A stretch of DNA of 64,000 bases from Herbiconiux oxytropis (GTDB lineage: Bacteria > Actinomycetota > Actinomycetes > Actinomycetales > Microbacteriaceae), in the NCBI RefSeq assembly GCF_024979315.1, contig NZ_JANLCK010000002.1, forward strand, positions 434,001 to 498,000. Direction: 5' to 3'. The notes under the pieces were generated by a model. That model was given only the letters and a program-made list of their open reading frames with translations. It did no database searches and was not told the origin of the DNA. The position numbers and the translations under genes were made by a program. Positions 1-64,000 of the stretch are shown here, piece after piece. Position 1 is the stretch's first letter; every line of letters begins with the position of its first letter.

Positions 1-81
1 GCGTGGGTGCGCGTGGTGGCTCCGGATGCCGCGCTGCTGCCCGTCGTGGAGACCGTGCTGGCGAATATCGGGGCCGGCTAG
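1..81 (+). CDS. C-terminal end of an unidentified protein (partial)
   Basis: An open frame runs from the window edge to a TAG at 79-81 and gives 26 residues ending VLANIGAG. Third codon positions are almost all G or C, as in the neighbouring genes. It points towards the HAD gene on the other strand, so the two converge. The fragment is too short to assign a family. Confidence 0.45.
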   Translation, partial: AWVRVVAPDAALLPVVETVLANIGAG

Positions 82-97
82 CGCGAGCCGGGGATGG

Positions 98-895
98 CTA
101 CAGCTCGGACTCGATCGGGGCCGACGAGAGGAGGTCGGCGACCGAGTCGATGATCTCGTCGGGGCGGAACGGGTACTTCGCGATCTCGGCCTCGTCGCTG
201 ATCCCCGTCATCACGAGGATCGTGTGGAGACCCGCCTCGATGCCCGCCACGACATCCGTGTCCATCCGGTCTCCGATCATGCCCGTGTTCTCGGAGTGGG
301 CGCCGATCCGGTTCATGGCCGAGCGGAACATCATGGGGTTCGGCTTGCCGACCACGTAGGGCTCCTTGCCCGTGGCCTTCGTGATCATGGCGGCGATGGC
401 GCCCGTGGCCGGGAGTGGACCCTCGGCGCTCGGCCCCGTGGCATCCGGATTCGTGACGATGAAGCGGGAGCCCGCGCCGATGAGCCGCACGGCCTTCGTG
501 ATGGCCTCGAAGGAGTAGTTGCGGGTCTCGCCGATGACCACGTAGTCAGGGGCCGTCTCGGTCATGATGAAGCCGGCCTCGTGGAGCGCCGTCGTGATGC
601 CGGCCTCACCGATCACGAAGGCGCTGCCGCCGGGCATCTGATCTTTGAGGAACGCGGCAGTGGCGAGCGCACTGGTCCAGATGAACTCCTCGGGCACCTC
701 GAGGCCGCTTGCGCGGAGGCGCGCGCTGAGGTCGCGCGGCGTGAAGATCGAGTTGTTCGTGAGCACCAGGTAGGGCTTGCCCTCGTCGCGCCACTGCTGC
801 AGCAGTTCGGCGGCGCCCTCGATGGGATGGTTCTCGTGCACGAGCACGCCGTCCATGTCGGTCAGCCAGCATTCGATCTCGTCGCGGCGGGTCAT
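98..895 (-). CDS. HAD-superfamily (NagD-type, class IIA) phosphatase
   Basis: The 265-residue cytosolic protein has all HAD motifs: DMDG at residues 13-16 (nucleophile Asp13 and acid/base Asp15), TNNS at 46-49, the motif III Lys184 in VVGKPNP, and the Mg-binding GDRMDTD at 208-214. The C2-type cap between motifs II and III and the overall length match NagD/phosphoglycolate phosphatase-like sugar phosphatases. The substrate cannot be read from sequence. The ATG at 895 is preceded by a good AAGGAG ribosome site. It is the last gene before a convergent partial gene and lies 62 bp downstream of the small membrane protein gene on the same strand. Confidence 0.85.
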   Translation of the reverse strand: MTRRDEIECWLTDMDGVLVHENHPIEGAAELLQQWRDEGKPYLVLTNNSIFTPRDLSARLRASGLEVPEEFIWTSALATAAFLKDQMPGGSAFVIGEAGITTALHEAGFIMTETAPDYVVIGETRNYSFEAITKAVRLIGAGSRFIVTNPDATGPSAEGPLPATGAIAAMITKATGKEPYVVGKPNPMMFRSAMNRIGAHSENTGMIGDRMDTDVVAGIEAGLHTILVMTGISDEAEIAKYPFRPDEIIDSVADLLSSAPIESEL

Positions 896-957
896 GTCGA
901 GCTCCTTCCCCTGCTGCGTCCAGCGTACAGGCGCGGCCGCGACGAGAGCCGGGAGGG

Positions 958-1218
958 TCAGCTGTAGCTGATCGCCACCACCGCCGTGCCCACGTAGACG
1001 AGCACCCAGAGCACTGTCAGGACGATCCCGACGATGACACCGATCTTCGCGGGCGTGTTGCGGTAGCCGGCCTTCTTGGACTGGTTGAGCGCCACGAGGC
1101 TGATGACGAGGCCGACGAACATGAAGAGGATCGAGGCGACGAGGCCGATCACGCCCAGGGTCTTGCCGGGGTAGTCGACGCCGGGGGCGGGTGTCGTGAG
1201 GGTGGGGGAGGTGGTCAT
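958..1218 (-). CDS. Small two-helix membrane protein, DUF4190-like
   Basis: An 86-residue protein with a Thr/Pro-rich N-terminus, a first hydrophobic segment at about residues 20-44 ending in LVALNQSKKAG, and a second at about 58-83. The short LNQSKKAG turn between two helices resembles the DUF4190 group of small actinobacterial membrane proteins, whose function is unknown. The start at 1218 is chosen because AAAGGAC lies just upstream; the open frame extends further upstream over nrtR, but that part looks like shadow sequence. It is divergent from nrtR with 156 bp between them. Confidence 0.7.
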   Translation of the reverse strand: MTTSPTLTTPAPGVDYPGKTLGVIGLVASILFMFVGLVISLVALNQSKKAGYRNTPAKIGVIVGIVLTVLWVLVYVGTAVVAISYS

Positions 1219-1279
1219 GGGTCTGTCCTTTCGAAGGGTGGGTGATCGTGTTCCGCGAGAATCTATCAACTCCTGGTCG

Positions 1280-1308
1280 ATTAAGCGAAGAATACTCAGA
1301 TCGAACAA
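1280..1308 (-). promoter_or_regulatory. Candidate promoter of the small membrane protein gene
   Basis: Read on the minus strand, TTGTTC (1308-1303) is followed after 17 bp by CTTAAT (1285-1280), about 60 bp before the start at 1218. The region is locally AT-rich for this genome. The match is moderate and untested. Confidence 0.35.
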
Positions 1309-1320
1309 GGGCGAGCCGGT

Positions 1321-1365
1321 TTGTGTCTTCGAGACTCTAAGGGTTATAGTCGGTTTCACCTTTAG
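1321..1365 (+). promoter_or_regulatory. nad operon promoter with probable NrtR operator
   Basis: TTGTGT (1321-1326) and TATAGT (1345-1350) are spaced by 18 bp, 25 bp before the nrtR start. An imperfect inverted repeat at 1337-1365 covers the -10 element: the left arm CTAAGGGTTATA matches the inverted right arm CTAAAGGTGAAA at 9 of 12 positions. NrtR repressors are known to bind short AT-rich palindromes of this general kind in front of NAD genes. The position over the -10 box fits autorepression of the whole operon. Assignment to NrtR is inference from context. Confidence 0.55.
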
Positions 1366-1374
1366 GGGGTTTCC

Positions 1375-2130
1375 ATGCAGATCACACTGGCCGTGTCGAC
1401 GGTGATCTTCGCTCTGCGGCCCACGAGCGCCGGAGCCGATCCGGAATCGGGCGCGCCGCTTCCCGCTCTGTGGCTGCCCCTCGTGCGTCGCATCCGCCCG
1501 CCCTACGAGGGCCAGTGGGCGCTGCCGGGAGGCCCCCTCGGCATCGACGAGGATCTCGAGGCCGCGGCGGCGCGCACCCTCGGCGCCACCACCGCCCTCG
1601 CCCCCAACTACCTCGAGCAGCTCTACGCCTTCGGCACCCTCGACCGCTCGCCGGACGGCGCGAACGACCGCGTGGTGTCGGTGGTCTACTGGGCGCTCGT
1701 GAACTCCGACGAGGTCGTGCACTCCGACCGCAACACGAGCACGGAGAACGTGCGCTGGTTCTCGGTCGACGACCTGCCCGACCTCGCGTTCGACCACGAC
1801 GTCATCATCGAGTACGCGCTCTGGCGGCTCCGCAACAAGGTGGAGTACAGCCGCATCGCGCACGCCTTCCTCGGCGACACCTTCACGCTCGCCGAGTTGC
1901 GCGAGGTGCACGAATCGGTGCTGGGGCGCACGCTCGACCCGGCCAACTTCCGCCGCCAGATCGAGTCGACGAACGCCATCGTGCCCACCGGCAAGCGCGT
2001 CACCGGCACGAGCTACCGCCCGCCCAAGCTCTACCGCTACAACAACTCCGCCGAGCCGGTGGATCGTGGGCCGCTCGGGCGCACCGATCCAGCCGAACCC
2101 GCCAGCCCCTCGAGGAAGCCGACAGCATGA
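1375..2130 (+). CDS. nrtR: NrtR-type Nudix transcriptional regulator of NAD biosynthesis
   Basis: A 251-residue protein with an N-terminal Nudix fold (about 1-150) and a C-terminal winged-helix domain (about 160-230) carrying the NrtR hallmarks FTLAELREVHE, LDPANFRRQ and RPPKLYRYN. The Nudix box is degenerate: after the first Gly the expected REUxEE glutamates are replaced (RTLGATT), so catalysis is unlikely and ligand sensing (ADP-ribose or a related NAD metabolite in this family) is the likely role. AGGGGG lies 5 bp before the ATG. Its stop overlaps the nadA start (ATGA), so it is the first gene of the nad operon and probably represses it. Residues 231-251 are an unconserved tail. Confidence 0.88.
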   Translation: MQITLAVSTVIFALRPTSAGADPESGAPLPALWLPLVRRIRPPYEGQWALPGGPLGIDEDLEAAAARTLGATTALAPNYLEQLYAFGTLDRSPDGANDRVVSVVYWALVNSDEVVHSDRNTSTENVRWFSVDDLPDLAFDHDVIIEYALWRLRNKVEYSRIAHAFLGDTFTLAELREVHESVLGRTLDPANFRRQIESTNAIVPTGKRVTGTSYRPPKLYRYNNSAEPVDRGPLGRTDPAEPASPSRKPTA

Positions 2131-3431
2131 CCCCGACAGCACTCTCCGTCGACAGCGAGATCCAGCTCATCACCGCCGGGGCGCCCGGCGCCACGGGCTC
2201 GACCTGCACCCCCGAGCTCGCCGAGGGCCCCTGGCAGTTCGACCTGAAGCCGCCCTCTTACGGTCCTGGCGCCTCGATGGCCGACCCCATCCCCGCCGAC
2301 GCTCCGCGGCAGGGCGAGCTCCCTGAGGAGTACAAGACGGCGTCGAAGGCCGAGCTCGATGCGCGCATCCGTGCCGCAAAGGCCACCCTCGGCGACCGTG
2401 TGGTGGTGCTCGGGCACTTCTATCAGCGCGACGAGGTGGTGCAGTACGCCGACTTCGTGGGCGACTCGTTCCAGCTCGCCAACGCAGCACTCACGGTGCC
2501 CGAGGCCGAGGCGATCGTGTTCTGCGGGGTGCACTTCATGGCCGAGACGGCCGACATCCTCGCGCGGCCGCAGCAGGCGGTCATCCTGCCGAACCTCGCG
2601 GCCGGATGCTCGATGGCCGACATGGCGGACATCGATTCGGTGGAGGAGGCCTGGGCCGAGCTCTCGGCGATCTACGGGACCGAGCCCGACGCATCCGGTC
2701 GCGTGCCGGTCATCCCCGTCACCTACATGAACTCGTCGGCGGCGCTCAAGGGCTTCTGCGGGCAGAACGGCGGGATCGTCTGCACGTCGTCGAACGCGGC
2801 GACGGTGCTCGAGTGGGCGTTCGAGCGGGGGCAGCGGGTGCTGTTCTTCCCCGACCAGCACCTCGGGCGCAACACCGCGAAGGCCATGGGGGTGCCGCTC
2901 GAGCGGATGCCGATGTGGAACCCGCGCAAGGCGCTCGGCGGCAACTCGGAGGAGTCGCTGCTCGACGCGCAGGTCATCCTGTGGCACGGGTTCTGCTCGG
3001 TGCACAAGCGGTTCACGGTGGCGCAGATCGAGAAGGCGCGGGCCTCGCACCCCGGCGTGCAGGTGATCGTGCACCCCGAGTGCCCCATGCCCGTGGTCGA
3101 CGCCGCGGATGCGGCGGGCTCGACCGACTTCATCGTCAAGGCCATCGCGGCGGCGCCCGCGGGCTCGACGTTCGCGATCGGCACCGAGATCAACCTCGTG
3201 CAGCGCCTCGCCAACGAGTACCCGCAGCACACCATCTTCTGCCTCGACGACGTGATCTGCCCGTGCTCCACGATGTACCGCATCCACCCGGGCTACCTCG
3301 CGTGGGTGCTCGAGTCGCTCGTGGGGGTCGACGGCGGACCCTCCGTGGTGCAGAACCGCATCGTGGTCGACGAGGCGGTGGCGGCTCCGGCGCGCGTGGC
3401 GCTCGAGCGGATGCTCTCGGCCCGGCCATGA
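2127..3431 (+). CDS. nadA: Quinolinate synthase A
   Basis: NadA condenses iminoaspartate with dihydroxyacetone phosphate to quinolinate using a [4Fe-4S] cluster. The 434-residue protein has the expected cluster-binding cysteines: Cys133 in FCGVHFMAE, Cys290 in HGFCSVHK and Cys378 or Cys380 in VICPCSTM. Other family motifs include GHFYQRDEVVQ, DSFQLA, YMNSSAALKG and HPECPMPVVDAAD. An N-terminal extension of about 70 residues and the longer form overall are typical of actinobacterial NadA. The start at 2127 overlaps the nrtR stop by 4 bp, and its TGA overlaps the nadB start. The nearby cysteine desulfurase could supply sulfur for its cluster. Confidence 0.95.
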   Translation: MTPTALSVDSEIQLITAGAPGATGSTCTPELAEGPWQFDLKPPSYGPGASMADPIPADAPRQGELPEEYKTASKAELDARIRAAKATLGDRVVVLGHFYQRDEVVQYADFVGDSFQLANAALTVPEAEAIVFCGVHFMAETADILARPQQAVILPNLAAGCSMADMADIDSVEEAWAELSAIYGTEPDASGRVPVIPVTYMNSSAALKGFCGQNGGIVCTSSNAATVLEWAFERGQRVLFFPDQHLGRNTAKAMGVPLERMPMWNPRKALGGNSEESLLDAQVILWHGFCSVHKRFTVAQIEKARASHPGVQVIVHPECPMPVVDAADAAGSTDFIVKAIAAAPAGSTFAIGTEINLVQRLANEYPQHTIFCLDDVICPCSTMYRIHPGYLAWVLESLVGVDGGPSVVQNRIVVDEAVAAPARVALERMLSARP

Positions 3432-5281
3432 GCGGGAGCGCGGCGGCCGGGGTGGGTGCGGGTGGGCGCGGGAATGCGGTCACGGGCGGCCCTGCGCCGC
3501 GGGATGCCGGGTGCGCGCTCGGCGTCGTCATCGTCGGCAGTGGGATCGCCGGGTTGACGACGGCGTTGACGCTGCAGCGGCTGCGGCCGGATGCCTCGAT
3601 CACCATCGTGACGAAGGGGAGCATCGACGACGGGTGCACCCGCCACGCGCAAGGCGGCATCGCGAGCGCGGTGCTGCCGGGCGACAGCGTGGAGTCGCAC
3701 ATCGCCGACACGCTCGTGGCAGGTGCGGGGCTGTGCGATCCGGCGGCCGTGCGCGTGCTGTGCGAGGAGGGACCGGAGCGCCTCCGCGATCTCCTGGCAT
3801 GGGGCGTGGAGTTCGATCGCGTGGACGGCGGGCGTGACGAGGTGCCGGGCGACGGGGTGGCTGCGGGTGACCTGGCGGGGCTCGACGCGGGCAGGGAGGG
3901 GGCGCACTCGTTCCACCGCATCGTGCACGCCGGCGGCGACGCGACCGGCCTGAGCGTGCAGAACGCCCTCGTGCGCGCCACCCGTGCCGCGGGCATCCGG
4001 GTGCTCGAGCACGCCTTCCTCGCCGACCTCCTGCTCGTCCCCGCCCCCGAGCCCGCCGCATCCGGCGGTGAGTCGTGGCGAAGTGTCGGCACAGCGGCGG
4101 AGACGGGTGACGGGAGTGCACGTCGGCGCGACTCGGGGGAGGTCGGGGCGGGACCTCGCGTGGGAGGGGCGGTGGTGCTGCGGGAGGGGCGGCGCGAGGT
4201 GCTCGAGGCCGACGAGGTGGTGCTCGCGAGCGGGGGCGCGGGGCAGCTGTACCCGTTCACCACGAATCCCGCGGTGGCGACGGGCGACGGCATAGCGGCG
4301 GCGCTGCGGGCCGGGGCCGCGGTGGCCGATCTGGAGTTCGTGCAGTTCCACCCGACGGCGCTCGCCGTGCCGGGGTGCTTCCTCGTGTCGGAGGCGGTGC
4401 GGGGCGATGGGGCCGTGCTGCGGAATGCGGCTGGGGAGCGCTTCATGCCGGCGGCGCATCCGCTCGCCGAGCTCGCGCCGCGGGATGTGGTGGCCCGGGC
4501 GATCGCGCTCGAGATGGAGCGCACAGGCGCCCCCGTGGTGCTCGACGCCCGCGGCCTCGGATCCGAGGAGCTCGAGCGGCGCTTCCCGACCATCTCGGCC
4601 GCGTGCCGCGCCGCCGGGTTCGACTGGGCGCGTGAGCCGGTGCCCGTGGCTCCGGCGGCGCACTACGGGATGGGCGGCGTGGTCACCGACCTCGACGGGC
4701 GCACGAGCCTCGCGGGCCTCTGGGCCGTGGGCGAGGTCGCGCGCACGGGGGTGCACGGGGCGAACCGGCTGGCGTCGAACTCGCTGCTCGAGGGCCTCGT
4801 CTTCGGGCACCGCGCGGCCCGCGCTCTGGCGCGGGTGGTGGCGTCGGATGTCGGTCCCGGCGCGTCGGTGCCGGTGCCGGTGTCGGTCGATCGGGCGGCG
4901 GTAGATCGTGCGGCGTCGCCGTCCCTGTCGCCGCGTCGGAGGCCGCAACGCGAAGAGATCCAGGCGCTGATGTGGCGCCACGTCGGTGTGCTGCGCGATG
5001 CGGAGGGTCTGCAGAGCGCGGCCGCCGCGCTCGCGGAGTGGGACATGTCCATCGACGCGCGTGGCGCATCCGGGATCGCCGACCTGCCCGCCGCATCCGT
5101 GCACGAGCTCGAGACCGCGAATCTGCTGCTGCTCGCACGAGCGACCGTGGCCGCGGCGCTCGCGCGTCGGGAATCGGTGGGCGCCCACTTCCGCGCCGAT
5201 GCCGGCCCCACCTCCGGTCGCCGCCACGCCTCGGGCATCGCCGCCCGTTCCACCACCCCCGCAGAGAAGGTGCTCGTCTGA
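3428..5281 (+). CDS. nadB: L-aspartate oxidase
   Basis: A flavoprotein that oxidises L-aspartate to iminoaspartate for NadA. The 617-residue protein has the FAD-binding GSGIAG at 37-42, the RHAQGGIAS motif at 72-80, the substrate-loop sequence QFHPTALAVPG, and the family signature GVVTDLDGRTSLAGLWAVGE followed by HGANRLASNSLLEG. The first 30 residues are Gly/Ala-rich and unlikely to be structured. A low-complexity stretch of roughly 30 residues (about 214-245) breaks the region before the conserved VLASGGAGQLYP. It is encoded by a palindromic DNA segment described separately. The gene overlaps nadA by 4 bp and nadC by 1 bp. Confidence 0.95.
   Translation: MSGSAAAGVGAGGRGNAVTGGPAPRDAGCALGVVIVGSGIAGLTTALTLQRLRPDASITIVTKGSIDDGCTRHAQGGIASAVLPGDSVESHIADTLVAGAGLCDPAAVRVLCEEGPERLRDLLAWGVEFDRVDGGRDEVPGDGVAAGDLAGLDAGREGAHSFHRIVHAGGDATGLSVQNALVRATRAAGIRVLEHAFLADLLLVPAPEPAASGGESWRSVGTAAETGDGSARRRDSGEVGAGPRVGGAVVLREGRREVLEADEVVLASGGAGQLYPFTTNPAVATGDGIAAALRAGAAVADLEFVQFHPTALAVPGCFLVSEAVRGDGAVLRNAAGERFMPAAHPLAELAPRDVVARAIALEMERTGAPVVLDARGLGSEELERRFPTISAACRAAGFDWAREPVPVAPAAHYGMGGVVTDLDGRTSLAGLWAVGEVARTGVHGANRLASNSLLEGLVFGHRAARALARVVASDVGPGASVPVPVSVDRAAVDRAASPSLSPRRRPQREEIQALMWRHVGVLRDAEGLQSAAAALAEWDMSIDARGASGIADLPAASVHELETANLLLLARATVAAALARRESVGAHFRADAGPTSGRRHASGIAARSTTPAEKVLV
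4070..4134. repeat. Palindrome-like insertion inside nadB
   Basis: Inside the coding region, GAGTCG...GGCGA.GTG (4070-4092) is mirrored by CAC.TCGGCGCGACTC (4116-4134), an imperfect inverted repeat around a GC-rich centre. It encodes a Ser/Gly/Arg/Glu-rich stretch that has no counterpart in compact NadB proteins. In-frame palindromic insertions are known from other bacteria; here the origin is inferred. Confidence 0.45.
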
Positions 5282-6159
5282 TGCTGACCGAACAGATCAT
5301 CGAGGAGGTCGTCGGGCGCGCGCTCGCCGAGGACGCGCCGTGGGGCGACATCACCTCCGAGCTCCTCATCCCCGACGACGCCGTGGTGCACGCCGCCCTC
5401 GACGCCCGCGAGCCCGGCGTCTTCAGCGGTGGGGCCGTGTTCGCGGCGGCGATGCGGCTCGTCGACCCGCGCATCCGCACCGAGGTGCTCGTGCCCGATG
5501 GCACGCCGTTCGAGGCCGGCGCCGTGCTCGCCACCGTGCAGGGCCCCGCCAGGGGAGTGCTGCGCGCCGAGCGCGTGGGCCTCAACCTCGCGCAGCGGAT
5601 GAGCGGGGTCGCCACCCTCACCGCCCGCTACGTCGAGGCGGTGGCCGGCACCCGCGCGCGCATCGTCGACACCCGCAAGACCACGCCGGGCCTGCGTGCA
5701 CTCGAGCGGGCGGCCGTGCGGGCGGGCGGCGGGCACAACCACCGCTTCTCGCTCTCGGATGCGGTGCTCGCGAAGGACAACCACCTCGCCGTGCTCGCCG
5801 CCAGGCACGGCGGCGACGTCACGGCGGCCCTGCGCTCGGTGCGCGAACGCCTCTCGCACACGACGCACCTCGAGGTGGAGGTCGACCGCCTCGACCAGAT
5901 CGAGCCCGTGCTCGCGGCGGGCGTCGACACGATCATGCTCGACAACTTCTCGCTCGCCGACCTGCGCACGGGGGTCGAGGTCGTGGGCGGTCGGGCCCTC
6001 GTGGAGGCCAGCGGTGGCGTGAACCTCGAGACGGTGGCCGGGATCGCGGCGACGGGCGTCGACCTCATCTCGGTGGGCGCCCTCACCCACAGCGTGCGCT
6101 CACTCGATCTGGGCCTCGACGTCACGTTCGTCGACCCGCCGGCCGGCATCCGCTCGTGA
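5281..6159 (+). CDS. nadC: Nicotinate-nucleotide diphosphorylase (carboxylating)
   Basis: NadC (quinolinate phosphoribosyltransferase) turns quinolinate and PRPP into nicotinate mononucleotide, completing the de novo branch encoded here. The 292-residue length is typical. Diagnostic motifs are EDAPWGDITSE near the N-terminus, ERVGLNLAQRMSGVAT, the catalytic-site VDTRKTTPGLR, GGGHNHRFSLSD, KDNH, and the C-terminal EASGGVNLETV and GVDLISVGALTHS. The ATG at 5281 shares one base with the nadB TGA, which indicates translational coupling. The stop overlaps the GTG of the cysteine desulfurase. Confidence 0.96.
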   Translation: MLTEQIIEEVVGRALAEDAPWGDITSELLIPDDAVVHAALDAREPGVFSGGAVFAAAMRLVDPRIRTEVLVPDGTPFEAGAVLATVQGPARGVLRAERVGLNLAQRMSGVATLTARYVEAVAGTRARIVDTRKTTPGLRALERAAVRAGGGHNHRFSLSDAVLAKDNHLAVLAARHGGDVTAALRSVRERLSHTTHLEVEVDRLDQIEPVLAAGVDTIMLDNFSLADLRTGVEVVGGRALVEASGGVNLETVAGIAATGVDLISVGALTHSVRSLDLGLDVTFVDPPAGIRS

Positions 6160-7451
6160 TCCACCTCGACGCCGCCGCCACCTCGCCCGTGCGCCGCGAG
6201 GTGCTCGAGGCGATGTGGCCGCACCTCACGGGCGAGTTCGGCAACCCCTCGAGCACGCACGGCCTCGGCGCCTCGGCCGCCCGCGCGCTCGCCGAGGCCC
6301 GGCGCACGGTGGCGGAGTGGCTGGGCTGCCGGCCGGGCGAGGTCGTCTTCACCTCGGGCGGCACCGAGGCCGACAACCTCGCGGTGAAGGGGCTCGCGCT
6401 CGCCGCGATCGCCCCTGATGCCGGGCGCAGCGGGCAGCGGGGACGGCACCTCGTGCGGAGCGCGATCGAGCATCCGGCGGTGGTGGAGTCGGTCGCGTTC
6501 CTCGAGCGGGTGCACGGCTTCGAGGTGACGGTGGTGGGAGTCGATGGCGAGGGGCTCGTCGACCCGGACGAGTTCGCGGCGGCCCTCCGCCCCGACACCG
6601 CGCTCGCCACCGTGATGCACGCGAACAACGAGGTGGGCAGCATCCAGCCGATGGCGGAGCTCGCGGCCCGCGCCGCCGCCCACGGGGTGCCTTTCCACAC
6701 GGATGCCGTGCAGTCGGCCGGCTGGCTCGACACCCGGCTGGGTGTGCTCGGCGTGGACGCCCTCAGCATCTCGGGCCACAAGCTCGGCGCCCCCAAGGGC
6801 ATCGGCGCGCTCGCCGTGCGACGACGGATCGAGCCGCTCGTGCACGGCGGCGGTCAGGAGCGGGGAGTGCGCTCCGGCACCGAGAACGTGGCGTTCGCGG
6901 TGGGACTCGCGGCGGCGGTGCGCCTGCTCGGCCGCCCCGAGCAGGCGGCGGCGCGCGCGGCGCGCACGAGCGCCCTGCGCGACGGGTTCATCCGCGAGGT
7001 GCTGCACCGGGTGCCAGGCGCTGTGCTGACGGGACCGTCGATCACGGCGGCCGGTGGTGCCGGTGCTGGCGGCGCCGGTGGTGCCGGTGCCGGTGGTGCA
7101 GGTGGTGCCGGTGCAGGTGCTGCCGGCGCACGTGGTGCCAGCGCGGGGGCCGGTGCACGCGCGGTGGATGTGCGGCTGCCGTCGGTCGCGTCGTTCTGCT
7201 TCCCGGGGACGAGCGGCGAGAGCATCCTGCTGCAGCTCGAGGAGCGCGGGGTGATCGTGTCGAGCGGATCGGCCTGCGCCGCCGGCAGCGACGACCCCTC
7301 GCCCGTGCTTCTCGCCCTCGGCCTCGCGCCGGAGGTGGCCCAGACGGCCGTGCGCTTCACCTTCACCGCCGACACGACCGCGGCCGACCTGAGCGCGGCA
7401 TCCGCTGCCCTCGTCGCGGCCCTCGCGGACCTCCGCGCCCTCGCGCCCTGA
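6156..7451 (+). CDS. Cysteine desulfurase (NifS/IscS-like) in the nad operon
   Basis: A PLP enzyme that takes sulfur from cysteine. In this 431-residue protein His106, Asp183 and the PLP Lys209 (SISGHKLGAPKG) and the sulfur-carrying Cys374 (SSGSACAAGS) are all present. The GTG start at 6156 overlaps the nadC stop (GTGA). Position as fifth gene of an NAD operon suggests that it serves the iron-sulfur cluster of NadA, as nad-linked NifS proteins do elsewhere. Between about residues 299 and 334 the protein carries a Gly/Ala-only tract encoded by a GGTGCC-like minisatellite (7051-7156), inserted ahead of the small domain. Such a loop is not part of the normal fold. Confidence 0.92.
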   Translation: MIHLDAAATSPVRREVLEAMWPHLTGEFGNPSSTHGLGASAARALAEARRTVAEWLGCRPGEVVFTSGGTEADNLAVKGLALAAIAPDAGRSGQRGRHLVRSAIEHPAVVESVAFLERVHGFEVTVVGVDGEGLVDPDEFAAALRPDTALATVMHANNEVGSIQPMAELAARAAAHGVPFHTDAVQSAGWLDTRLGVLGVDALSISGHKLGAPKGIGALAVRRRIEPLVHGGGQERGVRSGTENVAFAVGLAAAVRLLGRPEQAAARAARTSALRDGFIREVLHRVPGAVLTGPSITAAGGAGAGGAGGAGAGGAGGAGAGAAGARGASAGAGARAVDVRLPSVASFCFPGTSGESILLQLEERGVIVSSGSACAAGSDDPSPVLLALGLAPEVAQTAVRFTFTADTTAADLSAASAALVAALADLRALAP

Positions 7452-7519
7452 GCCCGCTCCCGCTCACGATCCGAGCCCGCGCCCCCAGCCCGCCTCGCCT
7501 GAGTTCCCACCACGCCGCC

Positions 7520-7574
7520 GACTTGACACAAATCGCGCCTAAAACCGCCGACTTGGCACATCTTGTGTCAAGTC
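7520..7574 (+). repeat. 55-bp nested palindrome, copy 1
   Basis: The sequence begins GACTTGACACAA and ends TTGTGTCAAGTC. The right 25 bp equal the consensus right arm, in which ACTTGGCACA pairs with TGTGTCAAGT around a TCT loop. It lies between the convergent cysteine desulfurase and DtxR-type genes, in the orientation of the former. Confidence 0.85.
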
Positions 7575-7597
7575 AGTGAGGCGGGGAGGCGGCGGGG

Positions 7598-8317
7598 TCA
7601 GGCGGAGAGCCAGAGGGCATCGGGGGCGTGCACCTCCACCGGGGCCGCACCCGCGACCTCCGTGAGCATGAGCACGACGGGCTCCACGAGGGGAGCTCCG
7701 TCGGGCTCCGTGACCGCCGGATCGGGGTAGCCCGCCTCGGCGAAGGTCACGACGCGCACGGCGGTGCCGGGCCCGACGCCCTGCTCGGCGAGCGACTGCA
7801 GCAGCGACGGGTCGCGGTCGTTGATCCGCAGCACCCGGCCCTCGTGCCCGATCGAGGCCTCGGCCAGCAGCACGGCGTCGAACGAGGGCACGTGCCCGTC
7901 GGCGGTGGGGATGGGGTCGCCGTGCGGATCCTGCGCCGGCCGCCCGAGCCGCTCGTCGATGGCGTCGAGCAGACGGTCGCTGAGCGCGTGCTCGAGCACC
8001 TCGGCCTCATCGTGCACCTCGTGCCAGGCGTAGCCCATCTCGCGCACGAGCCAGGTCTCGATCAGCCGGTGCCGGCGCACCACGCCGCTCGCGCGCATCC
8101 GCCCCACCGGGGTGAGGGTGAGCGGGCCGTAGGGCACGTGCGTGATGAGCCCTGCCGCCGCGAGCTTCTTCACCATCTCGGTCACCGACGAGGGCGCCAC
8201 CCCGAGCCGCGCAGCCAGCACCGATGGCGTGATGGGGGCGGGCTGCCACTCGGTGTGGGCGTAGATCGTCTTGAGGTAGTTCTCCGCCGCGGTGTCCTGG
8301 CCGTGTGTCATCGACAT
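7598..8317 (-). CDS. DtxR-family metalloregulator, MntR-like
   Basis: A 239-residue repressor with an N-terminal winged helix (about 28-62, PSVLAARLGVAPSSVTEMVKKL), the dimerisation/metal domain with RRHRL (His83) and EVHDEAEVLEHALSD, the HGDPIP motif, and a C-terminal FeoA/SH3-like domain (about 155-239). At the position of the DtxR Cys102 ligand it has Glu106, followed by Glu109 and His110. This favours manganese over iron sensing, as in MntR. A matching TTAGGC/GCCTAA palindrome lies over the start of the Nramp gene at 20502-20515, a likely target. GGGAGC precedes the ATG at 8317. Confidence 0.85.
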   Translation of the reverse strand: MSMTHGQDTAAENYLKTIYAHTEWQPAPITPSVLAARLGVAPSSVTEMVKKLAAAGLITHVPYGPLTLTPVGRMRASGVVRRHRLIETWLVREMGYAWHEVHDEAEVLEHALSDRLLDAIDERLGRPAQDPHGDPIPTADGHVPSFDAVLLAEASIGHEGRVLRINDRDPSLLQSLAEQGVGPGTAVRVVTFAEAGYPDPAVTEPDGAPLVEPVVLMLTEVAGAAPVEVHAPDALWLSA

Positions 8318-8354
8318 GATGCTCCCACCCTAGGCGGCCAAAGCGCGCGGCGGC

Positions 8355-8360
8355 TAAGGT
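8355..8360 (+). promoter_or_regulatory. -10 hexamer TAAGGT, probable leaderless start
   Basis: TAAGGT ends exactly 6 nt before the GTG at 8367, and no ribosome site is present, so transcription probably begins at the start codon. Confidence 0.45.
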
Positions 8361-8366
8361 GCAGGG

Positions 8367-8738
8367 GTGTCCGACGACAGCGATGTGAAGCCCTCCTCCC
8401 CCTGGCGCTGGCCGGCCGAGTGGATGAGCGAGGAGAAGTTCTGGCGCGACATCGGCACGCGCGTGCTCGCGGGCGTCGTGACCGCCGCCATCGTCTACCT
8501 CGGCGCCCTCGTGCTCGGCTACCTGCACACCCCCGAGATCGGCGCCGGCGTCACGATCGTGCTCGCCGCCGTCGCGGTGCTGCTGCTGCTCGCGGGTGTC
8601 GCCGCCCTCGTGGTGCGCGTGCCGTCGCACGCGCGGGCGGGCCGGCCGATCGCCGCGCGGATCGTGGTGGCCGCGCTCCTCGTGGTCGTCGCCGTGGCAC
8701 TCGTGCTGGGCGTCGCGGCCGACCTCTCCGGCAGCTGA
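8367..8738 (+). CDS. Small integral membrane protein of unknown function
   Basis: A 123-residue protein with a charged N-terminus (MSDDSDVKPSSPWRWPAEWM) followed by three predicted membrane helices at about 33-52, 60-82 and 95-117. No family was recognised. The GTG start is supported by a -10-like TAAGGT 6 nt upstream. It is divergent from the DtxR-type gene with 49 bp between the start codons and convergent with the surface-protein cluster. No residues suggest enzymatic activity. Confidence 0.7.
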   Translation: MSDDSDVKPSSPWRWPAEWMSEEKFWRDIGTRVLAGVVTAAIVYLGALVLGYLHTPEIGAGVTIVLAAVAVLLLLAGVAALVVRVPSHARAGRPIAARIVVAALLVVVAVALVLGVAADLSGS

Positions 8739-8817
8739 GCCGCCACTCCGCCACGGCGTCTCGCCGTCTCTCGCCGGCCGCCGGTCCGCGCGGCCGGCGT
8801 CGACGACCCTCGGCGGC

Positions 8818-9249
8818 TCAGCGCGAGCCGCGGTCCGCCGTGGCGCGCGACCCTGCACGCGACATCGAGGCCGCAGCGACCACCATGCCGGATGCGCCGA
8901 GCGCGAGGGCGAGGACGAGCCCGGGAGCGAGATCCACACCCGTGTCGGCGAGGTCGCCGTCGGGGCCCGGCCCGGGCCCGGACGTCGGAGCCGGGCCCGG
9001 GCCCGGGGGGGGAGACGGATCGGGAGTGGGCGGGACGGTGGGCCGCGGGGTGATCTCGACCCCCACCACGATCCCCGGCGCGGGCCCGGGATCAGGTGCG
9101 ACGGTGCCCACCCGCGTCAGGGCGAGGGCAGGCCCGGCTGTGACGGTGCCGAGCGTGATCGTCCCGACTGCAGCAGCCCCCAGCAAGGCACCCGTCAGTG
9201 CGATGGCTCGTGCCGAGGCGCTCCACCGAGCCCGCAGCGTCGCGCTCAT
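8818..9249 (-). CDS. Small LAXTG-type cell-wall-anchored protein
   Basis: A 143-residue exported protein with a hydrophobic signal segment (about 15-43), a Pro/Gly/Asp-rich stalk (50-98), and a C-terminal sorting signal: LADTG at 100-104, a hydrophobic helix at about 108-128, and a tail with arginines. LAXTG is the motif used by class E sortases of actinobacteria. The start at 9249 overlaps the stop of the upstream DUF916-type gene (ATGA). It is the last gene of a three-gene surface cluster. There is no folded domain between the signal peptide and the anchor, so it is probably a spacer or partner protein. Confidence 0.75.
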   Translation of the reverse strand: MSATLRARWSASARAIALTGALLGAAAVGTITLGTVTAGPALALTRVGTVAPDPGPAPGIVVGVEITPRPTVPPTPDPSPPPGPGPAPTSGPGPGPDGDLADTGVDLAPGLVLALALGASGMVVAAASMSRAGSRATADRGSR

Positions 9250-10256
9250 CGGGCGACCGCCGACTCGCGGCGGCCCTCGGCGCGGGCCTCGGCGATGAGC
9301 CGCTCCACCGCGGCCTTGCGGCGCCGCCTGCCGATCACGAGCAGCACGATCACGAGCGCGATCCCGGCGAGCACCGCCAGGTGCAGCCACGGCACCGCCC
9401 AGACCGTGACCGTCTGCGTCACCGGCGCCACCGCGAGCCCGGGGTCGCTCGGCACCGACGACTCCACCACCACGTCGACCGTGATCAGGCCGATCGGCCA
9501 GGCCGAGGTGGGGGCGACGATGACGGATCGGGACTCGCCGGGGAACAGATCGCCACGGTCGGTCACCGCGCCGTCGACGCGCTCCCCGAACGCGAGCTGC
9601 GTGTTGCCGGTGTTCTCGGCCGTGTAGCCGACCGCGAGCGATCCGGGGGTGAAGAGGTTCCACGAAGGTGCGTAACCGACCGTCGCATCCGTGACCTCGA
9701 GGGCGGGGGCGAGTGCGCCCGTGACCTGCGTCATCACGCGGAAGCCGACCCGGCTGTTCACCCCGATCTGCGCGCCGTCGCTCGTGGTGCCCGTGCTCGA
9801 GACCGAGGCGGCGATGCCCGCGGCGTGATCGCCGGGGGTCGCGTTCTCGGGCACCGTGACCGTGAAGGGCACGACCGCTGTCGCGCCGGGCGCCACGGTC
9901 ACCGACTCCTCGACCGTGATCCAGGTGCCGGCGGCCACGGAGGTCTGACCGGCCTGCAGCATGTTGAAGCGACCGGTCTCGGTGAAGTAGCCGTCGGCGG
10001 CATCGAGGGCGAACGTGGTCTCGGTGGCACCGAGGTTGCGCAGCGCCAGGTGCTCCGTGAAGGTCGCGCCCGGAGCGAGCTCCTGCTCCACCCAGGAGCG
10101 GCCGTCGGGGCCGTCGGCGGTGGCGGGCGCCACCGACCAGGTCACGTCGTCGGGTGACGGTGTCGGCGCGGCAGAGGCAGCCACCGCCGGCCCCGCCACC
10201 GCCATCAGCGCCGCGGCCGCGAGAGCGGCGGCCGCGGTCAGAGCCTTCGCTCTCAC
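9246..10256 (-). CDS. DUF916/WxL-peptidoglycan-binding-like membrane protein
   Basis: A 336-residue exported protein: signal peptide at about 1-28, then a domain starting VTWSVAPATADG with NLGATETTFALDAADGYFT and VVPFTVTVPENATPGDHAAGI. This resembles the DUF916 (WxL protein peptidoglycan domain) family. A second beta-rich domain ends in a single helix (about 298-320) with an RRRRK cytoplasmic stop. In Firmicutes, proteins of this kind tether WxL surface complexes to the wall; the role in actinobacteria is unproven. GTG at 10256 is chosen because the signal peptide begins there. It sits 7 bp after the preceding secreted-protein gene and overlaps the next gene. Confidence 0.75.
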   Translation of the reverse strand: MRAKALTAAAALAAAALMAVAGPAVAASAAPTPSPDDVTWSVAPATADGPDGRSWVEQELAPGATFTEHLALRNLGATETTFALDAADGYFTETGRFNMLQAGQTSVAAGTWITVEESVTVAPGATAVVPFTVTVPENATPGDHAAGIAASVSSTGTTSDGAQIGVNSRVGFRVMTQVTGALAPALEVTDATVGYAPSWNLFTPGSLAVGYTAENTGNTQLAFGERVDGAVTDRGDLFPGESRSVIVAPTSAWPIGLITVDVVVESSVPSDPGLAVAPVTQTVTVWAVPWLHLAVLAGIALVIVLLVIGRRRRKAAVERLIAEARAEGRRESAVAR

Positions 10257-10263
10257 GTGCCGG

Positions 10264-10875
10264 CTACTCGAACAGGGACAGCGTGAGCGTGGCCGAGTAC
10301 TGGCCGGGCGCGACGGTGGCTCCGGTGAGCAGCTCGAGCCCGGCGTTCGCCGACCAGCTGCCCTCGGGTGCGATCTCGGCCGAGTCGTAGGCCACCGAGA
10401 GGATCTCGGAGTCGACGAAACCCTCGCCCGGGTCGACCTCGTCACCCGCCGAGACGCTGCCGGGGTCGCCCGCCACGAGTGCGGGGGCCCAGCCGAAGCT
10501 CTCGGCCGAGACGATGTCGGGCTGCCCGGCGTCACCGGTGAAGTCGGTGATCGAGCCGAGCACGTACCAGAACGCGCCCTCGGGGATGTCGGCGGGGTCG
10601 CGGGTGTCTGTCACGGTGACGGTCGGCAGAGTGCCGGTGAATTGGCGCGAGGTGGCGGTCGAGCCCGACTCGGTGAGGGCGGCGGAGGAGCCGGCCACGG
10701 TCATGGCGAGCACGCCGGGCCCCTCGAGCTCCGGGATCTCGACCGACACGGCGACGTCGCTGTCGCCGTAGGGGTCGTCGAGGGCGGCGGCGAGTCCGCT
10801 CGATCCGATGACGGAGAGCGTCAGGGCTCCTGCGGCCGCGATGCTCACGCGGTATCCGATGGCACGTCTGTTCAC
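10264..10875 (-). CDS. Secreted beta-sandwich surface protein of the DUF916 cluster
   Basis: A 203-residue protein with a signal peptide (MNRRAIGYRVSIAAAGALTL..., cleavage near residue 30) and an acidic, beta-rich body that begins AVSVEIPELEGPGVLAMTV and ends QYSATLTLSLFE. Its length and pattern resemble the small secreted partner found beside DUF916 proteins, playing the role of a WxL-domain protein, although clear WxL motifs were not found. It is first in the three-gene cluster, divergent from the large secreted protein at 11086. It has no anchor of its own, so attachment through the neighbouring proteins is inferred. Confidence 0.65.
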   Translation of the reverse strand: MNRRAIGYRVSIAAAGALTLSVIGSSGLAAALDDPYGDSDVAVSVEIPELEGPGVLAMTVAGSSAALTESGSTATSRQFTGTLPTVTVTDTRDPADIPEGAFWYVLGSITDFTGDAGQPDIVSAESFGWAPALVAGDPGSVSAGDEVDPGEGFVDSEILSVAYDSAEIAPEGSWSANAGLELLTGATVAPGQYSATLTLSLFE

Positions 10876-11085
10876 GGTGATACTCCAGGGTCGGTCCGCT
10901 CAGCGGAAGATCAGCCCGCCGGCACAACCGCCGTCGGTCGGGGCGACTCTACGTGTTCCGGAGGACATTTGTCGAGGGACAATTTAAAGTTGTAGACCCG
11001 GCGCGCAAAAGCTGCGTACACTTCAGGCGCCGGACGGATGCGTGGTTGCCTCTGCTCGGTCTGTGACGTCTCACGCAAAGGAGCA

Positions 11086-14000
11086 ATGGTGCCCACACCT
11101 GTCAGACCGCCGAGTACTCGGCTCAGATCACGAACCGGATCCGCCGCGATCATCGCCGGAACCCTCGCAGGCCTGCTGGCCGTGACCGGCTTCGCGCCCG
11201 CCGCGCTCGCCGCGATCCCGGAGCAGGAGCCCGGAGTGACACTCCGCGCGTTCCAGATGCCCCCGGGCCTCGCCGACTTCTGCACCATCAAGTCGGGCAG
11301 CACCCCCAACGTCGACAAGCTCATGCCCACGATCAACTGGGTCAGCGAGGCCGACTTCGGCCTGAGCGACGACTTCCTCGCCGAGGTCACGGCCAACCTC
11401 ACAGTGGCCACGGCCGGCGCCCACACCTTCCGCCTCACGAGCGACGACGGCTCCAAGCTCTCGATCGACGACGCGCTCGTGGTCGACCACGGCGGCCTGC
11501 ACGGCAACACCTCCAAAGAGGGCGCGGTCACGCTCACCGCGGGCACGCACGCCCTGCGCCTGGACTACTTCGAGGGCGGCTACGGCCAGGAGCTCAAGCT
11601 CGAGTGGAAGAAGCCCGGCGCCACGACCTTCGAGATCGTGCCCACGGCGGTGCTCAGCACCGACGCGAACGTCGTGCGCGTCACGGCCCCCGGCACCAAG
11701 TACTGCGAGGGCGCGGCCGACACCGCCGGCGACGGCCTGCGGCTCGACTCGGTCAACCCCGACTACACGCTCACCGACCTCCGCCCCGCGGGCTTCGAGC
11801 CCAAGGTCACGGGCCTCGACTTCACCGACGACGACGAGCTCGTGCTCATCACCTCGGGATCGGTCAGCTCGGCCGGCTGGGTTCCGGATGCCCAGCCCGG
11901 CGAGGTCTACCTCGTCGCCGGCGCGACCGGCGCGACGAGCGCCGCCCAGGTCGTCCCCACGAAGATCGCCACCGACCTCCTGAACCCCATGGGCGTCGCG
12001 GTCATCGGCGACGAGATCTTCGTCTCCGAGCGGCACCAGCTCACGAAGCTCACCGACCCCGACGGCGACGGCTTCTTCGACCTGCACTCGAAGGTCGCGG
12101 AGTGGCCCGACGGCGGCAACTTCCACGAGTTCGCCTTCGGCCTCGAGCACGACGACGAGAACTTCTATGTGAACCTCTCGGTCGCCATCGACAACGGCGG
12201 AGCGACCACCACCCCGCAGCCCGCCCAGAACCGCGGCACGGCCATCAGCATCAGCCGCACCACGGGTGAGGTCAGCTACATCGCGGGCGGTCTGCGCACG
12301 CCGAACGGCGTCGCGCTGAGCGCCGAGGGCGAGCTCTTCGCCACCGACAACCAGGGCGGCTGGCTGCCGGCCTCGAAGCTCGTGCACGTGGAGGAGGGCA
12401 AGTTCTTCAACCACTTCACGACTCCGGCAGGCCCCTTCGACGCGAACCCCGTCTCGCCGCCCGCGGTCTGGATCCCCCAGAACGAGATCGGCAACTCCCC
12501 GAGCGCACCGCTCATCCTCGACGACGGTCCCTTCGCCGGCCAGATGCTGATCGGTGACGTGACCTACGGCGGCATCCAGCGCGTGGCCCTCGAGGAGGTC
12601 GCCGGTGAGTACCAGGGCGCCATCTTCCGCCACTCCGCCGGTCTCGAAGCCGGCGTCAACCGCATCATCGAGGGCCCTGACGGCGCCTTCTACGTGGGCG
12701 GCATCGGCGAGGGCGGCAACTGGGGCGAGACGAACAAGCTCAAGTTCGGGCTGCAGAAGCTCACCCCGACGGGTGCCAACACGTTCGACATGAACACCGT
12801 GAAGATCACCGAGACCGGGTTCGACATCACCTACACCCAGCCCATCTCGGAGGAGACCGTGGCCGACATCGCCTCGGCCTACCGCGCCGAGCAGTGGCGC
12901 TACGTGGCCACGCCGAGCTACGGCGGGCCCAAGGTCGACGAGGAGATCCTCGTGGTGACGGATGCGACGGTGTCGGAGGACCGCAAGACGGTCTCGATCA
13001 CCCTCCCCGGCATCAAGCCCGGCCACGTCGTGCACCTGCGCTCGCCGCGGCCGTTCGCCTCCGAATCCGGAGCCGAGCTGTGGAACACCGAGGCCTGGTA
13101 CACCGCCAACTCGGTCCCCGGCTACGTGGCCCCGGCCGATCGCGGCTGGTACGAGGCCGAGGCTGCGTCGCTCACGGGCGGCACCAAGCCCGACACCGAG
13201 CACAACGGCTACTCCGGCACCGGCTTCGCGGCGGGCATGCAGAGCACCGGCGCGGCGGTGACCTTCACCACGAATGTCGCCGAAGCAGGCTCCTACCCGG
13301 TGAACCTCCGCTACGCCAACGGCCCCAACCCGTTCGACGGCACCAAGACGGTCTCGGTCTACGTCAACGACGTGGAGGTGGCCCCGTGGTCGCTCACGAA
13401 GACCGGCAACTGGAAGACGTGGACCACGGCGACCAGGAACCTCGACCTCGCGGCCGGCACCAACCGGATCTCGATCCGGCAGGATGCGGGCGACTCCGGC
13501 AACGTGAACCTCGACGCCCTCTCGGTGGGTGCGAGCACCGACATCTGCGCCCCTGGCGAGGTGGAGGAGGGCTACACGGGCCTCTTCGACGGCACGCTGG
13601 CGAGCTTCGACAAGTGGCGGCTCTCGGGCCCCGGCTCGTTCGGCCGCATCACCGATGACTGCAGCCTGCGCGGTTCTGGTGGCCTGGGCCTCCTCTGGTA
13701 CACGGCGGCCGAGTTCGAGGCCTACAGCCTCAAGCTCGACTGGAAGCTCGTGGCCGACCACAACGGCGGCGTCTTCGTGGGCTTCCCCGACCCGGGGAAC
13801 GACCCGTTCGTGGCCGTCAACCAGGGCTACGAGATCCAGATCGACGCCACGGATGCGCCGGATCGCACCACGGGATCGATCTACACCTTCCAGGGTGCGA
13901 ACCCCGAGGCGGTGGCCGCTTCGCTGAAGCCCGTGGGCGCCTGGAACTCGTATGAGATCGTGGTGCAGGGGCAGACGATCAAGGTCGTGCTGAACGGCAC

Positions 14001-14406
14001 GGTCGTGAACGAGTTCACGAGCACCGATCCGGCCCGCGACATCTCGCAGGGCTTCGTGGGCATCCAGAACCACGGGGCGGGTGAGGCGGTCTCGTATCGC
14101 GACATCCGCATCAAGGAGCTGGATGCGGCGCTCGCGGTGACCGCGACCGCCGAGGTGCGCTGCGTGGCCGGCAAGGCGCTGGTGGCGGTTCGGGCCACCA
14201 ACGGCGACACCGTCCCCGTCGACCTCACCATCTCGACGAGCTACGGCGAGAAGACGCAGAAGGCCGTGAAGCCGGGTGCAGCCCTGTTCCACACCTTCAC
14301 CACGCGGCTGAAGAGCATCCCCGCCGGCACGGCGACCGTCACGGCCACGGCCGACGGGCGCACGGGCGCGGCGGAGGTGACCTGGGCCGCGAAGAGCTGC
14401 GGTTGA
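11086..14406 (+). CDS. Large secreted PA14 / beta-propeller / CBM / DUF1080 protein
   Basis: A 1106-residue exported protein. In order: a signal peptide (1-42, ending PAALA-A); a PA14-like lectin domain at about 80-180 (HTFRLTSDDGSKLSIDD); a sorbosone-dehydrogenase-like beta-propeller at about 235-570 (NPMGVAVIGDEIFVSERHQL, GGLRTPNGVALSAEGELF); a CBM6/35-type carbohydrate-binding module at about 687-818 (WYEAEAASLTGGT); a DUF1080 concanavalin-like domain at about 828-1015 (GYTGLFDGTLASFDKW, NGGVFVGFPDPGND); and a C-terminal beta domain. AAAGGAG sits just before the ATG at 11086. DUF1080 proteins include 3-keto-glycoside hydrolases, so extracellular glycan breakdown is likely. No sortase motif or membrane anchor is seen. 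Confidence 0.8.
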   Translation: MVPTPVRPPSTRLRSRTGSAAIIAGTLAGLLAVTGFAPAALAAIPEQEPGVTLRAFQMPPGLADFCTIKSGSTPNVDKLMPTINWVSEADFGLSDDFLAEVTANLTVATAGAHTFRLTSDDGSKLSIDDALVVDHGGLHGNTSKEGAVTLTAGTHALRLDYFEGGYGQELKLEWKKPGATTFEIVPTAVLSTDANVVRVTAPGTKYCEGAADTAGDGLRLDSVNPDYTLTDLRPAGFEPKVTGLDFTDDDELVLITSGSVSSAGWVPDAQPGEVYLVAGATGATSAAQVVPTKIATDLLNPMGVAVIGDEIFVSERHQLTKLTDPDGDGFFDLHSKVAEWPDGGNFHEFAFGLEHDDENFYVNLSVAIDNGGATTTPQPAQNRGTAISISRTTGEVSYIAGGLRTPNGVALSAEGELFATDNQGGWLPASKLVHVEEGKFFNHFTTPAGPFDANPVSPPAVWIPQNEIGNSPSAPLILDDGPFAGQMLIGDVTYGGIQRVALEEVAGEYQGAIFRHSAGLEAGVNRIIEGPDGAFYVGGIGEGGNWGETNKLKFGLQKLTPTGANTFDMNTVKITETGFDITYTQPISEETVADIASAYRAEQWRYVATPSYGGPKVDEEILVVTDATVSEDRKTVSITLPGIKPGHVVHLRSPRPFASESGAELWNTEAWYTANSVPGYVAPADRGWYEAEAASLTGGTKPDTEHNGYSGTGFAAGMQSTGAAVTFTTNVAEAGSYPVNLRYANGPNPFDGTKTVSVYVNDVEVAPWSLTKTGNWKTWTTATRNLDLAAGTNRISIRQDAGDSGNVNLDALSVGASTDICAPGEVEEGYTGLFDGTLASFDKWRLSGPGSFGRITDDCSLRGSGGLGLLWYTAAEFEAYSLKLDWKLVADHNGGVFVGFPDPGNDPFVAVNQGYEIQIDATDAPDRTTGSIYTFQGANPEAVAASLKPVGAWNSYEIVVQGQTIKVVLNGTVVNEFTSTDPARDISQGFVGIQNHGAGEAVSYRDIRIKELDAALAVTATAEVRCVAGKALVAVRATNGDTVPVDLTISTSYGEKTQKAVKPGAALFHTFTTRLKSIPAGTATVTATADGRTGAAEVTWAAKSCG

Positions 14407-14424
14407 CGCCGCTCTGATCCCACC

Positions 14425-14465
14425 GATCCCCCGGGGGCGGGCCGCACGCCGGCCCCCGGGGGATC
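14425..14465 (+). terminator. Strong hairpin terminator
   Basis: GATCCCCCGGGGGC (14425-14438) pairs perfectly with GCCCCCGGGGGATC (14452-14465), followed by the pyrimidine-rich CACCCCTTCCTCTTTC. It lies 18 bp after the stop of the large secreted protein and before the MMPL gene. Confidence 0.8.
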
Positions 14466-14515
14466 ACCCCTTCCTCTTTCAATCCCCCCGCTCGGTCACG
14501 GAAGGACCACCGCTC

Positions 14516-16768
14516 ATGCTCGAATCCCTCGGACGCTGGGTGGCTCGCCGCCGCGTGATCGTGCTCGCCGCGTGGGGAGCGCTCATCCTCGCCGGCCTCG
14601 TGCTGGGGGGCGGGGTCTTCGATCACACCAGCCCCGTGCAGGACTCGCCCACCGGGAGTGAGTCGATGCTCGCCGACGAGCGGCTCGACGCCCTCGACCC
14701 CGAGGGCGAGATCGTCACGGCGGTGCTCACCGGCGCCGACTTCTACTCGCCCGAGCTCATCGCGAACGCGGGGGCCGTGATGCAGCAGCTCCGCGAGGTT
14801 CCCGGTGTCGTCGAGGTCAAGGACGCTTACACCTCGGGCGGCATCGTGGGCGACGACGGCCGGAGCTCGCTCGTGACCGTCGAGCTCGAGCAGTCGCTCG
14901 ACGAGGCCTCGACGCTCGCGGCGGCGACCGAGGTCTCGGAGCTGCTCCGCACGATCGAGCCCGCCGATGTGCTCGTGGGTGGCAAGTTCCTCGCAGAGCA
15001 GGCGTTCGTGGATCGCGCCGTCACCGACGCCGCGATCGGCGAAGGCATCGCGATCGTCGTGCTCTTCGTGCTGCTCGTGGTGGTGCTCGGCGGCGTGCGG
15101 GTGGCCGCGTTCCCGGTGGTCGCGGCGCTCGCCGTGATCGCGGTCGCGCTGCTCGCGCTCTCCGGACTCATCCTGCTGATGCCGGTCAACGAGTTCGCGG
15201 TCAACATCGTGACCATCCTGAGCCTCGGCCTCGCTGTCGACTACAGCCTGCTGGTGATCGCGCGGTTCCGCGAGGAGCGGCACCGGAATCCGGAGGCCGC
15301 CCTCGCCGACTGGGTGGGGGCGACGGTCGCGTCGTCCGGGCGCGCGGTGCTCGTCTCCGGCCTCGCCGTGTTCATCGCGCTCGTGGGGCTCATGCTGCTC
15401 GGCGACCCGCTGCTCTCGGGCATGGCCGTGGGCGGGGCGGCCTCGGTGCTGCTCGCCACGCTGGCGGGGCTCACGCTCGTGCCCGCGCTGCTCGCGGCGT
15501 TCTCGCGGCACGTGCCGGCGCCGGGGCGGCGGCGGTGGCCGCTGCGGTCGATCCCGGCGGATGCGGCGGTGCCGGGTTCCGCGGGTGCGGGCGCGGTTCG
15601 GTCCGGATCGGCCGGCTCCGCGGTGCGGGTCGGGGCCCTCGGGCGGCTGGCGATGCTCGCGCAGCGGCGTCCCGTGGCGGTCGCGGTGGGGGCCGGTGCG
15701 GTGCTCCTGCTGCTCGTGGCGCCGCTCGCCACGCTCACCGTCGGGAGCTCCGACATCCGGGCGCTGCCCGTCGAGGCCGAGGAGCGCCGCACGAGCGAGT
15801 TCGTCGACGCAGGCTTCGCCGACCTCAGCGAGACCGCGGCGAGCGTGCTCATCAGCGCTTCCGTGACCGATCCGCGGGTCGTCGGCCTCCTCGACGAGAT
15901 CGCCGCGCACGAGCTCGTGATCGACGCCGACCAGGTGCTCGACCTGCCCCAGGACGTGACGGTGGCCGAGTTCGCAGCCCCCGGCGACACCACCGGAGCC
16001 GAGGCGCAGCAGCTCGTGCGCGACATCCGCTCGCTTGCCGCCTCACCCGCCTACGCCGACCTCGAGGTGCAGGTCGGGGGGCCCGCCGCCGAGGTCGTCG
16101 ACACCCAGGAGCACCTGCTCGAGCGGCTGCCGCTCGCGCTCGGTGTGGTGCTCGTGGCGACCTTCGGGCTGCTGTTCGCGCTCACCCGATCCGTCGTCAT
16201 CCCGCTGAAGGCCGTGGTGCTCAACGCGCTCACGGTGGCGGCCACGGTGGGGGCGCTCGTGGCGGTGTTCCAGTGGGGCTGGGGTGCCGGGCTCCTCGGT
16301 TTCGCGCCGTGGGGGGCGCTGGACGTGACGACGCCGCTCATGATCGCGCTGCTCGCGTTCGGGTTGTCGATGGACTACGAGGTGTTCCTGCTCGCGCGCA
16401 TCGCGGAGGAGTGGCGGGCGCGCGACCGCACGATCGACCCGCGGGTGGCGAACGACCGGGCCGTGCTCCGCGGCATCACGGCGACCGGGCCCGTGGTGAC
16501 CACGGCGGCGGTGGCCATCGGGGTCGTGTTCCTGGGGTTCTCGGCGAGCAGTCTCGTGGGCATGAAGGAGGTCGGGATCGGCATGGCGATCGCGATCCTG
16601 CTCGACGTCACGATCGTGCGGGGGCTGCTGCTGCCGGCGCTCATGACGCTGCTGGGGCGGTGGAACTGGGCCGGCCCCGGGTTCGAGCGGAGCTCCGGCG
16701 TCGAGACCCACCCGTCAGGGGACTCACGCCCGGCGGAAGCCCTCGTGGAGTCGGGTTCGCGTTCATAA
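14516..16768 (+). CDS. MMPL/RND-family membrane transporter
   Basis: A 750-residue protein with the duplicated MMPL architecture: one N-terminal helix (about 17-37), a periplasmic-type loop, a block of five to six helices (about 170-330 including GLAVDYSLLVIARFREE), a linker rich in Ala/Gly/Ser, a second loop, and a second helix block (about 540-720) with the matching AFGLSMDYEVFLLARIAEEWR motif. The paired DYS and DYE motifs are the proton-relay signatures. Family members export lipids, siderophores or drugs; the substrate here is unknown. GGAAGGA precedes the ATG. The TAA stop lies inside a 73-bp palindromic repeat. Confidence 0.87.
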   Translation: MLESLGRWVARRRVIVLAAWGALILAGLVLGGGVFDHTSPVQDSPTGSESMLADERLDALDPEGEIVTAVLTGADFYSPELIANAGAVMQQLREVPGVVEVKDAYTSGGIVGDDGRSSLVTVELEQSLDEASTLAAATEVSELLRTIEPADVLVGGKFLAEQAFVDRAVTDAAIGEGIAIVVLFVLLVVVLGGVRVAAFPVVAALAVIAVALLALSGLILLMPVNEFAVNIVTILSLGLAVDYSLLVIARFREERHRNPEAALADWVGATVASSGRAVLVSGLAVFIALVGLMLLGDPLLSGMAVGGAASVLLATLAGLTLVPALLAAFSRHVPAPGRRRWPLRSIPADAAVPGSAGAGAVRSGSAGSAVRVGALGRLAMLAQRRPVAVAVGAGAVLLLLVAPLATLTVGSSDIRALPVEAEERRTSEFVDAGFADLSETAASVLISASVTDPRVVGLLDEIAAHELVIDADQVLDLPQDVTVAEFAAPGDTTGAEAQQLVRDIRSLAASPAYADLEVQVGGPAAEVVDTQEHLLERLPLALGVVLVATFGLLFALTRSVVIPLKAVVLNALTVAATVGALVAVFQWGWGAGLLGFAPWGALDVTTPLMIALLAFGLSMDYEVFLLARIAEEWRARDRTIDPRVANDRAVLRGITATGPVVTTAAVAIGVVFLGFSASSLVGMKEVGIGMAIAILLDVTIVRGLLLPALMTLLGRWNWAGPGFERSSGVETHPSGDSRPAEALVESGSRS

Positions 16769-16833
16769 CGGCAAACCTGCCGGCATCCGGGTCGATATAC
16801 GGCTCGGATGCCAGCACGTTTGGCGTTCTCCAC
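16761..16833. repeat. 73-bp palindromic repeat, copy A
   Basis: Two 30-bp imperfect arms (16761-16790, 16804-16833) flank a 13-nt centre GTCGATATACGGC. The inner arm CGGCATCC.G mirrors C.GGATGCC. It lies between two convergent genes and contains the MMPL stop codon. The sister copy is at 27588-27660, apparently inverted relative to this one. Confidence 0.75.
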
Positions 16834-16845
16834 CGGAGACGGCCG

Positions 16846-17481
16846 TCAGACGCCGTGGTAGCGGCCCGGGCGGTGGTTGAGGGCGAGCACGAGGTTCAGC
16901 AGCACCGCTCCGGCCGCCGAGAGCAGCACGGTGGGCACGGGGGCGACAGCGAACGCGCACGCCACGATCGTGACGTCGATCGCCATCTGCACGTAGCCGG
17001 CCCGCCAGCCGAGGCGCTCCTGCAGGATGAGCGCGAGGATGTTCACCCCACCGAGGCTCGAGCGGTGCCGGAAGAGGATGAGCAGCGCGACCCCCGCGAG
17101 CAGGTTGCCGGCGATCACCGCGAAGACGGGGTCGATGCGGTCGAGGTCGACGGCGACCGGCACGAGCAGCGAGAAGCCCGAGACGAGGGAGACGCTGAGG
17201 GCGGTGCGGAGGGTGAAGGTCCAGCCCTTCTTCCACACGGCGAGCCCGAAGAACGGCAGGTTCACCACGAGGAAGAGCACCCCGAACGGGATCGGCACGA
17301 CGTAGCTCAGCAGCAGCGAGAGGCCCGCGGTGCCCCCGGTCACGGCGCCCGTCGACTTCAGCAGGAAGAGCCCGAGCGACGACACGAAGGTTCCGGTGAG
17401 CACGCCGAGCACGTCTTCGACGGGCGAGTGGGCGAGCGGATCGCGGACGATGCCGCTGGTCGTGCGGGTGGTGCTGCTCAC
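16846..17481 (-). CDS. YitT-family membrane protein
   Basis: A 211-residue protein with about five membrane helices. TGAVTGGTAGLSLLLSYV, FGVLFLVVNLPFF and SSLGGVNILALILQER match the conserved glycine-rich motifs of YitT/YczE-type proteins. Function is unknown, although the family is often placed among transporters. The C-terminal cytosolic DUF2179 domain of long YitT proteins is absent. The GTG at 17481 overlaps the stop of the aminotransferase gene (GTGA), so the two are probably cotranscribed. Confidence 0.75.
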   Translation of the reverse strand: MSSTTRTTSGIVRDPLAHSPVEDVLGVLTGTFVSSLGLFLLKSTGAVTGGTAGLSLLLSYVVPIPFGVLFLVVNLPFFGLAVWKKGWTFTLRTALSVSLVSGFSLLVPVAVDLDRIDPVFAVIAGNLLAGVALLILFRHRSSLGGVNILALILQERLGWRAGYVQMAIDVTIVACAFAVAPVPTVLLSAAGAVLLNLVLALNHRPGRYHGV

Positions 17482-18581
17482 CGTGCACCCGCCGGCGCGG
17501 GCTCGGAGGCGAAGCGCGTGAGGGAGGCGAGCACGCGGTCGTTGGTGGCGGGGTCGGCGAGGGTGATGCGGAGGCCGTCTCCCGCGAAGCCGCGGGCGAG
17601 GATGTCATCGGCCGCGAGGAGTTCGAGCGCGCGCTCACGGTCGGCGTCGCCCAGCCGCAGCCAGACGAAGTTGGTCTCGCTGTCCGGGGCGGCGAAGCCG
17701 AGCTCGCGGAGGGCGGTGAGCAGGCGCGCCCGCTCGGAGCGGACGAGCGCCACGCGCTCCCGCAGCTCGTCGCCGGCGGCGAGGGAGGCGATCGCGGCCC
17801 GCTGGGCGAGCGCGCTCACCGTGAACGGCATGCCCGCCCGCCGGAGCGCATCCGCCACCGGCTCGGCCGCCACCGCGTAGCCCACTCGCAGCCCGGCGAG
17901 ACCGTGGGCCTTCGAGAAGGTGCGCACGATGCAGACGTTCGGGTGCCGGTGAAGCAGCTCGATCGCCTCTGTCGGCCCGGCTGAGGAGTACTCGAGGTAG
18001 GCCTCGTCGAGCACCACGAGCACGTGCGGCGGCACCGCGGCGAGGAACGATTCGAGCTCGGCGCACGAGAGGGCCGTGCCCGTGGGGTTGTTGGGGTTGC
18101 AGACGAGCACGACGCGCGTGCGCTCGGTCACGGCGGCGGCCATGGCTGTGAGGTCGTGGCGGTCGAGCGGATCCAGCGGCACGGGAACGGGAACGGCCCC
18201 GGCCAGCTGCACGAGCAGCGGATAGAGCTCGAACGAGCGCCAGGCGAACACCACCTCGTCGCCCGCGTCGCAGTGCGCCGTGATGGTCTGCTGCAGCACG
18301 CCCGTGCTTCCTGCTCCCACCACGACCTGGCCGGTCGAGACGCCGAGGGCGGCGGCGAGGTGCTCCCGCAACTCGAGCGCGCCGTTGTCGGGGTAGCGGT
18401 GGAGCTCGGCCGCCGCACGGGCCACCTCCTCGAGCACCGAGGGCAGCGGCGGGTAGTGGCTCTCGTTCGAGGCGAGTGCTGCGGTGGCGGCCGTCGAGGC
18501 CCGCCGCCCCGCCACGTACGGCGGCACGGCCCGCACGACTCCTCGAGCGGGCGGCAGCACGGAGGGCGAGGTGGCGGTCAT
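17478..18581 (-). CDS. Histidinol-phosphate/aromatic-type aminotransferase
   Basis: A fold-type I PLP aminotransferase of 367 residues in the HisC/Pat family, probably acting on histidinol phosphate or aromatic amino acids. Motifs are NESHYPPLPSV (N-terminal substrate clamp), CNPNNPTGT, DEAYLEY and the PLP-lysine region TFSKAHGLAGLRVGYA. The ATG at 18581 was chosen; GTG at 18587 would add two residues. It stands apart from any his operon and is divergent from an Lrp-family regulator, which fits regulation by an amino acid. Its stop overlaps the YitT start. Confidence 0.87.
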   Translation of the reverse strand: MTATSPSVLPPARGVVRAVPPYVAGRRASTAATAALASNESHYPPLPSVLEEVARAAAELHRYPDNGALELREHLAAALGVSTGQVVVGAGSTGVLQQTITAHCDAGDEVVFAWRSFELYPLLVQLAGAVPVPVPLDPLDRHDLTAMAAAVTERTRVVLVCNPNNPTGTALSCAELESFLAAVPPHVLVVLDEAYLEYSSAGPTEAIELLHRHPNVCIVRTFSKAHGLAGLRVGYAVAAEPVADALRRAGMPFTVSALAQRAAIASLAAGDELRERVALVRSERARLLTALRELGFAAPDSETNFVWLRLGDADRERALELLAADDILARGFAGDGLRITLADPATNDRVLASLTRFASEPAPAGAR

Positions 18582-18671
18582 GATCACAGTGTGCGGAGCA
18601 GTTGTGCACGAATGCAATCGATGGGATGTCTGCTGCGCAGAATGCTCATGACAGGCGCTGGAACTGACAGA

Positions 18672-19211
18672 ATGACCGACATGATCAGCCTCGACGACCT
18701 CGACGCCCGCATCCTGCTCGCCCTCGACGACGACCCCGACGCCACGGTGCTCGCCCTCGCCTCGGGCCTCGGCGTGGCCCGCAACACCGTGCACGCCCGG
18801 CTCAAGCGGATGACCGCGGGTGGCGCTCTCGGCTCGTTCTCGAAGCGCGTCGACCCGGCGGCGCTCGGGTATCCGCTCGTCGCCTTCGTCTGGATCGCGA
18901 TCAGTCAGGACGCCACGGAGCAGGCCACGGCGGGGCTTGCCGGCATCCCCGAGATCGTGGAGATGCACGCCACCACGGGTGACGCCGACCTGCTCGCGAA
19001 GGTCGTGGCCCGCGATCCGGCCCACCTGCACCGCCTCACCACGCGCATGCTGCGGGTCGATGGCGTGCAGCGCACGAGCACGGCGCTCTCGCTCGTGGAG
19101 GCGATGCCGCACCGCGTGCGCAGCCTGCTCGAGCAGGCCGTCACGCCCCAGGGCCAGCGGGGTGGGCTCGTTCACCGGGCGAGCCCGAACGGGCGAGGTG
19201 GAGGAGGATGA
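18672..19211 (+). CDS. Lrp/AsnC-family transcriptional regulator
   Basis: A 179-residue protein with an N-terminal helix-turn-helix (DLDARILLALDDDPDATVLALASGLGVARNTVHARLKRM, about residues 7-45) and a C-terminal RAM-type ligand domain (about 65-150). The last 30 residues are unconserved. The start at 18672 (MTDMISLDD) fits family length; ATG 18681 is an alternative. It is transcribed away from the aminotransferase across 90 bp, the usual arrangement for a local Lrp regulator and its target, and the SDR gene follows after 4 bp. Confidence 0.8.
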   Translation: MTDMISLDDLDARILLALDDDPDATVLALASGLGVARNTVHARLKRMTAGGALGSFSKRVDPAALGYPLVAFVWIAISQDATEQATAGLAGIPEIVEMHATTGDADLLAKVVARDPAHLHRLTTRMLRVDGVQRTSTALSLVEAMPHRVRSLLEQAVTPQGQRGGLVHRASPNGRGGGG

Positions 19212-19215
19212 GGGC

Positions 19216-20010
19216 ATGCGCATCGACCTCAGCGGCAGGACCGCCCTCGTCACCGGATCCACCTCGGGCATCGGCTTCGCCATCGCGTGCGGTCTGGCCG
19301 ACGCGGGCGCGGAGGTGGTGGTCAACGGCCGCTCGGCCGACCGGGTCGCGGATGCCGTGGGGCGGCTCCGCGAGGAGCATCCGGAAGCCGGCATCCGCGG
19401 GATCGACGCCGATGTCACGACCGACGAGGGTGTGGCGAGACTCCTCGGCGATCTCCCCGCCGTCGACGTGCTCGTGAACAACCTCGGCATCTTCGGCTCG
19501 GCCGAACCGCTCGCCATCGCCGACGACGAGTGGCGACGCTACTTCGACACCAACGTGCTCACCGCCGTGCGGCTCATCCGGAGCTATCTGCCCGGCATGA
19601 TCGACCAGGGGTGGGGGAGGGTGATCGACATCGCGAGCGATTCGGCCGTGGTGATCCCCGCGGAGATGATCCACTACGGGGTGTCGAAGACCGCCCTGCT
19701 GGCGGCGTCCCGCGGGTTCGCGAAGGCTGCGGCGGGCACCGGGGTGACCGTCAACTCGGTGATCGCGGGCCCGACGCACACCGGGGGCGTGGAGGACTTC
19801 GTCTACGAGCTCGTCTCGCGCGATCTGCCGTGGGACGAGGCGCAGCGGGAGTTCATGCGACTTCACCGCCCGCAGTCGCTGCTGCAGCGACTGATCGAGC
19901 CGGAGGAGATCGCGAACATGGTGGCCTACCTCGCCTCACCGCTGGCCTCGGCCACCACGGGCGGGGCGCTGCGGGTCGACGGCGGGTACGTCGACTCGAT
20001 CCTGCCGTGA
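19216..20010 (+). CDS. Short-chain dehydrogenase/reductase
   Basis: A 264-residue NAD(P)-dependent SDR: the nucleotide motif TGSTSGIG at 13-20, NNLG at 88-91, a Ser at 141 or 143, and the catalytic Tyr154/Lys158 (YGVSK). The Arg in NGRS after strand 2 leans towards NADP(H). The C-terminal DGGYVDSILP is typical of the classical family. GGAGG lies upstream of the ATG, and the gene begins 4 bp after the Lrp-type regulator, so they form one unit. The substrate is not evident. Confidence 0.87.
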   Translation: MRIDLSGRTALVTGSTSGIGFAIACGLADAGAEVVVNGRSADRVADAVGRLREEHPEAGIRGIDADVTTDEGVARLLGDLPAVDVLVNNLGIFGSAEPLAIADDEWRRYFDTNVLTAVRLIRSYLPGMIDQGWGRVIDIASDSAVVIPAEMIHYGVSKTALLAASRGFAKAAAGTGVTVNSVIAGPTHTGGVEDFVYELVSRDLPWDEAQREFMRLHRPQSLLQRLIEPEEIANMVAYLASPLASATTGGALRVDGGYVDSILP

Positions 20011-20023
20011 GTCGCGTGCTCTC

Positions 20024-20443
20024 TCAGCGCGCGCGAGTGAGGAAGGCGGCCGAACCCATCGCGGTCAGGTCGGCGAGCAGGATGACGACGCGCTGCGGGT
20101 TCTCGCGCGGCTGGCGGTAGCGCGCGGCGTAGCGATCGACGCCCTCCTGCACCGAGGCCGGGTCGTCGAGGATGCGGGCGGTCCCGCTGAGCGTGAGCCA
20201 GCGCGCTCCCTCCACCTGCGACACCGCGGCGCGGCCGTCGCGGCGCACGTTGAGCACCTTCTGGCTCGGGCCGTTCGTGATGATGCGCACGACCCCGCGA
20301 CCCTCGTCGCCCTCGGCGTCGAACGTGAAGCCCACGGGCACGACGTGCGGGGCTCCGCTCGGGGTGAGGGTCGAGAGCGTGGCGAGGTGGTACTCGGTCA
20401 CGAACTCGAGGCCCTCCGGGGTGAGCAGGGTCTCGGTGGTCAT
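20024..20443 (-). CDS. PPOX-class flavin/F420-dependent enzyme
   Basis: A 139-residue split-barrel protein of the pyridoxamine-5-phosphate-oxidase-like superfamily, with YHLATLSTLTPSGAPHVVPVGF, KVLNVRRDGRAAV and GTARI. Actinobacterial relatives of this size bind F420 or flavin and reduce unknown substrates. A TACGCT hexamer 6 nt before the ATG and the lack of a ribosome site suggest a leaderless transcript. It is convergent with the SDR gene and divergent from the Nramp gene 64 bp away. Confidence 0.78.
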   Translation of the reverse strand: MTTETLLTPEGLEFVTEYHLATLSTLTPSGAPHVVPVGFTFDAEGDEGRGVVRIITNGPSQKVLNVRRDGRAAVSQVEGARWLTLSGTARILDDPASVQEGVDRYAARYRQPRENPQRVVILLADLTAMGSAAFLTRAR

Positions 20444-20449
20444 GGCCCC

Positions 20450-20455
20450 AGCGTA
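20450..20455 (-). promoter_or_regulatory. -10 hexamer TACGCT of the PPOX gene
   Basis: On the minus strand TACGCT ends 6 nt before the ATG at 20443; no Shine-Dalgarno sequence lies between. A leaderless start is inferred. Confidence 0.45.
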
Positions 20456-20495
20456 CGGTTCTGCGCATCCCCTAGGCGGATGCCCCGCGCTGTGC

Positions 20496-20515
20496 TACCT
20501 ATTAGGCGTGCCTAA
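20496..20515 (+). promoter_or_regulatory. Putative MntR/DtxR operator over the mntH start
   Basis: TTAGGCGTGCCTAA (20502-20515) is a palindrome with 6-bp arms, and the GTG start codon (20508-20510) is at its centre. TTAGG...CCTAA is the core of DtxR-family operators. TACCTA (20496-20501) sits 6 nt before the GTG as a possible -10 element, so the site would cover the transcription start. Confidence 0.6.
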
Positions 20516-21872
20516 AAGCGTGACGACGACGTTGCCCGGGCCGGCGGTCAGACCCCGGTGGTGGCATCCGCTCGCCCTGCTCGGCCCCGCGTTCGTGGCC
20601 TCCATCGCCTACGTCGACCCCGGCAACGTGGCCGCCAACCTCACCTCGGGCGCCTCCTACGGCTACCTGCTCGTGTGGGTGCTCGTGCTGGCGAACGGCA
20701 TGGCCATGCTCATCCAGTACCAGTCGGCGAAGCTCGGCATCGTCACGGGCCGCACACTGCCGGAGCACGTGGGCGCCCGCACCCGGCCGTGGACGAGACG
20801 CGCCTACTGGCTGCAGGCCGAGGCCGTGGCGGCCGCCACCGACATCGCCGAGGTCATCGGCGGTGCGCTCGCGCTCAACCTGCTGTTCGGGCTGCCGCTC
20901 GTGGTGGGAGGGGTGATCGTGGGCGTGGTGTCGATGGGCCTGCTGCTCGTGCAGTCGCATCGGCGGCAGCGCACGTTCGAGTTCGTGATCGTGGGGTTCC
21001 TCGCGGTGATAGCGATCGGGTTCCTGGCGGGGCTGTTCGTCTCCGACGTCGACTGGGGCGCCGCCGCCGACGGGCTCGTGCCGCGCTTCGACGGCACGGC
21101 CACCGTGCTGCTCGCCGCGAGCATGCTCGGCGCCACCGTCATGCCGCACGCGATCTACCTGCACTCCGCCCTCGCCCGCGACCGTCACCACACCGACTAC
21201 GCCGCCTTCGCCGAGCGCACCGACTTCACGCGCCCGGCGGGGGAGACCGCTCCCGCCGCGCCCGCTCCCACGTCTCCCCACTCGTGGGAGGTGGGAGACG
21301 GGGAAGGGGGAGCGGGCCGGCTCCGGATGCTGCTGCGCGTCACCCGCACCGACGTGCTGATCGCGCTGCTCATCGCCGGCGTCGTCAACATCTCCATGCT
21401 GCTGCTGGCCGCCGCGAGCCTCCGAGGAGTCGCCGGCACCGACACGATCCCCGGCGCCTACGACGCCATCCGCGCGGCCCTCGGCCCCGGCATCGCCACG
21501 ATCTTCGCCATCGGACTGCTCGCCTCGGGACTCGCCTCGACCTCCGTGGGCGCCTACGCCGGATCGGTCATCATGAAGGGGCTGCTCACCGTGCGGGTCC
21601 CGATCCTCGCCCGCCGTGCGGTCACGCTGGTGCCTGCGCTCGCCGTGCTCGCCGGCGGGATCGACCCCACCTGGGCGCTCGTGCTCAGCCAGGTGTTCCT
21701 CAGCATCGGCATCCCGTTCGCGCTGATCCCGCTCATCCGGCTCACCGGCAGCCGCGCCGTGATGGGGGAGTTCGTCGACCGGCTGCCCGTGCGCATCCTC
21801 GCGTGGGTGGTGGTGGCGCTGATCGTGGCGCTCAACGTCGTGCTCATCGTGCTGACCGTCACGGGCGCCTGA
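20508..21872 (+). CDS. mntH: Nramp-family Mn(2+)/divalent metal transporter
   Basis: A proton-coupled importer of 454 residues with about 11 membrane helices. The metal-binding signature is complete: FVASIAYVDPGNVAAN in helix 1 and MLGATVMPHAIYLHSAL in helix 6, with VAAATDIAEVIGGA in helix 3. A 35-residue insert rich in Pro/Ala/Gly (FTRPAGETAPAAPAPTS... to about residue 276) lengthens the loop after helix 6. The GTG start lies in the middle of a DtxR-type palindrome, so Mn-dependent repression by the regulator at 7598-8317 or a paralogue is likely. CorA follows after 35 bp. Confidence 0.92.
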   Translation: MPKSVTTTLPGPAVRPRWWHPLALLGPAFVASIAYVDPGNVAANLTSGASYGYLLVWVLVLANGMAMLIQYQSAKLGIVTGRTLPEHVGARTRPWTRRAYWLQAEAVAAATDIAEVIGGALALNLLFGLPLVVGGVIVGVVSMGLLLVQSHRRQRTFEFVIVGFLAVIAIGFLAGLFVSDVDWGAAADGLVPRFDGTATVLLAASMLGATVMPHAIYLHSALARDRHHTDYAAFAERTDFTRPAGETAPAAPAPTSPHSWEVGDGEGGAGRLRMLLRVTRTDVLIALLIAGVVNISMLLLAAASLRGVAGTDTIPGAYDAIRAALGPGIATIFAIGLLASGLASTSVGAYAGSVIMKGLLTVRVPILARRAVTLVPALAVLAGGIDPTWALVLSQVFLSIGIPFALIPLIRLTGSRAVMGEFVDRLPVRILAWVVVALIVALNVVLIVLTVTGA

Positions 21873-21895
21873 AGCATCCGTTCACCGACCCGCCG

Positions 21896-21901
21896 TACGC
21901 T
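21896..21901 (+). promoter_or_regulatory. -10 hexamer TACGCT of corA
   Basis: TACGCT ends 6 nt before the ATG at 21908, and there is no ribosome site, which suggests a leaderless transcript. Confidence 0.45.
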
Positions 21902-21907
21902 CGAGCC

Positions 21908-22966
21908 ATGACCCTGATCGACAACGCCGTCTACGTCGGCGGCGTGCGCGCCCACGAACCCGCCAACCTCGACGAGACCTACGAGATCGCGGCCGAGACG
22001 GGCGGGATGGCGTGGATCGGTCTCTACCGGCCGGACGCCGGCGAGATCCGCTCGGTGGAGAGCGAGTTCGGCCTGCATCACCTCGCCGTCGAGGACGCCC
22101 TCACGGGCCACCAGCGCGCCAAGCTCGAGCGCTACGGCGAGACGCTCTTCGTGGTGCTGCGGCCCGCCCGCTACCTCGACGCCGACGAACGGGTCGAGTT
22201 CGGCGAGGTGCACGTGTTCATCGGCCCGGGCTTCGTCGTCACCATCCGCCACGCCGAGTCGCCGGACCTCGCCGCCGTGCGCCGCCGCCTCGAGCAGAAC
22301 CCCGGGCTGCTCTGCCTCGGCCCCGAGGCGGTGCTCTACGCGATCGTCGACCAGGTCGTCGACGAGTACGGGCCCGTGGTGGCGGGCCTCGAGAACGACA
22401 TCGACGAGATCGAGAAGCAGCTCTTCGGCGGCGACCCCGACGTCTCCAAGCGCATCTACGACCTCCTCGGCGAGGTGATGGAGTTCCAGCGGGCCGTGCA
22501 TCCGCTCTCGGCCATGCTCGAGGCGCTGCTCCGCGGATCGGAGAAGTACGGCGTCGACCTCGAGATCCAGCGCGGCCTCCGCGACGTGCTCGACCACGTG
22601 CTGCAGATCGTGGGGCGGGCGGATGCGTTCCGCGCGACCCTGCAGAACGCCCTCACCGTGCACTCCACACTCGCCACTCAGCAGCAGAACGACGAGATGC
22701 GGCGCATCTCGGAGGCCAGCCTCAAGCTCGCCGACGACACCCGGGAGCTCTCGGAGACGAGCCTCAAGCAGGGCGAGGAGGTCAAGAAGATCTCGGCCTG
22801 GGCCGCGATCCTCTTCGCCCCGAGCCTCATCGGCACGATCTACGGCATGAACTTCGAGTACATGCCGGAGCTGCACTGGGTGTTCGGCTACCCGGCGGCG
22901 CTCGTGGCGATGGTCGTGATGGCGGTGGTGCTCTACACGGTGTTCAAGCGGAATCGGTGGTTGTGA
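21908..22966 (+). CDS. corA: CorA-family Mg(2+)/Co(2+) transporter
   Basis: A 352-residue pentameric channel protein: a long cytosolic alpha/beta and helical domain (1-290), two C-terminal helices, and the selectivity-filter motif YGMNF with GMN at 313-315, followed by the loop EYMPELHW and a basic end KRNRW. DELETION-prone motifs such as DQVVDEYGPVVAGLENDIDEIE in the stalk helix are typical. It lies directly downstream of the Nramp gene, although a separate leaderless promoter is likely. Substrate is probably Mg(2+). Confidence 0.92.
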   Translation: MTLIDNAVYVGGVRAHEPANLDETYEIAAETGGMAWIGLYRPDAGEIRSVESEFGLHHLAVEDALTGHQRAKLERYGETLFVVLRPARYLDADERVEFGEVHVFIGPGFVVTIRHAESPDLAAVRRRLEQNPGLLCLGPEAVLYAIVDQVVDEYGPVVAGLENDIDEIEKQLFGGDPDVSKRIYDLLGEVMEFQRAVHPLSAMLEALLRGSEKYGVDLEIQRGLRDVLDHVLQIVGRADAFRATLQNALTVHSTLATQQQNDEMRRISEASLKLADDTRELSETSLKQGEEVKKISAWAAILFAPSLIGTIYGMNFEYMPELHWVFGYPAALVAMVVMAVVLYTVFKRNRWL

Positions 22967-23019
22967 GGGCGGTGGCGGTCCGGCGGACCGGGGCGGGCTG
23001 GCGCGGGGGCGCTCGCCGG

Positions 23020-23025
23020 TAGCCT
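23020..23025 (+). promoter_or_regulatory. -10 hexamer TAGCCT of the RNA methylase gene
   Basis: TAGCCT ends 6 nt before the GTG at 23032, and no ribosome site is visible. A leaderless transcript is likely. Confidence 0.45.
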
Positions 23026-23031
23026 GGGCGG

Positions 23032-23745
23032 GTGAGTGAGACGGATCCTGGGCGCGACACGACCGATGCGGGGTCGAACCCGAACCCGAACCCGAACCCG
23101 AACCCGAGCCCGAGCGTCGAGCTGAGCGCGGGCGGTGTGGGGCCCTGGGTGGGCGAGCTCCCCGACGATCCGCACTACGACCCCGAGCTGCTCGCCGCCG
23201 GTGACACGCGCAACGTGATCGACCGGTACCGCTACTGGAGCATGGAGGCGATCGTGGCGGATCTCGACGAGCACCGGCATCCGTTCCACGTGGCCATCGA
23301 GAACTGGCAGCACGACATGAACATCGGATCGATCGTGCGGAGTGCGAACGCGTTCGCCGCCGACACCGTGCACATCATCGGTCGCCGCCGCTGGAACAAG
23401 CGCGGCGCGATGGTGACCGACCGCTACCAGCACGTGTCGAATCATCCGGATGTCGCGTCGTTCGCGGCCTTCGCCCGCGGTGCGGGGCTGCCGATCATCG
23501 CGATCGACAACGTGCCGGGCAGCGTGCTCATCGAGACCTTCGCGTTGCCGGTGCGCTGCGTGCTGCTCTTCGGGCAGGAGGGCCCCGGCCTCTCGCCCGA
23601 GGCGCTGGCGGTGGCGGATGCGGTGGTCGAGATCTCCCAGTTCGGCTCGACCCGCTCCATCAACGCCTCGGCGGCTGCCGCGGTGGCCATGCACGCCTGG
23701 ATCCTCCAGCACGTGCCGTTCGGCCCGAAGGCGGCCCGCCCCTAG
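23032..23745 (+). CDS. TrmH/SpoU-family RNA methyltransferase
   Basis: A 237-residue SAM-dependent SPOUT methylase for tRNA or rRNA 2'-O-ribose. The three knot motifs are present: NWQHDMNIGSIVRSANAF (motif 1), LLFGQEGPGLSPEAL (motif 2) and STRSINASAAAAVAM (motif 3). Ahead of the catalytic domain lies an Asn-Pro repeat (about residues 15-27) encoded by a 6-bp microsatellite (23075-23116), followed by an acidic linker. The target nucleotide cannot be told from sequence. The gene is convergent with the EamA gene, with a 55-bp palindrome between them. Confidence 0.85.
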   Translation: MSETDPGRDTTDAGSNPNPNPNPNPSPSVELSAGGVGPWVGELPDDPHYDPELLAAGDTRNVIDRYRYWSMEAIVADLDEHRHPFHVAIENWQHDMNIGSIVRSANAFAADTVHIIGRRRWNKRGAMVTDRYQHVSNHPDVASFAAFARGAGLPIIAIDNVPGSVLIETFALPVRCVLLFGQEGPGLSPEALAVADAVVEISQFGSTRSINASAAAAVAMHAWILQHVPFGPKAARP

Positions 23746-23769
23746 CCCCTCACGTGTTCCGCCTCGCCC

Positions 23770-23824
23770 GACTTGACACAAGATGTGCCAAGTCGCGCGA
23801 TTTGGGCGCATCTTCTGTCAAGTC
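23770..23824 (-). repeat. 55-bp nested palindrome, copy 2 (inverted)
   Basis: Read on the minus strand it matches the other copies, with the conserved ACTTGGCACA/TGTGTCAAGT arm. On the plus strand the left arm begins ACTTGACACAAGATGTGCC. The EamA stop codon (23818-23820) is part of the element. Its orientation follows the EamA gene. Confidence 0.85.
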
Positions 23825-24747
23825 GACGATGCCGCGGGTAGCGACGAGGGCAAGGGCGGAGGGTTGCTCGCGCGCCCGCGGGGGCGCCAGGTGAGGGTGG
23901 CGAGGAGGACTCCTGCCACGACGACCGCGCCGCCGAGGAGGTCGGCCGGGCCGGGGATCTCGCCGAGCAGCAGCCAGGCGCTCGTGAAGCCCGCCACGGG
24001 GACGAGCATCGAGAAGGGCGCGACCTTGCTCGAGGGGTTGCGCTTCATGAGGGTCACCCAGATGCCCGATCCGACGATCGTGCCCATCACGACGGTGTAG
24101 ACGAGGCCGAGGAGTGCAGGGAGGGCCTCGGGGGTGAAGGTGGTGGCGAGGGAGGTCCAGACGGCGTCCGGCCCCTCGATCACGAGCGACAGGGCGATGA
24201 GGGGGATGGGCGGCACGACCGACATCCACAGGGTGAGGCCCAGCGGGCTCGTGGGCTGCGCCTGCCGGCTGCAGATGTTGCCGAACGCCCAGCCGAGGGC
24301 GCCGCACAGGGTGAGGATGACGGGCAGGAGCGCCGAGACCTGCGCGCGGTCGGCCGCGATGATGCCGAGGCCGGCGACCGCGACGAGGATGCCGATGCCC
24401 TGCACGAGCGTGAGCCTCTCACGGAGCCACACGGCGGCGAGCACCACCGTGAACGGCGCCGACGCCTGCAGCACGAGCGACGCGAGCCCGGGCGGCATGC
24501 CCGCCGCCATGCCCGCGTAGAGGAACGCGAACTGCAGGATGCCGAAGCCGAGCCCGTAGCCGAGCAGCCAGCGCACTTTCACGCCGGGCCACTTCACGAA
24601 CAGCACCGTGGGGATGGCGAGCACCAGGAAGCGGAGACCCACGAGGAAGAACGGCGGGTAGTGCTCGAGCGAGAAGTGGATCGCGACGAAGTTGACACCC
24701 CACAGCACGGCGACGAGCACGGCGAGGAGGCGGTCGCGTGTGGGCAT
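23818..24747 (-). CDS. EamA-family (DMT) metabolite exporter
   Basis: A 309-residue membrane protein with ten helices in two EamA repeats (about 1-135 and 145-290), starting LLAVLVAVLWGVNFVAIHFSLEHYPP and with PFTVVLAAVWLRERLTLVQGIG at the end of repeat one and SMLVPVAGFTSAWLLLGEIP in repeat two. It is likely to export an amino acid or related metabolite, as EamA does. The ATG at 24747 fits the first helix; an upstream ATG at 24798 would add an unconserved 17-residue lead. The last codons and TGA are supplied by a 55-bp palindromic repeat, so the SST end is probably recent. Confidence 0.82.
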   Translation of the reverse strand: MPTRDRLLAVLVAVLWGVNFVAIHFSLEHYPPFFLVGLRFLVLAIPTVLFVKWPGVKVRWLLGYGLGFGILQFAFLYAGMAAGMPPGLASLVLQASAPFTVVLAAVWLRERLTLVQGIGILVAVAGLGIIAADRAQVSALLPVILTLCGALGWAFGNICSRQAQPTSPLGLTLWMSVVPPIPLIALSLVIEGPDAVWTSLATTFTPEALPALLGLVYTVVMGTIVGSGIWVTLMKRNPSSKVAPFSMLVPVAGFTSAWLLLGEIPGPADLLGGAVVVAGVLLATLTWRPRGRASNPPPLPSSLPAASST

Positions 24748-24892
24748 GCCCTCAGCCTCGTGGCGCGGGGGCGGCGGGGCAAGCGAGTGTTGCTTCACGC
24801 AGGATGTGGCCGAGGTACACAGTCGAGCTCGACCACCAGCACCTCCCCACCCGGGGCAGCGCTGGTCTCGCGCTCCGGGTGCGCTGCGGAGG

Positions 24893-25156
24893 CTACTTGC
24901 CGTGCTCGGCGAGGATCGTGTCGAGGTCGATGCGCTTCAGGAGTGCGGCCCAGTCGGTGCTTCGGGCGGCGGCGATGGCGGAGTCCTCGGCGATGACGCG
25001 GCCGTTGCGCTCGATCGTGACGCCGGCGGGTGCTTCGGCGTTGAGGATGCGGAGGATCTCGTCGTTGACGGCCTCCGTGTCGAAGTCGGCGCCGTAGCGG
25101 GCGTAGACGTCGGCGTTGACGGTGTAGTTCAGCACGGTGATGTCGGTGTGGGTCAC
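24893..25156 (-). CDS. Small protein of unknown function
   Basis: An 87-residue mostly acidic soluble protein, VTHTDITVLNYTVNADVYAR... ending DLDTILAEHGK. No family was recognised. The GTG start is chosen because conserved-looking sequence begins there and GAGGAT lies 6 nt upstream; sequence upstream is Thr/Gly low complexity. It is divergent from the DUF3054 gene, with a 17-bp-arm hairpin between the two starts. The 145 bp on its 3' side before the EamA gene holds nothing recognisable. Confidence 0.55.
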   Translation of the reverse strand: MTHTDITVLNYTVNADVYARYGADFDTEAVNDEILRILNAEAPAGVTIERNGRVIAEDSAIAAARSTDWAALLKRIDLDTILAEHGK

Positions 25157-25180
25157 GCGTCCATCCTCGTCCGTGCGCCG

Positions 25181-25251
25181 CGGACTCCGCCACCCCTGCG
25201 CGCGATCGCGCCCGTCTGCGCCTCGGGTGCCGGGAGGGGTGGCGAAGTCCG
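25181..25251. repeat. Inverted repeat between divergent genes
   Basis: CGGACTCCGCCACCCCT (25181-25197) and AGGGGTGGCGAAGTCCG (25235-25251) pair at 16 of 17 positions around a 37-nt GC-rich loop. It lies in the shared upstream region of the small protein gene and the DUF3054 gene. It could be an operator or a mobile palindrome. Confidence 0.55.
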
Positions 25252-25286
25252 GGGGATCGCGAGTGGGCGTGCGTAGACTCGGGCCG

Positions 25287-25733
25287 GTGACGTCGAAGGA
25301 TCCTGTGCCTGTTTCTGTGCCTGTGCCCGTGCCCGTTTCTGGGCCCGAGGCCGGATCCGGGGGCGGCCGCTCGGTCGCGCTCGCGGCGGTGGTCGACCTC
25401 GCGCTGGTGCTCGTGTTCGTGGGCATCGGGCGAAGGAGTCACGACGAGGGCGGGGCGTTCCTCGGATTCCTCACGACCGCCTGGCCGTTCCTCGCCGGAG
25501 CGGCGCTCGGGTGGCTGATCGCGCGTGCCTGGCGGCGCCCGATCCGGGTGGTTCCGACCGGCGTGGTCGTGTGGGCCGCCGCCGTGGTGGGTGGCATGCT
25601 CCTGCGTCTCGCGAGCGGACAGGGTGTGCAGCTGAGCTTCGTCATCGTCACGGCGGTCGTGCTCGGCGTCTTCCTCGTGGGATGGCGCGGGATCGCGGCG
25701 CTCGTGCGCCGGACGCGGGCTCGGCGCCGCTGA
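25287..25733 (+). CDS. DUF3054-family membrane protein
   Basis: A 148-residue protein with four predicted helices (about 32-52, 60-80, 92-110, 117-136). VDLALVLVFVGIGRRSHDEGG and FLTTAWPFLAGAALGWLIARAW are characteristic of the DUF3054 family, which is common in actinobacteria and of unknown function. The first 20 residues contain Pro-Val dipeptide repeats encoded by a short microsatellite (25302-25342). TAGACT 7 nt before the GTG suggests a leaderless mRNA. The 238 bp after the gene show only an imperfect direct repeat. Confidence 0.75.
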   Translation: MTSKDPVPVSVPVPVPVSGPEAGSGGGRSVALAAVVDLALVLVFVGIGRRSHDEGGAFLGFLTTAWPFLAGAALGWLIARAWRRPIRVVPTGVVVWAAAVVGGMLLRLASGQGVQLSFVIVTAVVLGVFLVGWRGIAALVRRTRARRR

Positions 25734-25959
25734 GAGCGGGCCGTCGGCACCGTCGGGACGCAGCTGCAGCCCACGCCCTCGGAGGGCGGATGTGCGACTC
25801 CGGCGTTCGGGTGCGCAGCGCATCCCGGCCCGGGTGGAGGGCGGCTACGAAGGCGGGACGCGCGGCTGACGCAGGTGCATCGGCGGGCGCGGCGGAACGC
25901 GGGAAGCGCGGCCCGCGCAGGTGCGTTCGCGGGCGAGGCGGGCGCCCAGGCGCGGTTCG

Positions 25960-25965
25960 TAGGAT
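25960..25965 (+). promoter_or_regulatory. -10 hexamer TAGGAT of the Moco oxidoreductase gene
   Basis: TAGGAT ends 6 nt before the ATG at 25972, with no separate ribosome site. A leaderless start is inferred. Confidence 0.45.
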
Positions 25966-25971
25966 GAGCGC

Positions 25972-27567
25972 ATGAGTGCCGGGCGCGCGAGGCTGTGGGC
26001 GGCGGTGGCGGGGGTCGTCGCGGCGGCTTCCGTGCTGGGTGCCGCCGAGATCGTGGCGGTGTTCGTGGGAGCGGAGGCGAGCCCGCTCTTCGCGGTGGGG
26101 TCGCTCGTGATCGACCTCGCGCCGCCCGGCGTCAAAGACCTCGTGATCAGCCTGTTCGGCACCGCCGACAAGATCGCGTTGCTGGTGCTGCTCGGAGTGC
26201 TGGTGCTCGCGCTCGCCGTCGCCGCCGGCCTGCTCGAGCGGTGGCGACGGCCCTTCGGCGCCGTGCTGCTCGTCGTGGTGTCGGCGGTCGCCATCCTCGC
26301 GGTCACCACCCGCGCCGGTGCGAGCGGGCTGTGGGCGCTCCCGACCGTCGTGGGCATGGTGGTCGGCGTGCTCGTGCTGCACCTGCTCGTGACGCGGTTG
26401 CGCGCGTGGGAGACGGATGCGGCGTCCGCTGCGGGACCGCGCTCGAGCGGTGGCGTCGGTGACGACCTGCCCGCCGCGACCACACCGCAGGGGGCGCTCG
26501 ATCGGCGGCGGTTCCTCGGGGCCGCGGGCATCGCGGGCGCCGCCGCCGTCTTCGGCGGGCTGATCGCGCGGTCGATGAACGCGACCGCCAACGCCGTGAG
26601 CGCCGTGCGCGAAGCCGTCCGCCTGCCCGCGGCCGCCGCACCCGCGGCCGCCGCACCGGCCGGTGCCGAGCTCGGGCTCGATGGCCTCACCCCCTACATC
26701 ACGGGCAACGACGGCTTCTACCGCATCGACACCGCCCTGCAGGTTCCGCAGCTCGACTCGGCCGCATGGCGACTGCGGGTCACGGGCCTCGTGGAGCAGG
26801 AGGTCGAGATCGGCTTCGACGAGCTGCTCGCTCTCCCGCTCGAGGAGCACCTCGTCACCCTCGCCTGCGTCTCCAACGAGGTGGGCGGCGACCTCATCGG
26901 GAACGCGCTGTGGCTCGGCTACCCGATCCGGGAGCTGCTGGCCCGAGCGAAGCCCCTGCCCGAGGCCGACATGGTGCTCTCGGTGAGTTCCGACGGGTTC
27001 ACGGCCGGCACCCCGCTCGAAGCGCTGCAGGACGACGGTCGCGTGGCCCTCCTCGCCGTGGGCATGAACGGCGAGCCGCTCCCGGTCGAGCACGGCTTCC
27101 CGGTGCGGATGGTGGTGGCCGGCCTCTACGGCTACGTGTCGGCCACGAAGTGGGTGGTCGAACTGCGCGTGACGCGCTTCGACGAGGCGGAGGGCTACTG
27201 GACCCCGCGCGGCTGGTCGGAGCTCGGCCCCATCAAGACGCAGTCGCGCATCGACGTTCCGGCGATGGGCCGCTCGATGCCCGCCGGCACGGTCGCGGTG
27301 GCGGGAGTGGCGTGGGCGCAGCACACGGGCATCGAGAAGGTGGAGGTGCGGGTCGACGACGGCGCCTGGCAGGCCGCCGAGCTCGCCGAGACGGCCGGCG
27401 TCGACACCTGGGTGCAGTGGACCCTCGCCTGGCAGGCCACCCCCGGCGAGCACACCCTCACGGTGCGCGCCACCGACCGCTCCGGCGCCACCCAGACCGA
27501 GAAGCGCGCTCCCGTGGTGCCCGACGGCGCCTCCGGCTGGGACAAGCACACGGTGACCGTGAACTGA
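25972..27567 (+). CDS. Membrane-anchored molybdopterin oxidoreductase (sulfite-oxidase family)
   Basis: A 531-residue protein. Residues 1-150 hold about four membrane helices. A twin-arginine-like DRRRFLGAAG (177-186) precedes a fifth hydrophobic stretch, which suggests that the following domain is outside the membrane. The Moco domain (about 230-430) contains TLACVSNEVGG with the molybdenum ligand Cys299, then GMNGEPLPVEHGFPVRMVVAGLYGY. A C-terminal Mo-co dimerisation-type beta domain (about 430-531) ends in KHTVTVN. The substrate is unknown; family members oxidise sulfite or reduce sulfoxides. It is convergent with the YhgE gene, with a 73-bp palindrome between. Confidence 0.87.
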   Translation: MSAGRARLWAAVAGVVAAASVLGAAEIVAVFVGAEASPLFAVGSLVIDLAPPGVKDLVISLFGTADKIALLVLLGVLVLALAVAAGLLERWRRPFGAVLLVVVSAVAILAVTTRAGASGLWALPTVVGMVVGVLVLHLLVTRLRAWETDAASAAGPRSSGGVGDDLPAATTPQGALDRRRFLGAAGIAGAAAVFGGLIARSMNATANAVSAVREAVRLPAAAAPAAAAPAGAELGLDGLTPYITGNDGFYRIDTALQVPQLDSAAWRLRVTGLVEQEVEIGFDELLALPLEEHLVTLACVSNEVGGDLIGNALWLGYPIRELLARAKPLPEADMVLSVSSDGFTAGTPLEALQDDGRVALLAVGMNGEPLPVEHGFPVRMVVAGLYGYVSATKWVVELRVTRFDEAEGYWTPRGWSELGPIKTQSRIDVPAMGRSMPAGTVAVAGVAWAQHTGIEKVEVRVDDGAWQAAELAETAGVDTWVQWTLAWQATPGEHTLTVRATDRSGATQTEKRAPVVPDGASGWDKHTVTVN

Positions 27568-27587
27568 CGCCCCGCGGGGCCGTTCCC

Positions 27588-27660
27588 GTTCGAAACGACA
27601 AACGTCGTGGCATCCGAGCCGTATATGAGGTCGGATGCCACGACGTTTGTTGTTCTGAAC
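27588..27660. repeat. 73-bp palindromic repeat, copy B
   Basis: 30-bp arms (27588-27617 and 27631-27660), of which the inner 20 bp are a perfect inverted repeat (ACAAACGTCGTGGCATCCGA and its complement), enclose the 13-nt centre GCCGTATATGAGG. It lies between convergent genes, 20 bp after the Moco oxidoreductase stop and 14 bp before the YhgE stop. Confidence 0.8.
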
Positions 27661-27674
27661 GCGCAGTGCCGCCG

Positions 27675-29738
27675 TCAGCCGATGAGGGAGGGTCGGAGGT
27701 CGCGCAGGGTGCGGTGCCGGGTGAGGCGGCGCGCGCCGAGGTACGAGACCGCGAGGGCGCCGAGCAGCCAGAAGACGAGGATGCCGGCGTCGGCTCCGGC
27801 GAGCTGCAGGTTGCCGCCGTACATGAGCTGGCGGATGCCGTCGACCGCGTGGCTCATCGGCAGGATCTGGTGCAGCACCTGCAGCGGCCCTGGCAGTGTC
27901 TGCCACGGGAACGTTCCGCCCGCCGTGACGAGCTGCAGCACCATGAGCACGAGTCCCAGGAACTGACCGACGCTTCCGAGCAGGATGTTGAGCGCCAGGA
28001 TGATGGTCGCGAACGTCGCCGACGTCAGCACCATGAAGCCGAGCATCCCCCAGCCGTGCTCCACCTGGTAGCCGAGAGCGAGGGTGATGATGCCGAACAC
28101 CACCACCATCTGGATGGCGCCGAGCGCGGCGGGCGTCGCCCAGCCCGCCGTGGTGACCGTGAGCGGCTTCTTCAGCGCCGTGACCGCGCGACGCGACAGC
28201 GGCTTGACGATGAGGAACAGCGCGTAGATGCCGATCCACGCCGCGAGGCTGATGAAGAACGGCGCCATGCCCGCACCGTAGGTGCTCGCTTTGGTGACGG
28301 CGCTGGTGTCGAGGGCGACCGGATCGGAGATGGTCGAGGCGGCGGCCTCGCGCTGGTCGGCCGTCTGGTCGGGCACGTCGCCGAGGCCGTCGGAGAGGCC
28401 GTCTCGGAGGGTGCCGGCGCCCGTGGCGAGCTCTCCGACGCCGTCGGTGAGGGTGAGGGAGCCCTCGGCGAGCTGGGTGATGCCGCCGGAGAGCTGGGCC
28501 GATCCGCTCGCCGCGGTCGCGATGCCGTTCGCGAGCGTGGGGGCGGCGTCGGCGAGCTGCTGCGTTGCGGATGCCAGCTGGCCGGCTCCGCTCGCGGCCG
28601 TCGCGATGCCGCCGGCAAGGGTGGGGGCGGCGTCGGCGAGCTCCTGCGTGCCGTTCGCGACCGCTCGGCTGCCGGCGGCCAGCTCCTGGATCTGGCCGTT
28701 CGCCGCCTGCACCTGCTGGTTGCCGTCGGTGATGGCGGTGCCGACCTGATCGAGGTCGGCGAGGATGGCGGCCTTCTGCTCGGGGGTGAGGGGGGAGGCG
28801 TCGAGCAGGGCGACGATGTCGGCGCGGGCGGCGGGCACCTGGTTCGCGGCATCCTGCACGGCCGTCGCGACCTGGCTGCCTGTGGTCGCGAGCTGCTCGT
28901 TGCCCGCGGCGACCTGCTGCGCGCCGTCGTTGAGGGCGGCCGTCTGGGCGGGGAGGTCGGCGGAGCCGGCCTGGAGCTGCTGCAGCCCCGAGTTCAGCTG
29001 CTGGGCGCCGTCGTTGAGGGCGGCGGACTGCGCGGGCAGCGCCGCCGACCCCGCGGCCAGCTGCTGCAGGCCGTCGTTGAGCTGGAGTGCGCCGATGTTG
29101 GCCGATCCGCTGCCCTCGGCGAGCTGGAGCGAGCCACCGGTCGCGGTCGAGGCGCCGTCGGCGAGTCGGCCGGCGCCGTCGACGGCCTCGGTGAGGCTCG
29201 AGCGCACGGTGGCGAAGCCGTCGAGCAGGGTGAGGGCGGCCTCCTTGCCGACGCGTTCGGTGATGCTCGCGCGCACCTTCTCGGCGACCTGGCCGGCGAT
29301 GGTGGTGGCGAGGAAGCTGTTGGTGTCGTTCGTGGTGAGCTCCACCACGGCCTTCTCTGGTGTGTTGCCGCTCGCAGAGGTGAGGGCGTTCGAGAAGTCG
29401 GGGCCGAGGGTGAGGATGAAGTCGAACTCGCCGTCGCGCACGCCGGTGGCGGCCTTCTCGGCGGAGGTGACCTGCCAGCCGACGGAGTTGTCCCTCAGGA
29501 GCTCGTCGCGCACGTCATCGCCGTAGTTCACGGGTGTGCCGTCGAGGGTGCTGCCGGTGTCTTCGACGACGAGGGCGACGGGGATGTCCTTGAGGTTGCC
29601 GTAGGGGTCGTTGTTGCCCCAGAGGTAGAGACCCGCGTAGAGCACCGGGACGAGCATGAGCGCCACGAGGGCGAGCCGGGCCATGCTCGTGGCGGTGAGG
29701 CGCTTGAGCTCGGTGCGGACGAGGGTGAGGATCTTCAC
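27675..29738 (-). CDS. YhgE/Pip-family membrane protein
   Basis: A 687-residue protein with the YhgE/Pip plan: one N-terminal helix (about 20-42), an ectodomain starting WGNNDPYGNLKDIPVALVVED, a long region (about 190-465) of repeated alanine/glutamine-rich segments such as LNDGAQQLNSGLQQLQAGS predicted to be helical coiled coil, then five to six C-terminal helices (about 490-660) with FPWQTLPGPLQVLHQILPM. In phages and bacteria this family acts in infection or type VII-like surface processes; the role here is unknown. The start overlaps the stop of the degenerate ABC gene (ATGA). Confidence 0.85.
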   Translation of the reverse strand: MKILTLVRTELKRLTATSMARLALVALMLVPVLYAGLYLWGNNDPYGNLKDIPVALVVEDTGSTLDGTPVNYGDDVRDELLRDNSVGWQVTSAEKAATGVRDGEFDFILTLGPDFSNALTSASGNTPEKAVVELTTNDTNSFLATTIAGQVAEKVRASITERVGKEAALTLLDGFATVRSSLTEAVDGAGRLADGASTATGGSLQLAEGSGSANIGALQLNDGLQQLAAGSAALPAQSAALNDGAQQLNSGLQQLQAGSADLPAQTAALNDGAQQVAAGNEQLATTGSQVATAVQDAANQVPAARADIVALLDASPLTPEQKAAILADLDQVGTAITDGNQQVQAANGQIQELAAGSRAVANGTQELADAAPTLAGGIATAASGAGQLASATQQLADAAPTLANGIATAASGSAQLSGGITQLAEGSLTLTDGVGELATGAGTLRDGLSDGLGDVPDQTADQREAAASTISDPVALDTSAVTKASTYGAGMAPFFISLAAWIGIYALFLIVKPLSRRAVTALKKPLTVTTAGWATPAALGAIQMVVVFGIITLALGYQVEHGWGMLGFMVLTSATFATIILALNILLGSVGQFLGLVLMVLQLVTAGGTFPWQTLPGPLQVLHQILPMSHAVDGIRQLMYGGNLQLAGADAGILVFWLLGALAVSYLGARRLTRHRTLRDLRPSLIG

Positions 29739-30499
29739 GGGCGGGGCTCCGCTTCGGGCGTGGTGGGGGTCGCGGGGGTGGTGGGGGTCGCCGCGTGGGC
29801 GGCGGGTGCGTGCGCGCCGACGGGAGTGGTGGCCGCGGTGGGGGCGGCGACGGTCGCGGCGTGGGCGGGCGTGGAGGCGGTGGCGGATGGGGAGGTGGAG
29901 GGGGTCTCGAGGAGAGGGCGCACGAGTTCGGTGGAGGGGGCGCCGCAGACGATCGCGACCGCGAAGTCGCGGGCGGCGAGGTCGCGGGCGACGGCGAGCC
30001 AGTCGCGCGGGTCACCGCCGTGGCGGTCGGGGCTCGTGATGACGAGGCCCTGCACTCCCGGGCGGAACGACGCGAGCTCGGCGAGGATGCGCACGCGCAC
30101 CGCGGCGGGGACATCGGCGATGCGGGTGGTGGCGAAGTCGGATCCGCCGGCCTCCGCGATGGACGCGGCCACGGTGGCCCGGGAGGTCGAGCGGCCGGCG
30201 TAGAGGAGCTCCTCGCGCACGACCGTGGTGAGCGGGAGATCGGCCGCCGGCTCGCTCACCTCAGGCGCGTCGACGAGCGCGATCCGCTCGCGGAGGGCGG
30301 CGGAGTCGTCACGCCCGTCGAGCGTGACCGTGCCGCTGTCGGGCACCATGCGGCCGCTCAGGATGAGGGCCGCGACGGTCGGCTGGTCACCCGTCTCGGC
30401 CTCGACGACGGTGACGCTCCCGGTCTCGAAGAGCACGGATGTCTCGGGCAGCGGGATCCCGTTCGCGCCCTTGCTGATGCCGACGGCCTCGATCCTCAT
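29735..30499 (-). CDS. Degenerate ABC-ATPase-like partner of YhgE
   Basis: A 254-residue protein aligned to the ABC nucleotide-binding fold through PDSGTVTLDGRD (55-63) and the overall strand pattern, but its motifs are gone: the P-loop position reads AETGDQPT (34-41), lacking the Gly and Lys, the Walker B position reads LVITSPDR without the DE, and there is no LSGGQ. ATP hydrolysis is therefore unlikely. The last 60 residues are a Thr/Pro/Ala repeat tail. The ATG at 30499 begins MRIEAVGISKG. It overlaps the YhgE start and is likely to be a structural or regulatory subunit. Confidence 0.7.
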   Translation of the reverse strand: MRIEAVGISKGANGIPLPETSVLFETGSVTVVEAETGDQPTVAALILSGRMVPDSGTVTLDGRDDSAALRERIALVDAPEVSEPAADLPLTTVVREELLYAGRSTSRATVAASIAEAGGSDFATTRIADVPAAVRVRILAELASFRPGVQGLVITSPDRHGGDPRDWLAVARDLAARDFAVAIVCGAPSTELVRPLLETPSTSPSATASTPAHAATVAAPTAATTPVGAHAPAAHAATPTTPATPTTPEAEPRP

Positions 30500-30611
30500 G
30501 GACGATCTCCTCGTGCTGTTGATGTTGCGGGTGCTGCTGCGGGCGACTGAGTCGCGGCAGGTGGTCGGAATTCGGGCGATCTCGGTGCTTGTGACGGCAC
30601 TGTGACGCGAC

Positions 30612-31340
30612 TCACTTGGCGCGGGGGTGGGTTGGGGTGGAAAGGGCGGTGGTGGGGCCGGGGAGGGCGGTGCTCGCGGTGGCGGTGGCGCCGGGGAGGG
30701 CATCGGTGGCGGTGGTGGTGGGGCCGGGGAGGGCGTCGGCTACCGCTGCGGCGGACTGCCAGGAGAGGCCGGCCACCGAGAGGCCGATCGTCATGACGAG
30801 GCGGGCGCCCTCGGGCTCGGTGAGGTCGGCGCGCACGGCCTCGTCGAGCACCGCGATCGCGGCCTCCTCGATGAGGCGCGCGAGGGTCTCGGGGGCGACG
30901 TCGTCGCGGAACCAGCCCGCCGCCACGCCGCGCGTGACCGCATCGCGCACGGAGGCGCGCACGGGCTCGAGCGCCTCGGCGACCGTGCGCTCGAGCGGGC
31001 CGTGCACGGCCAGCTGAGCGAGCACGCGCACCTGCTGCACCTCAGCCCAGAGCGCCGCGCCGACGAGGGCGAGGTGGATGCGCGGGTCGTCGTGGTGCAC
31101 GCCGGCGAGGACCGTCGAGATGCGCGAGCCGCCGCGGGTGAGGAGCTCGGCCAGGAGTTCGTCGCGGGAGGCGAAGTGACCGTAGATGGAGCGGCGGGAG
31201 AGCCCGGCCTCAGCCGCCACCGCGTCGAGCGACGCCTCGGGCTCGCGGCGGAACACGGTCGCGGCGGCGGCGACGATGGCCTCGCGGTTCTCGAGGGCGT
31301 CCTTGCGCGGCGCGCGGGGTGGGGTCAGCGTCTCAGGCAC
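30612..31340 (-). CDS. TetR-family repressor
   Basis: A 242-residue protein with an N-terminal TetR helix-turn-helix (about 15-62, REAIVAAAATVFRREPEASLDAVAAEAGLSRRSIYGHF) and a helical ligand domain. The C-terminal 35 residues are three tandem 11-residue repeats of the ALPGPTT type encoded at 30641-30739. A perfect 24-bp palindrome just upstream overlaps its own promoter, so it is probably autoregulated. The YhgE pair lies 112 bp downstream on the same strand and is a likely second target. Confidence 0.85.
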   Translation of the reverse strand: MPETLTPPRAPRKDALENREAIVAAAATVFRREPEASLDAVAAEAGLSRRSIYGHFASRDELLAELLTRGGSRISTVLAGVHHDDPRIHLALVGAALWAEVQQVRVLAQLAVHGPLERTVAEALEPVRASVRDAVTRGVAAGWFRDDVAPETLARLIEEAAIAVLDEAVRADLTEPEGARLVMTIGLSVAGLSWQSAAAVADALPGPTTTATDALPGATATASTALPGPTTALSTPTHPRAK

Positions 31341-31346
31341 GTGCCG

Positions 31347-31378
31347 ATCGTACTAACTTGCACAGCAGTGTGCAAGTT
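31347..31378 (-). promoter_or_regulatory. TetR gene promoter with overlapping operator
   Basis: On the minus strand TTGCAC, 17 bp, TACGAT, then 6 nt to the GTG at 31340. A perfect inverted repeat AACTTGCACA / TGTGCAAGTT (4-bp spacer, 31355-31378) covers the -35 and the spacer. This is one of the clearest promoters in the window and implies an autorepressed, leaderless transcript. Confidence 0.75.
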
Positions 31379-31421
31379 GTTTCGCCTCGCGCGGATCGTC
31401 TCGCGCGGATCGCCCGGCGGA

Positions 31422-32864
31422 TCAATTCTCAGCGGGAAGGCTGACGACGAAGCGGGCGCCGCCCCGGGGTGAGGTTCCGACGGTGATCGTGCCGCCGTGC
31501 GCCGCGACGAGCTCGCGCACGATCGCGAGTCCGAGGCCCGACCCGCCCCGGTCGCGGGAGCGCGCCTCGTCGAGCCGCACGAACCGCTCGAAGACACGAT
31601 CGCGCTCGGTCTCGGGGATGCCGGATCCGTCGTCGTCGACGGTCACCGTGGAGCGGCCGGCGACGACCGCTGTCGAGATCGTGACGCGGCTGTGCGCGTG
31701 ACGGGCGGCGTTGTCTCCGAGGTTGCGGAGCACGCGGGCGAGCATCCGGTCGTCTCCGCGCACACGTGCGGCCGCGATGCCGGAGGCGTCGACGGTGAGC
31801 GCGACGGGCTCGGCGGAGGCCGCGCCGGCGGAGGGAGGGCGGAACTCACGCAGGCGCGCCGCCTCGGCGAGGGCGAGGTCGTCGAGGTCGACGGGCCGGA
31901 GCTTCAGCCGGAGGCTGCGCTCGTCGGCTTTCGAGAGCACGAGCAGGGCGTCGACGAGCTCGGCCATCCGCTCGGAGTCGTCGGCCACCGCGGTGGCGAA
32001 GCGAGCGGGGTCGACACAGCCCGGGTAGTCGCGGGCCACTTCTGCGTTCTGCCGCAGCGAGCTCAGGGGCGACCGCAGCTCGTGCGAGGCGTCGGCCACG
32101 AAGCGGCGCTGCCGCAGCTGGGACTGCTCGAGCCGGTCGAGCATGCTGTTCATGGTGGTGGCGAGGCGGCCGATCTCGTCGTGCGTGCCGGGCTCGGCGA
32201 CGCGTCGCGCGAGGTCGTCGCCCGAGACCTGCTCGGTCTCGCGACGGATGCGCTCGACCGGCCGGAGCGCCCGCCCCACGACGATCCAGCACGTGATGGC
32301 CACGAGCGCGACGATCAGCGGCACCGCCACGAGGAGCAGCACGACGGTGGTGCCGACCGCCTCGAACCGGCCATCGGCATCGACCCCCGCGACGAGCAGA
32401 CCGTCGTCGACCTCGGTGGAGACGACCACCACGCGGTCGCCGATGTCGTCGTCGGAGGAGTCGTCGCCCTCGCGCACGCCGACCGTGCGGGAGCCGTCGA
32501 ACTCCGACTCGGCGAGGGGCAGGGCGCCCTCGACATCCTCGGTGGCACCGACCACCCGGCCGTCGCGCACGACCTGCGCGTAGCCGTCTAGATCGGACAG
32601 GCCGCCTGGGCCCGCCCGGTCGAGCACCTCCTCGAAGCGGGTGAGCTCGGCCTCAGCAGCACTCGCGGCGCTGTCGGCCAGCGTGCTCGACAGCACGGAC
32701 GCGAAGCCCACTCCGCCGAGCCCGACCGCCAGCGCCACCACGACGGTGGCGAGGAGCGTGATGCGCGCCCGCAGCGAACGCGGCCCCCGGCGGCGTGCTG
32801 CCGGTGGGGGTGACGGTGGTGCTGCGTCTGCACGCGACGGCACCACCCGGCCGGCGTCACCCAT
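31422..32864 (-). CDS. Two-component sensor histidine kinase
   Basis: A 480-residue kinase: first membrane helix at about 35-57, an extracytoplasmic sensor of about 110 residues with an acidic stretch (EGDDSSDDDIGD), second helix at 171-199, HAMP at about 195-247, HisKA with phospho-accepting His261 in ADASHELRSPLSSLRQNAE, and an HATPase domain with DNAARHA (N box), DDGSGIPE and GGSGLGLAIV. The start overlaps the response regulator gene by 8 bp. The signal is unknown; the PepSY protein gene at the head of the operon suggests envelope sensing. Confidence 0.92.
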   Translation of the reverse strand: MGDAGRVVPSRADAAPPSPPPAARRRGPRSLRARITLLATVVVALAVGLGGVGFASVLSSTLADSAASAAEAELTRFEEVLDRAGPGGLSDLDGYAQVVRDGRVVGATEDVEGALPLAESEFDGSRTVGVREGDDSSDDDIGDRVVVVSTEVDDGLLVAGVDADGRFEAVGTTVVLLLVAVPLIVALVAITCWIVVGRALRPVERIRRETEQVSGDDLARRVAEPGTHDEIGRLATTMNSMLDRLEQSQLRQRRFVADASHELRSPLSSLRQNAEVARDYPGCVDPARFATAVADDSERMAELVDALLVLSKADERSLRLKLRPVDLDDLALAEAARLREFRPPSAGAASAEPVALTVDASGIAAARVRGDDRMLARVLRNLGDNAARHAHSRVTISTAVVAGRSTVTVDDDGSGIPETERDRVFERFVRLDEARSRDRGGSGLGLAIVRELVAAHGGTITVGTSPRGGARFVVSLPAEN

Positions 32865-33531
32865 CGGCCACCACCCGGTAGCCGGCCCCGCGGACGGTCT
32901 CGATCGAGGCGCGCGCGAACGGACGGTCGACCTTGTTGCGGAGGTGCCGGATGTAGACCTCGACGATGTTCGGGTCGCCCTCGAAATCGAAGTCCCACAC
33001 CCCTCCGAGCACATCCCGCTTCGACACCACCTGCCCGGCACGCGAGACCAGGAACTCGAGCACGCTGAACTCCCGCGTGGTGAGCTCGATGGGCTGCCCG
33101 GCGCGACGCACACGGCGGGCCGCCGGGTCGAGCTCGAGGTCGCCCACCGTGAGCAGGGGCGGCCGCTCGGCACCACCGCGCCGGATGAGGGCGCGCAGCC
33201 GGGCGAGCAGCACCTGGAACGAGAACGGCTTGGTGAGGTAGTCATCGGCACCCGTGTCGAGCGCCTCGACCTGGTCGAGGTCGCCGTCTTTCGCGGTGAG
33301 CATGATGACGGGCGTGAGGTTGCCCGAGCGCCGGAGCTCCTCGCAGATCCGGAAGCCGCTCATGCCCGGCAGCATGATGTCGAGCACGATGACCGCGTAA
33401 TCGTTCTCCTGCGCCAGCCACAGGCCGTCGGTGCCGTTCGTGGCCGTGTCGACCGCGAAGCCCTCGGCTTCGAGACCGGTCTCGACGGCGTTCAGGAGGT
33501 TGATCTCGTCGTCGACCACGAGGACGCGCAC
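32857..33531 (-). CDS. OmpR/PhoB-family response regulator
   Basis: A 224-residue regulator with a receiver domain (1-120; acidic pocket DD at 7-8, phosphorylation site Asp51 in VLDIMLPG, switch Thr79, Lys101) and a C-terminal winged helix (about 130-222, REFSVLEFLVSRAGQVVSK, GDPNIVEVYIRHLRNKV, RGAGYRV). GTG at 33531 follows AAGGAGA. A perfect 11-bp hairpin ends right next to that ribosome site. It is paired with the downstream kinase. Confidence 0.94.
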   Translation of the reverse strand: MRVLVVDDEINLLNAVETGLEAEGFAVDTATNGTDGLWLAQENDYAVIVLDIMLPGMSGFRICEELRRSGNLTPVIMLTAKDGDLDQVEALDTGADDYLTKPFSFQVLLARLRALIRRGGAERPPLLTVGDLELDPAARRVRRAGQPIELTTREFSVLEFLVSRAGQVVSKRDVLGGVWDFDFEGDPNIVEVYIRHLRNKVDRPFARASIETVRGAGYRVVADG

Positions 33532-33540
33532 GATGTCTCC

Positions 33541-33579
33541 TTCCTGCCGGGATGTGCCTTCAGGCTAGCCCGGCAGGAA
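33541..33579 (-). terminator. Hairpin between PepSY and regulator genes, touching the ribosome site
   Basis: TTCCTGCCGGG and CCCGGCAGGAA (33541-33551, 33569-33579) are perfect complements with a 17-nt loop. Read on the minus strand, the 3' arm runs directly into the GGAG of the response regulator ribosome site. No T-run follows, so attenuation or translational control is as likely as termination. Confidence 0.5.
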
Positions 33580-33611
33580 CGTCGTGACGCCCGCCGGGGA
33601 AGCCGGTGGAA

Positions 33612-34214
33612 TCAGCGGTCGGTGCGGGTGACTGTGTAGGAGGAGTCGAGCTCGACGTCGACCTCGGTGCCGTCGGCCAGGCGCACCTCGACCTCGAAGG
33701 CGTGGTCGGCGTCGTCGCTCCGCTCGGCATCCGTGACGGTTCCTCCGCCCGCGGCGGCGATCGCTGCATCCGAGGCCTTCTGCAGCTCCTCGCCCGCGAG
33801 GTCGTCGCTGTCCCGCGCGTCGCCCGTGCCGGTGCCGGTGGACGAGTCATCCGAGCCCGTGCCCGAGTCGTCCGACCCGCGGTCCGACGCACCCGACTCG
33901 CGCTCGGCGTCCTCGGCCCCGTCCCGCTCCACCGACACCACGCCGAACCCCTCATCCAGCACGACGTCGTACCCGACCCCGTCGCTCCCCACGAGGTCGA
34001 GCTCGTAGAACGAGTCGTCGCGCTCGGCGCTCGTGACCTTGCCGCCGCCGATCTCGTCGAGTGCGGCCGAGCTCGCGCGGTCGAGGGCCGACCCGGTCAG
34101 CGCATCCGACTGCTCGAACCCGTCGGTGACGGCGTAGGCGATGCCGGTGCCGCCGAGTCCGACGACGAGGACGGCCGCGGCGGCTCCGGCGATGACGATG
34201 GTCTTCTTGCGCAT
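33612..34214 (-). CDS. Exported PepSY-domain protein
   Basis: A 200-residue protein with an N-terminal signal/anchor helix (MRKKTIVIAGAAAAVLVVGLGG), two PepSY-like units (about 38-85: ALDEIGGGKVTSAERDDSFYELDL; and about 133-195: AIAAAGGGTVTDAERSDDADHAFEVEV), and an acidic Ser/Asp/Gly/Thr linker between them. PepSY proteins act outside the membrane, often as inhibitors or sensors near the wall. The gene heads the operon of the response regulator and kinase. The ATG at 34214 is chosen for the signal sequence. Confidence 0.82.
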   Translation of the reverse strand: MRKKTIVIAGAAAAVLVVGLGGTGIAYAVTDGFEQSDALTGSALDRASSAALDEIGGGKVTSAERDDSFYELDLVGSDGVGYDVVLDEGFGVVSVERDGAEDAERESGASDRGSDDSGTGSDDSSTGTGTGDARDSDDLAGEELQKASDAAIAAAGGGTVTDAERSDDADHAFEVEVRLADGTEVDVELDSSYTVTRTDR

Positions 34215-34323
34215 GACTGCTCCTTGAATGAAGGGACGTGGAGTGACGAACACCCCCATACTGCGAAACCACCGCTGAAGCCAGCCTGAAGCGGCCGCGA
34301 AGAGCGTGCACCAGGATGGGACC

Positions 34324-35184
34324 ATGAAGGCCGACCAGTTCACCGACCCCGTCACCTTCCACGGAGAGGGTGCCGTCTGGCATCCGAGCTGGGGAGGCCT
34401 CCGCGTGGTCGACATGTTCACCGGCGACCTCGTCGATCTCGACGACGACGGCCGCGCGACCCGCACCCCCACAGGCTCCCCGATCGCGGCCATGGTGCGC
34501 CCCCGTCAGGCGGGGGGCTGGCTCGTGGCCACCGAGCGCGAGATCACGCTCTGGACGGCGGCGGGCGAGAAGGAGTGGACCTCCGAGACGCTCACCCCCG
34601 ACGGCGTGCGCCTCAACGAGGGCGGTTGCGCCCCCGACGGCAGCCTCATCTGCGGCTCGATGGCCTACGACCAGGAGGTGGGCGCCGCCGCCGTGATGCG
34701 TCTGGACCCGGCCCGCCGTGCGCATCCGCTCTTCGACGGCGTCACGATCTCGAACGGCCTGGGCTTCACCGCCGACGGCGAGCGGATGTACTACGCCGAC
34801 ACGCAGACGGGCCGGATCGACGTCTTCGACGTGGCGGACCCGCAGACCGACGCGAGGCCCGTGAACCGCCGCCCCTTCGTCACGATCCCCGAGGAGGACG
34901 GCGCTCCCGACGGCCTCTGGGTCGACTCGGAGGACGGCATCTGGGTGGCCCTCTACGGCGGATCGGCGGTGCACCACTACGACGCCACGGGACGGCGGGG
35001 CGAGGTGGTCGAGCTCCCGGTCTCGAACGTCACCTCGTGCACGTTCGGCGGTGCCGACCTCCGCACCCTCTTCATCACGACCTCGCGCGAGAACCTGCCG
35101 GAGGGCGCGGAGCCCCAGGCGGGCTCCGTCTTCCGCGCCGAGGTCGGGGTGCAGGGCCAGCCGGTGCTGCCCTACGCCGGCTGA
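34324..35184 (+). CDS. SMP-30/gluconolactonase-like protein
   Basis: A 286-residue six-bladed propeller of the SMP-30/regucalcin family, with GEGAVWHPSWGGLRVVDM (metal-binding Glu), RLNEGGCAPDGSLICGSM, and ISNGLGFTADGERMYYADTQTGRIDVFD, the usual lactone-site signature. It would hydrolyse a sugar 1,5- or 1,4-lactone in the cytosol. Although convergent with the sugar ABC operon and lacking the AGCGCT operator, it fits the oxidative sugar route encoded nearby. ATG at 34324 has a CAGGAT hexamer 6 nt upstream and no ribosome site. Confidence 0.85.
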   Translation: MKADQFTDPVTFHGEGAVWHPSWGGLRVVDMFTGDLVDLDDDGRATRTPTGSPIAAMVRPRQAGGWLVATEREITLWTAAGEKEWTSETLTPDGVRLNEGGCAPDGSLICGSMAYDQEVGAAAVMRLDPARRAHPLFDGVTISNGLGFTADGERMYYADTQTGRIDVFDVADPQTDARPVNRRPFVTIPEEDGAPDGLWVDSEDGIWVALYGGSAVHHYDATGRRGEVVELPVSNVTSCTFGGADLRTLFITTSRENLPEGAEPQAGSVFRAEVGVQGQPVLPYAG

Positions 35185-35261
35185 CGGCCCCGTCCGACGA
35201 CGGCGGCGGCCCCCGGTCGAACAACGGCGGCGGCCCCGGTGAGACGACGGAGAAATCGGGC

Positions 35262-35325
35262 CGCGGTGGCGAACGACGGAGCCTCAGCGCCACCACGCGC
35301 CGGGGCTCCGTCGTTCGCCACCGCG
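35262..35325. terminator. Bidirectional hairpin between convergent genes
   Basis: A perfect 22-bp inverted repeat (35262-35283 with 35304-35325; core GGCGAACGACGGAGCC / GGCTCCGTCGTTCGCC) with a 20-nt loop lies between the SMP-30 stop and the permease stop. It could end transcription from both sides. No T-tract is seen. Confidence 0.65.
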
Positions 35326-35363
35326 CGGTCCACCGCTCAGGCCGCCGCAACGACCTGCGGGAG

Positions 35364-36452
35364 CTACCCCGCCCGGCGCCGCCCGTAGAGCGAGATCACG
35401 AGCAGGATGATCGCGCCGTAGATGAGCTGCTGGATGTTGGCGCCGAGGTTCAGCACCGTCACGAGCGTCGACACCTGCCCGAGCACGAGCGCACCGCCGA
35501 CGGTGCCCACGACCGAGCCGCGACCACCGAAGATCGAGGCGCCACCCACCACCACGGCCGCCACCGAGGCGAGCAGGTAGCTCGCGCCCATGGTGGCCGA
35601 GGCCTGCTGGTAGTAGCCCACGATCACGATTCCTGCGAAGGCCGCGAGCACTCCGCTCAGCATGTAGCCGGTGATGCGGATGCGGTCGACCGGCAGGCCC
35701 GCGAGCCGCGCGGTCTCGGCCGCCGAGCCCACCACGAACAGCGAGCGGCCCCAGCCGGTGAACGACAGCACGAGCTGCAGCACCACCATGAGCGCGAGCC
35801 CGAGCGGCAGCACGGCGGGCATCGAGATGCCGAGGACCGAGATCTTGGCCGAGGTGATGGCGATCACGAAGTCGGGCGTCACGGTGAGCTCGGAGAAGTT
35901 GAACGCCAGCAGGATGACGCCGAACAGCAAGCCGTTCATGGCGATCGTGGTGACGATGGGCGTGAGCCCGAGCTTGGCGATCACGGCTCCGTTGAAGAAG
36001 CCGATCAGGGCACCGGCGGCGAGGGCGGCCACGAAGGCGCCGACCGGACCGAGGGGCCCCACGAGCGTGAGGAACGCGAGCGCCGAGAAGCCGATCGTGT
36101 TCGGCACCGAGAGGTCGATGCCGGCCTGGATGACGGCGATCGTCTGCCCGAACGAGGCGATGGAGAGGATGATCGCGAAGGTCGCCGTGCCGATGAGGGA
36201 GTCGATCGTGATGAGATTGGGCCGGATCAGGCCGCCGATCGCGAAGAGCACGAGGAACGCCAGGAGCGGCCAGACGCTCCGCGGCACCCGTGACAGGAAC
36301 GACGCGTGCGAGCCGCGGGGCGAGGGTGCCGAGCCGTCGGGGAGGCCGGGACCGCCGTCGGCGAGACCGGGGGCGGCGCCGAGCGGACCCGTGGCGACGG
36401 GAGTGCCCGCCGTCCCCGCTCCGGCGGTGGTGGACGGGGTGGGTGTGGTCAC
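35364..36452 (-). CDS. Sugar ABC transporter permease (RbsC/YtfT-like), second
   Basis: A 362-residue membrane protein of the BPD_transp_2 family with about nine to ten helices. IQAGIDLSVPNTIGFSAL, FNGAVIAKLGLTPIVTTIAMN and SVAAVVVGGASIFGGRGSVVGTVGG are the conserved motifs of ribose/galactofuranose-type permeases. A 50-residue Gly/Pro/Ala tail precedes the first helix. The GTG at 36452 overlaps the stop of the other permease (GTGA). With that permease and the double-domain ATPase it forms a class II sugar importer. Confidence 0.9.
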   Translation of the reverse strand: MTTPTPSTTAGAGTAGTPVATGPLGAAPGLADGGPGLPDGSAPSPRGSHASFLSRVPRSVWPLLAFLVLFAIGGLIRPNLITIDSLIGTATFAIILSIASFGQTIAVIQAGIDLSVPNTIGFSALAFLTLVGPLGPVGAFVAALAAGALIGFFNGAVIAKLGLTPIVTTIAMNGLLFGVILLAFNFSELTVTPDFVIAITSAKISVLGISMPAVLPLGLALMVVLQLVLSFTGWGRSLFVVGSAAETARLAGLPVDRIRITGYMLSGVLAAFAGIVIVGYYQQASATMGASYLLASVAAVVVGGASIFGGRGSVVGTVGGALVLGQVSTLVTVLNLGANIQQLIYGAIILLVISLYGRRRAG

Positions 36453-37468
36453 GAGCGTGCCCCCTTCGCGAAGAACGCGGCCTTGCGCCAGACGACGGGG
36501 ATGCCGACGACGGCGACGATGATGAGCGCTGAGATGACGTACTGCCAGTAGGAGTTCACGCCGGCGAAGAACAGCAGGTTGCCGATCAGGCCGAGCGTGC
36601 AGGCGGCGAGGATGGTGCCGATGATGCTGCCCCGCCCTCCCGTGAACGCGGCGCCGGCGAGGGCGACCGCGGCGATGGACGAGAGCAGGTACGGGTCACC
36701 GGATCGAGGGTCGCCGGTCACCGTGGAGGCGGCCAGCATCATCGCGCCGAGCGACGTGATGACTCCGGCGAGGCCGAAGGCGAGCAGCTTCGTCAGGCGC
36801 GCGTTGAGCCCGGCGGCGCGCACGCTCTCCATGTTGGAGCCGACGCCGTAGATGTGCCGGCCGAGCGCGGTGCGCTGGAGGAGCAGCCACAAGAGCACCG
36901 CCACGACGGCGAGCCAGACGAGCGACACCGGCACGAAGGGCAGCAGCTCGCCGCTCGTGGCGAGGTAGATCTCGGTCGTGATGCCGCCGCCCGGCCGGTC
37001 GAGCACCTCGCGGGCGAGAGATCCGAAGATGAAGGCGCTCGCGAGGGTGACGGCGATGGCCGGCAGCCCGCCGTAGGCCACGAGGAAGCCGTTGAAGAGG
37101 CCGCAGGCGAGGCCCGTGCCGATGGCGAGCAGCACGGCGACGGGCACCGGCATGGTCTCCAGCTGTACGGCGAACACCACGTTGCAGAGGCTCATGATGG
37201 CGCCGATGGAGATGTCGATCCCGCCGACCAGCACGATGATGAGCTGGCCGAGGGCCACGAGCGCGAGCGGCACCACGAGGTTGGCTGCGGTCTGCAGCTG
37301 GAACCGGGTGAGCAGCTCGGGGTTGATGATGACGTAGACGACGAAGAACACCACGAACGCTCCGATGGGGGCGATCGCGCCCTCGCGCCGGAGCCGCACC
37401 ACACCGGTGCCGTTCCAGACCCGCGCGGGCAGGCCCGTCGAGGTGGACGTGGGGGTGATGGCGCTCAT
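36449..37468 (-). CDS. Sugar ABC transporter permease (RbsC/YtfT-like), first
   Basis: A 339-residue BPD_transp_2 permease, recognised by VLVGGIDISIGAIMSLCNVVFA, FNGFLVAYGGLPAIAVTLASAF, SNMESVRAAGLNARLTKLLAF and LAGAAFTGGRGSIIGT. About nine helices. The ATG at 37468 overlaps the ATPase stop and its own stop overlaps the second permease, so ATPase, permease 1 and permease 2 are strictly coupled. The likely cargo is a pentose or hexose; the two permeases would form a heterodimer. Confidence 0.9.
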   Translation of the reverse strand: MSAITPTSTSTGLPARVWNGTGVVRLRREGAIAPIGAFVVFFVVYVIINPELLTRFQLQTAANLVVPLALVALGQLIIVLVGGIDISIGAIMSLCNVVFAVQLETMPVPVAVLLAIGTGLACGLFNGFLVAYGGLPAIAVTLASAFIFGSLAREVLDRPGGGITTEIYLATSGELLPFVPVSLVWLAVVAVLLWLLLQRTALGRHIYGVGSNMESVRAAGLNARLTKLLAFGLAGVITSLGAMMLAASTVTGDPRSGDPYLLSSIAAVALAGAAFTGGRGSIIGTILAACTLGLIGNLLFFAGVNSYWQYVISALIIVAVVGIPVVWRKAAFFAKGARS

Positions 37469-39096
37469 CCGGCGGCCCTTTCGGTCTTGAGGGAGGCTTT
37501 CTGCACCGAGGCGTTCTGGGCCGAGGTGCTGCCGGGCGACGCGTTCTGCACCGAGGCGCTGCCGGGCGACGCGTTCTGCGCCGCCATGCTGCCGGTGGCG
37601 CCGACGGCGGCGCCCACGATGTTGTCGGCGGTGAGCCGGTGGTCGATCAGCTCGTCGGCGACCTGGCCCTGGTAGAGCACCACCACGCGGTGGCACACGT
37701 GCACGAGCTCTTCGACCTCGGTCGAGAACCAGAGGATGCCGACGCCCTGCTTCGCGAGGTCGACGATCGCGCCGTAGAGCTCCTGCTTGGCGCGCACGTC
37801 GATGCCGCGGGTGGGGTCGTGCAGCAGGATGACCGAACGCGAGCGGTTCATCCAGCGCCCGAAGACGAGCTTCTGCTGGTTGCCGCCCGACAGCGATCCG
37901 GCGAGCTCGTTCGGCCCGCGGGTGCGCACCGACAGGGCGCCGAGCACGCCATCGATCCAGCCGCGCTCACGCGAGAGCCGGGGCCGCCCGCCGAGCTGGT
38001 AGGCACGGTACCAGGGTGCGAGGAGGTTCTCGCCCACGCTCATCTCGAGCGCGAGACCCTCCGTCTTCCGATCCTCGGGCACGTAGCCGAGGCCGTTCCG
38101 CACGGAGCGCACCGGGTTGGTGCGGGAGACCCGGCGGCTGCCGACGGTCCACGAGTCGGCCACGGCGGGGGCTGCGCCGAAGAGGGCGCGCAGGAGCTCG
38201 GCCTGGCCGTGGCCCTGCAGTCCGCCGATGCCGAGGATCTCGCCCGCGCCGAGGGTGAGGTCGATGCCGGCCAGGCCCTCGGCACGCAGGTTCGTGACCG
38301 ACAGCGCCACCGCATCCGTGGTGCGAGCGGGCGGGGAGGGGAAGAAGCGCTCGGCCTCGCGGCCGGCCATCATCGAGATGAGCTCGTCGTCGGTCCAGCC
38401 GCCGCGCACGAACTCCCCGGCCACGAGGCCGTCGCGGAGCACGGTGCCGCGGTCGGCGATCTCGGCGATCTCGCCGAGGCGGTGCGAGACGTAGATCACG
38501 CTTCCGCCGGCGGCGGTGAGGTCGCGGATACGGGCGAACAGCCACGAGACGCCCGGCGGGGTGAGCGCCGAGGACGCCTCGTCGAGGATGAGCAGCTTGG
38601 GGGCGCCGGCGAGGGCGCGGACGATCTCGACCAGCTGCCGGTCGGCGAGCGAGAGGGTGCCCACGGCGGCGCGCGGGTCGATGTGGGGGAGGTGGAACGA
38701 CTCCAGGAGGGCCTTCGCCTTCACGACCGACTTCTTCTGCGAGAAGCCGCGGAGGGGCGCGCCGTCGGGGAGCGAGAGGTTCTCGGCCACGGTCCAGTCG
38801 GGCACGAGGGCGAGCTCCTGGAACGCGCAGCGGACGCCGGAGAGGCGGGACTGCTTGACGCTGCCGGAGGCGAGCGGCTCACCGGCCACGGTGATGCTGC
38901 CCGAGGTGGGCGTCACGGCACCCGCGAGCATCTTGGCCACCGTGCTCTTGCCGGCGCCGTTCTCACCCACGAGGGCGAGCACCTCGCCGGGATTGCAGTG
39001 GAAGGTCACACCCTGCACGGCCTTCACGGGGCCGTAGCTCTTCACCAGGTCGGTGGCCACCAGGAGGGGCTCGGCCGGTCGGATGGGGTCGGTCAC
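37465..39096 (-). CDS. Sugar ABC transporter, double-domain ATPase (RbsA/MglA-like)
   Basis: A 543-residue protein with two nucleotide-binding domains. The first has Walker A GENGAGKST, LSLADRQLVEI as signature and ILDEASSAL as Walker B. The second has a divergent P-loop (GIGGLQGHGQ), the signature LSGGNQQK and HDPTRGIDV, as is normal for this family. GGAG 7 nt before GTG 39096 supports that start; ATG 39132 is less likely. The C-terminal 30 residues are tandem 10-residue QNASPGS repeats encoded by 30-bp units at 37497-37595. The gene lies 96 bp downstream of the first binding-protein gene. Confidence 0.92.
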   Translation of the reverse strand: MTDPIRPAEPLLVATDLVKSYGPVKAVQGVTFHCNPGEVLALVGENGAGKSTVAKMLAGAVTPTSGSITVAGEPLASGSVKQSRLSGVRCAFQELALVPDWTVAENLSLPDGAPLRGFSQKKSVVKAKALLESFHLPHIDPRAAVGTLSLADRQLVEIVRALAGAPKLLILDEASSALTPPGVSWLFARIRDLTAAGGSVIYVSHRLGEIAEIADRGTVLRDGLVAGEFVRGGWTDDELISMMAGREAERFFPSPPARTTDAVALSVTNLRAEGLAGIDLTLGAGEILGIGGLQGHGQAELLRALFGAAPAVADSWTVGSRRVSRTNPVRSVRNGLGYVPEDRKTEGLALEMSVGENLLAPWYRAYQLGGRPRLSRERGWIDGVLGALSVRTRGPNELAGSLSGGNQQKLVFGRWMNRSRSVILLHDPTRGIDVRAKQELYGAIVDLAKQGVGILWFSTEVEELVHVCHRVVVLYQGQVADELIDHRLTADNIVGAAVGATGSMAAQNASPGSASVQNASPGSTSAQNASVQKASLKTERAAG

Positions 39097-39192
39097 GAAG
39101 GACTCCGTTTCAGGGAAGGCGAGAAGGGGCACGGATGCCGCGGCGACGGCTGGGCGCGCGCCGCGGCATCCGCGAAGGGAGAGAACCTCGGC

Positions 39193-40278
39193 CTAGGAGC
39201 CCGAGTAGAACTCCATGACCTGGTCGAGGGTCAGGTCGAGCCCCGGGAAGTCGTAGCCGAGCTGGAAGTTCGCCGGCTTGTCGGCGATGCAGTACTCGGC
39301 GGCGTTCTCCTCGGTGATCTCGAGGGGCGGGAAGTACTGCTCCTTCTCGATCTCCTCGCCCTCGAGCAGCGCGACGGCCTGCTCGAGGCCCTTCGCATAG
39401 ATGGCGGGCTGGCCGAAGACCATGTTGCCGGTGAGGCCTTCGGGGGCGTACTCGGCGAGCGTGCAGGCCTCGCCGTTGTAGCCGGAGCCGCCGACGACGG
39501 GCACGAACGGGAGGCCGGCGGCCTTGAACGCCTCGGGCACGCCCTGGCCTCCGGTGAGGAAGGAGTAGACGCCGCCGACATCGGGGTTCGAGCGCAGGAT
39601 GTTGGACATCGCCTCCTGGGCGGTGGCCTCGTTCCAGCCGTTGGTGTCCTGAGCCACGACGGTGGCGCCGCCGCCCTCGAGCGTCTCGATCACGCCGGGC
39701 ATGGTGCCTTCGTTCAGCGGCACGCCCGCGAGGCCCTCGAGCACGGCGATGTTCTTGTCGTCGCCGAGGTTCTCCAGCAGCCAGTCGGCGCCGATGGTGC
39801 CGGCGTTCGCCCAGTCGGTCGAGACCACGTAGACGTCGTCGCTGTCGTAGGGGCCGCCGTTGGCGATGACCGGGATGCCCTGGGCCGTGGCCTGCGTGAT
39901 GGCGGCATCCGCACCGCTCGAGGAGGCGGGGTCGAAGAGGATGAGGTCGACGCCGTCGGCGATGAGGTTCTGCATGGCCGCGTTCTGCTGGGCGGCGTCG
40001 TTGTCGTTGGTGCGGACGATCTTGAGCTCGACCTTGTCGGCGTACTCGGGTGAGGCGGCGAGGGCCTGCAGCGATGCCAGGCCCATCTCGCGCCAGGCCT
40101 GGCCGCCGAGGGGCTGCTCGAAGCCGATCACGAACTTGCCGTCGTCTCCTCCGGCGTCGGCGGTGCCTCCTCCTTCGGCCGGCGCGCTGGTGCAGCCGGC
40201 GAGGAGTGCGAGCGAGGAGGCGGCCGCGAGAACCGCGGCGCCCTTCGCGTAACGGGATGTGCGCTGTGCTCTGTGCAT
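39193..40278 (-). CDS. Sugar ABC transporter substrate-binding lipoprotein 1
   Basis: A 361-residue periplasmic-binding-protein type I (ribose-binding-like) lipoprotein: signal peptide with lipobox LLAGC (lipidated Cys at about residue 27), then FVIGFEQPLGGQAWREMGL, QNLIADGVDLILFDPASSSG, and IPVIANGGPYDSDDVYVVSTDWANAG. AAGGGAGA precedes the ATG at 40278. Two AGCGCT operator cores lie 50-75 bp upstream. It delivers sugar to the ATPase/permease set that follows. Confidence 0.9.
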   Translation of the reverse strand: MHRAQRTSRYAKGAAVLAAASSLALLAGCTSAPAEGGGTADAGGDDGKFVIGFEQPLGGQAWREMGLASLQALAASPEYADKVELKIVRTNDNDAAQQNAAMQNLIADGVDLILFDPASSSGADAAITQATAQGIPVIANGGPYDSDDVYVVSTDWANAGTIGADWLLENLGDDKNIAVLEGLAGVPLNEGTMPGVIETLEGGGATVVAQDTNGWNEATAQEAMSNILRSNPDVGGVYSFLTGGQGVPEAFKAAGLPFVPVVGGSGYNGEACTLAEYAPEGLTGNMVFGQPAIYAKGLEQAVALLEGEEIEKEQYFPPLEITEENAAEYCIADKPANFQLGYDFPGLDLTLDQVMEFYSGS

Positions 40279-40326
40279 GATTTCTCCCTTGAAATCGAGT
40301 GGGTGTTCGGCACAGTAGCGCAAAAA

Positions 40327-40352
40327 TGGCAGCGCTACCAGTAGCGCTGCCA
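40327..40352. promoter_or_regulatory. Double LacI-type operator before binding protein 1
   Basis: TGGCAGCGCTACCA (40327-40340) and AGTAGCGCTGCCA (40340-40352) adjoin, with AGCGCT cores 12 bp apart. The whole 26-bp block is itself an inverted repeat. The same arrangement is repeated at 41602-41627. AGCGCT-centred palindromes are typical targets of LacI-family repressors. Confidence 0.75.
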
Positions 40353-40392
40353 AAATTGCGGACGATCGTGATCGTCCCGTTCTCAGGTCACA

Positions 40393-41541
40393 TCAGAGGC
40401 CGACATCCGAGGCCTTGACGAAGCCGGAGTCGACGAGTTTGGTCTGCACGTCGTCCTTCACGACCACCTCGGGGTCGAGCTCGTACGACTTCACGGTGGT
40501 GGCTCCGTTGTCGAACTCGGTGGTGGTCTCGGGCTCCTCGCCGGCCACGATCGAGGCGATCATCTCGGCCGTGCGCTCGCGCAGCACCCGGGTGTCCTTC
40601 CAGACCGTCATGGCCTGCTCACCCTTCAGGATCGCCTGCACGTTCGCCTTGTCGGCGTCCTGGCCGGTGACGATCGGCCAGTCCTGCCCGGCGGCGTAGC
40701 CTGCGCCCTTCAGTGCCGCCTCGATGCCGAGGGCGAGGCTGTCGTTGGGCGAGAGCACGACCTGCACCTTCTCATCTCCGGTGTAGAACGACGACAGGCG
40801 GTTCTCCATCTCGGCCTGCGCGTCGTCCGAACCCCAGCCGAGGATGCCGATCGAGGCCCAGTCGTCGTTCGAGGCCGGCGCCTTGCCCGAGGGCACCTCG
40901 AGCTGGCCGTTCTCCACGTAGGGCAGCAGCACGTCCCAGGCGCCCGAGAAGAAGTAGCGGGCGTTGTTGTCGTCGGGGCTGCCGGCGAAGGGCTCGAACA
41001 GGAACGGGCCCGCGCCGTCCTCGAGGCCGAGCTGGTCGACGATGTAACCGGCCTGCAGCGCCCCGACGGCCTCGTTGTCGAAGCCCGTGTGGTAGTCGAT
41101 CGCGTCGCTGCCGTTGATGAGGCGGTCGTAGGCGATGACCGTCACGTCCTGCTTCTCGGCCTCCTCGAGCACGGGGCCGAGGGTGTCGCCGTCGATGGCG
41201 GTGATGACGAGGATCTTCGCGCCTCCCGCGATCTGGTTCTGGAGCTGCGAGATCTGCTGGTCGGTCTTGTTGTCGGCGTACTGCAGGTCGGTGGTGCAGC
41301 CGGCGTCGTCGAGGATCTTCTTCAGGCCCTCGCCGTCGTTGATCCAGCGCTCGAGCGACCGCGTGGGCATCGAGATGCCGACGTTGCAGTCGACGGCCGA
41401 GGCGGCGTCGCCGGAGCCTTCGCCCGCTGACCCGCCGGTGCCGGAACCCCCCGAGCTGCAGGCCGCGAGGCCCGCCACGAGGCTGCCGGCGGCGATGAGG
41501 CCGAGAACTCCCCGGCCGAGTCTGCTGTGCTGTGATCGCAT
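40393..41541 (-). CDS. Multiple-sugar (ChvE-like) substrate-binding lipoprotein 2
   Basis: A 382-residue type I binding lipoprotein: lipobox GLAAC (about residue 26), VGISMPTRSLERWINDGEGLKKIL, LQNQIAGGAKILVITAIDGDTL, VIAYDRLINGSDAIDYHTGFDNEAVG, GSPDDNNARYFFSGAW. This is the ChvE/multiple-monosaccharide-binding pattern and differs from binding protein 1. GAAGGAG precedes the ATG. It has no ATPase or permease of its own beside it, so it probably shares the transporter encoded downstream on the same strand. A double AGCGCT operator lies 61-86 bp before the start. Confidence 0.9.
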   Translation of the reverse strand: MRSQHSRLGRGVLGLIAAGSLVAGLAACSSGGSGTGGSAGEGSGDAASAVDCNVGISMPTRSLERWINDGEGLKKILDDAGCTTDLQYADNKTDQQISQLQNQIAGGAKILVITAIDGDTLGPVLEEAEKQDVTVIAYDRLINGSDAIDYHTGFDNEAVGALQAGYIVDQLGLEDGAGPFLFEPFAGSPDDNNARYFFSGAWDVLLPYVENGQLEVPSGKAPASNDDWASIGILGWGSDDAQAEMENRLSSFYTGDEKVQVVLSPNDSLALGIEAALKGAGYAAGQDWPIVTGQDADKANVQAILKGEQAMTVWKDTRVLRERTAEMIASIVAGEEPETTTEFDNGATTVKSYELDPEVVVKDDVQTKLVDSGFVKASDVGL

Positions 41542-41601
41542 GGTGCTTCTCCTTCGAAACATGATGTTGACGAACTGCTCCAGGCGACGATACCGTGTGC
41601 A

Positions 41602-41627
41602 TGGCAGCGCTGCCAGTAGCGCTATCA
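41602..41627. promoter_or_regulatory. Double LacI-type operator in the divergent promoter region
   Basis: TGGCAGCGCTGCCA (41602-41615) and AGTAGCGCTATCA (41615-41627), cores again 12 bp apart. It lies between the divergent binding protein 2 gene and the Gfo/Idh gene and could control both. Confidence 0.75.
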
Positions 41628-41681
41628 GTCGCACTTCGCTAGTGTGATCGAATCGTCGCAACGACGCGATAAGGAGACGCA

Positions 41682-42758
41682 ATGACCCTCACACCCGATG
41701 TGGAGATCCGCAGCCGGGCGCACCGCATCGGCTGCATCGGCGCCGGCGCCATCATGGCCGACCAGCACCTCGAGGCCTACCGCCTCGGCGGGTTCCCGGT
41801 CGCCGCCATCGCCTCCCGCACCAAGGCCAACGCCCAGGCCGTGGCCGATCGCTACGGCATCGCGACCGTGCACGACACCCCCGAACAGCTCATCGCCGAT
41901 CCGTCGATCGAGATCCTCGACATCGCGTACCCGCCGGACCTGCAGCCCGCCCTCATCCGCGAGGCTCTCAAGCAGCCGCATATCAAGGCGATCCTGGCCC
42001 AGAAGCCGCTCGCGCTCAGCCTCGACGAGGCCATCGCGCTCCGCGACGAGGCGGCTGCGGCGGGCAAGCCGCTCTCGGTCAACCAGAACATGCGCTACGA
42101 CCAGTCGATCCGCTCGCTCAAGCAGCTGCTCGACGAGGGCGCGCTCGGCGAGCCCGTCTTCGCCCAGATCGACATGCACGCGGTGCCGCACTGGCAGGGC
42201 TTCCTCGAGGGCTACGACCGCCTCACCCTGTCGAACATGAGCGTGCACCATCTCGACGCGCTGCGCTACCTCTTCGGCGACCCGAGCGAGATCTCCACGG
42301 TCGTGCGCCGCGACCCGCGCACCGAGTTCGAACACGAGGACGGCATCGTCGTCTCCACACTCCGGTTCCCCGGCGACCTCCTGGCGCTGAGCGTCGAGGA
42401 TGTCTGGGGTGGCCCCCGTGAGGAGGGCTACGACGACGACTTCTTCATCAAGTGGCGCGTGGAGGGCACCGCGGGCGTGGCCAACGGCACCATCGGCTGG
42501 CCCACCGGCGACCCGTCGACCATCCGCTACGCCTCGACCATCACGACCGACGGGCAGTGGGTGTCACCGACCTGGGAGACGCACTGGTTCCCGCACGCCT
42601 TCATCGGCGTGATGGAGCAGCTGCAGCACGCCGTCTCCTCCGGAACGGACCCGCAGCTCTCGGTCGCCGACAACGTCAGGACGATGGCTCTGATCGAGGC
42701 CGGCTACCGCTCGATCGCCGAGAAGCGCCCGGTGCGGCTCGACGAGTTCACCCTCTGA
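41682..42758 (+). CDS. Gfo/Idh/MocA-family sugar dehydrogenase
   Basis: A 358-residue NAD(P)-dependent oxidoreductase: the Rossmann motif GCIGAGAIMADQH (17-29), the catalytic Lys108 in AQKPLAL (the family's EKP position, with Gln for Glu), NQNMRYDQSIRSL and HHLDALRYLFG. It would oxidise a sugar or inositol ring hydroxyl, or reduce the keto form. AAGGAG precedes the ATG. First gene of a plus-strand operon running to DUF4432; the double operator lies upstream. Confidence 0.9.
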   Translation: MTLTPDVEIRSRAHRIGCIGAGAIMADQHLEAYRLGGFPVAAIASRTKANAQAVADRYGIATVHDTPEQLIADPSIEILDIAYPPDLQPALIREALKQPHIKAILAQKPLALSLDEAIALRDEAAAAGKPLSVNQNMRYDQSIRSLKQLLDEGALGEPVFAQIDMHAVPHWQGFLEGYDRLTLSNMSVHHLDALRYLFGDPSEISTVVRRDPRTEFEHEDGIVVSTLRFPGDLLALSVEDVWGGPREEGYDDDFFIKWRVEGTAGVANGTIGWPTGDPSTIRYASTITTDGQWVSPTWETHWFPHAFIGVMEQLQHAVSSGTDPQLSVADNVRTMALIEAGYRSIAEKRPVRLDEFTL

Positions 42759-42837
42759 CCCGGATCCCGTACCTCTTTAATACCCACCCCCTCTTTCACC
42801 ACTCCACCATCACCGGACAACAAGGAGCAATGACGCC

Positions 42838-43752
42838 ATGATCCAGCTGGGCATCTTCACCGCCTACTACCCCTACGACCTCAAGACCACCGCCGAGAAG
42901 ATCCGCGCGCAGGGCTTCAACACGGTGCAGCTCGACCTGCACTTCAAGGACCTCGACCTGAGCGCCGGCCAGATCACCAAGGAGAAGGCCAAGCTCGTCT
43001 CCGACACCTTCCGCGACCACGACCTGCCGATCTCCGCCATCTCGGGCTACACGAACATCGTGCACCCCGACCCCGAGCACCGCGCGGCGAACGTGGCGTA
43101 CCTCAAGGAGATCATCCGCAACGCCCGCAACTTCGGCTCGAAGTACGTCATCTCCGAGTCGGGCACCTTCAACCCCGAGAGCGAGTGGGACCACGACCCG
43201 CACAACCGCTCGGAGGACGCCTACGACCAGGTGCGCACCGTGCTCGCCGAGCTCGCGCAGGAGGCCTACGACCACGGGGCCACGTTCCTGCTCGAGACCT
43301 ACGTGAACAACGTCATCGGGTCGGTCCGTGAGACCGTGCGCGTGTTCAACGACATCCGCACCCCCGGCCTCGAACTGCTGATGGACCCCACGAACTACTT
43401 CGACTCCTCGAACATCGACGACCAGGCGGGCGTGCTCAACGAGGTCTTCGACACCCTCGGCGACCGCGTGCGCATCGCCCACGCGAAGGACGTCAAGCGC
43501 GCAGGTGACGACAAGAGCGAGAAGCACGCCGACATCGGCGACGACGATGCGCTGGCCTCGCACACCTTCCGCGGCGTGGGCGAGATCGAGCTGCCGGCCG
43601 CCGGCCTCGGCTCGCTCGACTACGAGCTCTACCTGCAGCGGCTGTCGGAGCAGAACCCGAACGTGCCGCTGATCATCGAGCACCTCGATGAGTCGGACAT
43701 CCCCCGGGCCAAGCAGTTCGTGACGGATATTCTCAAGAAGTACACGATCTAG
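42838..43752 (+). CDS. Sugar isomerase/epimerase-like TIM-barrel protein
   Basis: A 304-residue AP-endonuclease-2/xylose-isomerase-like barrel. The four usual metal ligands can be assigned: Glu153 (LLETYVNN), Asp183 (LMDPTNY), His215 (IAHAKDV) and Glu281 (IIEHLDE). It probably epimerises, isomerises or dehydrates a keto-sugar made by the neighbouring dehydrogenases, as do IolE/IolI- and D-tagatose-3-epimerase-type proteins. The ATG at 42838 follows AAGGAG by 10 nt. The gap to the Gfo/Idh gene is 79 bp and slightly T-rich. Confidence 0.87.
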   Translation: MIQLGIFTAYYPYDLKTTAEKIRAQGFNTVQLDLHFKDLDLSAGQITKEKAKLVSDTFRDHDLPISAISGYTNIVHPDPEHRAANVAYLKEIIRNARNFGSKYVISESGTFNPESEWDHDPHNRSEDAYDQVRTVLAELAQEAYDHGATFLLETYVNNVIGSVRETVRVFNDIRTPGLELLMDPTNYFDSSNIDDQAGVLNEVFDTLGDRVRIAHAKDVKRAGDDKSEKHADIGDDDALASHTFRGVGEIELPAAGLGSLDYELYLQRLSEQNPNVPLIIEHLDESDIPRAKQFVTDILKKYTI

Positions 43753-43787
43753 CCGGTATCGAAAGAGCGGGAACGAGAGGGAGAGTC

Positions 43788-44546
43788 GTGCAGGAGAAGG
43801 TAGCGATCATCACGGGCGCGGGCGGCGCGCTCGGCCGGGCGACGGCACTCAGGCTGGGGGCCGACGGCTTCGCCGTGGGCGTGCTCGGCCGGGCGAGCGT
43901 CGACCTGGCCGAGACGGCGGCCCAGCTGGAGGCCGAAGGGGTGCCGGTGCGGGTGCTCGAGGTCGACCTCCGCGACGCCGCGGCGATCGAGTCGGCGATC
44001 ACCGCCACCGAGGCCGACTTCGGGCCGGTCGAGGCGCTCGTGAACAACGCTGCGATCTACCCGTCGACCCCTTTCCTCGAGATCCCGCTCTCCGAGTACG
44101 ACGACGTGGTCACCGTCAACCAGCGCGGCTACTTCTACGCGGCGCAGGTGGCGGCGCGGGGCATGGTGGCGCGCGGCCGGGCCGGTCAGACGGCCGGGGC
44201 GATCGTGAACGTCGGATCGATCACCTGGAACGGCGGCTGGTCGAACCTCGCCAGCTACGTCTCCACGAAGGGCGCCGCCGTGGCGCTCACCCGGGCGCTC
44301 GCCCGCGAGCTCGGCGAGTTCGGCGTGCGAGTGAACGCGGTGGCGCCGGGCGCCTTCCCCACCAAGGCGGAGGAGATCCAGGGCGACGCGGCCGAGTACT
44401 CGGCGCACGTGATCGAGCATCAGGCGCTCAAGCGCCGGGGCACGGATGCCGAGCTGGCCGCCGTGGTCTCCTTCCTGGTCGGGCCCGACTCGTCGTTCGT
44501 CACGGGCCAGACCATCAACGTCGACGGCGGATGGGTGATGAAGTGA
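43788..44546 (+). CDS. Short-chain dehydrogenase/reductase of the sugar operon
   Basis: A 252-residue classical SDR: ITGAGGALGRA at 8-18, NNAA at 86-89, Ser144, Tyr157 and Lys161 (SYVSTKGA), and the C-terminal VDGGWVMK. GTG at 43788 follows GAGAGGGAGA. The product resembles gluconate- or sugar-dehydrogenase SDRs. The stop overlaps the GTG of the DUF4432 gene, so the two are coupled and probably act on successive intermediates. Confidence 0.88.
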   Translation: MQEKVAIITGAGGALGRATALRLGADGFAVGVLGRASVDLAETAAQLEAEGVPVRVLEVDLRDAAAIESAITATEADFGPVEALVNNAAIYPSTPFLEIPLSEYDDVVTVNQRGYFYAAQVAARGMVARGRAGQTAGAIVNVGSITWNGGWSNLASYVSTKGAAVALTRALARELGEFGVRVNAVAPGAFPTKAEEIQGDAAEYSAHVIEHQALKRRGTDAELAAVVSFLVGPDSSFVTGQTINVDGGWVMK

Positions 44547-45667
44547 ACATCTTCGGCAAGGACCTCACGCACGAGCAGCTCGCGGAGCGCACGGGCGATC
44601 TCTCGGCCGTCGCCGGCATCCGCCAGGTGGTGCTCGACAACGGGGTGGAGCGGGGCGTTCGCGCCATCGACCTCCGCACCGCGGCCGGCCTCGAGCTCGA
44701 AGTGCTCGTCGATCGGGCTTTCGACCTCGGCTCGGCCCGGTTCAAGGGCGTGCCGCTCGGCTGGCGCTCGGGCAACGGCTTCCGGCACCCAGGCCTCCAT
44801 GAGCACAATGACGAGGGCGGGCTCTCCTGGCTCCGCGCCCTCGACGGCCTCCTCGTCTCGGGCGGTCTCGACCACACGCTCTTCGGCGGCGACGTGGATG
44901 CGACGCGCTACAACTACCCGCCCAAGCAGAGCGTCAACCACGGGCTGCACGGTCGGTTGACCGCGATCCCGGCCCGGCTGCTCGAGGCGCGCGAGGTGCC
45001 GTCGGTCGACGGGGGCTCACCCGTGCTGCGCGTCGTCGGCGAGGTGATCCAGGCCACGTCGTTCGGCGAGCACCTGCGGCTCACCCGCACGATCGAGCTC
45101 GACTTCGACGGCCGCGAGATCCGCCTGCACGACGTGGTCGACAACCTCGGCTTCGAGCCCACGCCGCACATGTTCCTCTATCACATCAACTTCGGCTGGC
45201 CCTTCGTCGACGAGGGCACCGAGTTCGTGGCCCCCGTGGCCTCGCACCTGTGGGCCTCCGACTCGGCGGCCGACCAGGGCGTCTCGTACCGCACGCTTCC
45301 GGCCCCGCAGAAGGGCTTCGTGGAGCAGGTGTTCGAGCACGAGCTCGTGGCGGGCCCCGACGGCGACCACCGGGTGGCGCTCATCGCGGCCGACGGCTCG
45401 CTCGGCGTGGAGGTGAGCTGGGCCGCCTCGGGCATGCCGCACTTCTTCGAGTGGCAGAACCTCCGAAGCGGCCAGTACGCGATCGGCCTCGAGCCCTCCA
45501 CCCACCATGTGGGCGGCGATGGCGCGGCGCGCGAGGACGGCTCGATGACCTTCCTCGAGCACGGCGAGAGCCGCGAGTACCGCACGCGCATCCGCGTGCT
45601 CACGGGCGCCTCCGAGACCGACGCCGTGCGCGAGGCCATCCGGGCCATCGGATCGCAGCCGGAGTAG
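44543..45667 (+). CDS. DUF4432 (aldose-epimerase-like) protein
   Basis: A 374-residue beta-sandwich protein with LRTAAGLELEVLVDRAFDLGSARFKG, GLDHTLFGGDVDATRYNYPP, VNHGLHGRLTAIPARLL, and HMFLYHINFGWPFVDEG. These are DUF4432 features; the family belongs to the galactose-mutarotase superfamily and occurs in sugar-degradation operons. A mutarotase or sugar-epimerase role is inferred. The GTG at 44543 overlaps the SDR stop by 4 bp. It is the last gene before the next operator and promoter. Confidence 0.82.
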   Translation: MNIFGKDLTHEQLAERTGDLSAVAGIRQVVLDNGVERGVRAIDLRTAAGLELEVLVDRAFDLGSARFKGVPLGWRSGNGFRHPGLHEHNDEGGLSWLRALDGLLVSGGLDHTLFGGDVDATRYNYPPKQSVNHGLHGRLTAIPARLLEAREVPSVDGGSPVLRVVGEVIQATSFGEHLRLTRTIELDFDGREIRLHDVVDNLGFEPTPHMFLYHINFGWPFVDEGTEFVAPVASHLWASDSAADQGVSYRTLPAPQKGFVEQVFEHELVAGPDGDHRVALIAADGSLGVEVSWAASGMPHFFEWQNLRSGQYAIGLEPSTHHVGGDGAAREDGSMTFLEHGESREYRTRIRVLTGASETDAVREAIRAIGSQPE

Positions 45668-45721
45668 GCCGCCCACCGTGCCGAGCTCCCCACCGAACCT
45701 CACCCCGATCTCCACTAGAAT

Positions 45722-45735
45722 GTTAGCGCTGCCAT
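45722..45735. promoter_or_regulatory. Single LacI-type operator before the CoA-transferase
   Basis: TGTTAGCGCTGCCA lies 43 bp before the ATG at 45778. The identical 14-mer occurs at 51749-51762 inside the aldehyde dehydrogenase gene. Confidence 0.7.
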
Positions 45736-45777
45736 CTGTAACCGACGGATGCGGCACCCGACCGACGAGGACCCATC

Positions 45778-47013
45778 ATGAGTGATTCCAGCCCCACCGA
45801 CGCTCCCGAGGTGCTCTCCGGCATCCGCGTGCTCGACTGCTCGATCGCCATGGCAGGGCCCTTCGCTGCGCAGCGCCTCGGCGACCTCGGCGCCGACGTC
45901 ATCAAGGTCGAGCCGACCACGGGCGAGTGGCAGCGCCACGCGGCCGCCGGCGGGGCCACGGGCAACCGGATCAACGTCTCGTTCCTCTCGCTCAACCGCA
46001 ACAAGCGCTCGATCGGCGTCGACCTCAAGTCGGCCGAGGGCAAGGAGATCCTCTACGAGCTCGTCAAGACCTCGGACGTCTTCCTGCAGAACTACCGCCC
46101 CGGAGTCGCGGCCCGTCTCGGCGTCGACTACGAGACGCTGCGCGCGCTCAACCCCTCGCTCGTCTACGTGTCGATCTCCGGCTACGGGGAGGACGGTCCC
46201 TACCGCAACCGTCCCGGGCAGGACCTGCTGCTGCAGGCGATGAGCGGCGCCATGCTCTCGGCCGGCAGCCACGGGCATCCGCCCACCCCCGCCGGGCAGT
46301 ACCTGGTCGATGCCGTCACCGCCTCGACCGCGTTCGAGGGCGTGCTCGCCGCGCTGTTCCACCGCGAGCGCACCGGTCAGGGGCAGCTCGTCTCGGTCAA
46401 CATGCTCGACGCCATCACGACGCTGCAGATGCAGGAGCTCTCGGTGTTCACCGTCGGCGGCGTGCCCCAGAAGCGCGGTGCAGAGCCGCACGCGCACGTC
46501 TACATCCGGGCGCCCTACGGCACCTTCTCCACCACCGACGGCTACATCGCGCTCGCCATGCCCGAGCTGCACGCGCTCGGCGAGGTCATCGGCGATCCCT
46601 ACTTCGACGGCCTCGACACCGAGACCGACAGCTGGAAGCACCGCGACGAGATTTTCTCGCGCACGGCCGCGCGGCTCGCCACGGAGTCGTCGGCGCACTG
46701 GCTGGCGGCGTTCTCCGAGGCAGGCATCTGGGCTGGGCCCGTGTACGACTACCAGGCGCTCGTCGACGACGAGCAGATCAAGCACAACGGCACCTTCATC
46801 GAGTACGAGCACCCCACCGAGGGGCTCGTGAAGACCCCCGGGTTCCCGTACAAGCTGTCGGAGACCCCCGCGCGCATCGACCGGGGGGCGCCGCTCACCG
46901 GGGAGCACACGCGGGAGATCCTCGAGGAGCTCGGGTTCGGCTCGCGCGCCGATGCGCTCGTCGAGGCGGGGGTCGTGGCGGCGGAGCCTGCGGTGATCGA
47001 GGAGCAGGTGTGA
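45778..47013 (+). CDS. CaiB/BaiF (family III) CoA-transferase
   Basis: A 411-residue CoA-transferase: VLDCSIAMAGPFAAQRLGDLGADVIKVE near the N-terminus, LNRNKRSIGVDLK, and the catalytic Asp149 in RPGQDLLLQAMSG, preceded by SISGYGEDGPY. Family III enzymes move CoA between organic acids through aspartyl-CoA intermediates. It opens a tight operon with a solute-binding-fold protein and an enoyl-CoA hydratase homologue, so it probably activates a sugar-derived or branched acid for a hydratase step. The acceptor acid is unknown. Confidence 0.88.
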   Translation: MSDSSPTDAPEVLSGIRVLDCSIAMAGPFAAQRLGDLGADVIKVEPTTGEWQRHAAAGGATGNRINVSFLSLNRNKRSIGVDLKSAEGKEILYELVKTSDVFLQNYRPGVAARLGVDYETLRALNPSLVYVSISGYGEDGPYRNRPGQDLLLQAMSGAMLSAGSHGHPPTPAGQYLVDAVTASTAFEGVLAALFHRERTGQGQLVSVNMLDAITTLQMQELSVFTVGGVPQKRGAEPHAHVYIRAPYGTFSTTDGYIALAMPELHALGEVIGDPYFDGLDTETDSWKHRDEIFSRTAARLATESSAHWLAAFSEAGIWAGPVYDYQALVDDEQIKHNGTFIEYEHPTEGLVKTPGFPYKLSETPARIDRGAPLTGEHTREILEELGFGSRADALVEAGVVAAEPAVIEEQV

Positions 47014-48191
47014 CCGGCTTCCGCGGCATCACCTGGGACCACCCGCGCGGCCGCAATGCGCTCGAGGCGGCCGCGCGCTCGGCCGCCTCCGGATCCCTCG
47101 ACATCTCCTGGAGCGCCCACTCCCTCGAGCACTTCGAGTCTCACCCCATCGACGACCTCGCCGCGAACTACGACCTCATCGTGCTCGACCACCCGCACCT
47201 CGGCGAGGCTCTCGAGAAGCACTCGCTGCAGCCGCTGGATGCCGTGGTCGGCGCCGCGCGCATCGAACGCTGGTCGCGCGAATCCGTCGGCCCGTCGTTC
47301 GACTCCTACTCGGCCGACGGCTACCAGTGGGCGGTGCCGTTGGACGCCGCCACGCAGGTCGCGGTGCACAGCACGGCGCTGCTCCCCGCCGCCGACGTGC
47401 CCGCCACGTGGTCGGAGGTCGAGGCGCTCGCGCTCTCGGGTGACGCGCCCGTGGCGCTCTCGCTCGCCGGGCCGCACGCCTTCCTCAGCTTCGCCTCGAT
47501 CGCCGTGGCGCTCGGCGAGGAGCCAGGGCGGCACCCGGGCGAGCGGCTGATCTCGGCCGAGACCGGGGCGCAGGTGCTCGAGCTCATGCGCTCGATCGCG
47601 TCGAGGGCGCCCGAAGGGGCGGATGCGCAGAACCCGATCGCGCTGCTCGAGCGGCTGTCGGGGGCGGGCACCGGGGCGGGCGGTGCATCCGGCGGCTCCG
47701 GCGCATCCGGAGACATCGCCTACATCCCGCTCGTCTACGGCTACGTCACCTACTCCTCACCCACCGTGCGGTTCGCGGATGCGCCCACGGGTGCTCCGGG
47801 CGGCCGTCGCGGTTCCACCATCGGCGGCACCGGGCTCGCGGTGAGCGCCCGCGCCGAGGTGACGCCCGCGCTCATCGACCACATCGACTGGCTGATGTCG
47901 GGCGAGGCGCAGCGCCGCTTCATCCCCCAGCACGACGGCCAGCCCTCGGCGCGTGCGGCGTGGGAGGACGACGAGGTCAACGCCGCGAGCCACGACTTCT
48001 ACCGGGCGACGCTCCGCACGATCGACGAGTCGTGGGTGCGGCCGCGCTACTCGGGTTACATCCCGTTCCAGTCGCTCGCCTCCGCCCTCGTCCGCGACGT
48101 GCTGGCGGAGGAGATCTCGATCGGGTCCGGCCTCTCCGCCCTCCAGAAGGCGTTCGACGTCTCGAACTCCTCCGTCACCGAAAGGGTCTGA
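47010..48191 (+). CDS. Cytosolic solute-binding-protein-fold protein
   Basis: A 393-residue protein resembling MalE-type extracellular solute-binding proteins, starting directly with FRGITWDHPRGRNALEAAA and containing YDLIVLDHPHLGEAL, QWAVPLDAATQVAVHSTALLP, and the late LMSGEAQRRFIPQHDGQPSARAAW. There is no signal peptide, lipobox or membrane helix, and the GTG start is fixed by a 4-bp overlap with the CoA-transferase stop. It therefore should stay in the cytosol, next to two CoA enzymes. A Gly/Ser/Ala insert (about 216-230) interrupts the middle. Ligand binding or a subunit role for the CoA-transferase is possible. Confidence 0.8.
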   Translation: MTGFRGITWDHPRGRNALEAAARSAASGSLDISWSAHSLEHFESHPIDDLAANYDLIVLDHPHLGEALEKHSLQPLDAVVGAARIERWSRESVGPSFDSYSADGYQWAVPLDAATQVAVHSTALLPAADVPATWSEVEALALSGDAPVALSLAGPHAFLSFASIAVALGEEPGRHPGERLISAETGAQVLELMRSIASRAPEGADAQNPIALLERLSGAGTGAGGASGGSGASGDIAYIPLVYGYVTYSSPTVRFADAPTGAPGGRRGSTIGGTGLAVSARAEVTPALIDHIDWLMSGEAQRRFIPQHDGQPSARAAWEDDEVNAASHDFYRATLRTIDESWVRPRYSGYIPFQSLASALVRDVLAEEISIGSGLSALQKAFDVSNSSVTERV

Positions 48192-48192
48192 C

Positions 48193-49044
48193 ATGACCGA
48201 CTCCACCACCGCATCCGCTGCAGCCGCCGGCCTTCCCTCCGCCGACCTTCCCTCGACCGGCCTTCCCTCCATCGGCACCGACGAGATCCTGCTCGAGCTC
48301 GACGCGCAGGTGCTCACCATCACCTTCAACCGGCCGCAGAAGCTCAACTCCGTCACGCAGGAGATGTCGGATGCGCTCGTGGTGGCCTCCGAGTGGGCGA
48401 ACGAGTCGGATGCCGTGCGTGCGGTCGTGCTCACCGGTGCGGGTGAGCGCGCCTTCTGCGCCGGCTCCGACATCCGGCAGCTCGACACGTATGCAACGCC
48501 GTGGGACTTCCGGAACCGCGGCGACTACTGCGACGCCCTGCGGCTGCTGCGGAAGCCCGTCATCGCGGCCGTCAACGGCTACGCGTTCGGCGGTGGGCTC
48601 GAGACGGCGCTGACCTGCGACATCCGCCTCGCGTCGACCACGGCGTCGTTCGCGGCACCCGAGATCAAGCTCGGCTGGATCGGCGGAGGAGGCATGAGCA
48701 CGTTCCTCGGCCACTCGATCGGAGCGAGCAACGCGGCGCTGATGCTCATGACGGGCGACCCGATCGACGCCTCCCGGGCGCTCGCGTGGGGGCTCGTCTC
48801 CGAGCTGGTGGAGCCGGGATCGCTCGTCGCCCGGGCGCAGGAGCTCGCCCGCACGATCGCCTCCCGCCCGCCGATCGCGGCCGAGACCGCGAAGGCCAAC
48901 CTCCGCGCGGCCTACAACCTGCCTCAGGATGCGGCGATCGCCTACGAGCGCGACCTCCAGACGGTCACGTTCGCCACGGAGGACGCCGCGGAGGGCCGAG
49001 CCGCCTTCGCCGAGAAGCGCCAGGGCCTCTTCCACCGCCGCTGA
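48193..49044 (+). CDS. Enoyl-CoA hydratase/isomerase-family protein
   Basis: A 283-residue crotonase-fold protein: TITFNRPQKLNSVTQEM, the first oxyanion segment AFCAGSDIRQLD, the second VNGYAFGGGLETALTCDIRLAS, then APEIKLGWIGGGGMSTFLG, where crotonases place a catalytic Glu. It would hydrate, dehydrate or isomerise a CoA thioester supplied by the CoA-transferase two genes upstream. AAAGGG precedes the ATG at 48193. The N-terminal 30 residues include imperfect LPSxxLPS repeats. Its last codons form the first unit of a tandem duplication. Confidence 0.87.
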   Translation: MTDSTTASAAAAGLPSADLPSTGLPSIGTDEILLELDAQVLTITFNRPQKLNSVTQEMSDALVVASEWANESDAVRAVVLTGAGERAFCAGSDIRQLDTYATPWDFRNRGDYCDALRLLRKPVIAAVNGYAFGGGLETALTCDIRLASTTASFAAPEIKLGWIGGGGMSTFLGHSIGASNAALMLMTGDPIDASRALAWGLVSELVEPGSLVARAQELARTIASRPPIAAETAKANLRAAYNLPQDAAIAYERDLQTVTFATEDAAEGRAAFAEKRQGLFHRR

Positions 49045-49102
49045 CCGGCTGCGCGGTCTCCACCGCCGCTGACTGGCTGCGCGGGTCTCCACCGCCGCTG
49101 AC
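49031..49102 (+). repeat. Tandem duplication of the hydratase gene 3' end
   Basis: Units of 28-29 bp beginning TCCACCGCCGCTGAC occur at 49031, 49059 and (partial) 49088. The first holds the stop codon of the hydratase gene. The copies lie within 190 bp of noncoding DNA that also carries 55-bp palindrome copy 3. Confidence 0.75.
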
Positions 49103-49151
49103 CCCCCGCCCCGGCCACCCCCGCCCCACCTCCGTCCACCACCACTTCACC

Positions 49152-49206
49152 GACTTGACAGAACCTGCGCGAATAACCGCCGACTTGGCACATCTTGTGT
49201 CAAGTG
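49152..49206 (+). repeat. 55-bp nested palindrome, copy 3
   Basis: It begins GACTTGACAGAACC and ends with the conserved ACTTGGCACA TCT TGTGTCAAGT hairpin. It lies downstream of the enoyl-CoA hydratase gene, in its orientation, and 28 bp before the FAH-family gene start. Confidence 0.85.
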
Positions 49207-49234
49207 GGGGCCCGCGATCGACGAGGAGACCCAC

Positions 49235-50473
49235 ATGACCACCACCACCGCCTGGGCCGGCGACGCCGCCGCCGCACTCCCCGCCGACGGCTACGCCGGC
49301 ACCCTCGTCGGGCGCGTCTGGAACCCGGCGGTCGCGGGCCCGAGCCCCGTCCTCATCCGCGAGGACGGCGTCTTCGACCTCAGCGCGACCTTCGCCACCG
49401 TGAGCGCCCTCGCCGAGGAGGCCCACCCGGCCGCCGCTGCTCGCGCCGCCGCCGTGGGAGCCGCCCGGCTCGGTGGCTTCGACGAGCTCTACGCGAACAC
49501 CGCCGCCGCCACGTCGGAGCCCGGCCGCGACCCCGACCGCCCGTGGCTCCTCGCCCCCGTCGACCTGCAGACCCTCAAGGCCGCCGGCGTCACCTTCGCG
49601 GTCTCCATGATCGAGCGTGTCATCGAGGAGCGGGTCAAGGGCGACGCGGATGCGGCGGCGCAGATGCGCGACAGCATCCTGGCCGAGATCGGCACCGACC
49701 TGCGCGAGGTCAAGCCCGGATCCGAGGCCGCGATCGCCCTCAAGCAGTACCTCGTGGGCGAGGGCCTCTGGAGCCAGTACCTCGAGGTCGGCATCGGTCC
49801 CGACGCCGAGATCTTCACGAAGGGCCCGACCCTCTCGGCGATGGGCACCGCCACCCAGGTCGGCGTTCTCTCGACCTCGCACTGGAACAACCCCGAGCCC
49901 GAGGTCGCCCTCCTCGTGAGCTCGACCGGCCGCATCGTGGGCGCCACCCTCGGCAACGACGTGAACCTCCGCGACGTGGAGGGGCGCTCGGCGCTCCTGC
50001 TGCCCAAGGCGAAGGACAACAACGCCTCCTGCGCACTCGGCCCGTTCATCCGTCTCTTCGACGAGGAGTCCGAGGCATCCGGGGCCCCCGGTGACACCCC
50101 CTTCACCCTCGACACCGTCCGCGCCATGACGGTCACGCTCCGGATCGACGGCACCGACGGCTTCCACCTCGACGGCAGCTCCGAGATGTCGCAGATCAGC
50201 CGCGACCCGATCGACCTCGTGGCCCAGCTCGTCGGCCCCCACCACCAGTACCCCGACGGCGCCCTGCTCATGCTCGGCACCATGTTCGCCCCCATCGTCG
50301 ACCGTGACGAGCCCGACCGCGGCTTCACCCATCACACCGGCGACATCGTGCGGATCTCGTCGGCCGAACTGGGTAGTCTGGTGAACCAGGTCGAACAGAG
50401 CGAGAGGTGCGAGCCGTGGGTATTCGGAATCGGCTCGCTCATGAAGAACCTGGCGAGCCGGAACCTGCTGTGA
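49235..50473 (+). CDS. Fumarylacetoacetate-hydrolase-family protein, AraD1-like
   Basis: A 412-residue FAH-fold enzyme with FTKGPTLSAMGTATQVGVL, WNNPEPEVALLVSSTGRIVGATLGNDVNLRDVEGRSALLLPKAKDNNASCALGP split by metal-site acids, and GALLMLGTMFAPIVDRDEPDRGFTHHTGDIV. The long form (about 390-410 residues) resembles L-2-keto-3-deoxyarabonate dehydratase-type proteins of oxidative pentose routes. This fits the semialdehyde dehydrogenase gene two positions downstream. GAGGAGA precedes the ATG. The stop overlaps the LacI start (GTGA). Confidence 0.82.
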   Translation: MTTTTAWAGDAAAALPADGYAGTLVGRVWNPAVAGPSPVLIREDGVFDLSATFATVSALAEEAHPAAAARAAAVGAARLGGFDELYANTAAATSEPGRDPDRPWLLAPVDLQTLKAAGVTFAVSMIERVIEERVKGDADAAAQMRDSILAEIGTDLREVKPGSEAAIALKQYLVGEGLWSQYLEVGIGPDAEIFTKGPTLSAMGTATQVGVLSTSHWNNPEPEVALLVSSTGRIVGATLGNDVNLRDVEGRSALLLPKAKDNNASCALGPFIRLFDEESEASGAPGDTPFTLDTVRAMTVTLRIDGTDGFHLDGSSEMSQISRDPIDLVAQLVGPHHQYPDGALLMLGTMFAPIVDRDEPDRGFTHHTGDIVRISSAELGSLVNQVEQSERCEPWVFGIGSLMKNLASRNLL

Positions 50474-51510
50474 TCCAGCCGCGGATGGCGCCGTCGAGGC
50501 GTTCGACCAACACGGTCACGCTCGAAGACGTGGCGCGCCACGCGGGGGTCTCGCCGCAGACCGTCTCGCGTTCCATCCGCACCCCCGAACTCGTCTCCGA
50601 GTTCACCCTCGAACGCGTGCGCTCCTCCATCTCCGAGACCGGCTACGTGCCCAACCTCGCCGCGTCGAACCTCGCGTCGAACCGCAGCATGACGGTGGCA
50701 GCCATCATCCCCGCCATCTCGGCCTCGGTCTTCGCCGATGCGCTGCACGGGCTCGAGGAGGTGCTCGCCACCGAGGGCTACCAGCTCTTCATCGGCTCGA
50801 CCGGCTACCGGCCGGCCCACGAGGAGGCGCTCGTGCGGGCCTTCCTCGGCCGCCGCCCCGACGGCATCTTCATCGTCGGTACGAGCCACTCGCCGAACAC
50901 CGACCACCTGCTCCGCGAGTCGAAGGTTCCCGTGGTGGAGGCCTGGGACCTCAGCGACGACCCCGTCGACAGCGTGGTGGGCTTCTCCAACCGGGAGGCC
51001 ATCCGCGCGGTCGTGGAGTTCGCCGTCGAGCGCGGCTACTCCCACCCCACGTTCGCGGGATCGCTGCAGCGCGGCGACTTCCGTGCCGCCGCCCGCCGGG
51101 CGAGCTTCGAGGAGTCGGTGGCGGCGCTGCTGCCCGGCGAACCCGTGCGGGTCGTCGACTCCGGCACCTCCACGGTCGACTACGAGACCGGCCGGCGGCT
51201 GCTGGATGAGACGCTCCGTGCGCATCCGGAGACCGACGTGCTCATGTTCGCCTCCGACGTCTTCGCCGCGGGGGCCCTGCTGGAGTGCGCGCGCCGGGGC
51301 CTCCGGGTGCCCGAGGACATCGCGATCACGGGCTTCGGCGACTTCGAGATCGGCCGCCACCTCGTGCCGACCCTCACCACGGTGGCCGTGCCCAACCGGC
51401 AGATCGGCACCGTGGCGGGCGAACTGCTGCTCGCCCGCATGACCCACCGCTCGGCCGACACCCAGGCCATCGACCTCGGCTTCTCCGTGGTGGCGCGCGA
51501 GAGCGCGTAG
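50470..51510 (+). CDS. LacI-family transcriptional regulator of the sugar island
   Basis: A 346-residue repressor: helix-turn-helix at about 16-36 (TLEDVARHAGVSPQTVSRSI) with the hinge region NLAASNLASNRSMT, then a periplasmic-binding-like effector domain (IIPAISASVFADALHGLEE, RRPDGIFIVGTSHS, ITGFGDFEIGRHLVP). The GTG at 50470 overlaps the FAH-family stop; ATG 50485 is an alternative. It is the only LacI protein in the window, so it is the natural owner of the AGCGCT operators at 40327, 41602, 45722 and 51749. Its effector is probably the imported sugar or a pathway intermediate. Confidence 0.88.
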   Translation: MIQPRMAPSRRSTNTVTLEDVARHAGVSPQTVSRSIRTPELVSEFTLERVRSSISETGYVPNLAASNLASNRSMTVAAIIPAISASVFADALHGLEEVLATEGYQLFIGSTGYRPAHEEALVRAFLGRRPDGIFIVGTSHSPNTDHLLRESKVPVVEAWDLSDDPVDSVVGFSNREAIRAVVEFAVERGYSHPTFAGSLQRGDFRAAARRASFEESVAALLPGEPVRVVDSGTSTVDYETGRRLLDETLRAHPETDVLMFASDVFAAGALLECARRGLRVPEDIAITGFGDFEIGRHLVPTLTTVAVPNRQIGTVAGELLLARMTHRSADTQAIDLGFSVVARESA

Positions 51511-51520
51511 ACGGAGCGGC

Positions 51521-51577
51521 CCCGACCACCTGCCCACACCCACCGCCCGACCACCTGCCCACGCCCACCGCCCGACC
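51521..51577 (+). repeat. 25-bp tandem repeat after the LacI gene
   Basis: CCCGACCACCTGCCCAC is repeated as 25-bp units at 51521 and 51546 with a partial third at 51571, just after the LacI stop. No function is evident. Confidence 0.7.
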
Positions 51578-51643
51578 GGCCCCCACGATCACCCCGGCTC
51601 CCCTCCCACCACTCGCTCCCACCACCCCCTCCACCTATCCGCC

Positions 51644-51698
51644 GACTTGACACAAGATGCGTGAATAACCGCCCACTTGGCACAACGTGTGTCAAGTC
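51644..51698 (+). repeat. 55-bp nested palindrome, copy 4
   Basis: It begins GACTTGACACAAGATGCG and ends GTGTGTCAAGTC. Its right arm has two substitutions from consensus. It follows the LacI gene in the same orientation and ends 21 bp before the dehydrogenase start. An in-frame GTG within it (51687) is not used, because GAAGGA supports 51720. Confidence 0.82.
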
Positions 51699-51719
51699 AC
51701 CCACATCGAAGGACACGAC

Positions 51720-53234
51720 ATGCTGACCACCACAGATCCGCGCACCGGTGTTAGCGCTGCCACCGACCTCAAGCCGACGACCCCCGAGGGCGTCGACACG
51801 ATCGCCCGCTGGGCCGAGGGCGCGGCGCACGAGCTGCAGAGCCGCGGCCGTGAGTTCCGCGCGCAGCTCCTCGACGCCATGGCCGCCGCCGTGCTCGAGT
51901 CGCGCGACGAGCTCGTCACCACCGCCGACGCCGAGACCGGCCTCGGCATCGCCCGCCTCACCGGCGAGTCCGGCCGCAGCGCCTTCCAGTTCTCGCTGTT
52001 CGCCGAGGCCGTGCGCGAGGGCTCGTTCGTCGAGGCCGCCATCGACCACGCCGGGGACACCCCGCTCGGCCCCGGCCCCGACGTCCGCCGCATGCTCGTC
52101 TCCATCGGCCCCGTCGCCGTGTTCGGCTCGAGCAACTTCCCGTTCGCCTTCTCGGTGCTCGGCGGCGACGTCGCCTCGGCCATCGCGGCCGGCTCGCCCG
52201 TGGTCGTGAAGGCGCACGGATCGCATCCGCTCACCTCGAAGCTCTCCTACGAGGTGCTGCAGCGCGCCGCGGATGCCGTGGGCGCTCCCCGAGGAACCTT
52301 CGGCATCGTCTACGGCCAGGAGGCGGGCGTCGAGCTCGTCAAGCACCCCGCCATCAAGGCGGCGGGCTTCACCGGATCGCTCGGCGCGGCCTCGGCCCTG
52401 CAGAAGGCCATCGACACCCGGCCGGACCCCATCCCCTTCTTCGGCGAGCTCTCGAGCATCAACCCGCTCGTGGTGTCGCCCGGGGCGGCGGCCGCCCGAG
52501 GCGACGAGATCGCCTCGGGGCTCTTCACCTCCTACACCGGATCGGCCGGCCAGCTCTGCACGAAGCCCGGCATCGCCTTCGTGCCGGCGGATGCCACGGG
52601 GCAGGCGATCGTCGACGCCCTCGCCGACCTCACCAGGGTCGCTCCCGCGCAGGTGCTGCTGAACGGGCGCATCCGCGGTTCGTTCGACGACATCGAGGGG
52701 CGCCTCACCGCGGCCGGGGCGTCGCAGATCGCGCGCGGAGTGGATGCTCCGGCAGACGCCCCCGAGGGCTTCAGCGTGGCACCGACCCTGCTCGAGACCC
52801 AGGCCTCGACGCTCGACGAGTCGATCGCCGAGGAGTGCTTCGGTCCGCTCATCGTGGTGGCACGCTACAGCTCGCTCGACGAGGTGCGTGAGGCGTTCGG
52901 CCGCATCCCGCAGTCGCTCACGGCGACGCTGCACGTGGAGGACGCGGAGGCCGACGTGGTCGCCTCCCTCACGCCGACCCTCTCGGCGAACGCCGGACGC
53001 GTCGTGTTCAACGGCTACCCCACGGGCGTGCGCGTCACGTGGGCGCAGCAGCACGGCGGGCCGTGGCCCTCGACGAACTCGCAGCACACCTCGGTGGGCG
53101 TCACGGCGGTGCGGCGGTTCCTGCGGCCGATCGCGTGGCAGAACGCGCCGGAGGCGGCGCTGCCGGAGGAGCTCCGCGACGCGTACACGGGCATCCCGCG
53201 CCGCGTCGACGGCGTGCTGCACCTCGCGGGCTGA
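51720..53234 (+). CDS. 2-oxoglutarate-semialdehyde-type aldehyde dehydrogenase
   Basis: A 504-residue NAD(P)-dependent aldehyde dehydrogenase with catalytic Cys280 (GSAGQLCTKPG) and general-base Glu243 (FFGELSSINP). FTGSLGAASALQKAI and the FGSSNFPFAFSVLGGD motif match ketoglutarate semialdehyde (2,5-dioxovalerate) dehydrogenases. It would produce 2-oxoglutarate as the last step of an oxidative sugar-acid pathway. GAAGGA lies before ATG 51720. An AGCGCT operator covers codons 11-14, so repression by blocking elongation or an internal binding site is likely. Confidence 0.9.
   Translation: MLTTTDPRTGVSAATDLKPTTPEGVDTIARWAEGAAHELQSRGREFRAQLLDAMAAAVLESRDELVTTADAETGLGIARLTGESGRSAFQFSLFAEAVREGSFVEAAIDHAGDTPLGPGPDVRRMLVSIGPVAVFGSSNFPFAFSVLGGDVASAIAAGSPVVVKAHGSHPLTSKLSYEVLQRAADAVGAPRGTFGIVYGQEAGVELVKHPAIKAAGFTGSLGAASALQKAIDTRPDPIPFFGELSSINPLVVSPGAAAARGDEIASGLFTSYTGSAGQLCTKPGIAFVPADATGQAIVDALADLTRVAPAQVLLNGRIRGSFDDIEGRLTAAGASQIARGVDAPADAPEGFSVAPTLLETQASTLDESIAEECFGPLIVVARYSSLDEVREAFGRIPQSLTATLHVEDAEADVVASLTPTLSANAGRVVFNGYPTGVRVTWAQQHGGPWPSTNSQHTSVGVTAVRRFLRPIAWQNAPEAALPEELRDAYTGIPRRVDGVLHLAG
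51749..51762. promoter_or_regulatory. LacI-type operator inside the dehydrogenase gene
   Basis: TGTTAGCGCTGCCA is identical to the site before the CoA-transferase and lies 29-42 bp downstream of the ATG. It encodes VSAA, in a poorly conserved N-terminal stretch. Confidence 0.65.
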
Positions 53235-53263
53235 GCCACCGACGACCCGAGCCGCGCCCTCTG

Positions 53264-53313
53264 GGAGACGACGGATCACGCGCCCTGATCGGCGCCTGGG
53301 ATCCGTCGTCTCC
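53264..53313. terminator. Hairpin between convergent genes
   Basis: GGAGACGACGGATC (53264-53277) and GATCCGTCGTCTCC (53300-53313) are perfect complements with a 22-nt loop, 29 bp after the dehydrogenase stop and before the convergent SRPBCC gene. No T-tract is seen. Confidence 0.65.
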
Positions 53314-53370
53314 GACCAGGCCGCCTGTTCTCCGTCGATTCCTCCCAGCCTCGGCGAGGGGTGGCGGCGG

Positions 53371-53769
53371 TCAGCCGCGGAAGAGGGACGCGAGCCGGTC
53401 GAGGTCCTCCTGCACCTGGCGGGCGTCGGCGGCGAAGTCGGCGTCGCTCATGCCGGTGCGCTGGAAGAGGGTGAAGACCACCTCGCTGCCCTCGTCGTTC
53501 GGGAGCACCCGAACGGGGTTGCGGGTGACGGATCCGTTCGGCAAGACGACGTCGTGGTCGAGCACCCCGGCTCCGAGCGGCCCGACGAACCGCACCTCGA
53601 CCTCGCCCATGGGGGAGTCGGTCACCCACCGCCCGTCGTCCTCCTGCCGGATGCCCGCGCTCAGCCCCGCCGCCCACCGCGGCAGCTGAGCGGGATCGCC
53701 GGCGACAGCCACCACCGCCTCGGATGCCGCGTCGATCGTCGTCGTGAGGTGCCGCACGTTCCAGGTCAT
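53371..53769 (-). CDS. SRPBCC (START-like) family protein
   Basis: A 132-residue helix-grip protein: VRHLTTTIDAASEAVVAVAGDPAQLPRWAAGLS at the start, a central beta-sheet (GRWVTDSPMGEVEVRFVGPLGAGVLDHDV), and a C-terminal helix (DADFAADARQVQEDLDRLASLF). Family members bind hydrophobic ligands; function is unknown. TAGCGT lies 6 nt before the ATG; the intervening CGGAGG could serve as a ribosome site, but the spacing favours a leaderless mRNA. Confidence 0.75.
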   Translation of the reverse strand: MTWNVRHLTTTIDAASEAVVAVAGDPAQLPRWAAGLSAGIRQEDDGRWVTDSPMGEVEVRFVGPLGAGVLDHDVVLPNGSVTRNPVRVLPNDEGSEVVFTLFQRTGMSDADFAADARQVQEDLDRLASLFRG

Positions 53770-53775
53770 CCTCCG

Positions 53776-53781
53776 ACGCTA
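53776..53781 (-). promoter_or_regulatory. -10 hexamer TAGCGT of the SRPBCC gene
   Basis: On the minus strand TAGCGT ends exactly 6 nt before the ATG at 53769. Confidence 0.4.
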
Positions 53782-54066
53782 CGCCGTCGCGCCGTTGTCG
53801 GTGTCGGCGTCGTCATCTGCAGGGCGTCGGCGGCGGATCCGGATGGGCCCGCGGGCGCCGGCGAGGTCGACCGGCTCGCCGCCCTGCGTGATGTCCACCT
53901 CGCCGCGGTCCACCAGCCGCTGAGCCGCCTGACGAGCGGGCTCCATCAGGGGTCTCCAGTCATCGGGGTCGGCACCTCCCACGGCACGCGCTGCGTCGGA
54001 AGGACAGATCGTGGAGGTCGGCGCCCGCTTCGCCAGCAGGTCGAGGATGGCGGTCTCGAGCTGCAT
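53779..54066 (-). CDS. DUF3253-family protein
   Basis: A 95-residue protein with LETAILDLLAKRAPTSTICPSDAARAVGG and WRPLMEPARQAAQRLVDRGEVDITQGG, the DUF3253 pattern, followed by GPIRIRRRR and an acidic tail. The TICPSDAAR motif looks like a small DNA-binding winged helix, but the role is unknown. ATG 54066 is used; GTG 54099 would overlap the upstream gene. It lies 19 bp after the next gene upstream and probably shares its transcript. Confidence 0.75.
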   Translation of the reverse strand: MQLETAILDLLAKRAPTSTICPSDAARAVGGADPDDWRPLMEPARQAAQRLVDRGEVDITQGGEPVDLAGARGPIRIRRRRPADDDADTDNGATA

Positions 54067-54085
54067 GCCCTGTTCGCCGCCGCTG

Positions 54086-54541
54086 TCAGTCCCGGTCACG
54101 GCGCTCCGCTCTCTCGGCCGCCGCGGTGGCGACTTCGGTGCGCGCAGCTCGGGTGTGCACGGAGCCGGTGGCGGATGACTCGTCTCCGTTGAGACGGACG
54201 TCCTCGGCATCCGGATGCGCGTCGAGCTCGGCGAGGGCCGCCAACGCGTCGCGGGCGCGGGTGATCCGATCGGCGACGGGCTCGTCCCACCAGGCGGGGC
54301 CGCGTTCACCGAGGCCGTGCTTCGCGAGGCCGACGCGCGTGCGGGAGGCGGCGACCGCATCCGGCTCGTCGCGCCGTTTCGCGGCCCCCACGCCCGAGCG
54401 GCCGCGGCCGAGGTGCGACTTCAGCTGCTCCACCACGTCGGCCGGCAACGCGGGATCGGTGCGCCGCCATCGCCGCCCGCCGACCACCAGCCAGCGCTCG
54501 TCGTCGGTGGGGCTCTCCGAGCCGGCGTCGCGCGCTGCCAT
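54086..54541 (-). CDS. Conserved hypothetical protein (Microbacteriaceae type)
   Basis: A 151-residue soluble protein: DDERWLVVGGRRWRRTDPALPADVVEQLKSHLGRGRSGVG, then VGLAKHGLGERGPAWW and an alanine-rich helical C-terminus. The same arrangement next to a DUF3253 gene is common in related actinobacteria. Homologues sometimes carry the name biopolymer transporter Tol, for which nothing in the sequence gives support. GAGGG precedes the ATG at 54541. Rich in charged residues; no membrane segment. Confidence 0.68.
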   Translation of the reverse strand: MAARDAGSESPTDDERWLVVGGRRWRRTDPALPADVVEQLKSHLGRGRSGVGAAKRRDEPDAVAASRTRVGLAKHGLGERGPAWWDEPVADRITRARDALAALAELDAHPDAEDVRLNGDESSATGSVHTRAARTEVATAAAERAERRDRD

Positions 54542-54648
54542 CGCACCCTCTCTCCGACAAGTCCTGCACATCCGACGTCGACGCTACGCCCGTCCACCAC
54601 GTCTCGCCGCCGCTCGTCCAGGAGCACCCGGCCTGGCATGCTGGGGTG

Positions 54649-55668
54649 ATGCCTGACCAGGATCCGCCCATCGAGCTCACCGTCGAACGCGTGCGCACCG
54701 ATGCCGGTCGTGGCGGCACCGCGCTCTCCACACGGGTCACGAAGGTGGTCACGCGCGAGGGGGAGCGCGCGGAGGCCGCCCACCGCGGGCACGACTTCGT
54801 GCTCATCGCGGGGGTGGGGGTCGCGGCCACGTACTTCGAGTTCCTGGCGCCCACGTTGGCGCAGCACGGCGACGTCTATGCTCTCGACCTGCCCGGTTTC
54901 GCAGGGCTCCGCCGTCCCGAGGAGCAGCCCACCGCGGCTTTCTTCGCCGACCAGGTCGAGCGCGTGCTCGAGCACTACGGCCTCGAGAACCCGGTGCTGA
55001 TCGGCCACTCCATGGGCACACAGGTCGTCACCGAGGTGCTCGTGCGGCATCCGGAGTTCTCTCACGGCGTGCTCGTCAGCCCCGTCATCAACGAGGCCGA
55101 GCGTGCGGTCGCCGTGCAGGGCATCCGCTTCGCCCAGTCGGCGGTGCACGAGAACCTGCACCTCATGCTCACGGCACTGTCGTCGTACATCCTCTGCGGG
55201 GTCGTCTACTTCCTCACGGTGCTCCCGCACATGCTGCGCTACCGGTTGAGCGAGCGGATCGGGCTCGTCGAGGCCCGCCTGCTCCTCATCCGCGGTGAGC
55301 ACGACCGCACGTCGCCGCGGCGCTTCCACTCGAGCCTCGCTCGTGCGGCGCGGAAGGCGGCGGCGGTGCGCACGTGGGAGATCGAGGGCGCAGCCCACTC
55401 CATCATCAATGCCCACGCCATCGGTGTCGCCGAGCTCACGTTCGATCATCTCGCCGGAACCCTCGCGCGCCGTGGCCGCATGCCCTCCCGCGAGGCGGAG
55501 GTGCCGCCGCCGCGCGTCACCGACCTCGCCATGGTGCTCGGCGCCACGGGCAGCCGCATCGCGGAGTGGGTCAGCGCACTCCGAGGCGACGACGCGGGGG
55601 TCGCCCGGGCGAAGTCCGCCCACGCCAAGATCCTCTGGCGCGCCTTCGCCCCGTCTCGCGCCCGCTGA
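54649..55668 (+). CDS. Alpha/beta-hydrolase
   Basis: A 339-residue hydrolase: DFVLIAGVGVAATYFEFLAPTLAQHGDVYALDLPGF (oxyanion strand), the nucleophile elbow GHSMGTQVV, and a late LLIRGEHDRTS with the acid and GAAHSIINAHA with the His. The substrate is unknown. Two hydrophobic segments near residues 166-190 form a possible lid or membrane-association region (MLTALSSYILCGVVYFLTVL). CATGCT lies 6 nt before the ATG. Its last codons begin a tandem repeat that continues beyond the stop. Confidence 0.8.
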   Translation: MPDQDPPIELTVERVRTDAGRGGTALSTRVTKVVTREGERAEAAHRGHDFVLIAGVGVAATYFEFLAPTLAQHGDVYALDLPGFAGLRRPEEQPTAAFFADQVERVLEHYGLENPVLIGHSMGTQVVTEVLVRHPEFSHGVLVSPVINEAERAVAVQGIRFAQSAVHENLHLMLTALSSYILCGVVYFLTVLPHMLRYRLSERIGLVEARLLLIRGEHDRTSPRRFHSSLARAARKAAAVRTWEIEGAAHSIINAHAIGVAELTFDHLAGTLARRGRMPSREAEVPPPRVTDLAMVLGATGSRIAEWVSALRGDDAGVARAKSAHAKILWRAFAPSRAR

Positions 55669-55799
55669 CGCCGGCACCGCCCGCTGGCGCCGACCCGCGC
55701 CCGCTGACGCCGGCCCGCGCCCGCTGGCGCCGGCACCGAGCCCGCCTGCTGGTACCGAGTCCCGCCTGCTGGTGCCGAGTCCCGCCGGCTGACGCCCGC
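55659..55799 (+). repeat. 19-21-bp tandem repeat spanning the hydrolase stop
   Basis: About seven degenerate units of the type CGCCCGCTGACGCCGGCAC run from 55659 to 55799; the first includes the stop codon (55666-55668). It fills part of a 380-bp gene-free stretch (55669-56048) that otherwise holds palindrome copies 5 and 6. Confidence 0.75.
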
Positions 55800-55823
55800 C
55801 CCGTACTCCGCACCCCTCGCATC

Positions 55824-55878
55824 CACTTGACAGTAGATGCGCTCAAAACGCGCGACTTGGCACATCTTGTGTCAAGTG
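55824..55878 (+). repeat. 55-bp nested palindrome, copy 5
   Basis: It begins CACTTGACAGTAGATGCGC and ends with the conserved ACTTGGCACA TCT TGTGTCAAGT hairpin. It lies after the alpha/beta-hydrolase gene, in its orientation. Confidence 0.85.
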
Positions 55879-55917
55879 GGTGAGGTGGGCGTGCGTCTTT
55901 CCCCTCCACGGTCCATC

Positions 55918-55972
55918 CACGTGACAGTAGGTGCGCTCATAACCGCCGACTTGGCACATCTTGTGTCAAGTG
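55918..55972 (+). repeat. 55-bp nested palindrome, copy 6
   Basis: A second copy, 39 bp after copy 5 and in the same orientation. The right arm is identical to copies 1, 3 and 5; the left arm begins CACGTGACAGTAGG. Confidence 0.85.
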
Positions 55973-56048
55973 GGGGCGGGGGCGGCTCGAGCGGAGGCGG
56001 GGGAGGCGATCGGGTTCAGAAGCGCACACGTGCGGCGCTCCGAGCTGC

Positions 56049-57482
56049 TCAGGGGGCCGGAGGGGTCGAGGGGTGCGGTTTCGAACCTGACTCGGGGGCC
56101 GGAGCGGTCGAGGGGTGCGGTTTCGGACCCGACTCGGAGGCCGGAGGGGGCGCAGGCAGCGGGGGCGTCGTCGGGGCCGTCGGGGCCGGCAGGGACGGCG
56201 GCGCCACGATCATGGGGGGCGCCTTCGAGACGAGGAGCCAGGCCGGGAGGACCGCGAGGCACATGAGGGGGAGCAGGACGACGCTCCCGGTCACGATCAC
56301 GGCGAGGAACAGCGCGATCCACCCGTCGCGGCTGAGCGCCAGCACGAGTCCGAGCACCCCGGCGGCCACGCACAGCGTGAGCGGCACGCCGGGCAGCACT
56401 AGATTGGCCAGGATGCCGAACGCCACTCCGAGGAAGACCGCCGGGAAGATGTGCCCGCCCCGGAACCCCGCCGCCGAAGCCACCGCGAGCGCCACGAGCT
56501 TGATCGCGATGATGACCAGCACCTGCCCCACGCCGTACGCCGACCGCGTCTCGAGCAGCTCCGCCATCTGATCGAGCCCCTTGAAGAGCGTCAGCGGCCC
56601 ACCGAGGGCACCGAGCGCGCCGAGCACGACTCCGCCGAGCGTGATGTAGAGCACGGGATTCCCGATGCGGTGGAACAGCGGATGCAGCACCCGGAACAGC
56701 AGGATGCACACGATCCCGACCACCGCGGCCACCGACGCGATGCCCGCCGCACTCAGGATGTCGATCGGCGCCACCGTGTCGTAGACGGGCAGCCCCAGTT
56801 CGAACGTCGGATGCGCGAGCAGCGTCATGGTGAGCGACCCCGCGCCGGCGGCCACGAGCGGCAGGAACAGCCTGTCCCACAGCTCACCACCGGAGGGGAG
56901 CGCGGCCACGACCCCGGTGAGGATGAGCGCCGCCGCGACGGGCGTGCCGAACAGCGCGCCCACGGTGCCGGCGGCCGCGAGCATGACGGTCAGCTGCGGC
57001 GGCACCTTCGGCAGGAACCGCGCCATGATGGCCACGAAGAGCCCGGAGTTGATGGCGATGATGGGGCTCTCGGGTCCGAGGCTCACGCCTCCCGCGAGAC
57101 CGAGCACGGCCACGAGGGCGAGCGAGGGCAGCGCCCGCAGCGGCTGCGGGGGAGAGATGAGGTCGCTCGTGGCGGAGTCCTGTCCGCCGTGCCCGGGGAC
57201 GTATCGCACCACGAGCCCGACGGCGAGCCCCGTGAGGCTCAGCACGGTGAAGATGTACCACCCGCTCGAGGGATCGAGCCCCGCTGCCGCGGGGAGCGCC
57301 GACCAGATGCCGTGCTCGAGCAGCCCCGAGAGCTCGTCGAGCGCGAACAGCACGAGCGCCGAGAGGATGCCGATCAGAAGCGCCGGAACCGCGAGGATCA
57401 GCTGTCGCCGCGTGGTCGGCGCACCCGCACCCGCACCCGCACCCGCACCAGCACCAGCACCGGCCCCACTCCCACCTGCCAC
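56049..57482 (-). CDS. ClC-family chloride channel/transporter-like protein
   Basis: A 477-residue membrane protein with about ten helices. GGVSLGPESPIIAINSGL stands at the G(K/R)EGP position and GFRGGHIFPAVFLGVAFG at the GxFxP position of ClC proteins; the first motif has Ser-Leu for the usual charged pair, as in YfeO-like ion channels. The N-terminus is a Gly/Ala microsatellite (57420-57478). The C-terminal tail holds two 42-bp tandem units (PHPSTAPAPES type, 56053-56140). The GTG at 57482 follows GGAGGGCAGGGGG. It lies 85 bp downstream of mnhG on the same strand. Confidence 0.8.
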   Translation of the reverse strand: MAGGSGAGAGAGAGAGAGAGAPTTRRQLILAVPALLIGILSALVLFALDELSGLLEHGIWSALPAAAGLDPSSGWYIFTVLSLTGLAVGLVVRYVPGHGGQDSATSDLISPPQPLRALPSLALVAVLGLAGGVSLGPESPIIAINSGLFVAIMARFLPKVPPQLTVMLAAAGTVGALFGTPVAAALILTGVVAALPSGGELWDRLFLPLVAAGAGSLTMTLLAHPTFELGLPVYDTVAPIDILSAAGIASVAAVVGIVCILLFRVLHPLFHRIGNPVLYITLGGVVLGALGALGGPLTLFKGLDQMAELLETRSAYGVGQVLVIIAIKLVALAVASAAGFRGGHIFPAVFLGVAFGILANLVLPGVPLTLCVAAGVLGLVLALSRDGWIALFLAVIVTGSVVLLPLMCLAVLPAWLLVSKAPPMIVAPPSLPAPTAPTTPPLPAPPPASESGPKPHPSTAPAPESGSKPHPSTPPAP

Positions 57483-57567
57483 GCCGCCCCCTGCCCTCCG
57501 GTGGTCACCAGTATGGCGTCAGCACGCATCCGTTGTCAGTGCCGAGCACGGACGGGGATGCGCGACC

Positions 57568-58068
57568 TCACCGTCTCTCGAGGTCGTCGGCGGGTGAGTC
57601 GCTGTCGTCGCCGAGCTCGGCGGTGGAGTCCGCCGCTTCCGCCGCTTCCGCCCCATCCGGCGCATCCGCCGCACCCGGAGTATCGAGGTCGGGCCCGTCG
57701 GCGGGCTTCTCGACCCGCGCGAACTCGTCGACGAGCAGCGTGTCGCTCAGGAAATGCCCCGTGCGGTACGCCGCCCTCCCCGCCATGTGCGCCGAGGCAG
57801 GCGCCGTGAGCCCCTGGAAGAACACGATCGCCACCGCGAGCGTCACCGTGCCCACGGAGGGATTGGTCACCGCCACGTCGGCCACGATCGCGATGAGCCC
57901 GAGGATCTGCGGCTTGGTGGCGGCGTGCAGCCGCGACAGCACATCCGGGAACCGCAGCAGGCCGATGCCCGCCGCGAAGCACATGAGCGCTGAGAGCAGC
58001 ACGAGCAGGGCCGTGATGACGTCGCGCACGCCGAAGCCGTCGGCGCCGAATCCCAGGTCGAGGTTCAT
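57568..58068 (-). CDS. mnhG: Mrp Na+/H+ antiporter subunit G
   Basis: A 166-residue MnhG/MrpG protein with three helices: ITALLVLLSALMCFAAGIGLLRFPDVLSRLHAATKPQILG carries the family core, followed by AIVFFQGLTAPASAHM. The last 60 residues are an acidic Asp/Ala/Glu extension not needed in the family. Last gene of the mrp operon here; the ATG overlaps the mnhF stop. Confidence 0.92.
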   Translation of the reverse strand: MNLDLGFGADGFGVRDVITALLVLLSALMCFAAGIGLLRFPDVLSRLHAATKPQILGLIAIVADVAVTNPSVGTVTLAVAIVFFQGLTAPASAHMAGRAAYRTGHFLSDTLLVDEFARVEKPADGPDLDTPGAADAPDGAEAAEAADSTAELGDDSDSPADDLERR

Positions 58069-58328
58069 GTGTCATCCCTCGACGAGATGAAGCGGGCCAC
58101 GCTCACCGAGCCCACGATGCCGAACAGGGCGAGCCCGAGCATCACGGGCAGGGTGTCGGTGTGCCCGTTGACGGCCATCTCGGCACCGAGCGCGCACATC
58201 ACGGTGGCCACGAGCACGTCGGATGCGATGATCCGGTCGAGCGCGGACGGCCCCTTGATGATGCGCCAGATGGCCCCGACGGCGCCGACGGCCATGAGGA
58301 GCCCGGCGATGGCGATGACGATGATCAT
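58065..58328 (-). CDS. mnhF: Mrp Na+/H+ antiporter subunit F
   Basis: An 87-residue three-helix protein, IKGPSALDRIIASDVLVATVMCALG with the conserved RIIASD core of MrpF. It starts MIIVIAIAGLL. The ATG at 58328 overlaps the mnhE stop and its stop overlaps mnhG. Confidence 0.93.
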   Translation of the reverse strand: MIIVIAIAGLLMAVGAVGAIWRIIKGPSALDRIIASDVLVATVMCALGAEMAVNGHTDTLPVMLGLALFGIVGSVSVARFISSRDDT

Positions 58329-58963
58329 GGGGTTCCTCCTCCCGTCTGCTCCCGATAGTCGATGTCCTTCTCCGGCGGCGCCTCGGGTTCGGCGCCGGCA
58401 GCGATCGCCTCCTCCGACTTCTTCAGGCGCGCGAGGTCGTCGACCGACCCGGCGGCCAGGATGAGGCGGCGCTCGGTGGCGAGCACCGCCCGGCGGAGGG
58501 CCGGCAGCTCGTCGACGGAGGTGACGTTGAGCGAGTGCAGGTAGAGCGTGGCGTTCTCGCGGTCGATGTCGAGCACGATCGAGCCGGGTACGAGGGCGAC
58601 GGCCTCGGCCGTGAAGGTCATGACGAGGTCGGATCGTGTGCGGAGCGGCACGGCGATGATGGCGTTCGAGGGCGTGTAGCGGGGCTTGAGGGCCACCCAC
58701 GCGATCTGCAGCGACGCCACCACGATGTCGGCGAGCAGCTTCACGACGAAGATCAGCCCGCGCCACGGGTTGAACCGGCCGCTCAACCGCACGGCCGGCA
58801 GGTAGAACACCGACGACACGACCATGGCGAGCACGACCCCTGTGACGAGGGCGAGCCAGGTGAACTGGCCCCAGAGCAGCATCCAGAGCAGCACGAGCCC
58901 GAGGAACGGCACGAGACCGCTCGCGATGCGGGCCCGGACCGCGCGGGGCCGGCGCGGGCTCAC
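58325..58963 (-). CDS. mnhE: Mrp Na+/H+ antiporter subunit E
   Basis: A 212-residue MnhE/MrpE protein: two or three N-terminal helices (FLGLVLLWMLLWGQFTWLALVTGV), then FNPWRGLIFVVKLLADIVVASLQIAWVALKP, LRTRSDLVMTFTAEAVALVPGSIVLDID and LYLHSLNV, the family signature. The C-terminal 45 residues are charged and variable. The GTG at 58963 overlaps the mnhD stop (GTGA). Confidence 0.93.
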   Translation of the reverse strand: MSPRRPRAVRARIASGLVPFLGLVLLWMLLWGQFTWLALVTGVVLAMVVSSVFYLPAVRLSGRFNPWRGLIFVVKLLADIVVASLQIAWVALKPRYTPSNAIIAVPLRTRSDLVMTFTAEAVALVPGSIVLDIDRENATLYLHSLNVTSVDELPALRRAVLATERRLILAAGSVDDLARLKKSEEAIAAGAEPEAPPEKDIDYREQTGGGTP

Positions 58964-60630
58964 GGGGCACCCCCCGGGGCTGTGCCGTCTGAGCTTCCCT
59001 CCGGGGCTGTGCCGTCTGAGCTTCCCTTCGGGGCTGTGCCGTCTGAGCTTCCCTTCGGGAAGACCGAGTCGACGTAGTTCGACGGTGTCGCCACATTGCC
59101 CGCAGCCCGCTGCGCGAGGTCGAAGAGTGGGCCGGCGAACACGGTGAGGCAGAGCGTCAGCGTCACGAGTCCGGTCGTCGCCCCCACCATGAGCTTCGAC
59201 GTGCTGAGCGTCGTGCCGGTCGCGGTGGCGACGCCGGTGGCGGAGCCGTTCTGCTGCTCGGGACTCTCCTGCAGCGACTCCATGAGGGGCGACTCGTAGC
59301 CCTCCACGTCCTCCTTGGGCCGCCAGAACGCCATGTTCCACACCCGCATGAGGGCGTAGAGGGTGAGGAGCGACGTGACGGTGCCGGCGCCGATCATGAC
59401 GTAGACGAGCGGGCTCGGGCTCGCGGCTCCCGCCTCGAACAGCCCGAGCTTGCCGAGGAACCCGGAGAACGGCGGGATGCCGCCGAGGTTGAGCGCGCCG
59501 AGGAAGAACAGGATGGCCACGAAGGGAGCCTTCTTGAGCAGCCCGCCGAGCCGCGTGATCGACGTCGAGTGACCCACCCGCTCGATCAGCCCGACCACGA
59601 GGAAGAGGGCGGTCTGCACCATGATGTGGTGCACGATGTAGTAGATCGTGGCTCCCGTGGCGAGCTCGGTGCCGATGGCCACACCGAAGATCATGTAGCC
59701 GATGTGGCTCACGAGCGTGAACGACAGCAGTCGCTTCACATCGGCCTGCGCGATGGCGCCGAGGATGCCGATCACCATCGTGAGCCCGCCCACGATGAGC
59801 AGAGGCACGGCGAGCGGCACGTCGAAGAACAGCAGCTTGTCGGTGCGGATGACGGCGTAGACGCCGACCTTCGTGAGCAGTCCGGCGAACACCGCCGTGA
59901 CGGGCGCAGGGGCCGTGGGGTAGCTGTCCGGCAGCCAGAACGACAGCGGGAACACCGCGGCCTTCACCGCGAATCCCACGAGGAGGGCCGCGCACAGGAT
60001 CATCTGGATGTCGAGCGGGAGGTCGCGCATCCGCTCCGACAGCAACGCCATGGTGACCGTGCCGGTGGCTCCGTAGATGAGCGCGATGGCGCCGAGGAAC
60101 AGCAGCGACGACACGAGGCTCACGACCACGTAGGTGACGCCGGCCCGGATGCGCGAACCCGTTCCGCCGAGGGTGAGCAGCACGTAGCTGGCCGCGAGCA
60201 GCATCTCGAAGCCCACGTACATGTTGAAGAGGTCGCCTGCGATGAACGCCCCGAACAGTCCTGCGGCCAGGATCAGATAGGTGGGGTGGAAGATCGAGAC
60301 GGGGGTGTCGCGGTCGCGATCGGCGAGGCCCTGGCCCACGGCGAAGATGAGCACGCCGAGGAGCATGAGCGCCGAGACGACCACCATGATGGCCGACAGC
60401 CGGTCGACCACGAGCACGATTCCGAACGGCGGCTCCCAGCCGCCGACCTTCACCACGATCGGCCGGCTCGTCTCGTCGACGGCGGTGAGCAGCACGGCGG
60501 CGGCCGCGGTCACGGCGGTGAGCGCGCTGACGCTGATGGCGATCTGCAGGCGCGGGTAGCGGCCGAGGATGAGGGTGATCGCGGCGCCCACGAGGGGGAT
60601 GATCACGAGGAGCGGGACGAGGGCGTTCAT
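58960..60630 (-). CDS. mnhD: Mrp Na+/H+ antiporter subunit D
   Basis: A 556-residue proton-pumping-type subunit homologous to NuoN/NuoM with 14 helices. The key acids and lysines lie in FNMYVGFEMLLAASYVLL, KAAVFPLSFWLPDSYPTAPAPVTAVFAGLLTKVGVYA and KRLLSFTLVSHIGYMIFG. The tail is three and a half copies of a nine-residue SSDGTAP unit encoded by a 27-bp minisatellite (58975-59058). The ATG at 60630 overlaps the mnhC stop. Confidence 0.94.
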   Translation of the reverse strand: MNALVPLLVIIPLVGAAITLILGRYPRLQIAISVSALTAVTAAAAVLLTAVDETSRPIVVKVGGWEPPFGIVLVVDRLSAIMVVVSALMLLGVLIFAVGQGLADRDRDTPVSIFHPTYLILAAGLFGAFIAGDLFNMYVGFEMLLAASYVLLTLGGTGSRIRAGVTYVVVSLVSSLLFLGAIALIYGATGTVTMALLSERMRDLPLDIQMILCAALLVGFAVKAAVFPLSFWLPDSYPTAPAPVTAVFAGLLTKVGVYAVIRTDKLLFFDVPLAVPLLIVGGLTMVIGILGAIAQADVKRLLSFTLVSHIGYMIFGVAIGTELATGATIYYIVHHIMVQTALFLVVGLIERVGHSTSITRLGGLLKKAPFVAILFFLGALNLGGIPPFSGFLGKLGLFEAGAASPSPLVYVMIGAGTVTSLLTLYALMRVWNMAFWRPKEDVEGYESPLMESLQESPEQQNGSATGVATATGTTLSTSKLMVGATTGLVTLTLCLTVFAGPLFDLAQRAAGNVATPSNYVDSVFPKGSSDGTAPKGSSDGTAPEGSSDGTAPGGAP

Positions 60631-61145
60631 CGCATCACATCCCTTTCGTTCTCGCTGGGCTCTTCTTCGGCGGGCGGTGCGTCCTCGTCCGATTCGTCGG
60701 CGTCGCCGCCCTCCTCGAGCACGTGGCGCACCGCCTCGTCGTCGTCGTCGAGGTTGGCGTGGAACTGCTCCGCGGCATCCGCTTCGATGGCCTCGTCGAG
60801 CTCCTCGTCGGCGAGCACGTCGTCGCCTTCGTCGCCGAGGTTCGAGAGCCACCAGGAGCGGTAGATGAGGGCGAGGATGAACGCGGTGATGCCGAAGTTG
60901 ATCACGATCGCCGTGAGCATGAGCACCTGCGGCAGCGGGTCGACGATGTCGGCACCCGTGGTGCCGCCGTCGATGATCGGGGCGGCGCCCGAGCGGCCCG
61001 ACATCATGAAGATGAGGAGGTTGGTGGCGTTGCCGACGAGCAGGAAGCCGATCAGGATGCGCGTGAGGCTCTTCTCGAGCATCACGTAGACGCCGGTGCC
61101 GTACATCACGGCCATCAGCACCACGAGGGTGAGGGATGCGCTCAT
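60627..61145 (-). CDS. mnhC: Mrp Na+/H+ antiporter subunit C
   Basis: A 172-residue NuoK-like subunit with three helices (TLVVLMAVMYGTGVYVMLEKSLTRILIGFLLVGNATNLLIF and QVLMLTAIVINFGITAFILAL). The 75-residue C-terminal extension is strongly acidic and longer than in most MrpC proteins. The ATG at 61145 overlaps the stop of mnhA; the stop overlaps mnhD. Confidence 0.94.
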   Translation of the reverse strand: MSASLTLVVLMAVMYGTGVYVMLEKSLTRILIGFLLVGNATNLLIFMMSGRSGAAPIIDGGTTGADIVDPLPQVLMLTAIVINFGITAFILALIYRSWWLSNLGDEGDDVLADEELDEAIEADAAEQFHANLDDDDEAVRHVLEEGGDADESDEDAPPAEEEPSENERDVMR

Positions 61146-64000
61146 CGGGCCTCACCTCCCCGGGTGCCCGCGGCGGGCTGCTGCCCTGCTCGCTGGCGCC
61201 CGCTCGTGTCGCTGCCGGCCACGCGACCGCGGGTGTCGGCCTCGTCGGCCACGACCGAGTGGTCGTCGGGGCGCGCGTCGACGTCGTCTTCAGCCTGCTG
61301 GCGGTCGACCTCGCCGCCCAAGGCGCGCAGGATGTCGAGCACGACCCCAATCACGACGAGGTAGACGCCCACGTCGAAGATCGTCGAGGTGCCGAAGGAG
61401 ACGTAGCCGAGCACGGGCAGCTCGGTCGAGAAGTAGGCCGAGGTGAGCACCTCGGCGCCGAGGAGGAGCGATCCCACGGCCGTGCCCGTGGCCAGGAGCA
61501 TGCCGGCGCCGAGCAGCACGCCCGGACCGATCGGCAGAGTCTCGCCGAGCTCGTAGCGGCCGCCCGCGAGGTAGCGCGCGATGAGCGCGAGGCCCGCCAC
61601 GAGGCCCGCCGCAAATCCGCCGCCCGGCGCGTTGTGACCGGCGAAGAGCAGGAAGACCGACACCACGATGGCGGGGTGGAAGACCAGGCGCACGAGCACC
61701 TCGAGGATCAGCGAGCGGTTGGCCGGCGAGAGCGTCTTGCCGCCGAGCAGCCACGAGTGCTGCCGGTCGTCGGGCACCTCGTCGGAGGTGTGCGGGTCGT
61801 CCACCAGCTGCGCGCGCTTGACGCCCTGCCGGCGGCCGCGCGACTCGCGGAGGCGGGGGATGGTGAAGTTGCGGCCGGTGATGAAGATGAGGCTCGCCAC
61901 ACCGGTGGCCACGACGATGAGCACCGAGAGCTCGTTCATGGTGTCCCAGGCGCGGATGTCGACGAGCATCACGTTCACGATGTTCTGGCCGTGGCCCTCC
62001 TCCACGCTCAGGCGTGCGAGCTCCTCCGAGAGGTCGCCCACCTGCCTGGCACCGAGCGCCACGAGTCCCACGATGCCCATCGTGACGCCCACGAGCGTTC
62101 CGATGAGGGCGCGCCGTCCGCGCCGCATGGGCTTGTTGTGCTGCGCGATCTTCACCGGAAGGCGCCGCAGCACGAGCACGAAGACCACGATCGTGACGGT
62201 CTCGACGAGCGCCTGCGTGAGTGCGAGGTCCGGGGCGCCGTGGAAGGCGAAGAGCGCCACCATGCCGAAGCCCGTGGCGCCCACGAGCAGCACGGCGGCG
62301 AGGCGGTGGGTGGCCCGCGCGGCCATCACGGCGGCCACGCCCATGGCGGCGGCGATGAAGATCTGCACCGGGTAGTCGAACAGCACGATCTCGCTCGGCC
62401 AGGTGCGGTTGAAGGCGGTGGTGAGGCCGAGGCAGAGCACGAAGACCACGAGGATCGTGCCGAGGTACTGCGGCAGACCGCCCTTCTGGGCGAACAGAGT
62501 GACCTTGGCCGCGCCCTGGTCGACACCGCGGATGATCGACAGGTACCCGCGCGAGGCGTCGACCAGCGGCGGCACCTTGCGCTGCAGCTTCGCGAAGGGC
62601 TTGCGCACGGCGAACAGGCCGAGCCCGGCGGCGATGATGAGCACCGAGATGCCCAGCGCGGGCTCGAAGCCGTGCCAGAGGGCCAGGTGGTAGGTGCCGT
62701 GGCCCTCGTCGCCGCTCCCGCCGACGAACGCGAAGTCGCGCGTGACGCCGCCGGCCCGGAGGCTCTTGGCACTGACGCTGTCGGCATACACCTCGAGGGC
62801 CGTGCTCAGCGGGGCGGCGAGGAATCCGCCCGCGATGGTGGCGAGGGTGAGGATGACGGGGGCGACCAGGATGCCGCGAGAGGGCGGGTGCGGCTCGTGG
62901 CCCGCATCCGCGGCCTTCTTCGCGCGCTGGGCGGCCGCGGCATCCGCTGCTGTGCGCCCGGATTCGCCCTTCTTGGTGAAGAAGGCGCCCCAGAAGAAGC
63001 GGGCGCTGTAGGCGACGGTGAGGATCGAGCCGAGGCTCACGCCCACGAGGGCCACCCAGCCCCAGGCGTCGCCGGCCTCGCCCGCGTGCAGGAAGGCGGA
63101 GAGCACGGCCTCCTTCGAGACGAAGCCGAGCAGCGGCGGGATGCCGGCCATGCTCGCCACGGCGATGAGCGCCACGGCGGCGAGCACCGGCCGGCGGCGG
63201 CCGAGGCCGGAGATCTCGCGGAGGTCGCGGGTGCCCTCGTCGTGGTCGACGATGCCGACCACGAGGAAGAGGGTGGCTTTGAAGAGGGCGTGCGCGAGCA
63301 GCAGCGCGGCGCCGGCGAGGGCGGCGTCGCGCGATCCGAAGCCCACCACCACGGTGAGGAAGCCGAGCTGGCTGACCGTGCCGTAGGCGAGCAGGAGCTT
63401 GAGGTCGTACTGCCGGAGCGACCGCCAGGCGCCGACGAGCATGGTCCAGACGCCGAACGCCACGAGCACCGGCACCCAGCCGGGGGTGTCGGCGAAGCCG
63501 GGGGAGAAGCGCGCCACGAGGTAGATGCCGGCCTTCACCATCGCGGCGGCGTGGAGGTAGGCACTGACAGGGGTGGGGGCGGCCATGGCGGCCGGCAGCC
63601 AGAAATGGAAGGGCACGAGCGCCGACTTCGAGAGCGCTCCGACCAGGATGAGCATGATCGCGGTGGTGACCAGGCCGCTCGCCGCGGGCGGCTCGGCCAC
63701 GAGCGCCTCGATCGAGCTCGTGCCCGCCTCGGTCGAGAGCAGGATGATGCCGACGAGCATGGCGAGGCCGCCGAAGGTGGTCACGAGGAGCGCCTGCAGG
63801 GCGGCTCCTCGGCTCTCCTTGCGGCCCGTGTAGTGGCCGATGAGGAGGTAGGAGAGCACGCTCGTGATCTCCCAGAACATGAACATGATGTAGATGTCGT
63901 CGGCGGTGACGAGGCCGTACATCGTGCCGGCGAAGGCGAGCAGCAGCGCGGCGAAGCGGCCGAGCTGAGGCTCGCTGTCGCTGAAGTAGCGGGCGCAGTA
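61142..64000 (-). CDS. mnhA: Mrp Na+/H+ antiporter subunit A fused to B (5' end outside window)
   Basis: 952 residues are visible, starting in YCARYFSDS at the window edge, so the N-terminal helices are missing. The NuoL-like part has FWEITSVLSYLLIGHYTGRKESRGAA, LVGALSKSALVPFHFWLPAAMAAPTPVSAYLHAAAMVKAG and LLLAYGTVSQLGFLTV. The central MbhE-like region (about 560-700) follows. The last 200 residues (VRLVFHPAIVVSVFLLFAGHNAPGGGFAAGLVAG) correspond to MnhB, so A and B are one protein, as in many actinobacteria. The complex exchanges Na+ for H+ for pH and salt homeostasis. Confidence 0.94.
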   Translation of the reverse strand, partial: YCARYFSDSEPQLGRFAALLLAFAGTMYGLVTADDIYIMFMFWEITSVLSYLLIGHYTGRKESRGAALQALLVTTFGGLAMLVGIILLSTEAGTSSIEALVAEPPAASGLVTTAIMLILVGALSKSALVPFHFWLPAAMAAPTPVSAYLHAAAMVKAGIYLVARFSPGFADTPGWVPVLVAFGVWTMLVGAWRSLRQYDLKLLLAYGTVSQLGFLTVVVGFGSRDAALAGAALLLAHALFKATLFLVVGIVDHDEGTRDLREISGLGRRRPVLAAVALIAVASMAGIPPLLGFVSKEAVLSAFLHAGEAGDAWGWVALVGVSLGSILTVAYSARFFWGAFFTKKGESGRTAADAAAAQRAKKAADAGHEPHPPSRGILVAPVILTLATIAGGFLAAPLSTALEVYADSVSAKSLRAGGVTRDFAFVGGSGDEGHGTYHLALWHGFEPALGISVLIIAAGLGLFAVRKPFAKLQRKVPPLVDASRGYLSIIRGVDQGAAKVTLFAQKGGLPQYLGTILVVFVLCLGLTTAFNRTWPSEIVLFDYPVQIFIAAAMGVAAVMAARATHRLAAVLLVGATGFGMVALFAFHGAPDLALTQALVETVTIVVFVLVLRRLPVKIAQHNKPMRRGRRALIGTLVGVTMGIVGLVALGARQVGDLSEELARLSVEEGHGQNIVNVMLVDIRAWDTMNELSVLIVVATGVASLIFITGRNFTIPRLRESRGRRQGVKRAQLVDDPHTSDEVPDDRQHSWLLGGKTLSPANRSLILEVLVRLVFHPAIVVSVFLLFAGHNAPGGGFAAGLVAGLALIARYLAGGRYELGETLPIGPGVLLGAGMLLATGTAVGSLLLGAEVLTSAYFSTELPVLGYVSFGTSTIFDVGVYLVVIGVVLDILRALGGEVDRQQAEDDVDARPDDHSVVADEADTRGRVAGSDTSGRQRAGQQPAAGTRGGEAR

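Follow-up and report, generated by a model that had tools for sequence, protein, structure and literature searches.

An unexported MalE-fold protein paired with a family III CoA-transferase at bacterial sugar loci, and its possible part in CoA-cycled dehydration of sugar acids

Our analysis of a 64,000-nt stretch of the Herbiconiux oxytropis genome (hereafter the window) revealed a complete MalE-type binding protein, SBPc, which begins at the mature N-terminus and carries no export signal, and that this protein works in the cytosol with a CoA-transferase is well supported. In our preferred reading, to which we assign a probability of roughly 0.45, SBPc serves a single branch of the family III CoA-transferases as its dedicated partner and the pair, together with a hydratase, dehydrates a sugar-derived hydroxy acid by means of a CoA cycle. 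The SBPc gene (47010–48191, forward strand) has a GTG start inside the stop of a CoA-transferase family III gene of the CaiB/BaiF type (45778–47013, forward strand), with a 4-nt overlap, and a gene for a crotonase-family enoyl-CoA hydratase/dehydratase (48193–49044, forward strand) comes next. The arrangement proposed in a preliminary description of this DNA, an unexported binding-fold gene coupled to a CoA-transferase and followed by a crotonase, was thus borne out. Among the full-text literature matches listed, which leave most subscription journals outside their coverage, there was no description of an SBPc-type protein paired with a CoA-transferase.

Absence of export and pairing with a CoA-transferase

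Structure-based comparison predicted an intact full MalE-type fold for SBPc from mature residue 1, and Pfam matches to binding-protein families were found in 27/31 and 25/31 members. SBPc shares this fold and profile similarity with MalE-type solute-binding proteins (PF01547/PF13416; 1eu8 trehalose/maltose-binding protein, LpqY and SmoF), but differs from them in having no signal peptide, in forming a separate clade, in seldom lying beside permeases and in being coupled to a CoA-transferase. An N-terminal 11-residue mean hydrophobicity of 2.2 was reached by 0/92 SBPc members compared to 20/22 secreted controls, in a hydropathy test only (no SignalP) that applied the same most-hydrophobic-start rule to both groups; the lowest control value, 1.67, was reached by 3/92 members. 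In a separate lipobox comparison, control starts were chosen for hydrophobicity and SBPc starts were the nearest ones. A lipobox match was seen in 20/22 secreted controls, and the crude pattern also occurred in 10 SBPc members, all of which were read as an in-domain VAC motif after a TWDHPRG block. Permease matches were found at 1/59 short SBPc loci (1.5 kb flanks) compared to 21/22 control loci, and the annotation of two Bacteroidota loci showed no ABC permease over the 17 kb inspected. An export or transport role was rejected on this signal, permease and Bacteroidota evidence. The cytosolic reuse of a transport fold with a CoA-transferase, as previously suggested, is therefore strongly supported by the hydropathy and permease counts and by retention of the pair in several phyla, and the contrary expectation, that homologues would carry signal peptides and sit beside permeases, was not what we observed.

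The SBPc relatives form a clade of their own that occurs in Actinomycetota, Pseudomonadota, Bacteroidota and Chloroflexota. A CoA-transferase was present in 79/92 SBPc loci at the first extent, a set from which repeat fetches of one gene and pieces of <330 residues had been removed and in which close relatives remain (including the near-identical Sinorhizobium plasmids L043 and L049), and 8 of the 13 remaining loci gained one once widened; control binding-protein loci had none (0/22, 1.5 kb flanks). Within 8 kb of SBPc, a CoA-transferase was found in 56/61 long loci, which include 20 stretches selected for the initial absence of a CoA-transferase or hydratase and leave out L010 (a non-member), L043 and L124 (near-identical plasmids). 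The five long loci without one comprise two near contig ends (L162 and L164) and three that are not (L060, L159 and L161). Some genome-search tallies are lower bounds, with ≤4 candidates scored per genome (9 or 18 in other searches). The CoA-transferase lay upstream of SBPc at 53 junctions (37 overlapping by 1–4 nt) and downstream at 17, counted without L043, and most junctions overlap or span few bases whichever the order, the downstream gaps being biased small by use of the nearest possible start codon. Distances between SBPc proteins and between their CoA-transferases were correlated (r 0.895, 50 loci), which partly reflects shared ancestry. Taken together, we regard it as almost certain that the two proteins are partners in one function, and probable that they form a physical complex. 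A second unexported binding-protein family, SBPx, was found in two 16 kb stretches (L213 and L214) without a CoA-transferase match, so a sugar locus can use an unexported binding protein even where it lacks a CoA-transferase.

The CoA-transferases linked to SBPc constitute one clade (104 sequences, compared to 25 with flanks of 1.5 kb lacking SBPc; FastTree 0.93, SH-aLRT 99.8, UFBoot 99). Two residues, Gln148 and Trp318, were private to this clade, being found in 104/104 linked and 0/25 unlinked sequences drawn by different sampling. In the reverse check of 33 CoA-transferases, all seven with Gln148 were SBPc-linked (in L004 at a distance of 2.3–2.5 kb) and 0/26 others had SBPc in 1.5 kb flanks. 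In the aligned solved CoA-transferases, which differ from the protein studied here in that the latter is linked to an SBPc partner, these positions hold Tyr and Pro, respectively. The closest solved relatives are succinate-hydroxymethylglutarate CoA-transferase and formyl-CoA transferase, and the nucleophilic Asp aligned from the solved enzymes is kept in 101/101 linked and 25/25 unlinked sequences. The window protein, with candidate catalytic Asp178, belongs to family III by its PF02515 match (E 7e-108) and this conserved Asp, and CoA transfer activity is predicted. With two diagnostic residues in its partner, SBPc lends itself to testing whether a transport fold has become a metabolic subunit.

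The CoA hydratase and the sugar-type neighbourhood

A CoA hydratase, crotonase or MaoC, was also present in 50/61 long loci, with a crotonase in 27 and MaoC in 25; six long loci with a CoA-transferase had no hydratase in range. L041, the second SBPc locus of the H. oxytropis genome, has MaoC in place of the crotonase. As the hydratase type is exchanged while the pair stays, the constant core is SBPc and the CoA-transferase. In the proposed check of conservation across genomes the pair held up, whereas the exact trio is not universal; this outcome does not refute the earlier reading, and a strict three-gene module was rejected as the unit. In the window crotonase (PF00378, E 4.6e-59), Glu137 and Glu157 align with two Glu of solved enoyl-CoA hydratases, which we take to be the catalytic Glu144 and Glu164 of the rat enzyme; both were kept in 51/51 aligned matches (54 loci with a match; repeat fetches included).

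Downstream on the forward strand lies an FAH-family protein (49235–50473; PF01557, E 1.6e-7), a homologue by sequence similarity of 2-keto-3-deoxy-pentonate dehydratase for which this activity is predicted; the available part of one report describes D-type 2-keto-3-deoxy-pentonate dehydratases as annotated as FAH family (PMC7374468). An aldehyde dehydrogenase (51687–53234, forward; PF00171, E 9e-39) is a candidate 2-oxoglutarate semialdehyde dehydrogenase from its context only, and the NCBIfam matches listed for it (25 of 36) all fell far under their cut-offs. Between these is a LacI-family regulator (50407–51510, forward; PF00356 and PF13377), the best NCBIfam match of which, gluconate-type GntR, was below cut-off; its start overlaps the FAH gene and the true start is probably further in. 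A repeat at 49183 was set aside as a pathway operator, its core occurring in 29 exact copies genome-wide.

Upstream, also on the forward strand, are an aldose 1-epimerase-like DUF4432 protein (44531–45667; PF14486, E 3e-87), which is a conserved neighbour in 14/61 long loci, an SDR oxidoreductase that is a candidate sugar dehydrogenase (43788–44546; PF13561), a xylose isomerase-like TIM-barrel protein (42838–43752; PF01261, E 1e-26; in 11/61 long loci) and a Gfo/Idh/MocA oxidoreductase (41682–42758, scanned from 41709; PF01408 and PF02894; PDB 5uhw, E 6e-27). The reverse strand encodes a divergent sugar ABC importer (35364–41682) with an ATPase, a pair of permeases and two binding proteins that are exported, of which one is ChvE-like; with this importer in the window, SBPc is not needed for uptake. 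The importer genes, the FAH match and the neighbours would allow several pentoses as substrate. Divergent SBPc loci carry fucose/rhamnose-type genes.

The window operon contains no IlvD/EDD sugar-acid dehydratase, the single ILVD_EDD match of the genome being on another contig, and among SBPc loci examined for an IlvD/EDD relative only L174 had one. Like Weimberg-type pentose oxidation, the locus has an FAH-family 2-keto-3-deoxy-pentonate dehydratase homologue and an aldehyde dehydrogenase that may lead towards 2-oxoglutarate, but the CoA-transferase, SBPc and crotonase occupy the place of the IlvD/EDD aldonate dehydratase. A homologue of the enolase-family dehydratases was found in 19/61 long loci; CoA-dependent dehydration would be redundant at such loci, where this step may be a different one. 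A sugar-acid dehydratase could also come from elsewhere in the H. oxytropis genome, which has five MR_MLE_C (enolase superfamily) matches there.

A possible CoA-cycled dehydration

In L-carnitine metabolism, the family III CoA-transferase CaiB and the crotonase CaiD form a CoA-cycled dehydratase/hydratase of a 3-hydroxy acid. The preliminary description held that nothing in known routes of sugar oxidation needs such genes, which may stand for sugar oxidation itself, but the carnitine system uses the same kind of CoA-transferase and crotonase gene pair for dehydration of a 3-hydroxy acid, a type of reaction that is predicted here. The two systems differ in that, to our knowledge, CaiB/CaiD has no binding-protein partner, in the sugar-type neighbours and importer at the present locus, and in specificity, as the CoA-transferase scored 147.1 bits compared to a cut-off of 413 for the carnitine model NF002914 and is not carnitine-specific.

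The reaction, substrate and physical complex that we infer would operate as follows. A sugar imported by the ABC system would be oxidized to an acid, a step suggested by the SDR, Gfo/Idh and DUF4432 neighbours. The acid would be bound by SBPc and presented to the CoA-transferase, whose conserved Asp would mediate the transfer of CoA to the carboxylate of the acid. The crotonase, or MaoC at other loci, would then remove water from C2–C3, consistent with its conserved catalytic Glu, and the enol would give a 2-keto-3-deoxy acyl-CoA. By analogy with CaiB/CaiD, the transferase would hand the CoA to the next acid and free the 2-keto-3-deoxy acid. In the window, the FAH-family enzyme could then act on 2-keto-3-deoxy-pentonate and the aldehyde dehydrogenase complete its conversion to 2-oxoglutarate. 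CoA esters of 4- and 5-hydroxy acids tend to lactonize, which is a hurdle for the proposed intermediate; an additional function of SBPc could be to prevent the thioester's hydroxyls from closing a lactone ring.

That an acid is activated, held and dehydrated ahead of the FAH enzyme is plausible. The chances that a sugar acid is what this system dehydrates appear evenly balanced, and conversion of a pentonate to 2-oxoglutarate in H. oxytropis is slightly less assured. More tentatively, the binding-protein fold may be an obligate CoA-transferase subunit, a cytosolic clamshell that picks the acid, blocks thioester lactonization and passes the acid to the hydratase; such two-part sugar-acid CoA-transferases would be widespread and undescribed, and would provide an iron–sulphur-free, CoA-cycled route. 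The pairing of SBPc suggests that sugar oxidation has a CoA-dependent branch, an undescribed form of intracellular sugar breakdown.

Alternative roles for SBPc and its partner

SBPc could instead be an enzyme evolved from the binding-protein fold, much as type II folds of this kind gave rise to MqnA and other enzymes; beside the CoA-transferase it might work on the sugar acid or its CoA ester as, for example, a lactonase, an epimerase or a dehydratase. Nine polar residues (W9, R13, D55, D60, D112, Q301, Q311, W318 and R344) are invariant in 31/31 members, and relatives 27–50 % identical to the window protein share Asp, Arg, Trp and Gln residues without exception and His residues nearly so; the complete fold is predicted to be intact, and no recognised lactonase was found among the operon genes scanned. 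However, such strong conservation equally fits a single fixed ligand, Pfam and NCBIfam searches of the 31 members at E 0.01 gave no match to a family of enzymes, and 50/50 structural neighbours among the matches listed were binding proteins. We therefore consider a catalytic SBPc unlikely.

Rather less probable is that the PF02515 protein epimerizes or racemizes a sugar-acyl-CoA at C2, in the manner of alpha-methylacyl-CoA racemase, with the crotonase dehydrating afterwards and SBPc an accessory. The family does take in racemases, which match the window protein at E 6e-32 to 2e-31, but its best solved matches are transferases (9br7, E 5e-63; 10uh, E 4e-56), and Gln was found in 104/104 linked sequences at what is presumably the position of the racemase catalytic His. 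A non-catalytic role for SBPc as a cytosolic sensor, signalling an intermediate to a regulator or importer, would accord with the LacI or IclR regulators near 45/61 long loci; the regulator family varies among loci while the CoA-transferase pairing stays constant, and the short junctions counted involve the CoA-transferase, which leaves this role quite improbable. Although SBPc belongs with the sugar-binding proteins by Pfam family and by fold, and a membrane protein of an ABC, TRAP or RhaT transporter lies within 8 kb in 33/61 long loci, an ordinary importer component with an unusual or lost export signal is very improbable given the absence of any signal-like N-terminus, the rarity of permeases in the short loci, the two Bacteroidota loci and the window's own importer with its exported binding proteins.

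In public annotation, SBPc-type proteins are mostly named extracellular solute-binding protein or ABC transporter substrate-binding protein, and in one case 'putative integral membrane protein'; their recognition as unexported enzyme partners would correct the annotation in many bacteria. Sinorhizobium and Azospirillum are among the hosts, which live in soil, in the sea or in association with plants.

Pairing of SBPc with a CoA-transferase

Our study found that the MalE-type binding-fold protein of the window and its relatives (SBPc) belong with a CoA-transferase. The family III CoA-transferase (45778-47013, PF02515), SBPc (47010-48191, PF13416/PF01547, weak but above the Pfam cut-off) and a crotonase (48193-49044, PF00378) lie at the place previously described, all on the plus strand, and the coupling of the first two genes was borne out, with SBPc starting at a GTG within the CoA-transferase stop (a GTGA overlap, with AGGAG ahead). 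No NCBIfam model matched SBPc at E 0.001. Pfam placed genes for Gfo/Idh/MocA, TIM-barrel, SDR and DUF4432 proteins 5' of the trio, and 3' of it those for a FAH-family protein, a LacI regulator and an aldehyde dehydrogenase. The nearest named relative found was a Herbiconiux MAG (Microbacteriaceae, Actinomycetota), whose operon proteins are 92-99 % identical to those of the window.

A CoA-transferase gene was present within 1.5 kb of SBPc in 77 of 92 loci and somewhere in the fetched stretch in 79, compared to none of 22 control loci of secreted binding proteins. Twelve of the 13 exceptions were re-fetched more widely, the thirteenth (L060) being already long, and eight gained a CoA-transferase (L156, L157, L158, L160, L163, L165, L166 and L167). 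None was found, even in the long or widened stretch, at L060, L159, L161, L162 and L164; two of these loci (L162 and L164) lie close to a contig end. Within 8 kb of SBPc, the 61 long loci, 20 of them fetched on purpose because a CoA-transferase or hydratase had been missing, held a CoA-transferase in 56 cases, a crotonase in 27, MaoC in 25, a CoA-transferase plus either hydratase in 50, a transporter membrane protein in 33, FAH in 14 and a regulator in 45. In 53 loci the CoA-transferase gene preceded SBPc, with an overlap of 1-4 nt in 37 of them and a distance of no more than 30 nt in 51; it followed SBPc in 17, of which 16 had a possible start codon ≤6 nt away. As the junctions are tight in both gene orders, they argue for matched synthesis of the pair and not merely an inherited gene order.

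By sequence comparison, the partner CoA-transferases are a branch of their own. The 104 linked sequences, of which 83 lie adjacent to SBPc and 21 nearby, all split from 25 unlinked ones (no SBPc in 1.5 kb flanks; drawn from the genomes of 16 relatives and from that of the window) with support of 0.93 (FastTree), 99.8 (SH-aLRT) and 99 (UFBoot); since both groups came from our own sampling, wider sampling could blur this split. Gln148 and Trp318 occurred in 104/104 linked and 0/25 unlinked sequences, and Asp178 in both groups (101/101, three linked ones being left uncounted, and 25/25). In a reverse check of 33 CoA-transferases, Gln148 was found in seven, all SBPc-linked, and no SBPc was found in the flanks of the remaining 26. 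The window genome's second Gln148 CoA-transferase (L004) has its SBPc link at 2.3-2.5 kb, visible in the longer stretch L041. SBPc and CoA-transferase distances correlated at 0.895 across 50 loci, shared ancestry being part of this value.

A probably cytosolic family

SBPc looks cytosolic from its sequence. The preliminary description of a binding protein without an export signal was upheld across the family, as an 11-residue N-terminal hydropathy mean of 2.2 was reached by 0/92 members versus 20/22 controls, taking the most hydrophobic possible start for both, with ranges overlapping at the low end (3/92 SBPc reach 1.67, the lowest control). A crude lipobox pattern matched 20/22 controls and ten SBPc members, which we read as a conserved in-domain VAC motif. 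An alternative start codon in frame, 20-60 codons ahead of the SBPc start, was present in only 9/92 members, and a permease matched in 1/59 SBPc loci (1.5 kb flanks) versus 21/22 controls. In the predicted model the fold is complete, beginning at mature residue 1, and the closest solved chain by profile was the trehalose/maltose-binding protein 1eu8 (E 1.5e-19). A divergent importer in the window (35364-41682) encodes two permeases, an ATPase and two different exported binding proteins (39193-41682), one ChvE-like; nothing in NCBIfam matched the second binding-protein gene at E 1e-30.

SBPc makes up a separate family. When 30 members were placed in a tree together with secreted controls and sequences of SBPx, a second unexported family, SBPc formed a single group, with support of 0.95 on one side and 1.0 on the other. 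Across 92 aligned members, conservation rounded to 1.0 at W9, R13, D55, D60, G94, D112, Q311, W318 and R344 and at glycines G272, G273, G275 and G310, and was 0.95-0.99 at H11, W34, H61, Y100, Y245 and Q301. At E 1e-3, at least 50 of 199 Microbacteriaceae genomes matched, 35 with E values no higher than 1.3e-28 and 15 in the range 4.8e-8 to 7.6e-4, the latter taken for ordinary binding proteins. At E 1e-12, SBPc was found in at least 3/396 genomes of the window's phylum (its own counted), at least 18/398 of the phylum and 17/101 of the order of a Rhizobiaceae genome (itself counted in both), and 1/201 of the phylum of a Caldilineaceae genome (Chloroflexota). Among plasmid records, 145 of 72,556 matched at E 1e-5 over ≥80 % of the query, including Bacteroidota plasmids of Rufibacter and Persicobacter.

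Variation in gene neighbourhood

Neighbourhoods vary around a constant SBPc and CoA-transferase pair. The window-type locus occurs, whole or in part, on plasmids of Sinorhizobium, Rhizobium, Variovorax, Pseudosulfitobacter and Streptomyces. The window's own genome carries a second SBPc module (L041 3228-11463, contig C23) with FAH, LacI, CoA-transferase, MFS transporter and aldehyde dehydrogenase genes, and MaoC where the window has a crotonase. Here the SBPc and FAH ORFs overlap by 4 nt, the CoA-transferase lies 2.3-2.5 kb off, and the FAH relative is 55 % identical to that of the window, with no Pfam match at E 1e-6; a Streptomyces ITFR-6 locus resembles this module. Divergent SBPc members neighbour lactonase-like amidohydrolase, enolase and rhamnose-mutarotase genes. 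On two Bacteroidota plasmids a RhaT symporter adjoins SBPc, SBPx, two CoA-transferases, Gfo/Idh and MaoC, with no annotated ABC permease in the 17 kb covered, and a Chloroflexota locus matched SBPc, SBPx, Gfo/Idh, CoA-transferase and MaoC.

SBPx (FGPFE motif) is without an apparent signal peptide and was seen in sugar-catabolism loci (L126 1423-2610, L127 11661-12788, L128 11442-12674, L212 3432-4535, L213 7840-8913 and L214 7083-8135). Some SBPx loci also hold SBPc and CoA-transferases; neither was found in the L213 and L214 stretches. A 37 % identical relative occurs in the archaeon Halostagnicola.

Candidate CoA-cycled dehydration

CaiB and CaiD perform a CoA-cycled dehydration, and the likely reaction of the SBPc locus is similar. 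The window operon lacks an IlvD/EDD gene, the sole match in the genome lying elsewhere, and a CaiB/CaiD-like dehydration of a sugar-derived acid would fill this gap, replacing the IlvD/EDD step; SBPc may select or shield the acid. In alignments, the crotonase retains both Glu positions and the CoA-transferase its Asp. Five enolase-superfamily matches lie elsewhere in the window's genome. Weak points of this proposal are that the thioester may close to a lactone, that 19/61 long loci hold enolase genes, that SBPx occurred in two stretches where no CoA-transferase matched, and that, among the NCBIfam matches listed for the aldehyde dehydrogenase, none came near its cut-off. The component proteins are each of a known kind, and full-text literature searches found no description of their fixed SBPc and CoA-transferase union; should SBPc prove catalytic or an obligate subunit, this would be more than a variation on a known CoA cycle.

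The repeat ACTTGACACAAGATGTGCCAAGT has six copies in the window (7551, 23771, 49183, 51675, 55855 and 55949; one with 2 mismatches), and its 19-nt core has 29 exact copies genome-wide. The GTG that opens the aldehyde dehydrogenase ORF at 51687 lies under one of these copies, so the true start of this gene is probably further in.
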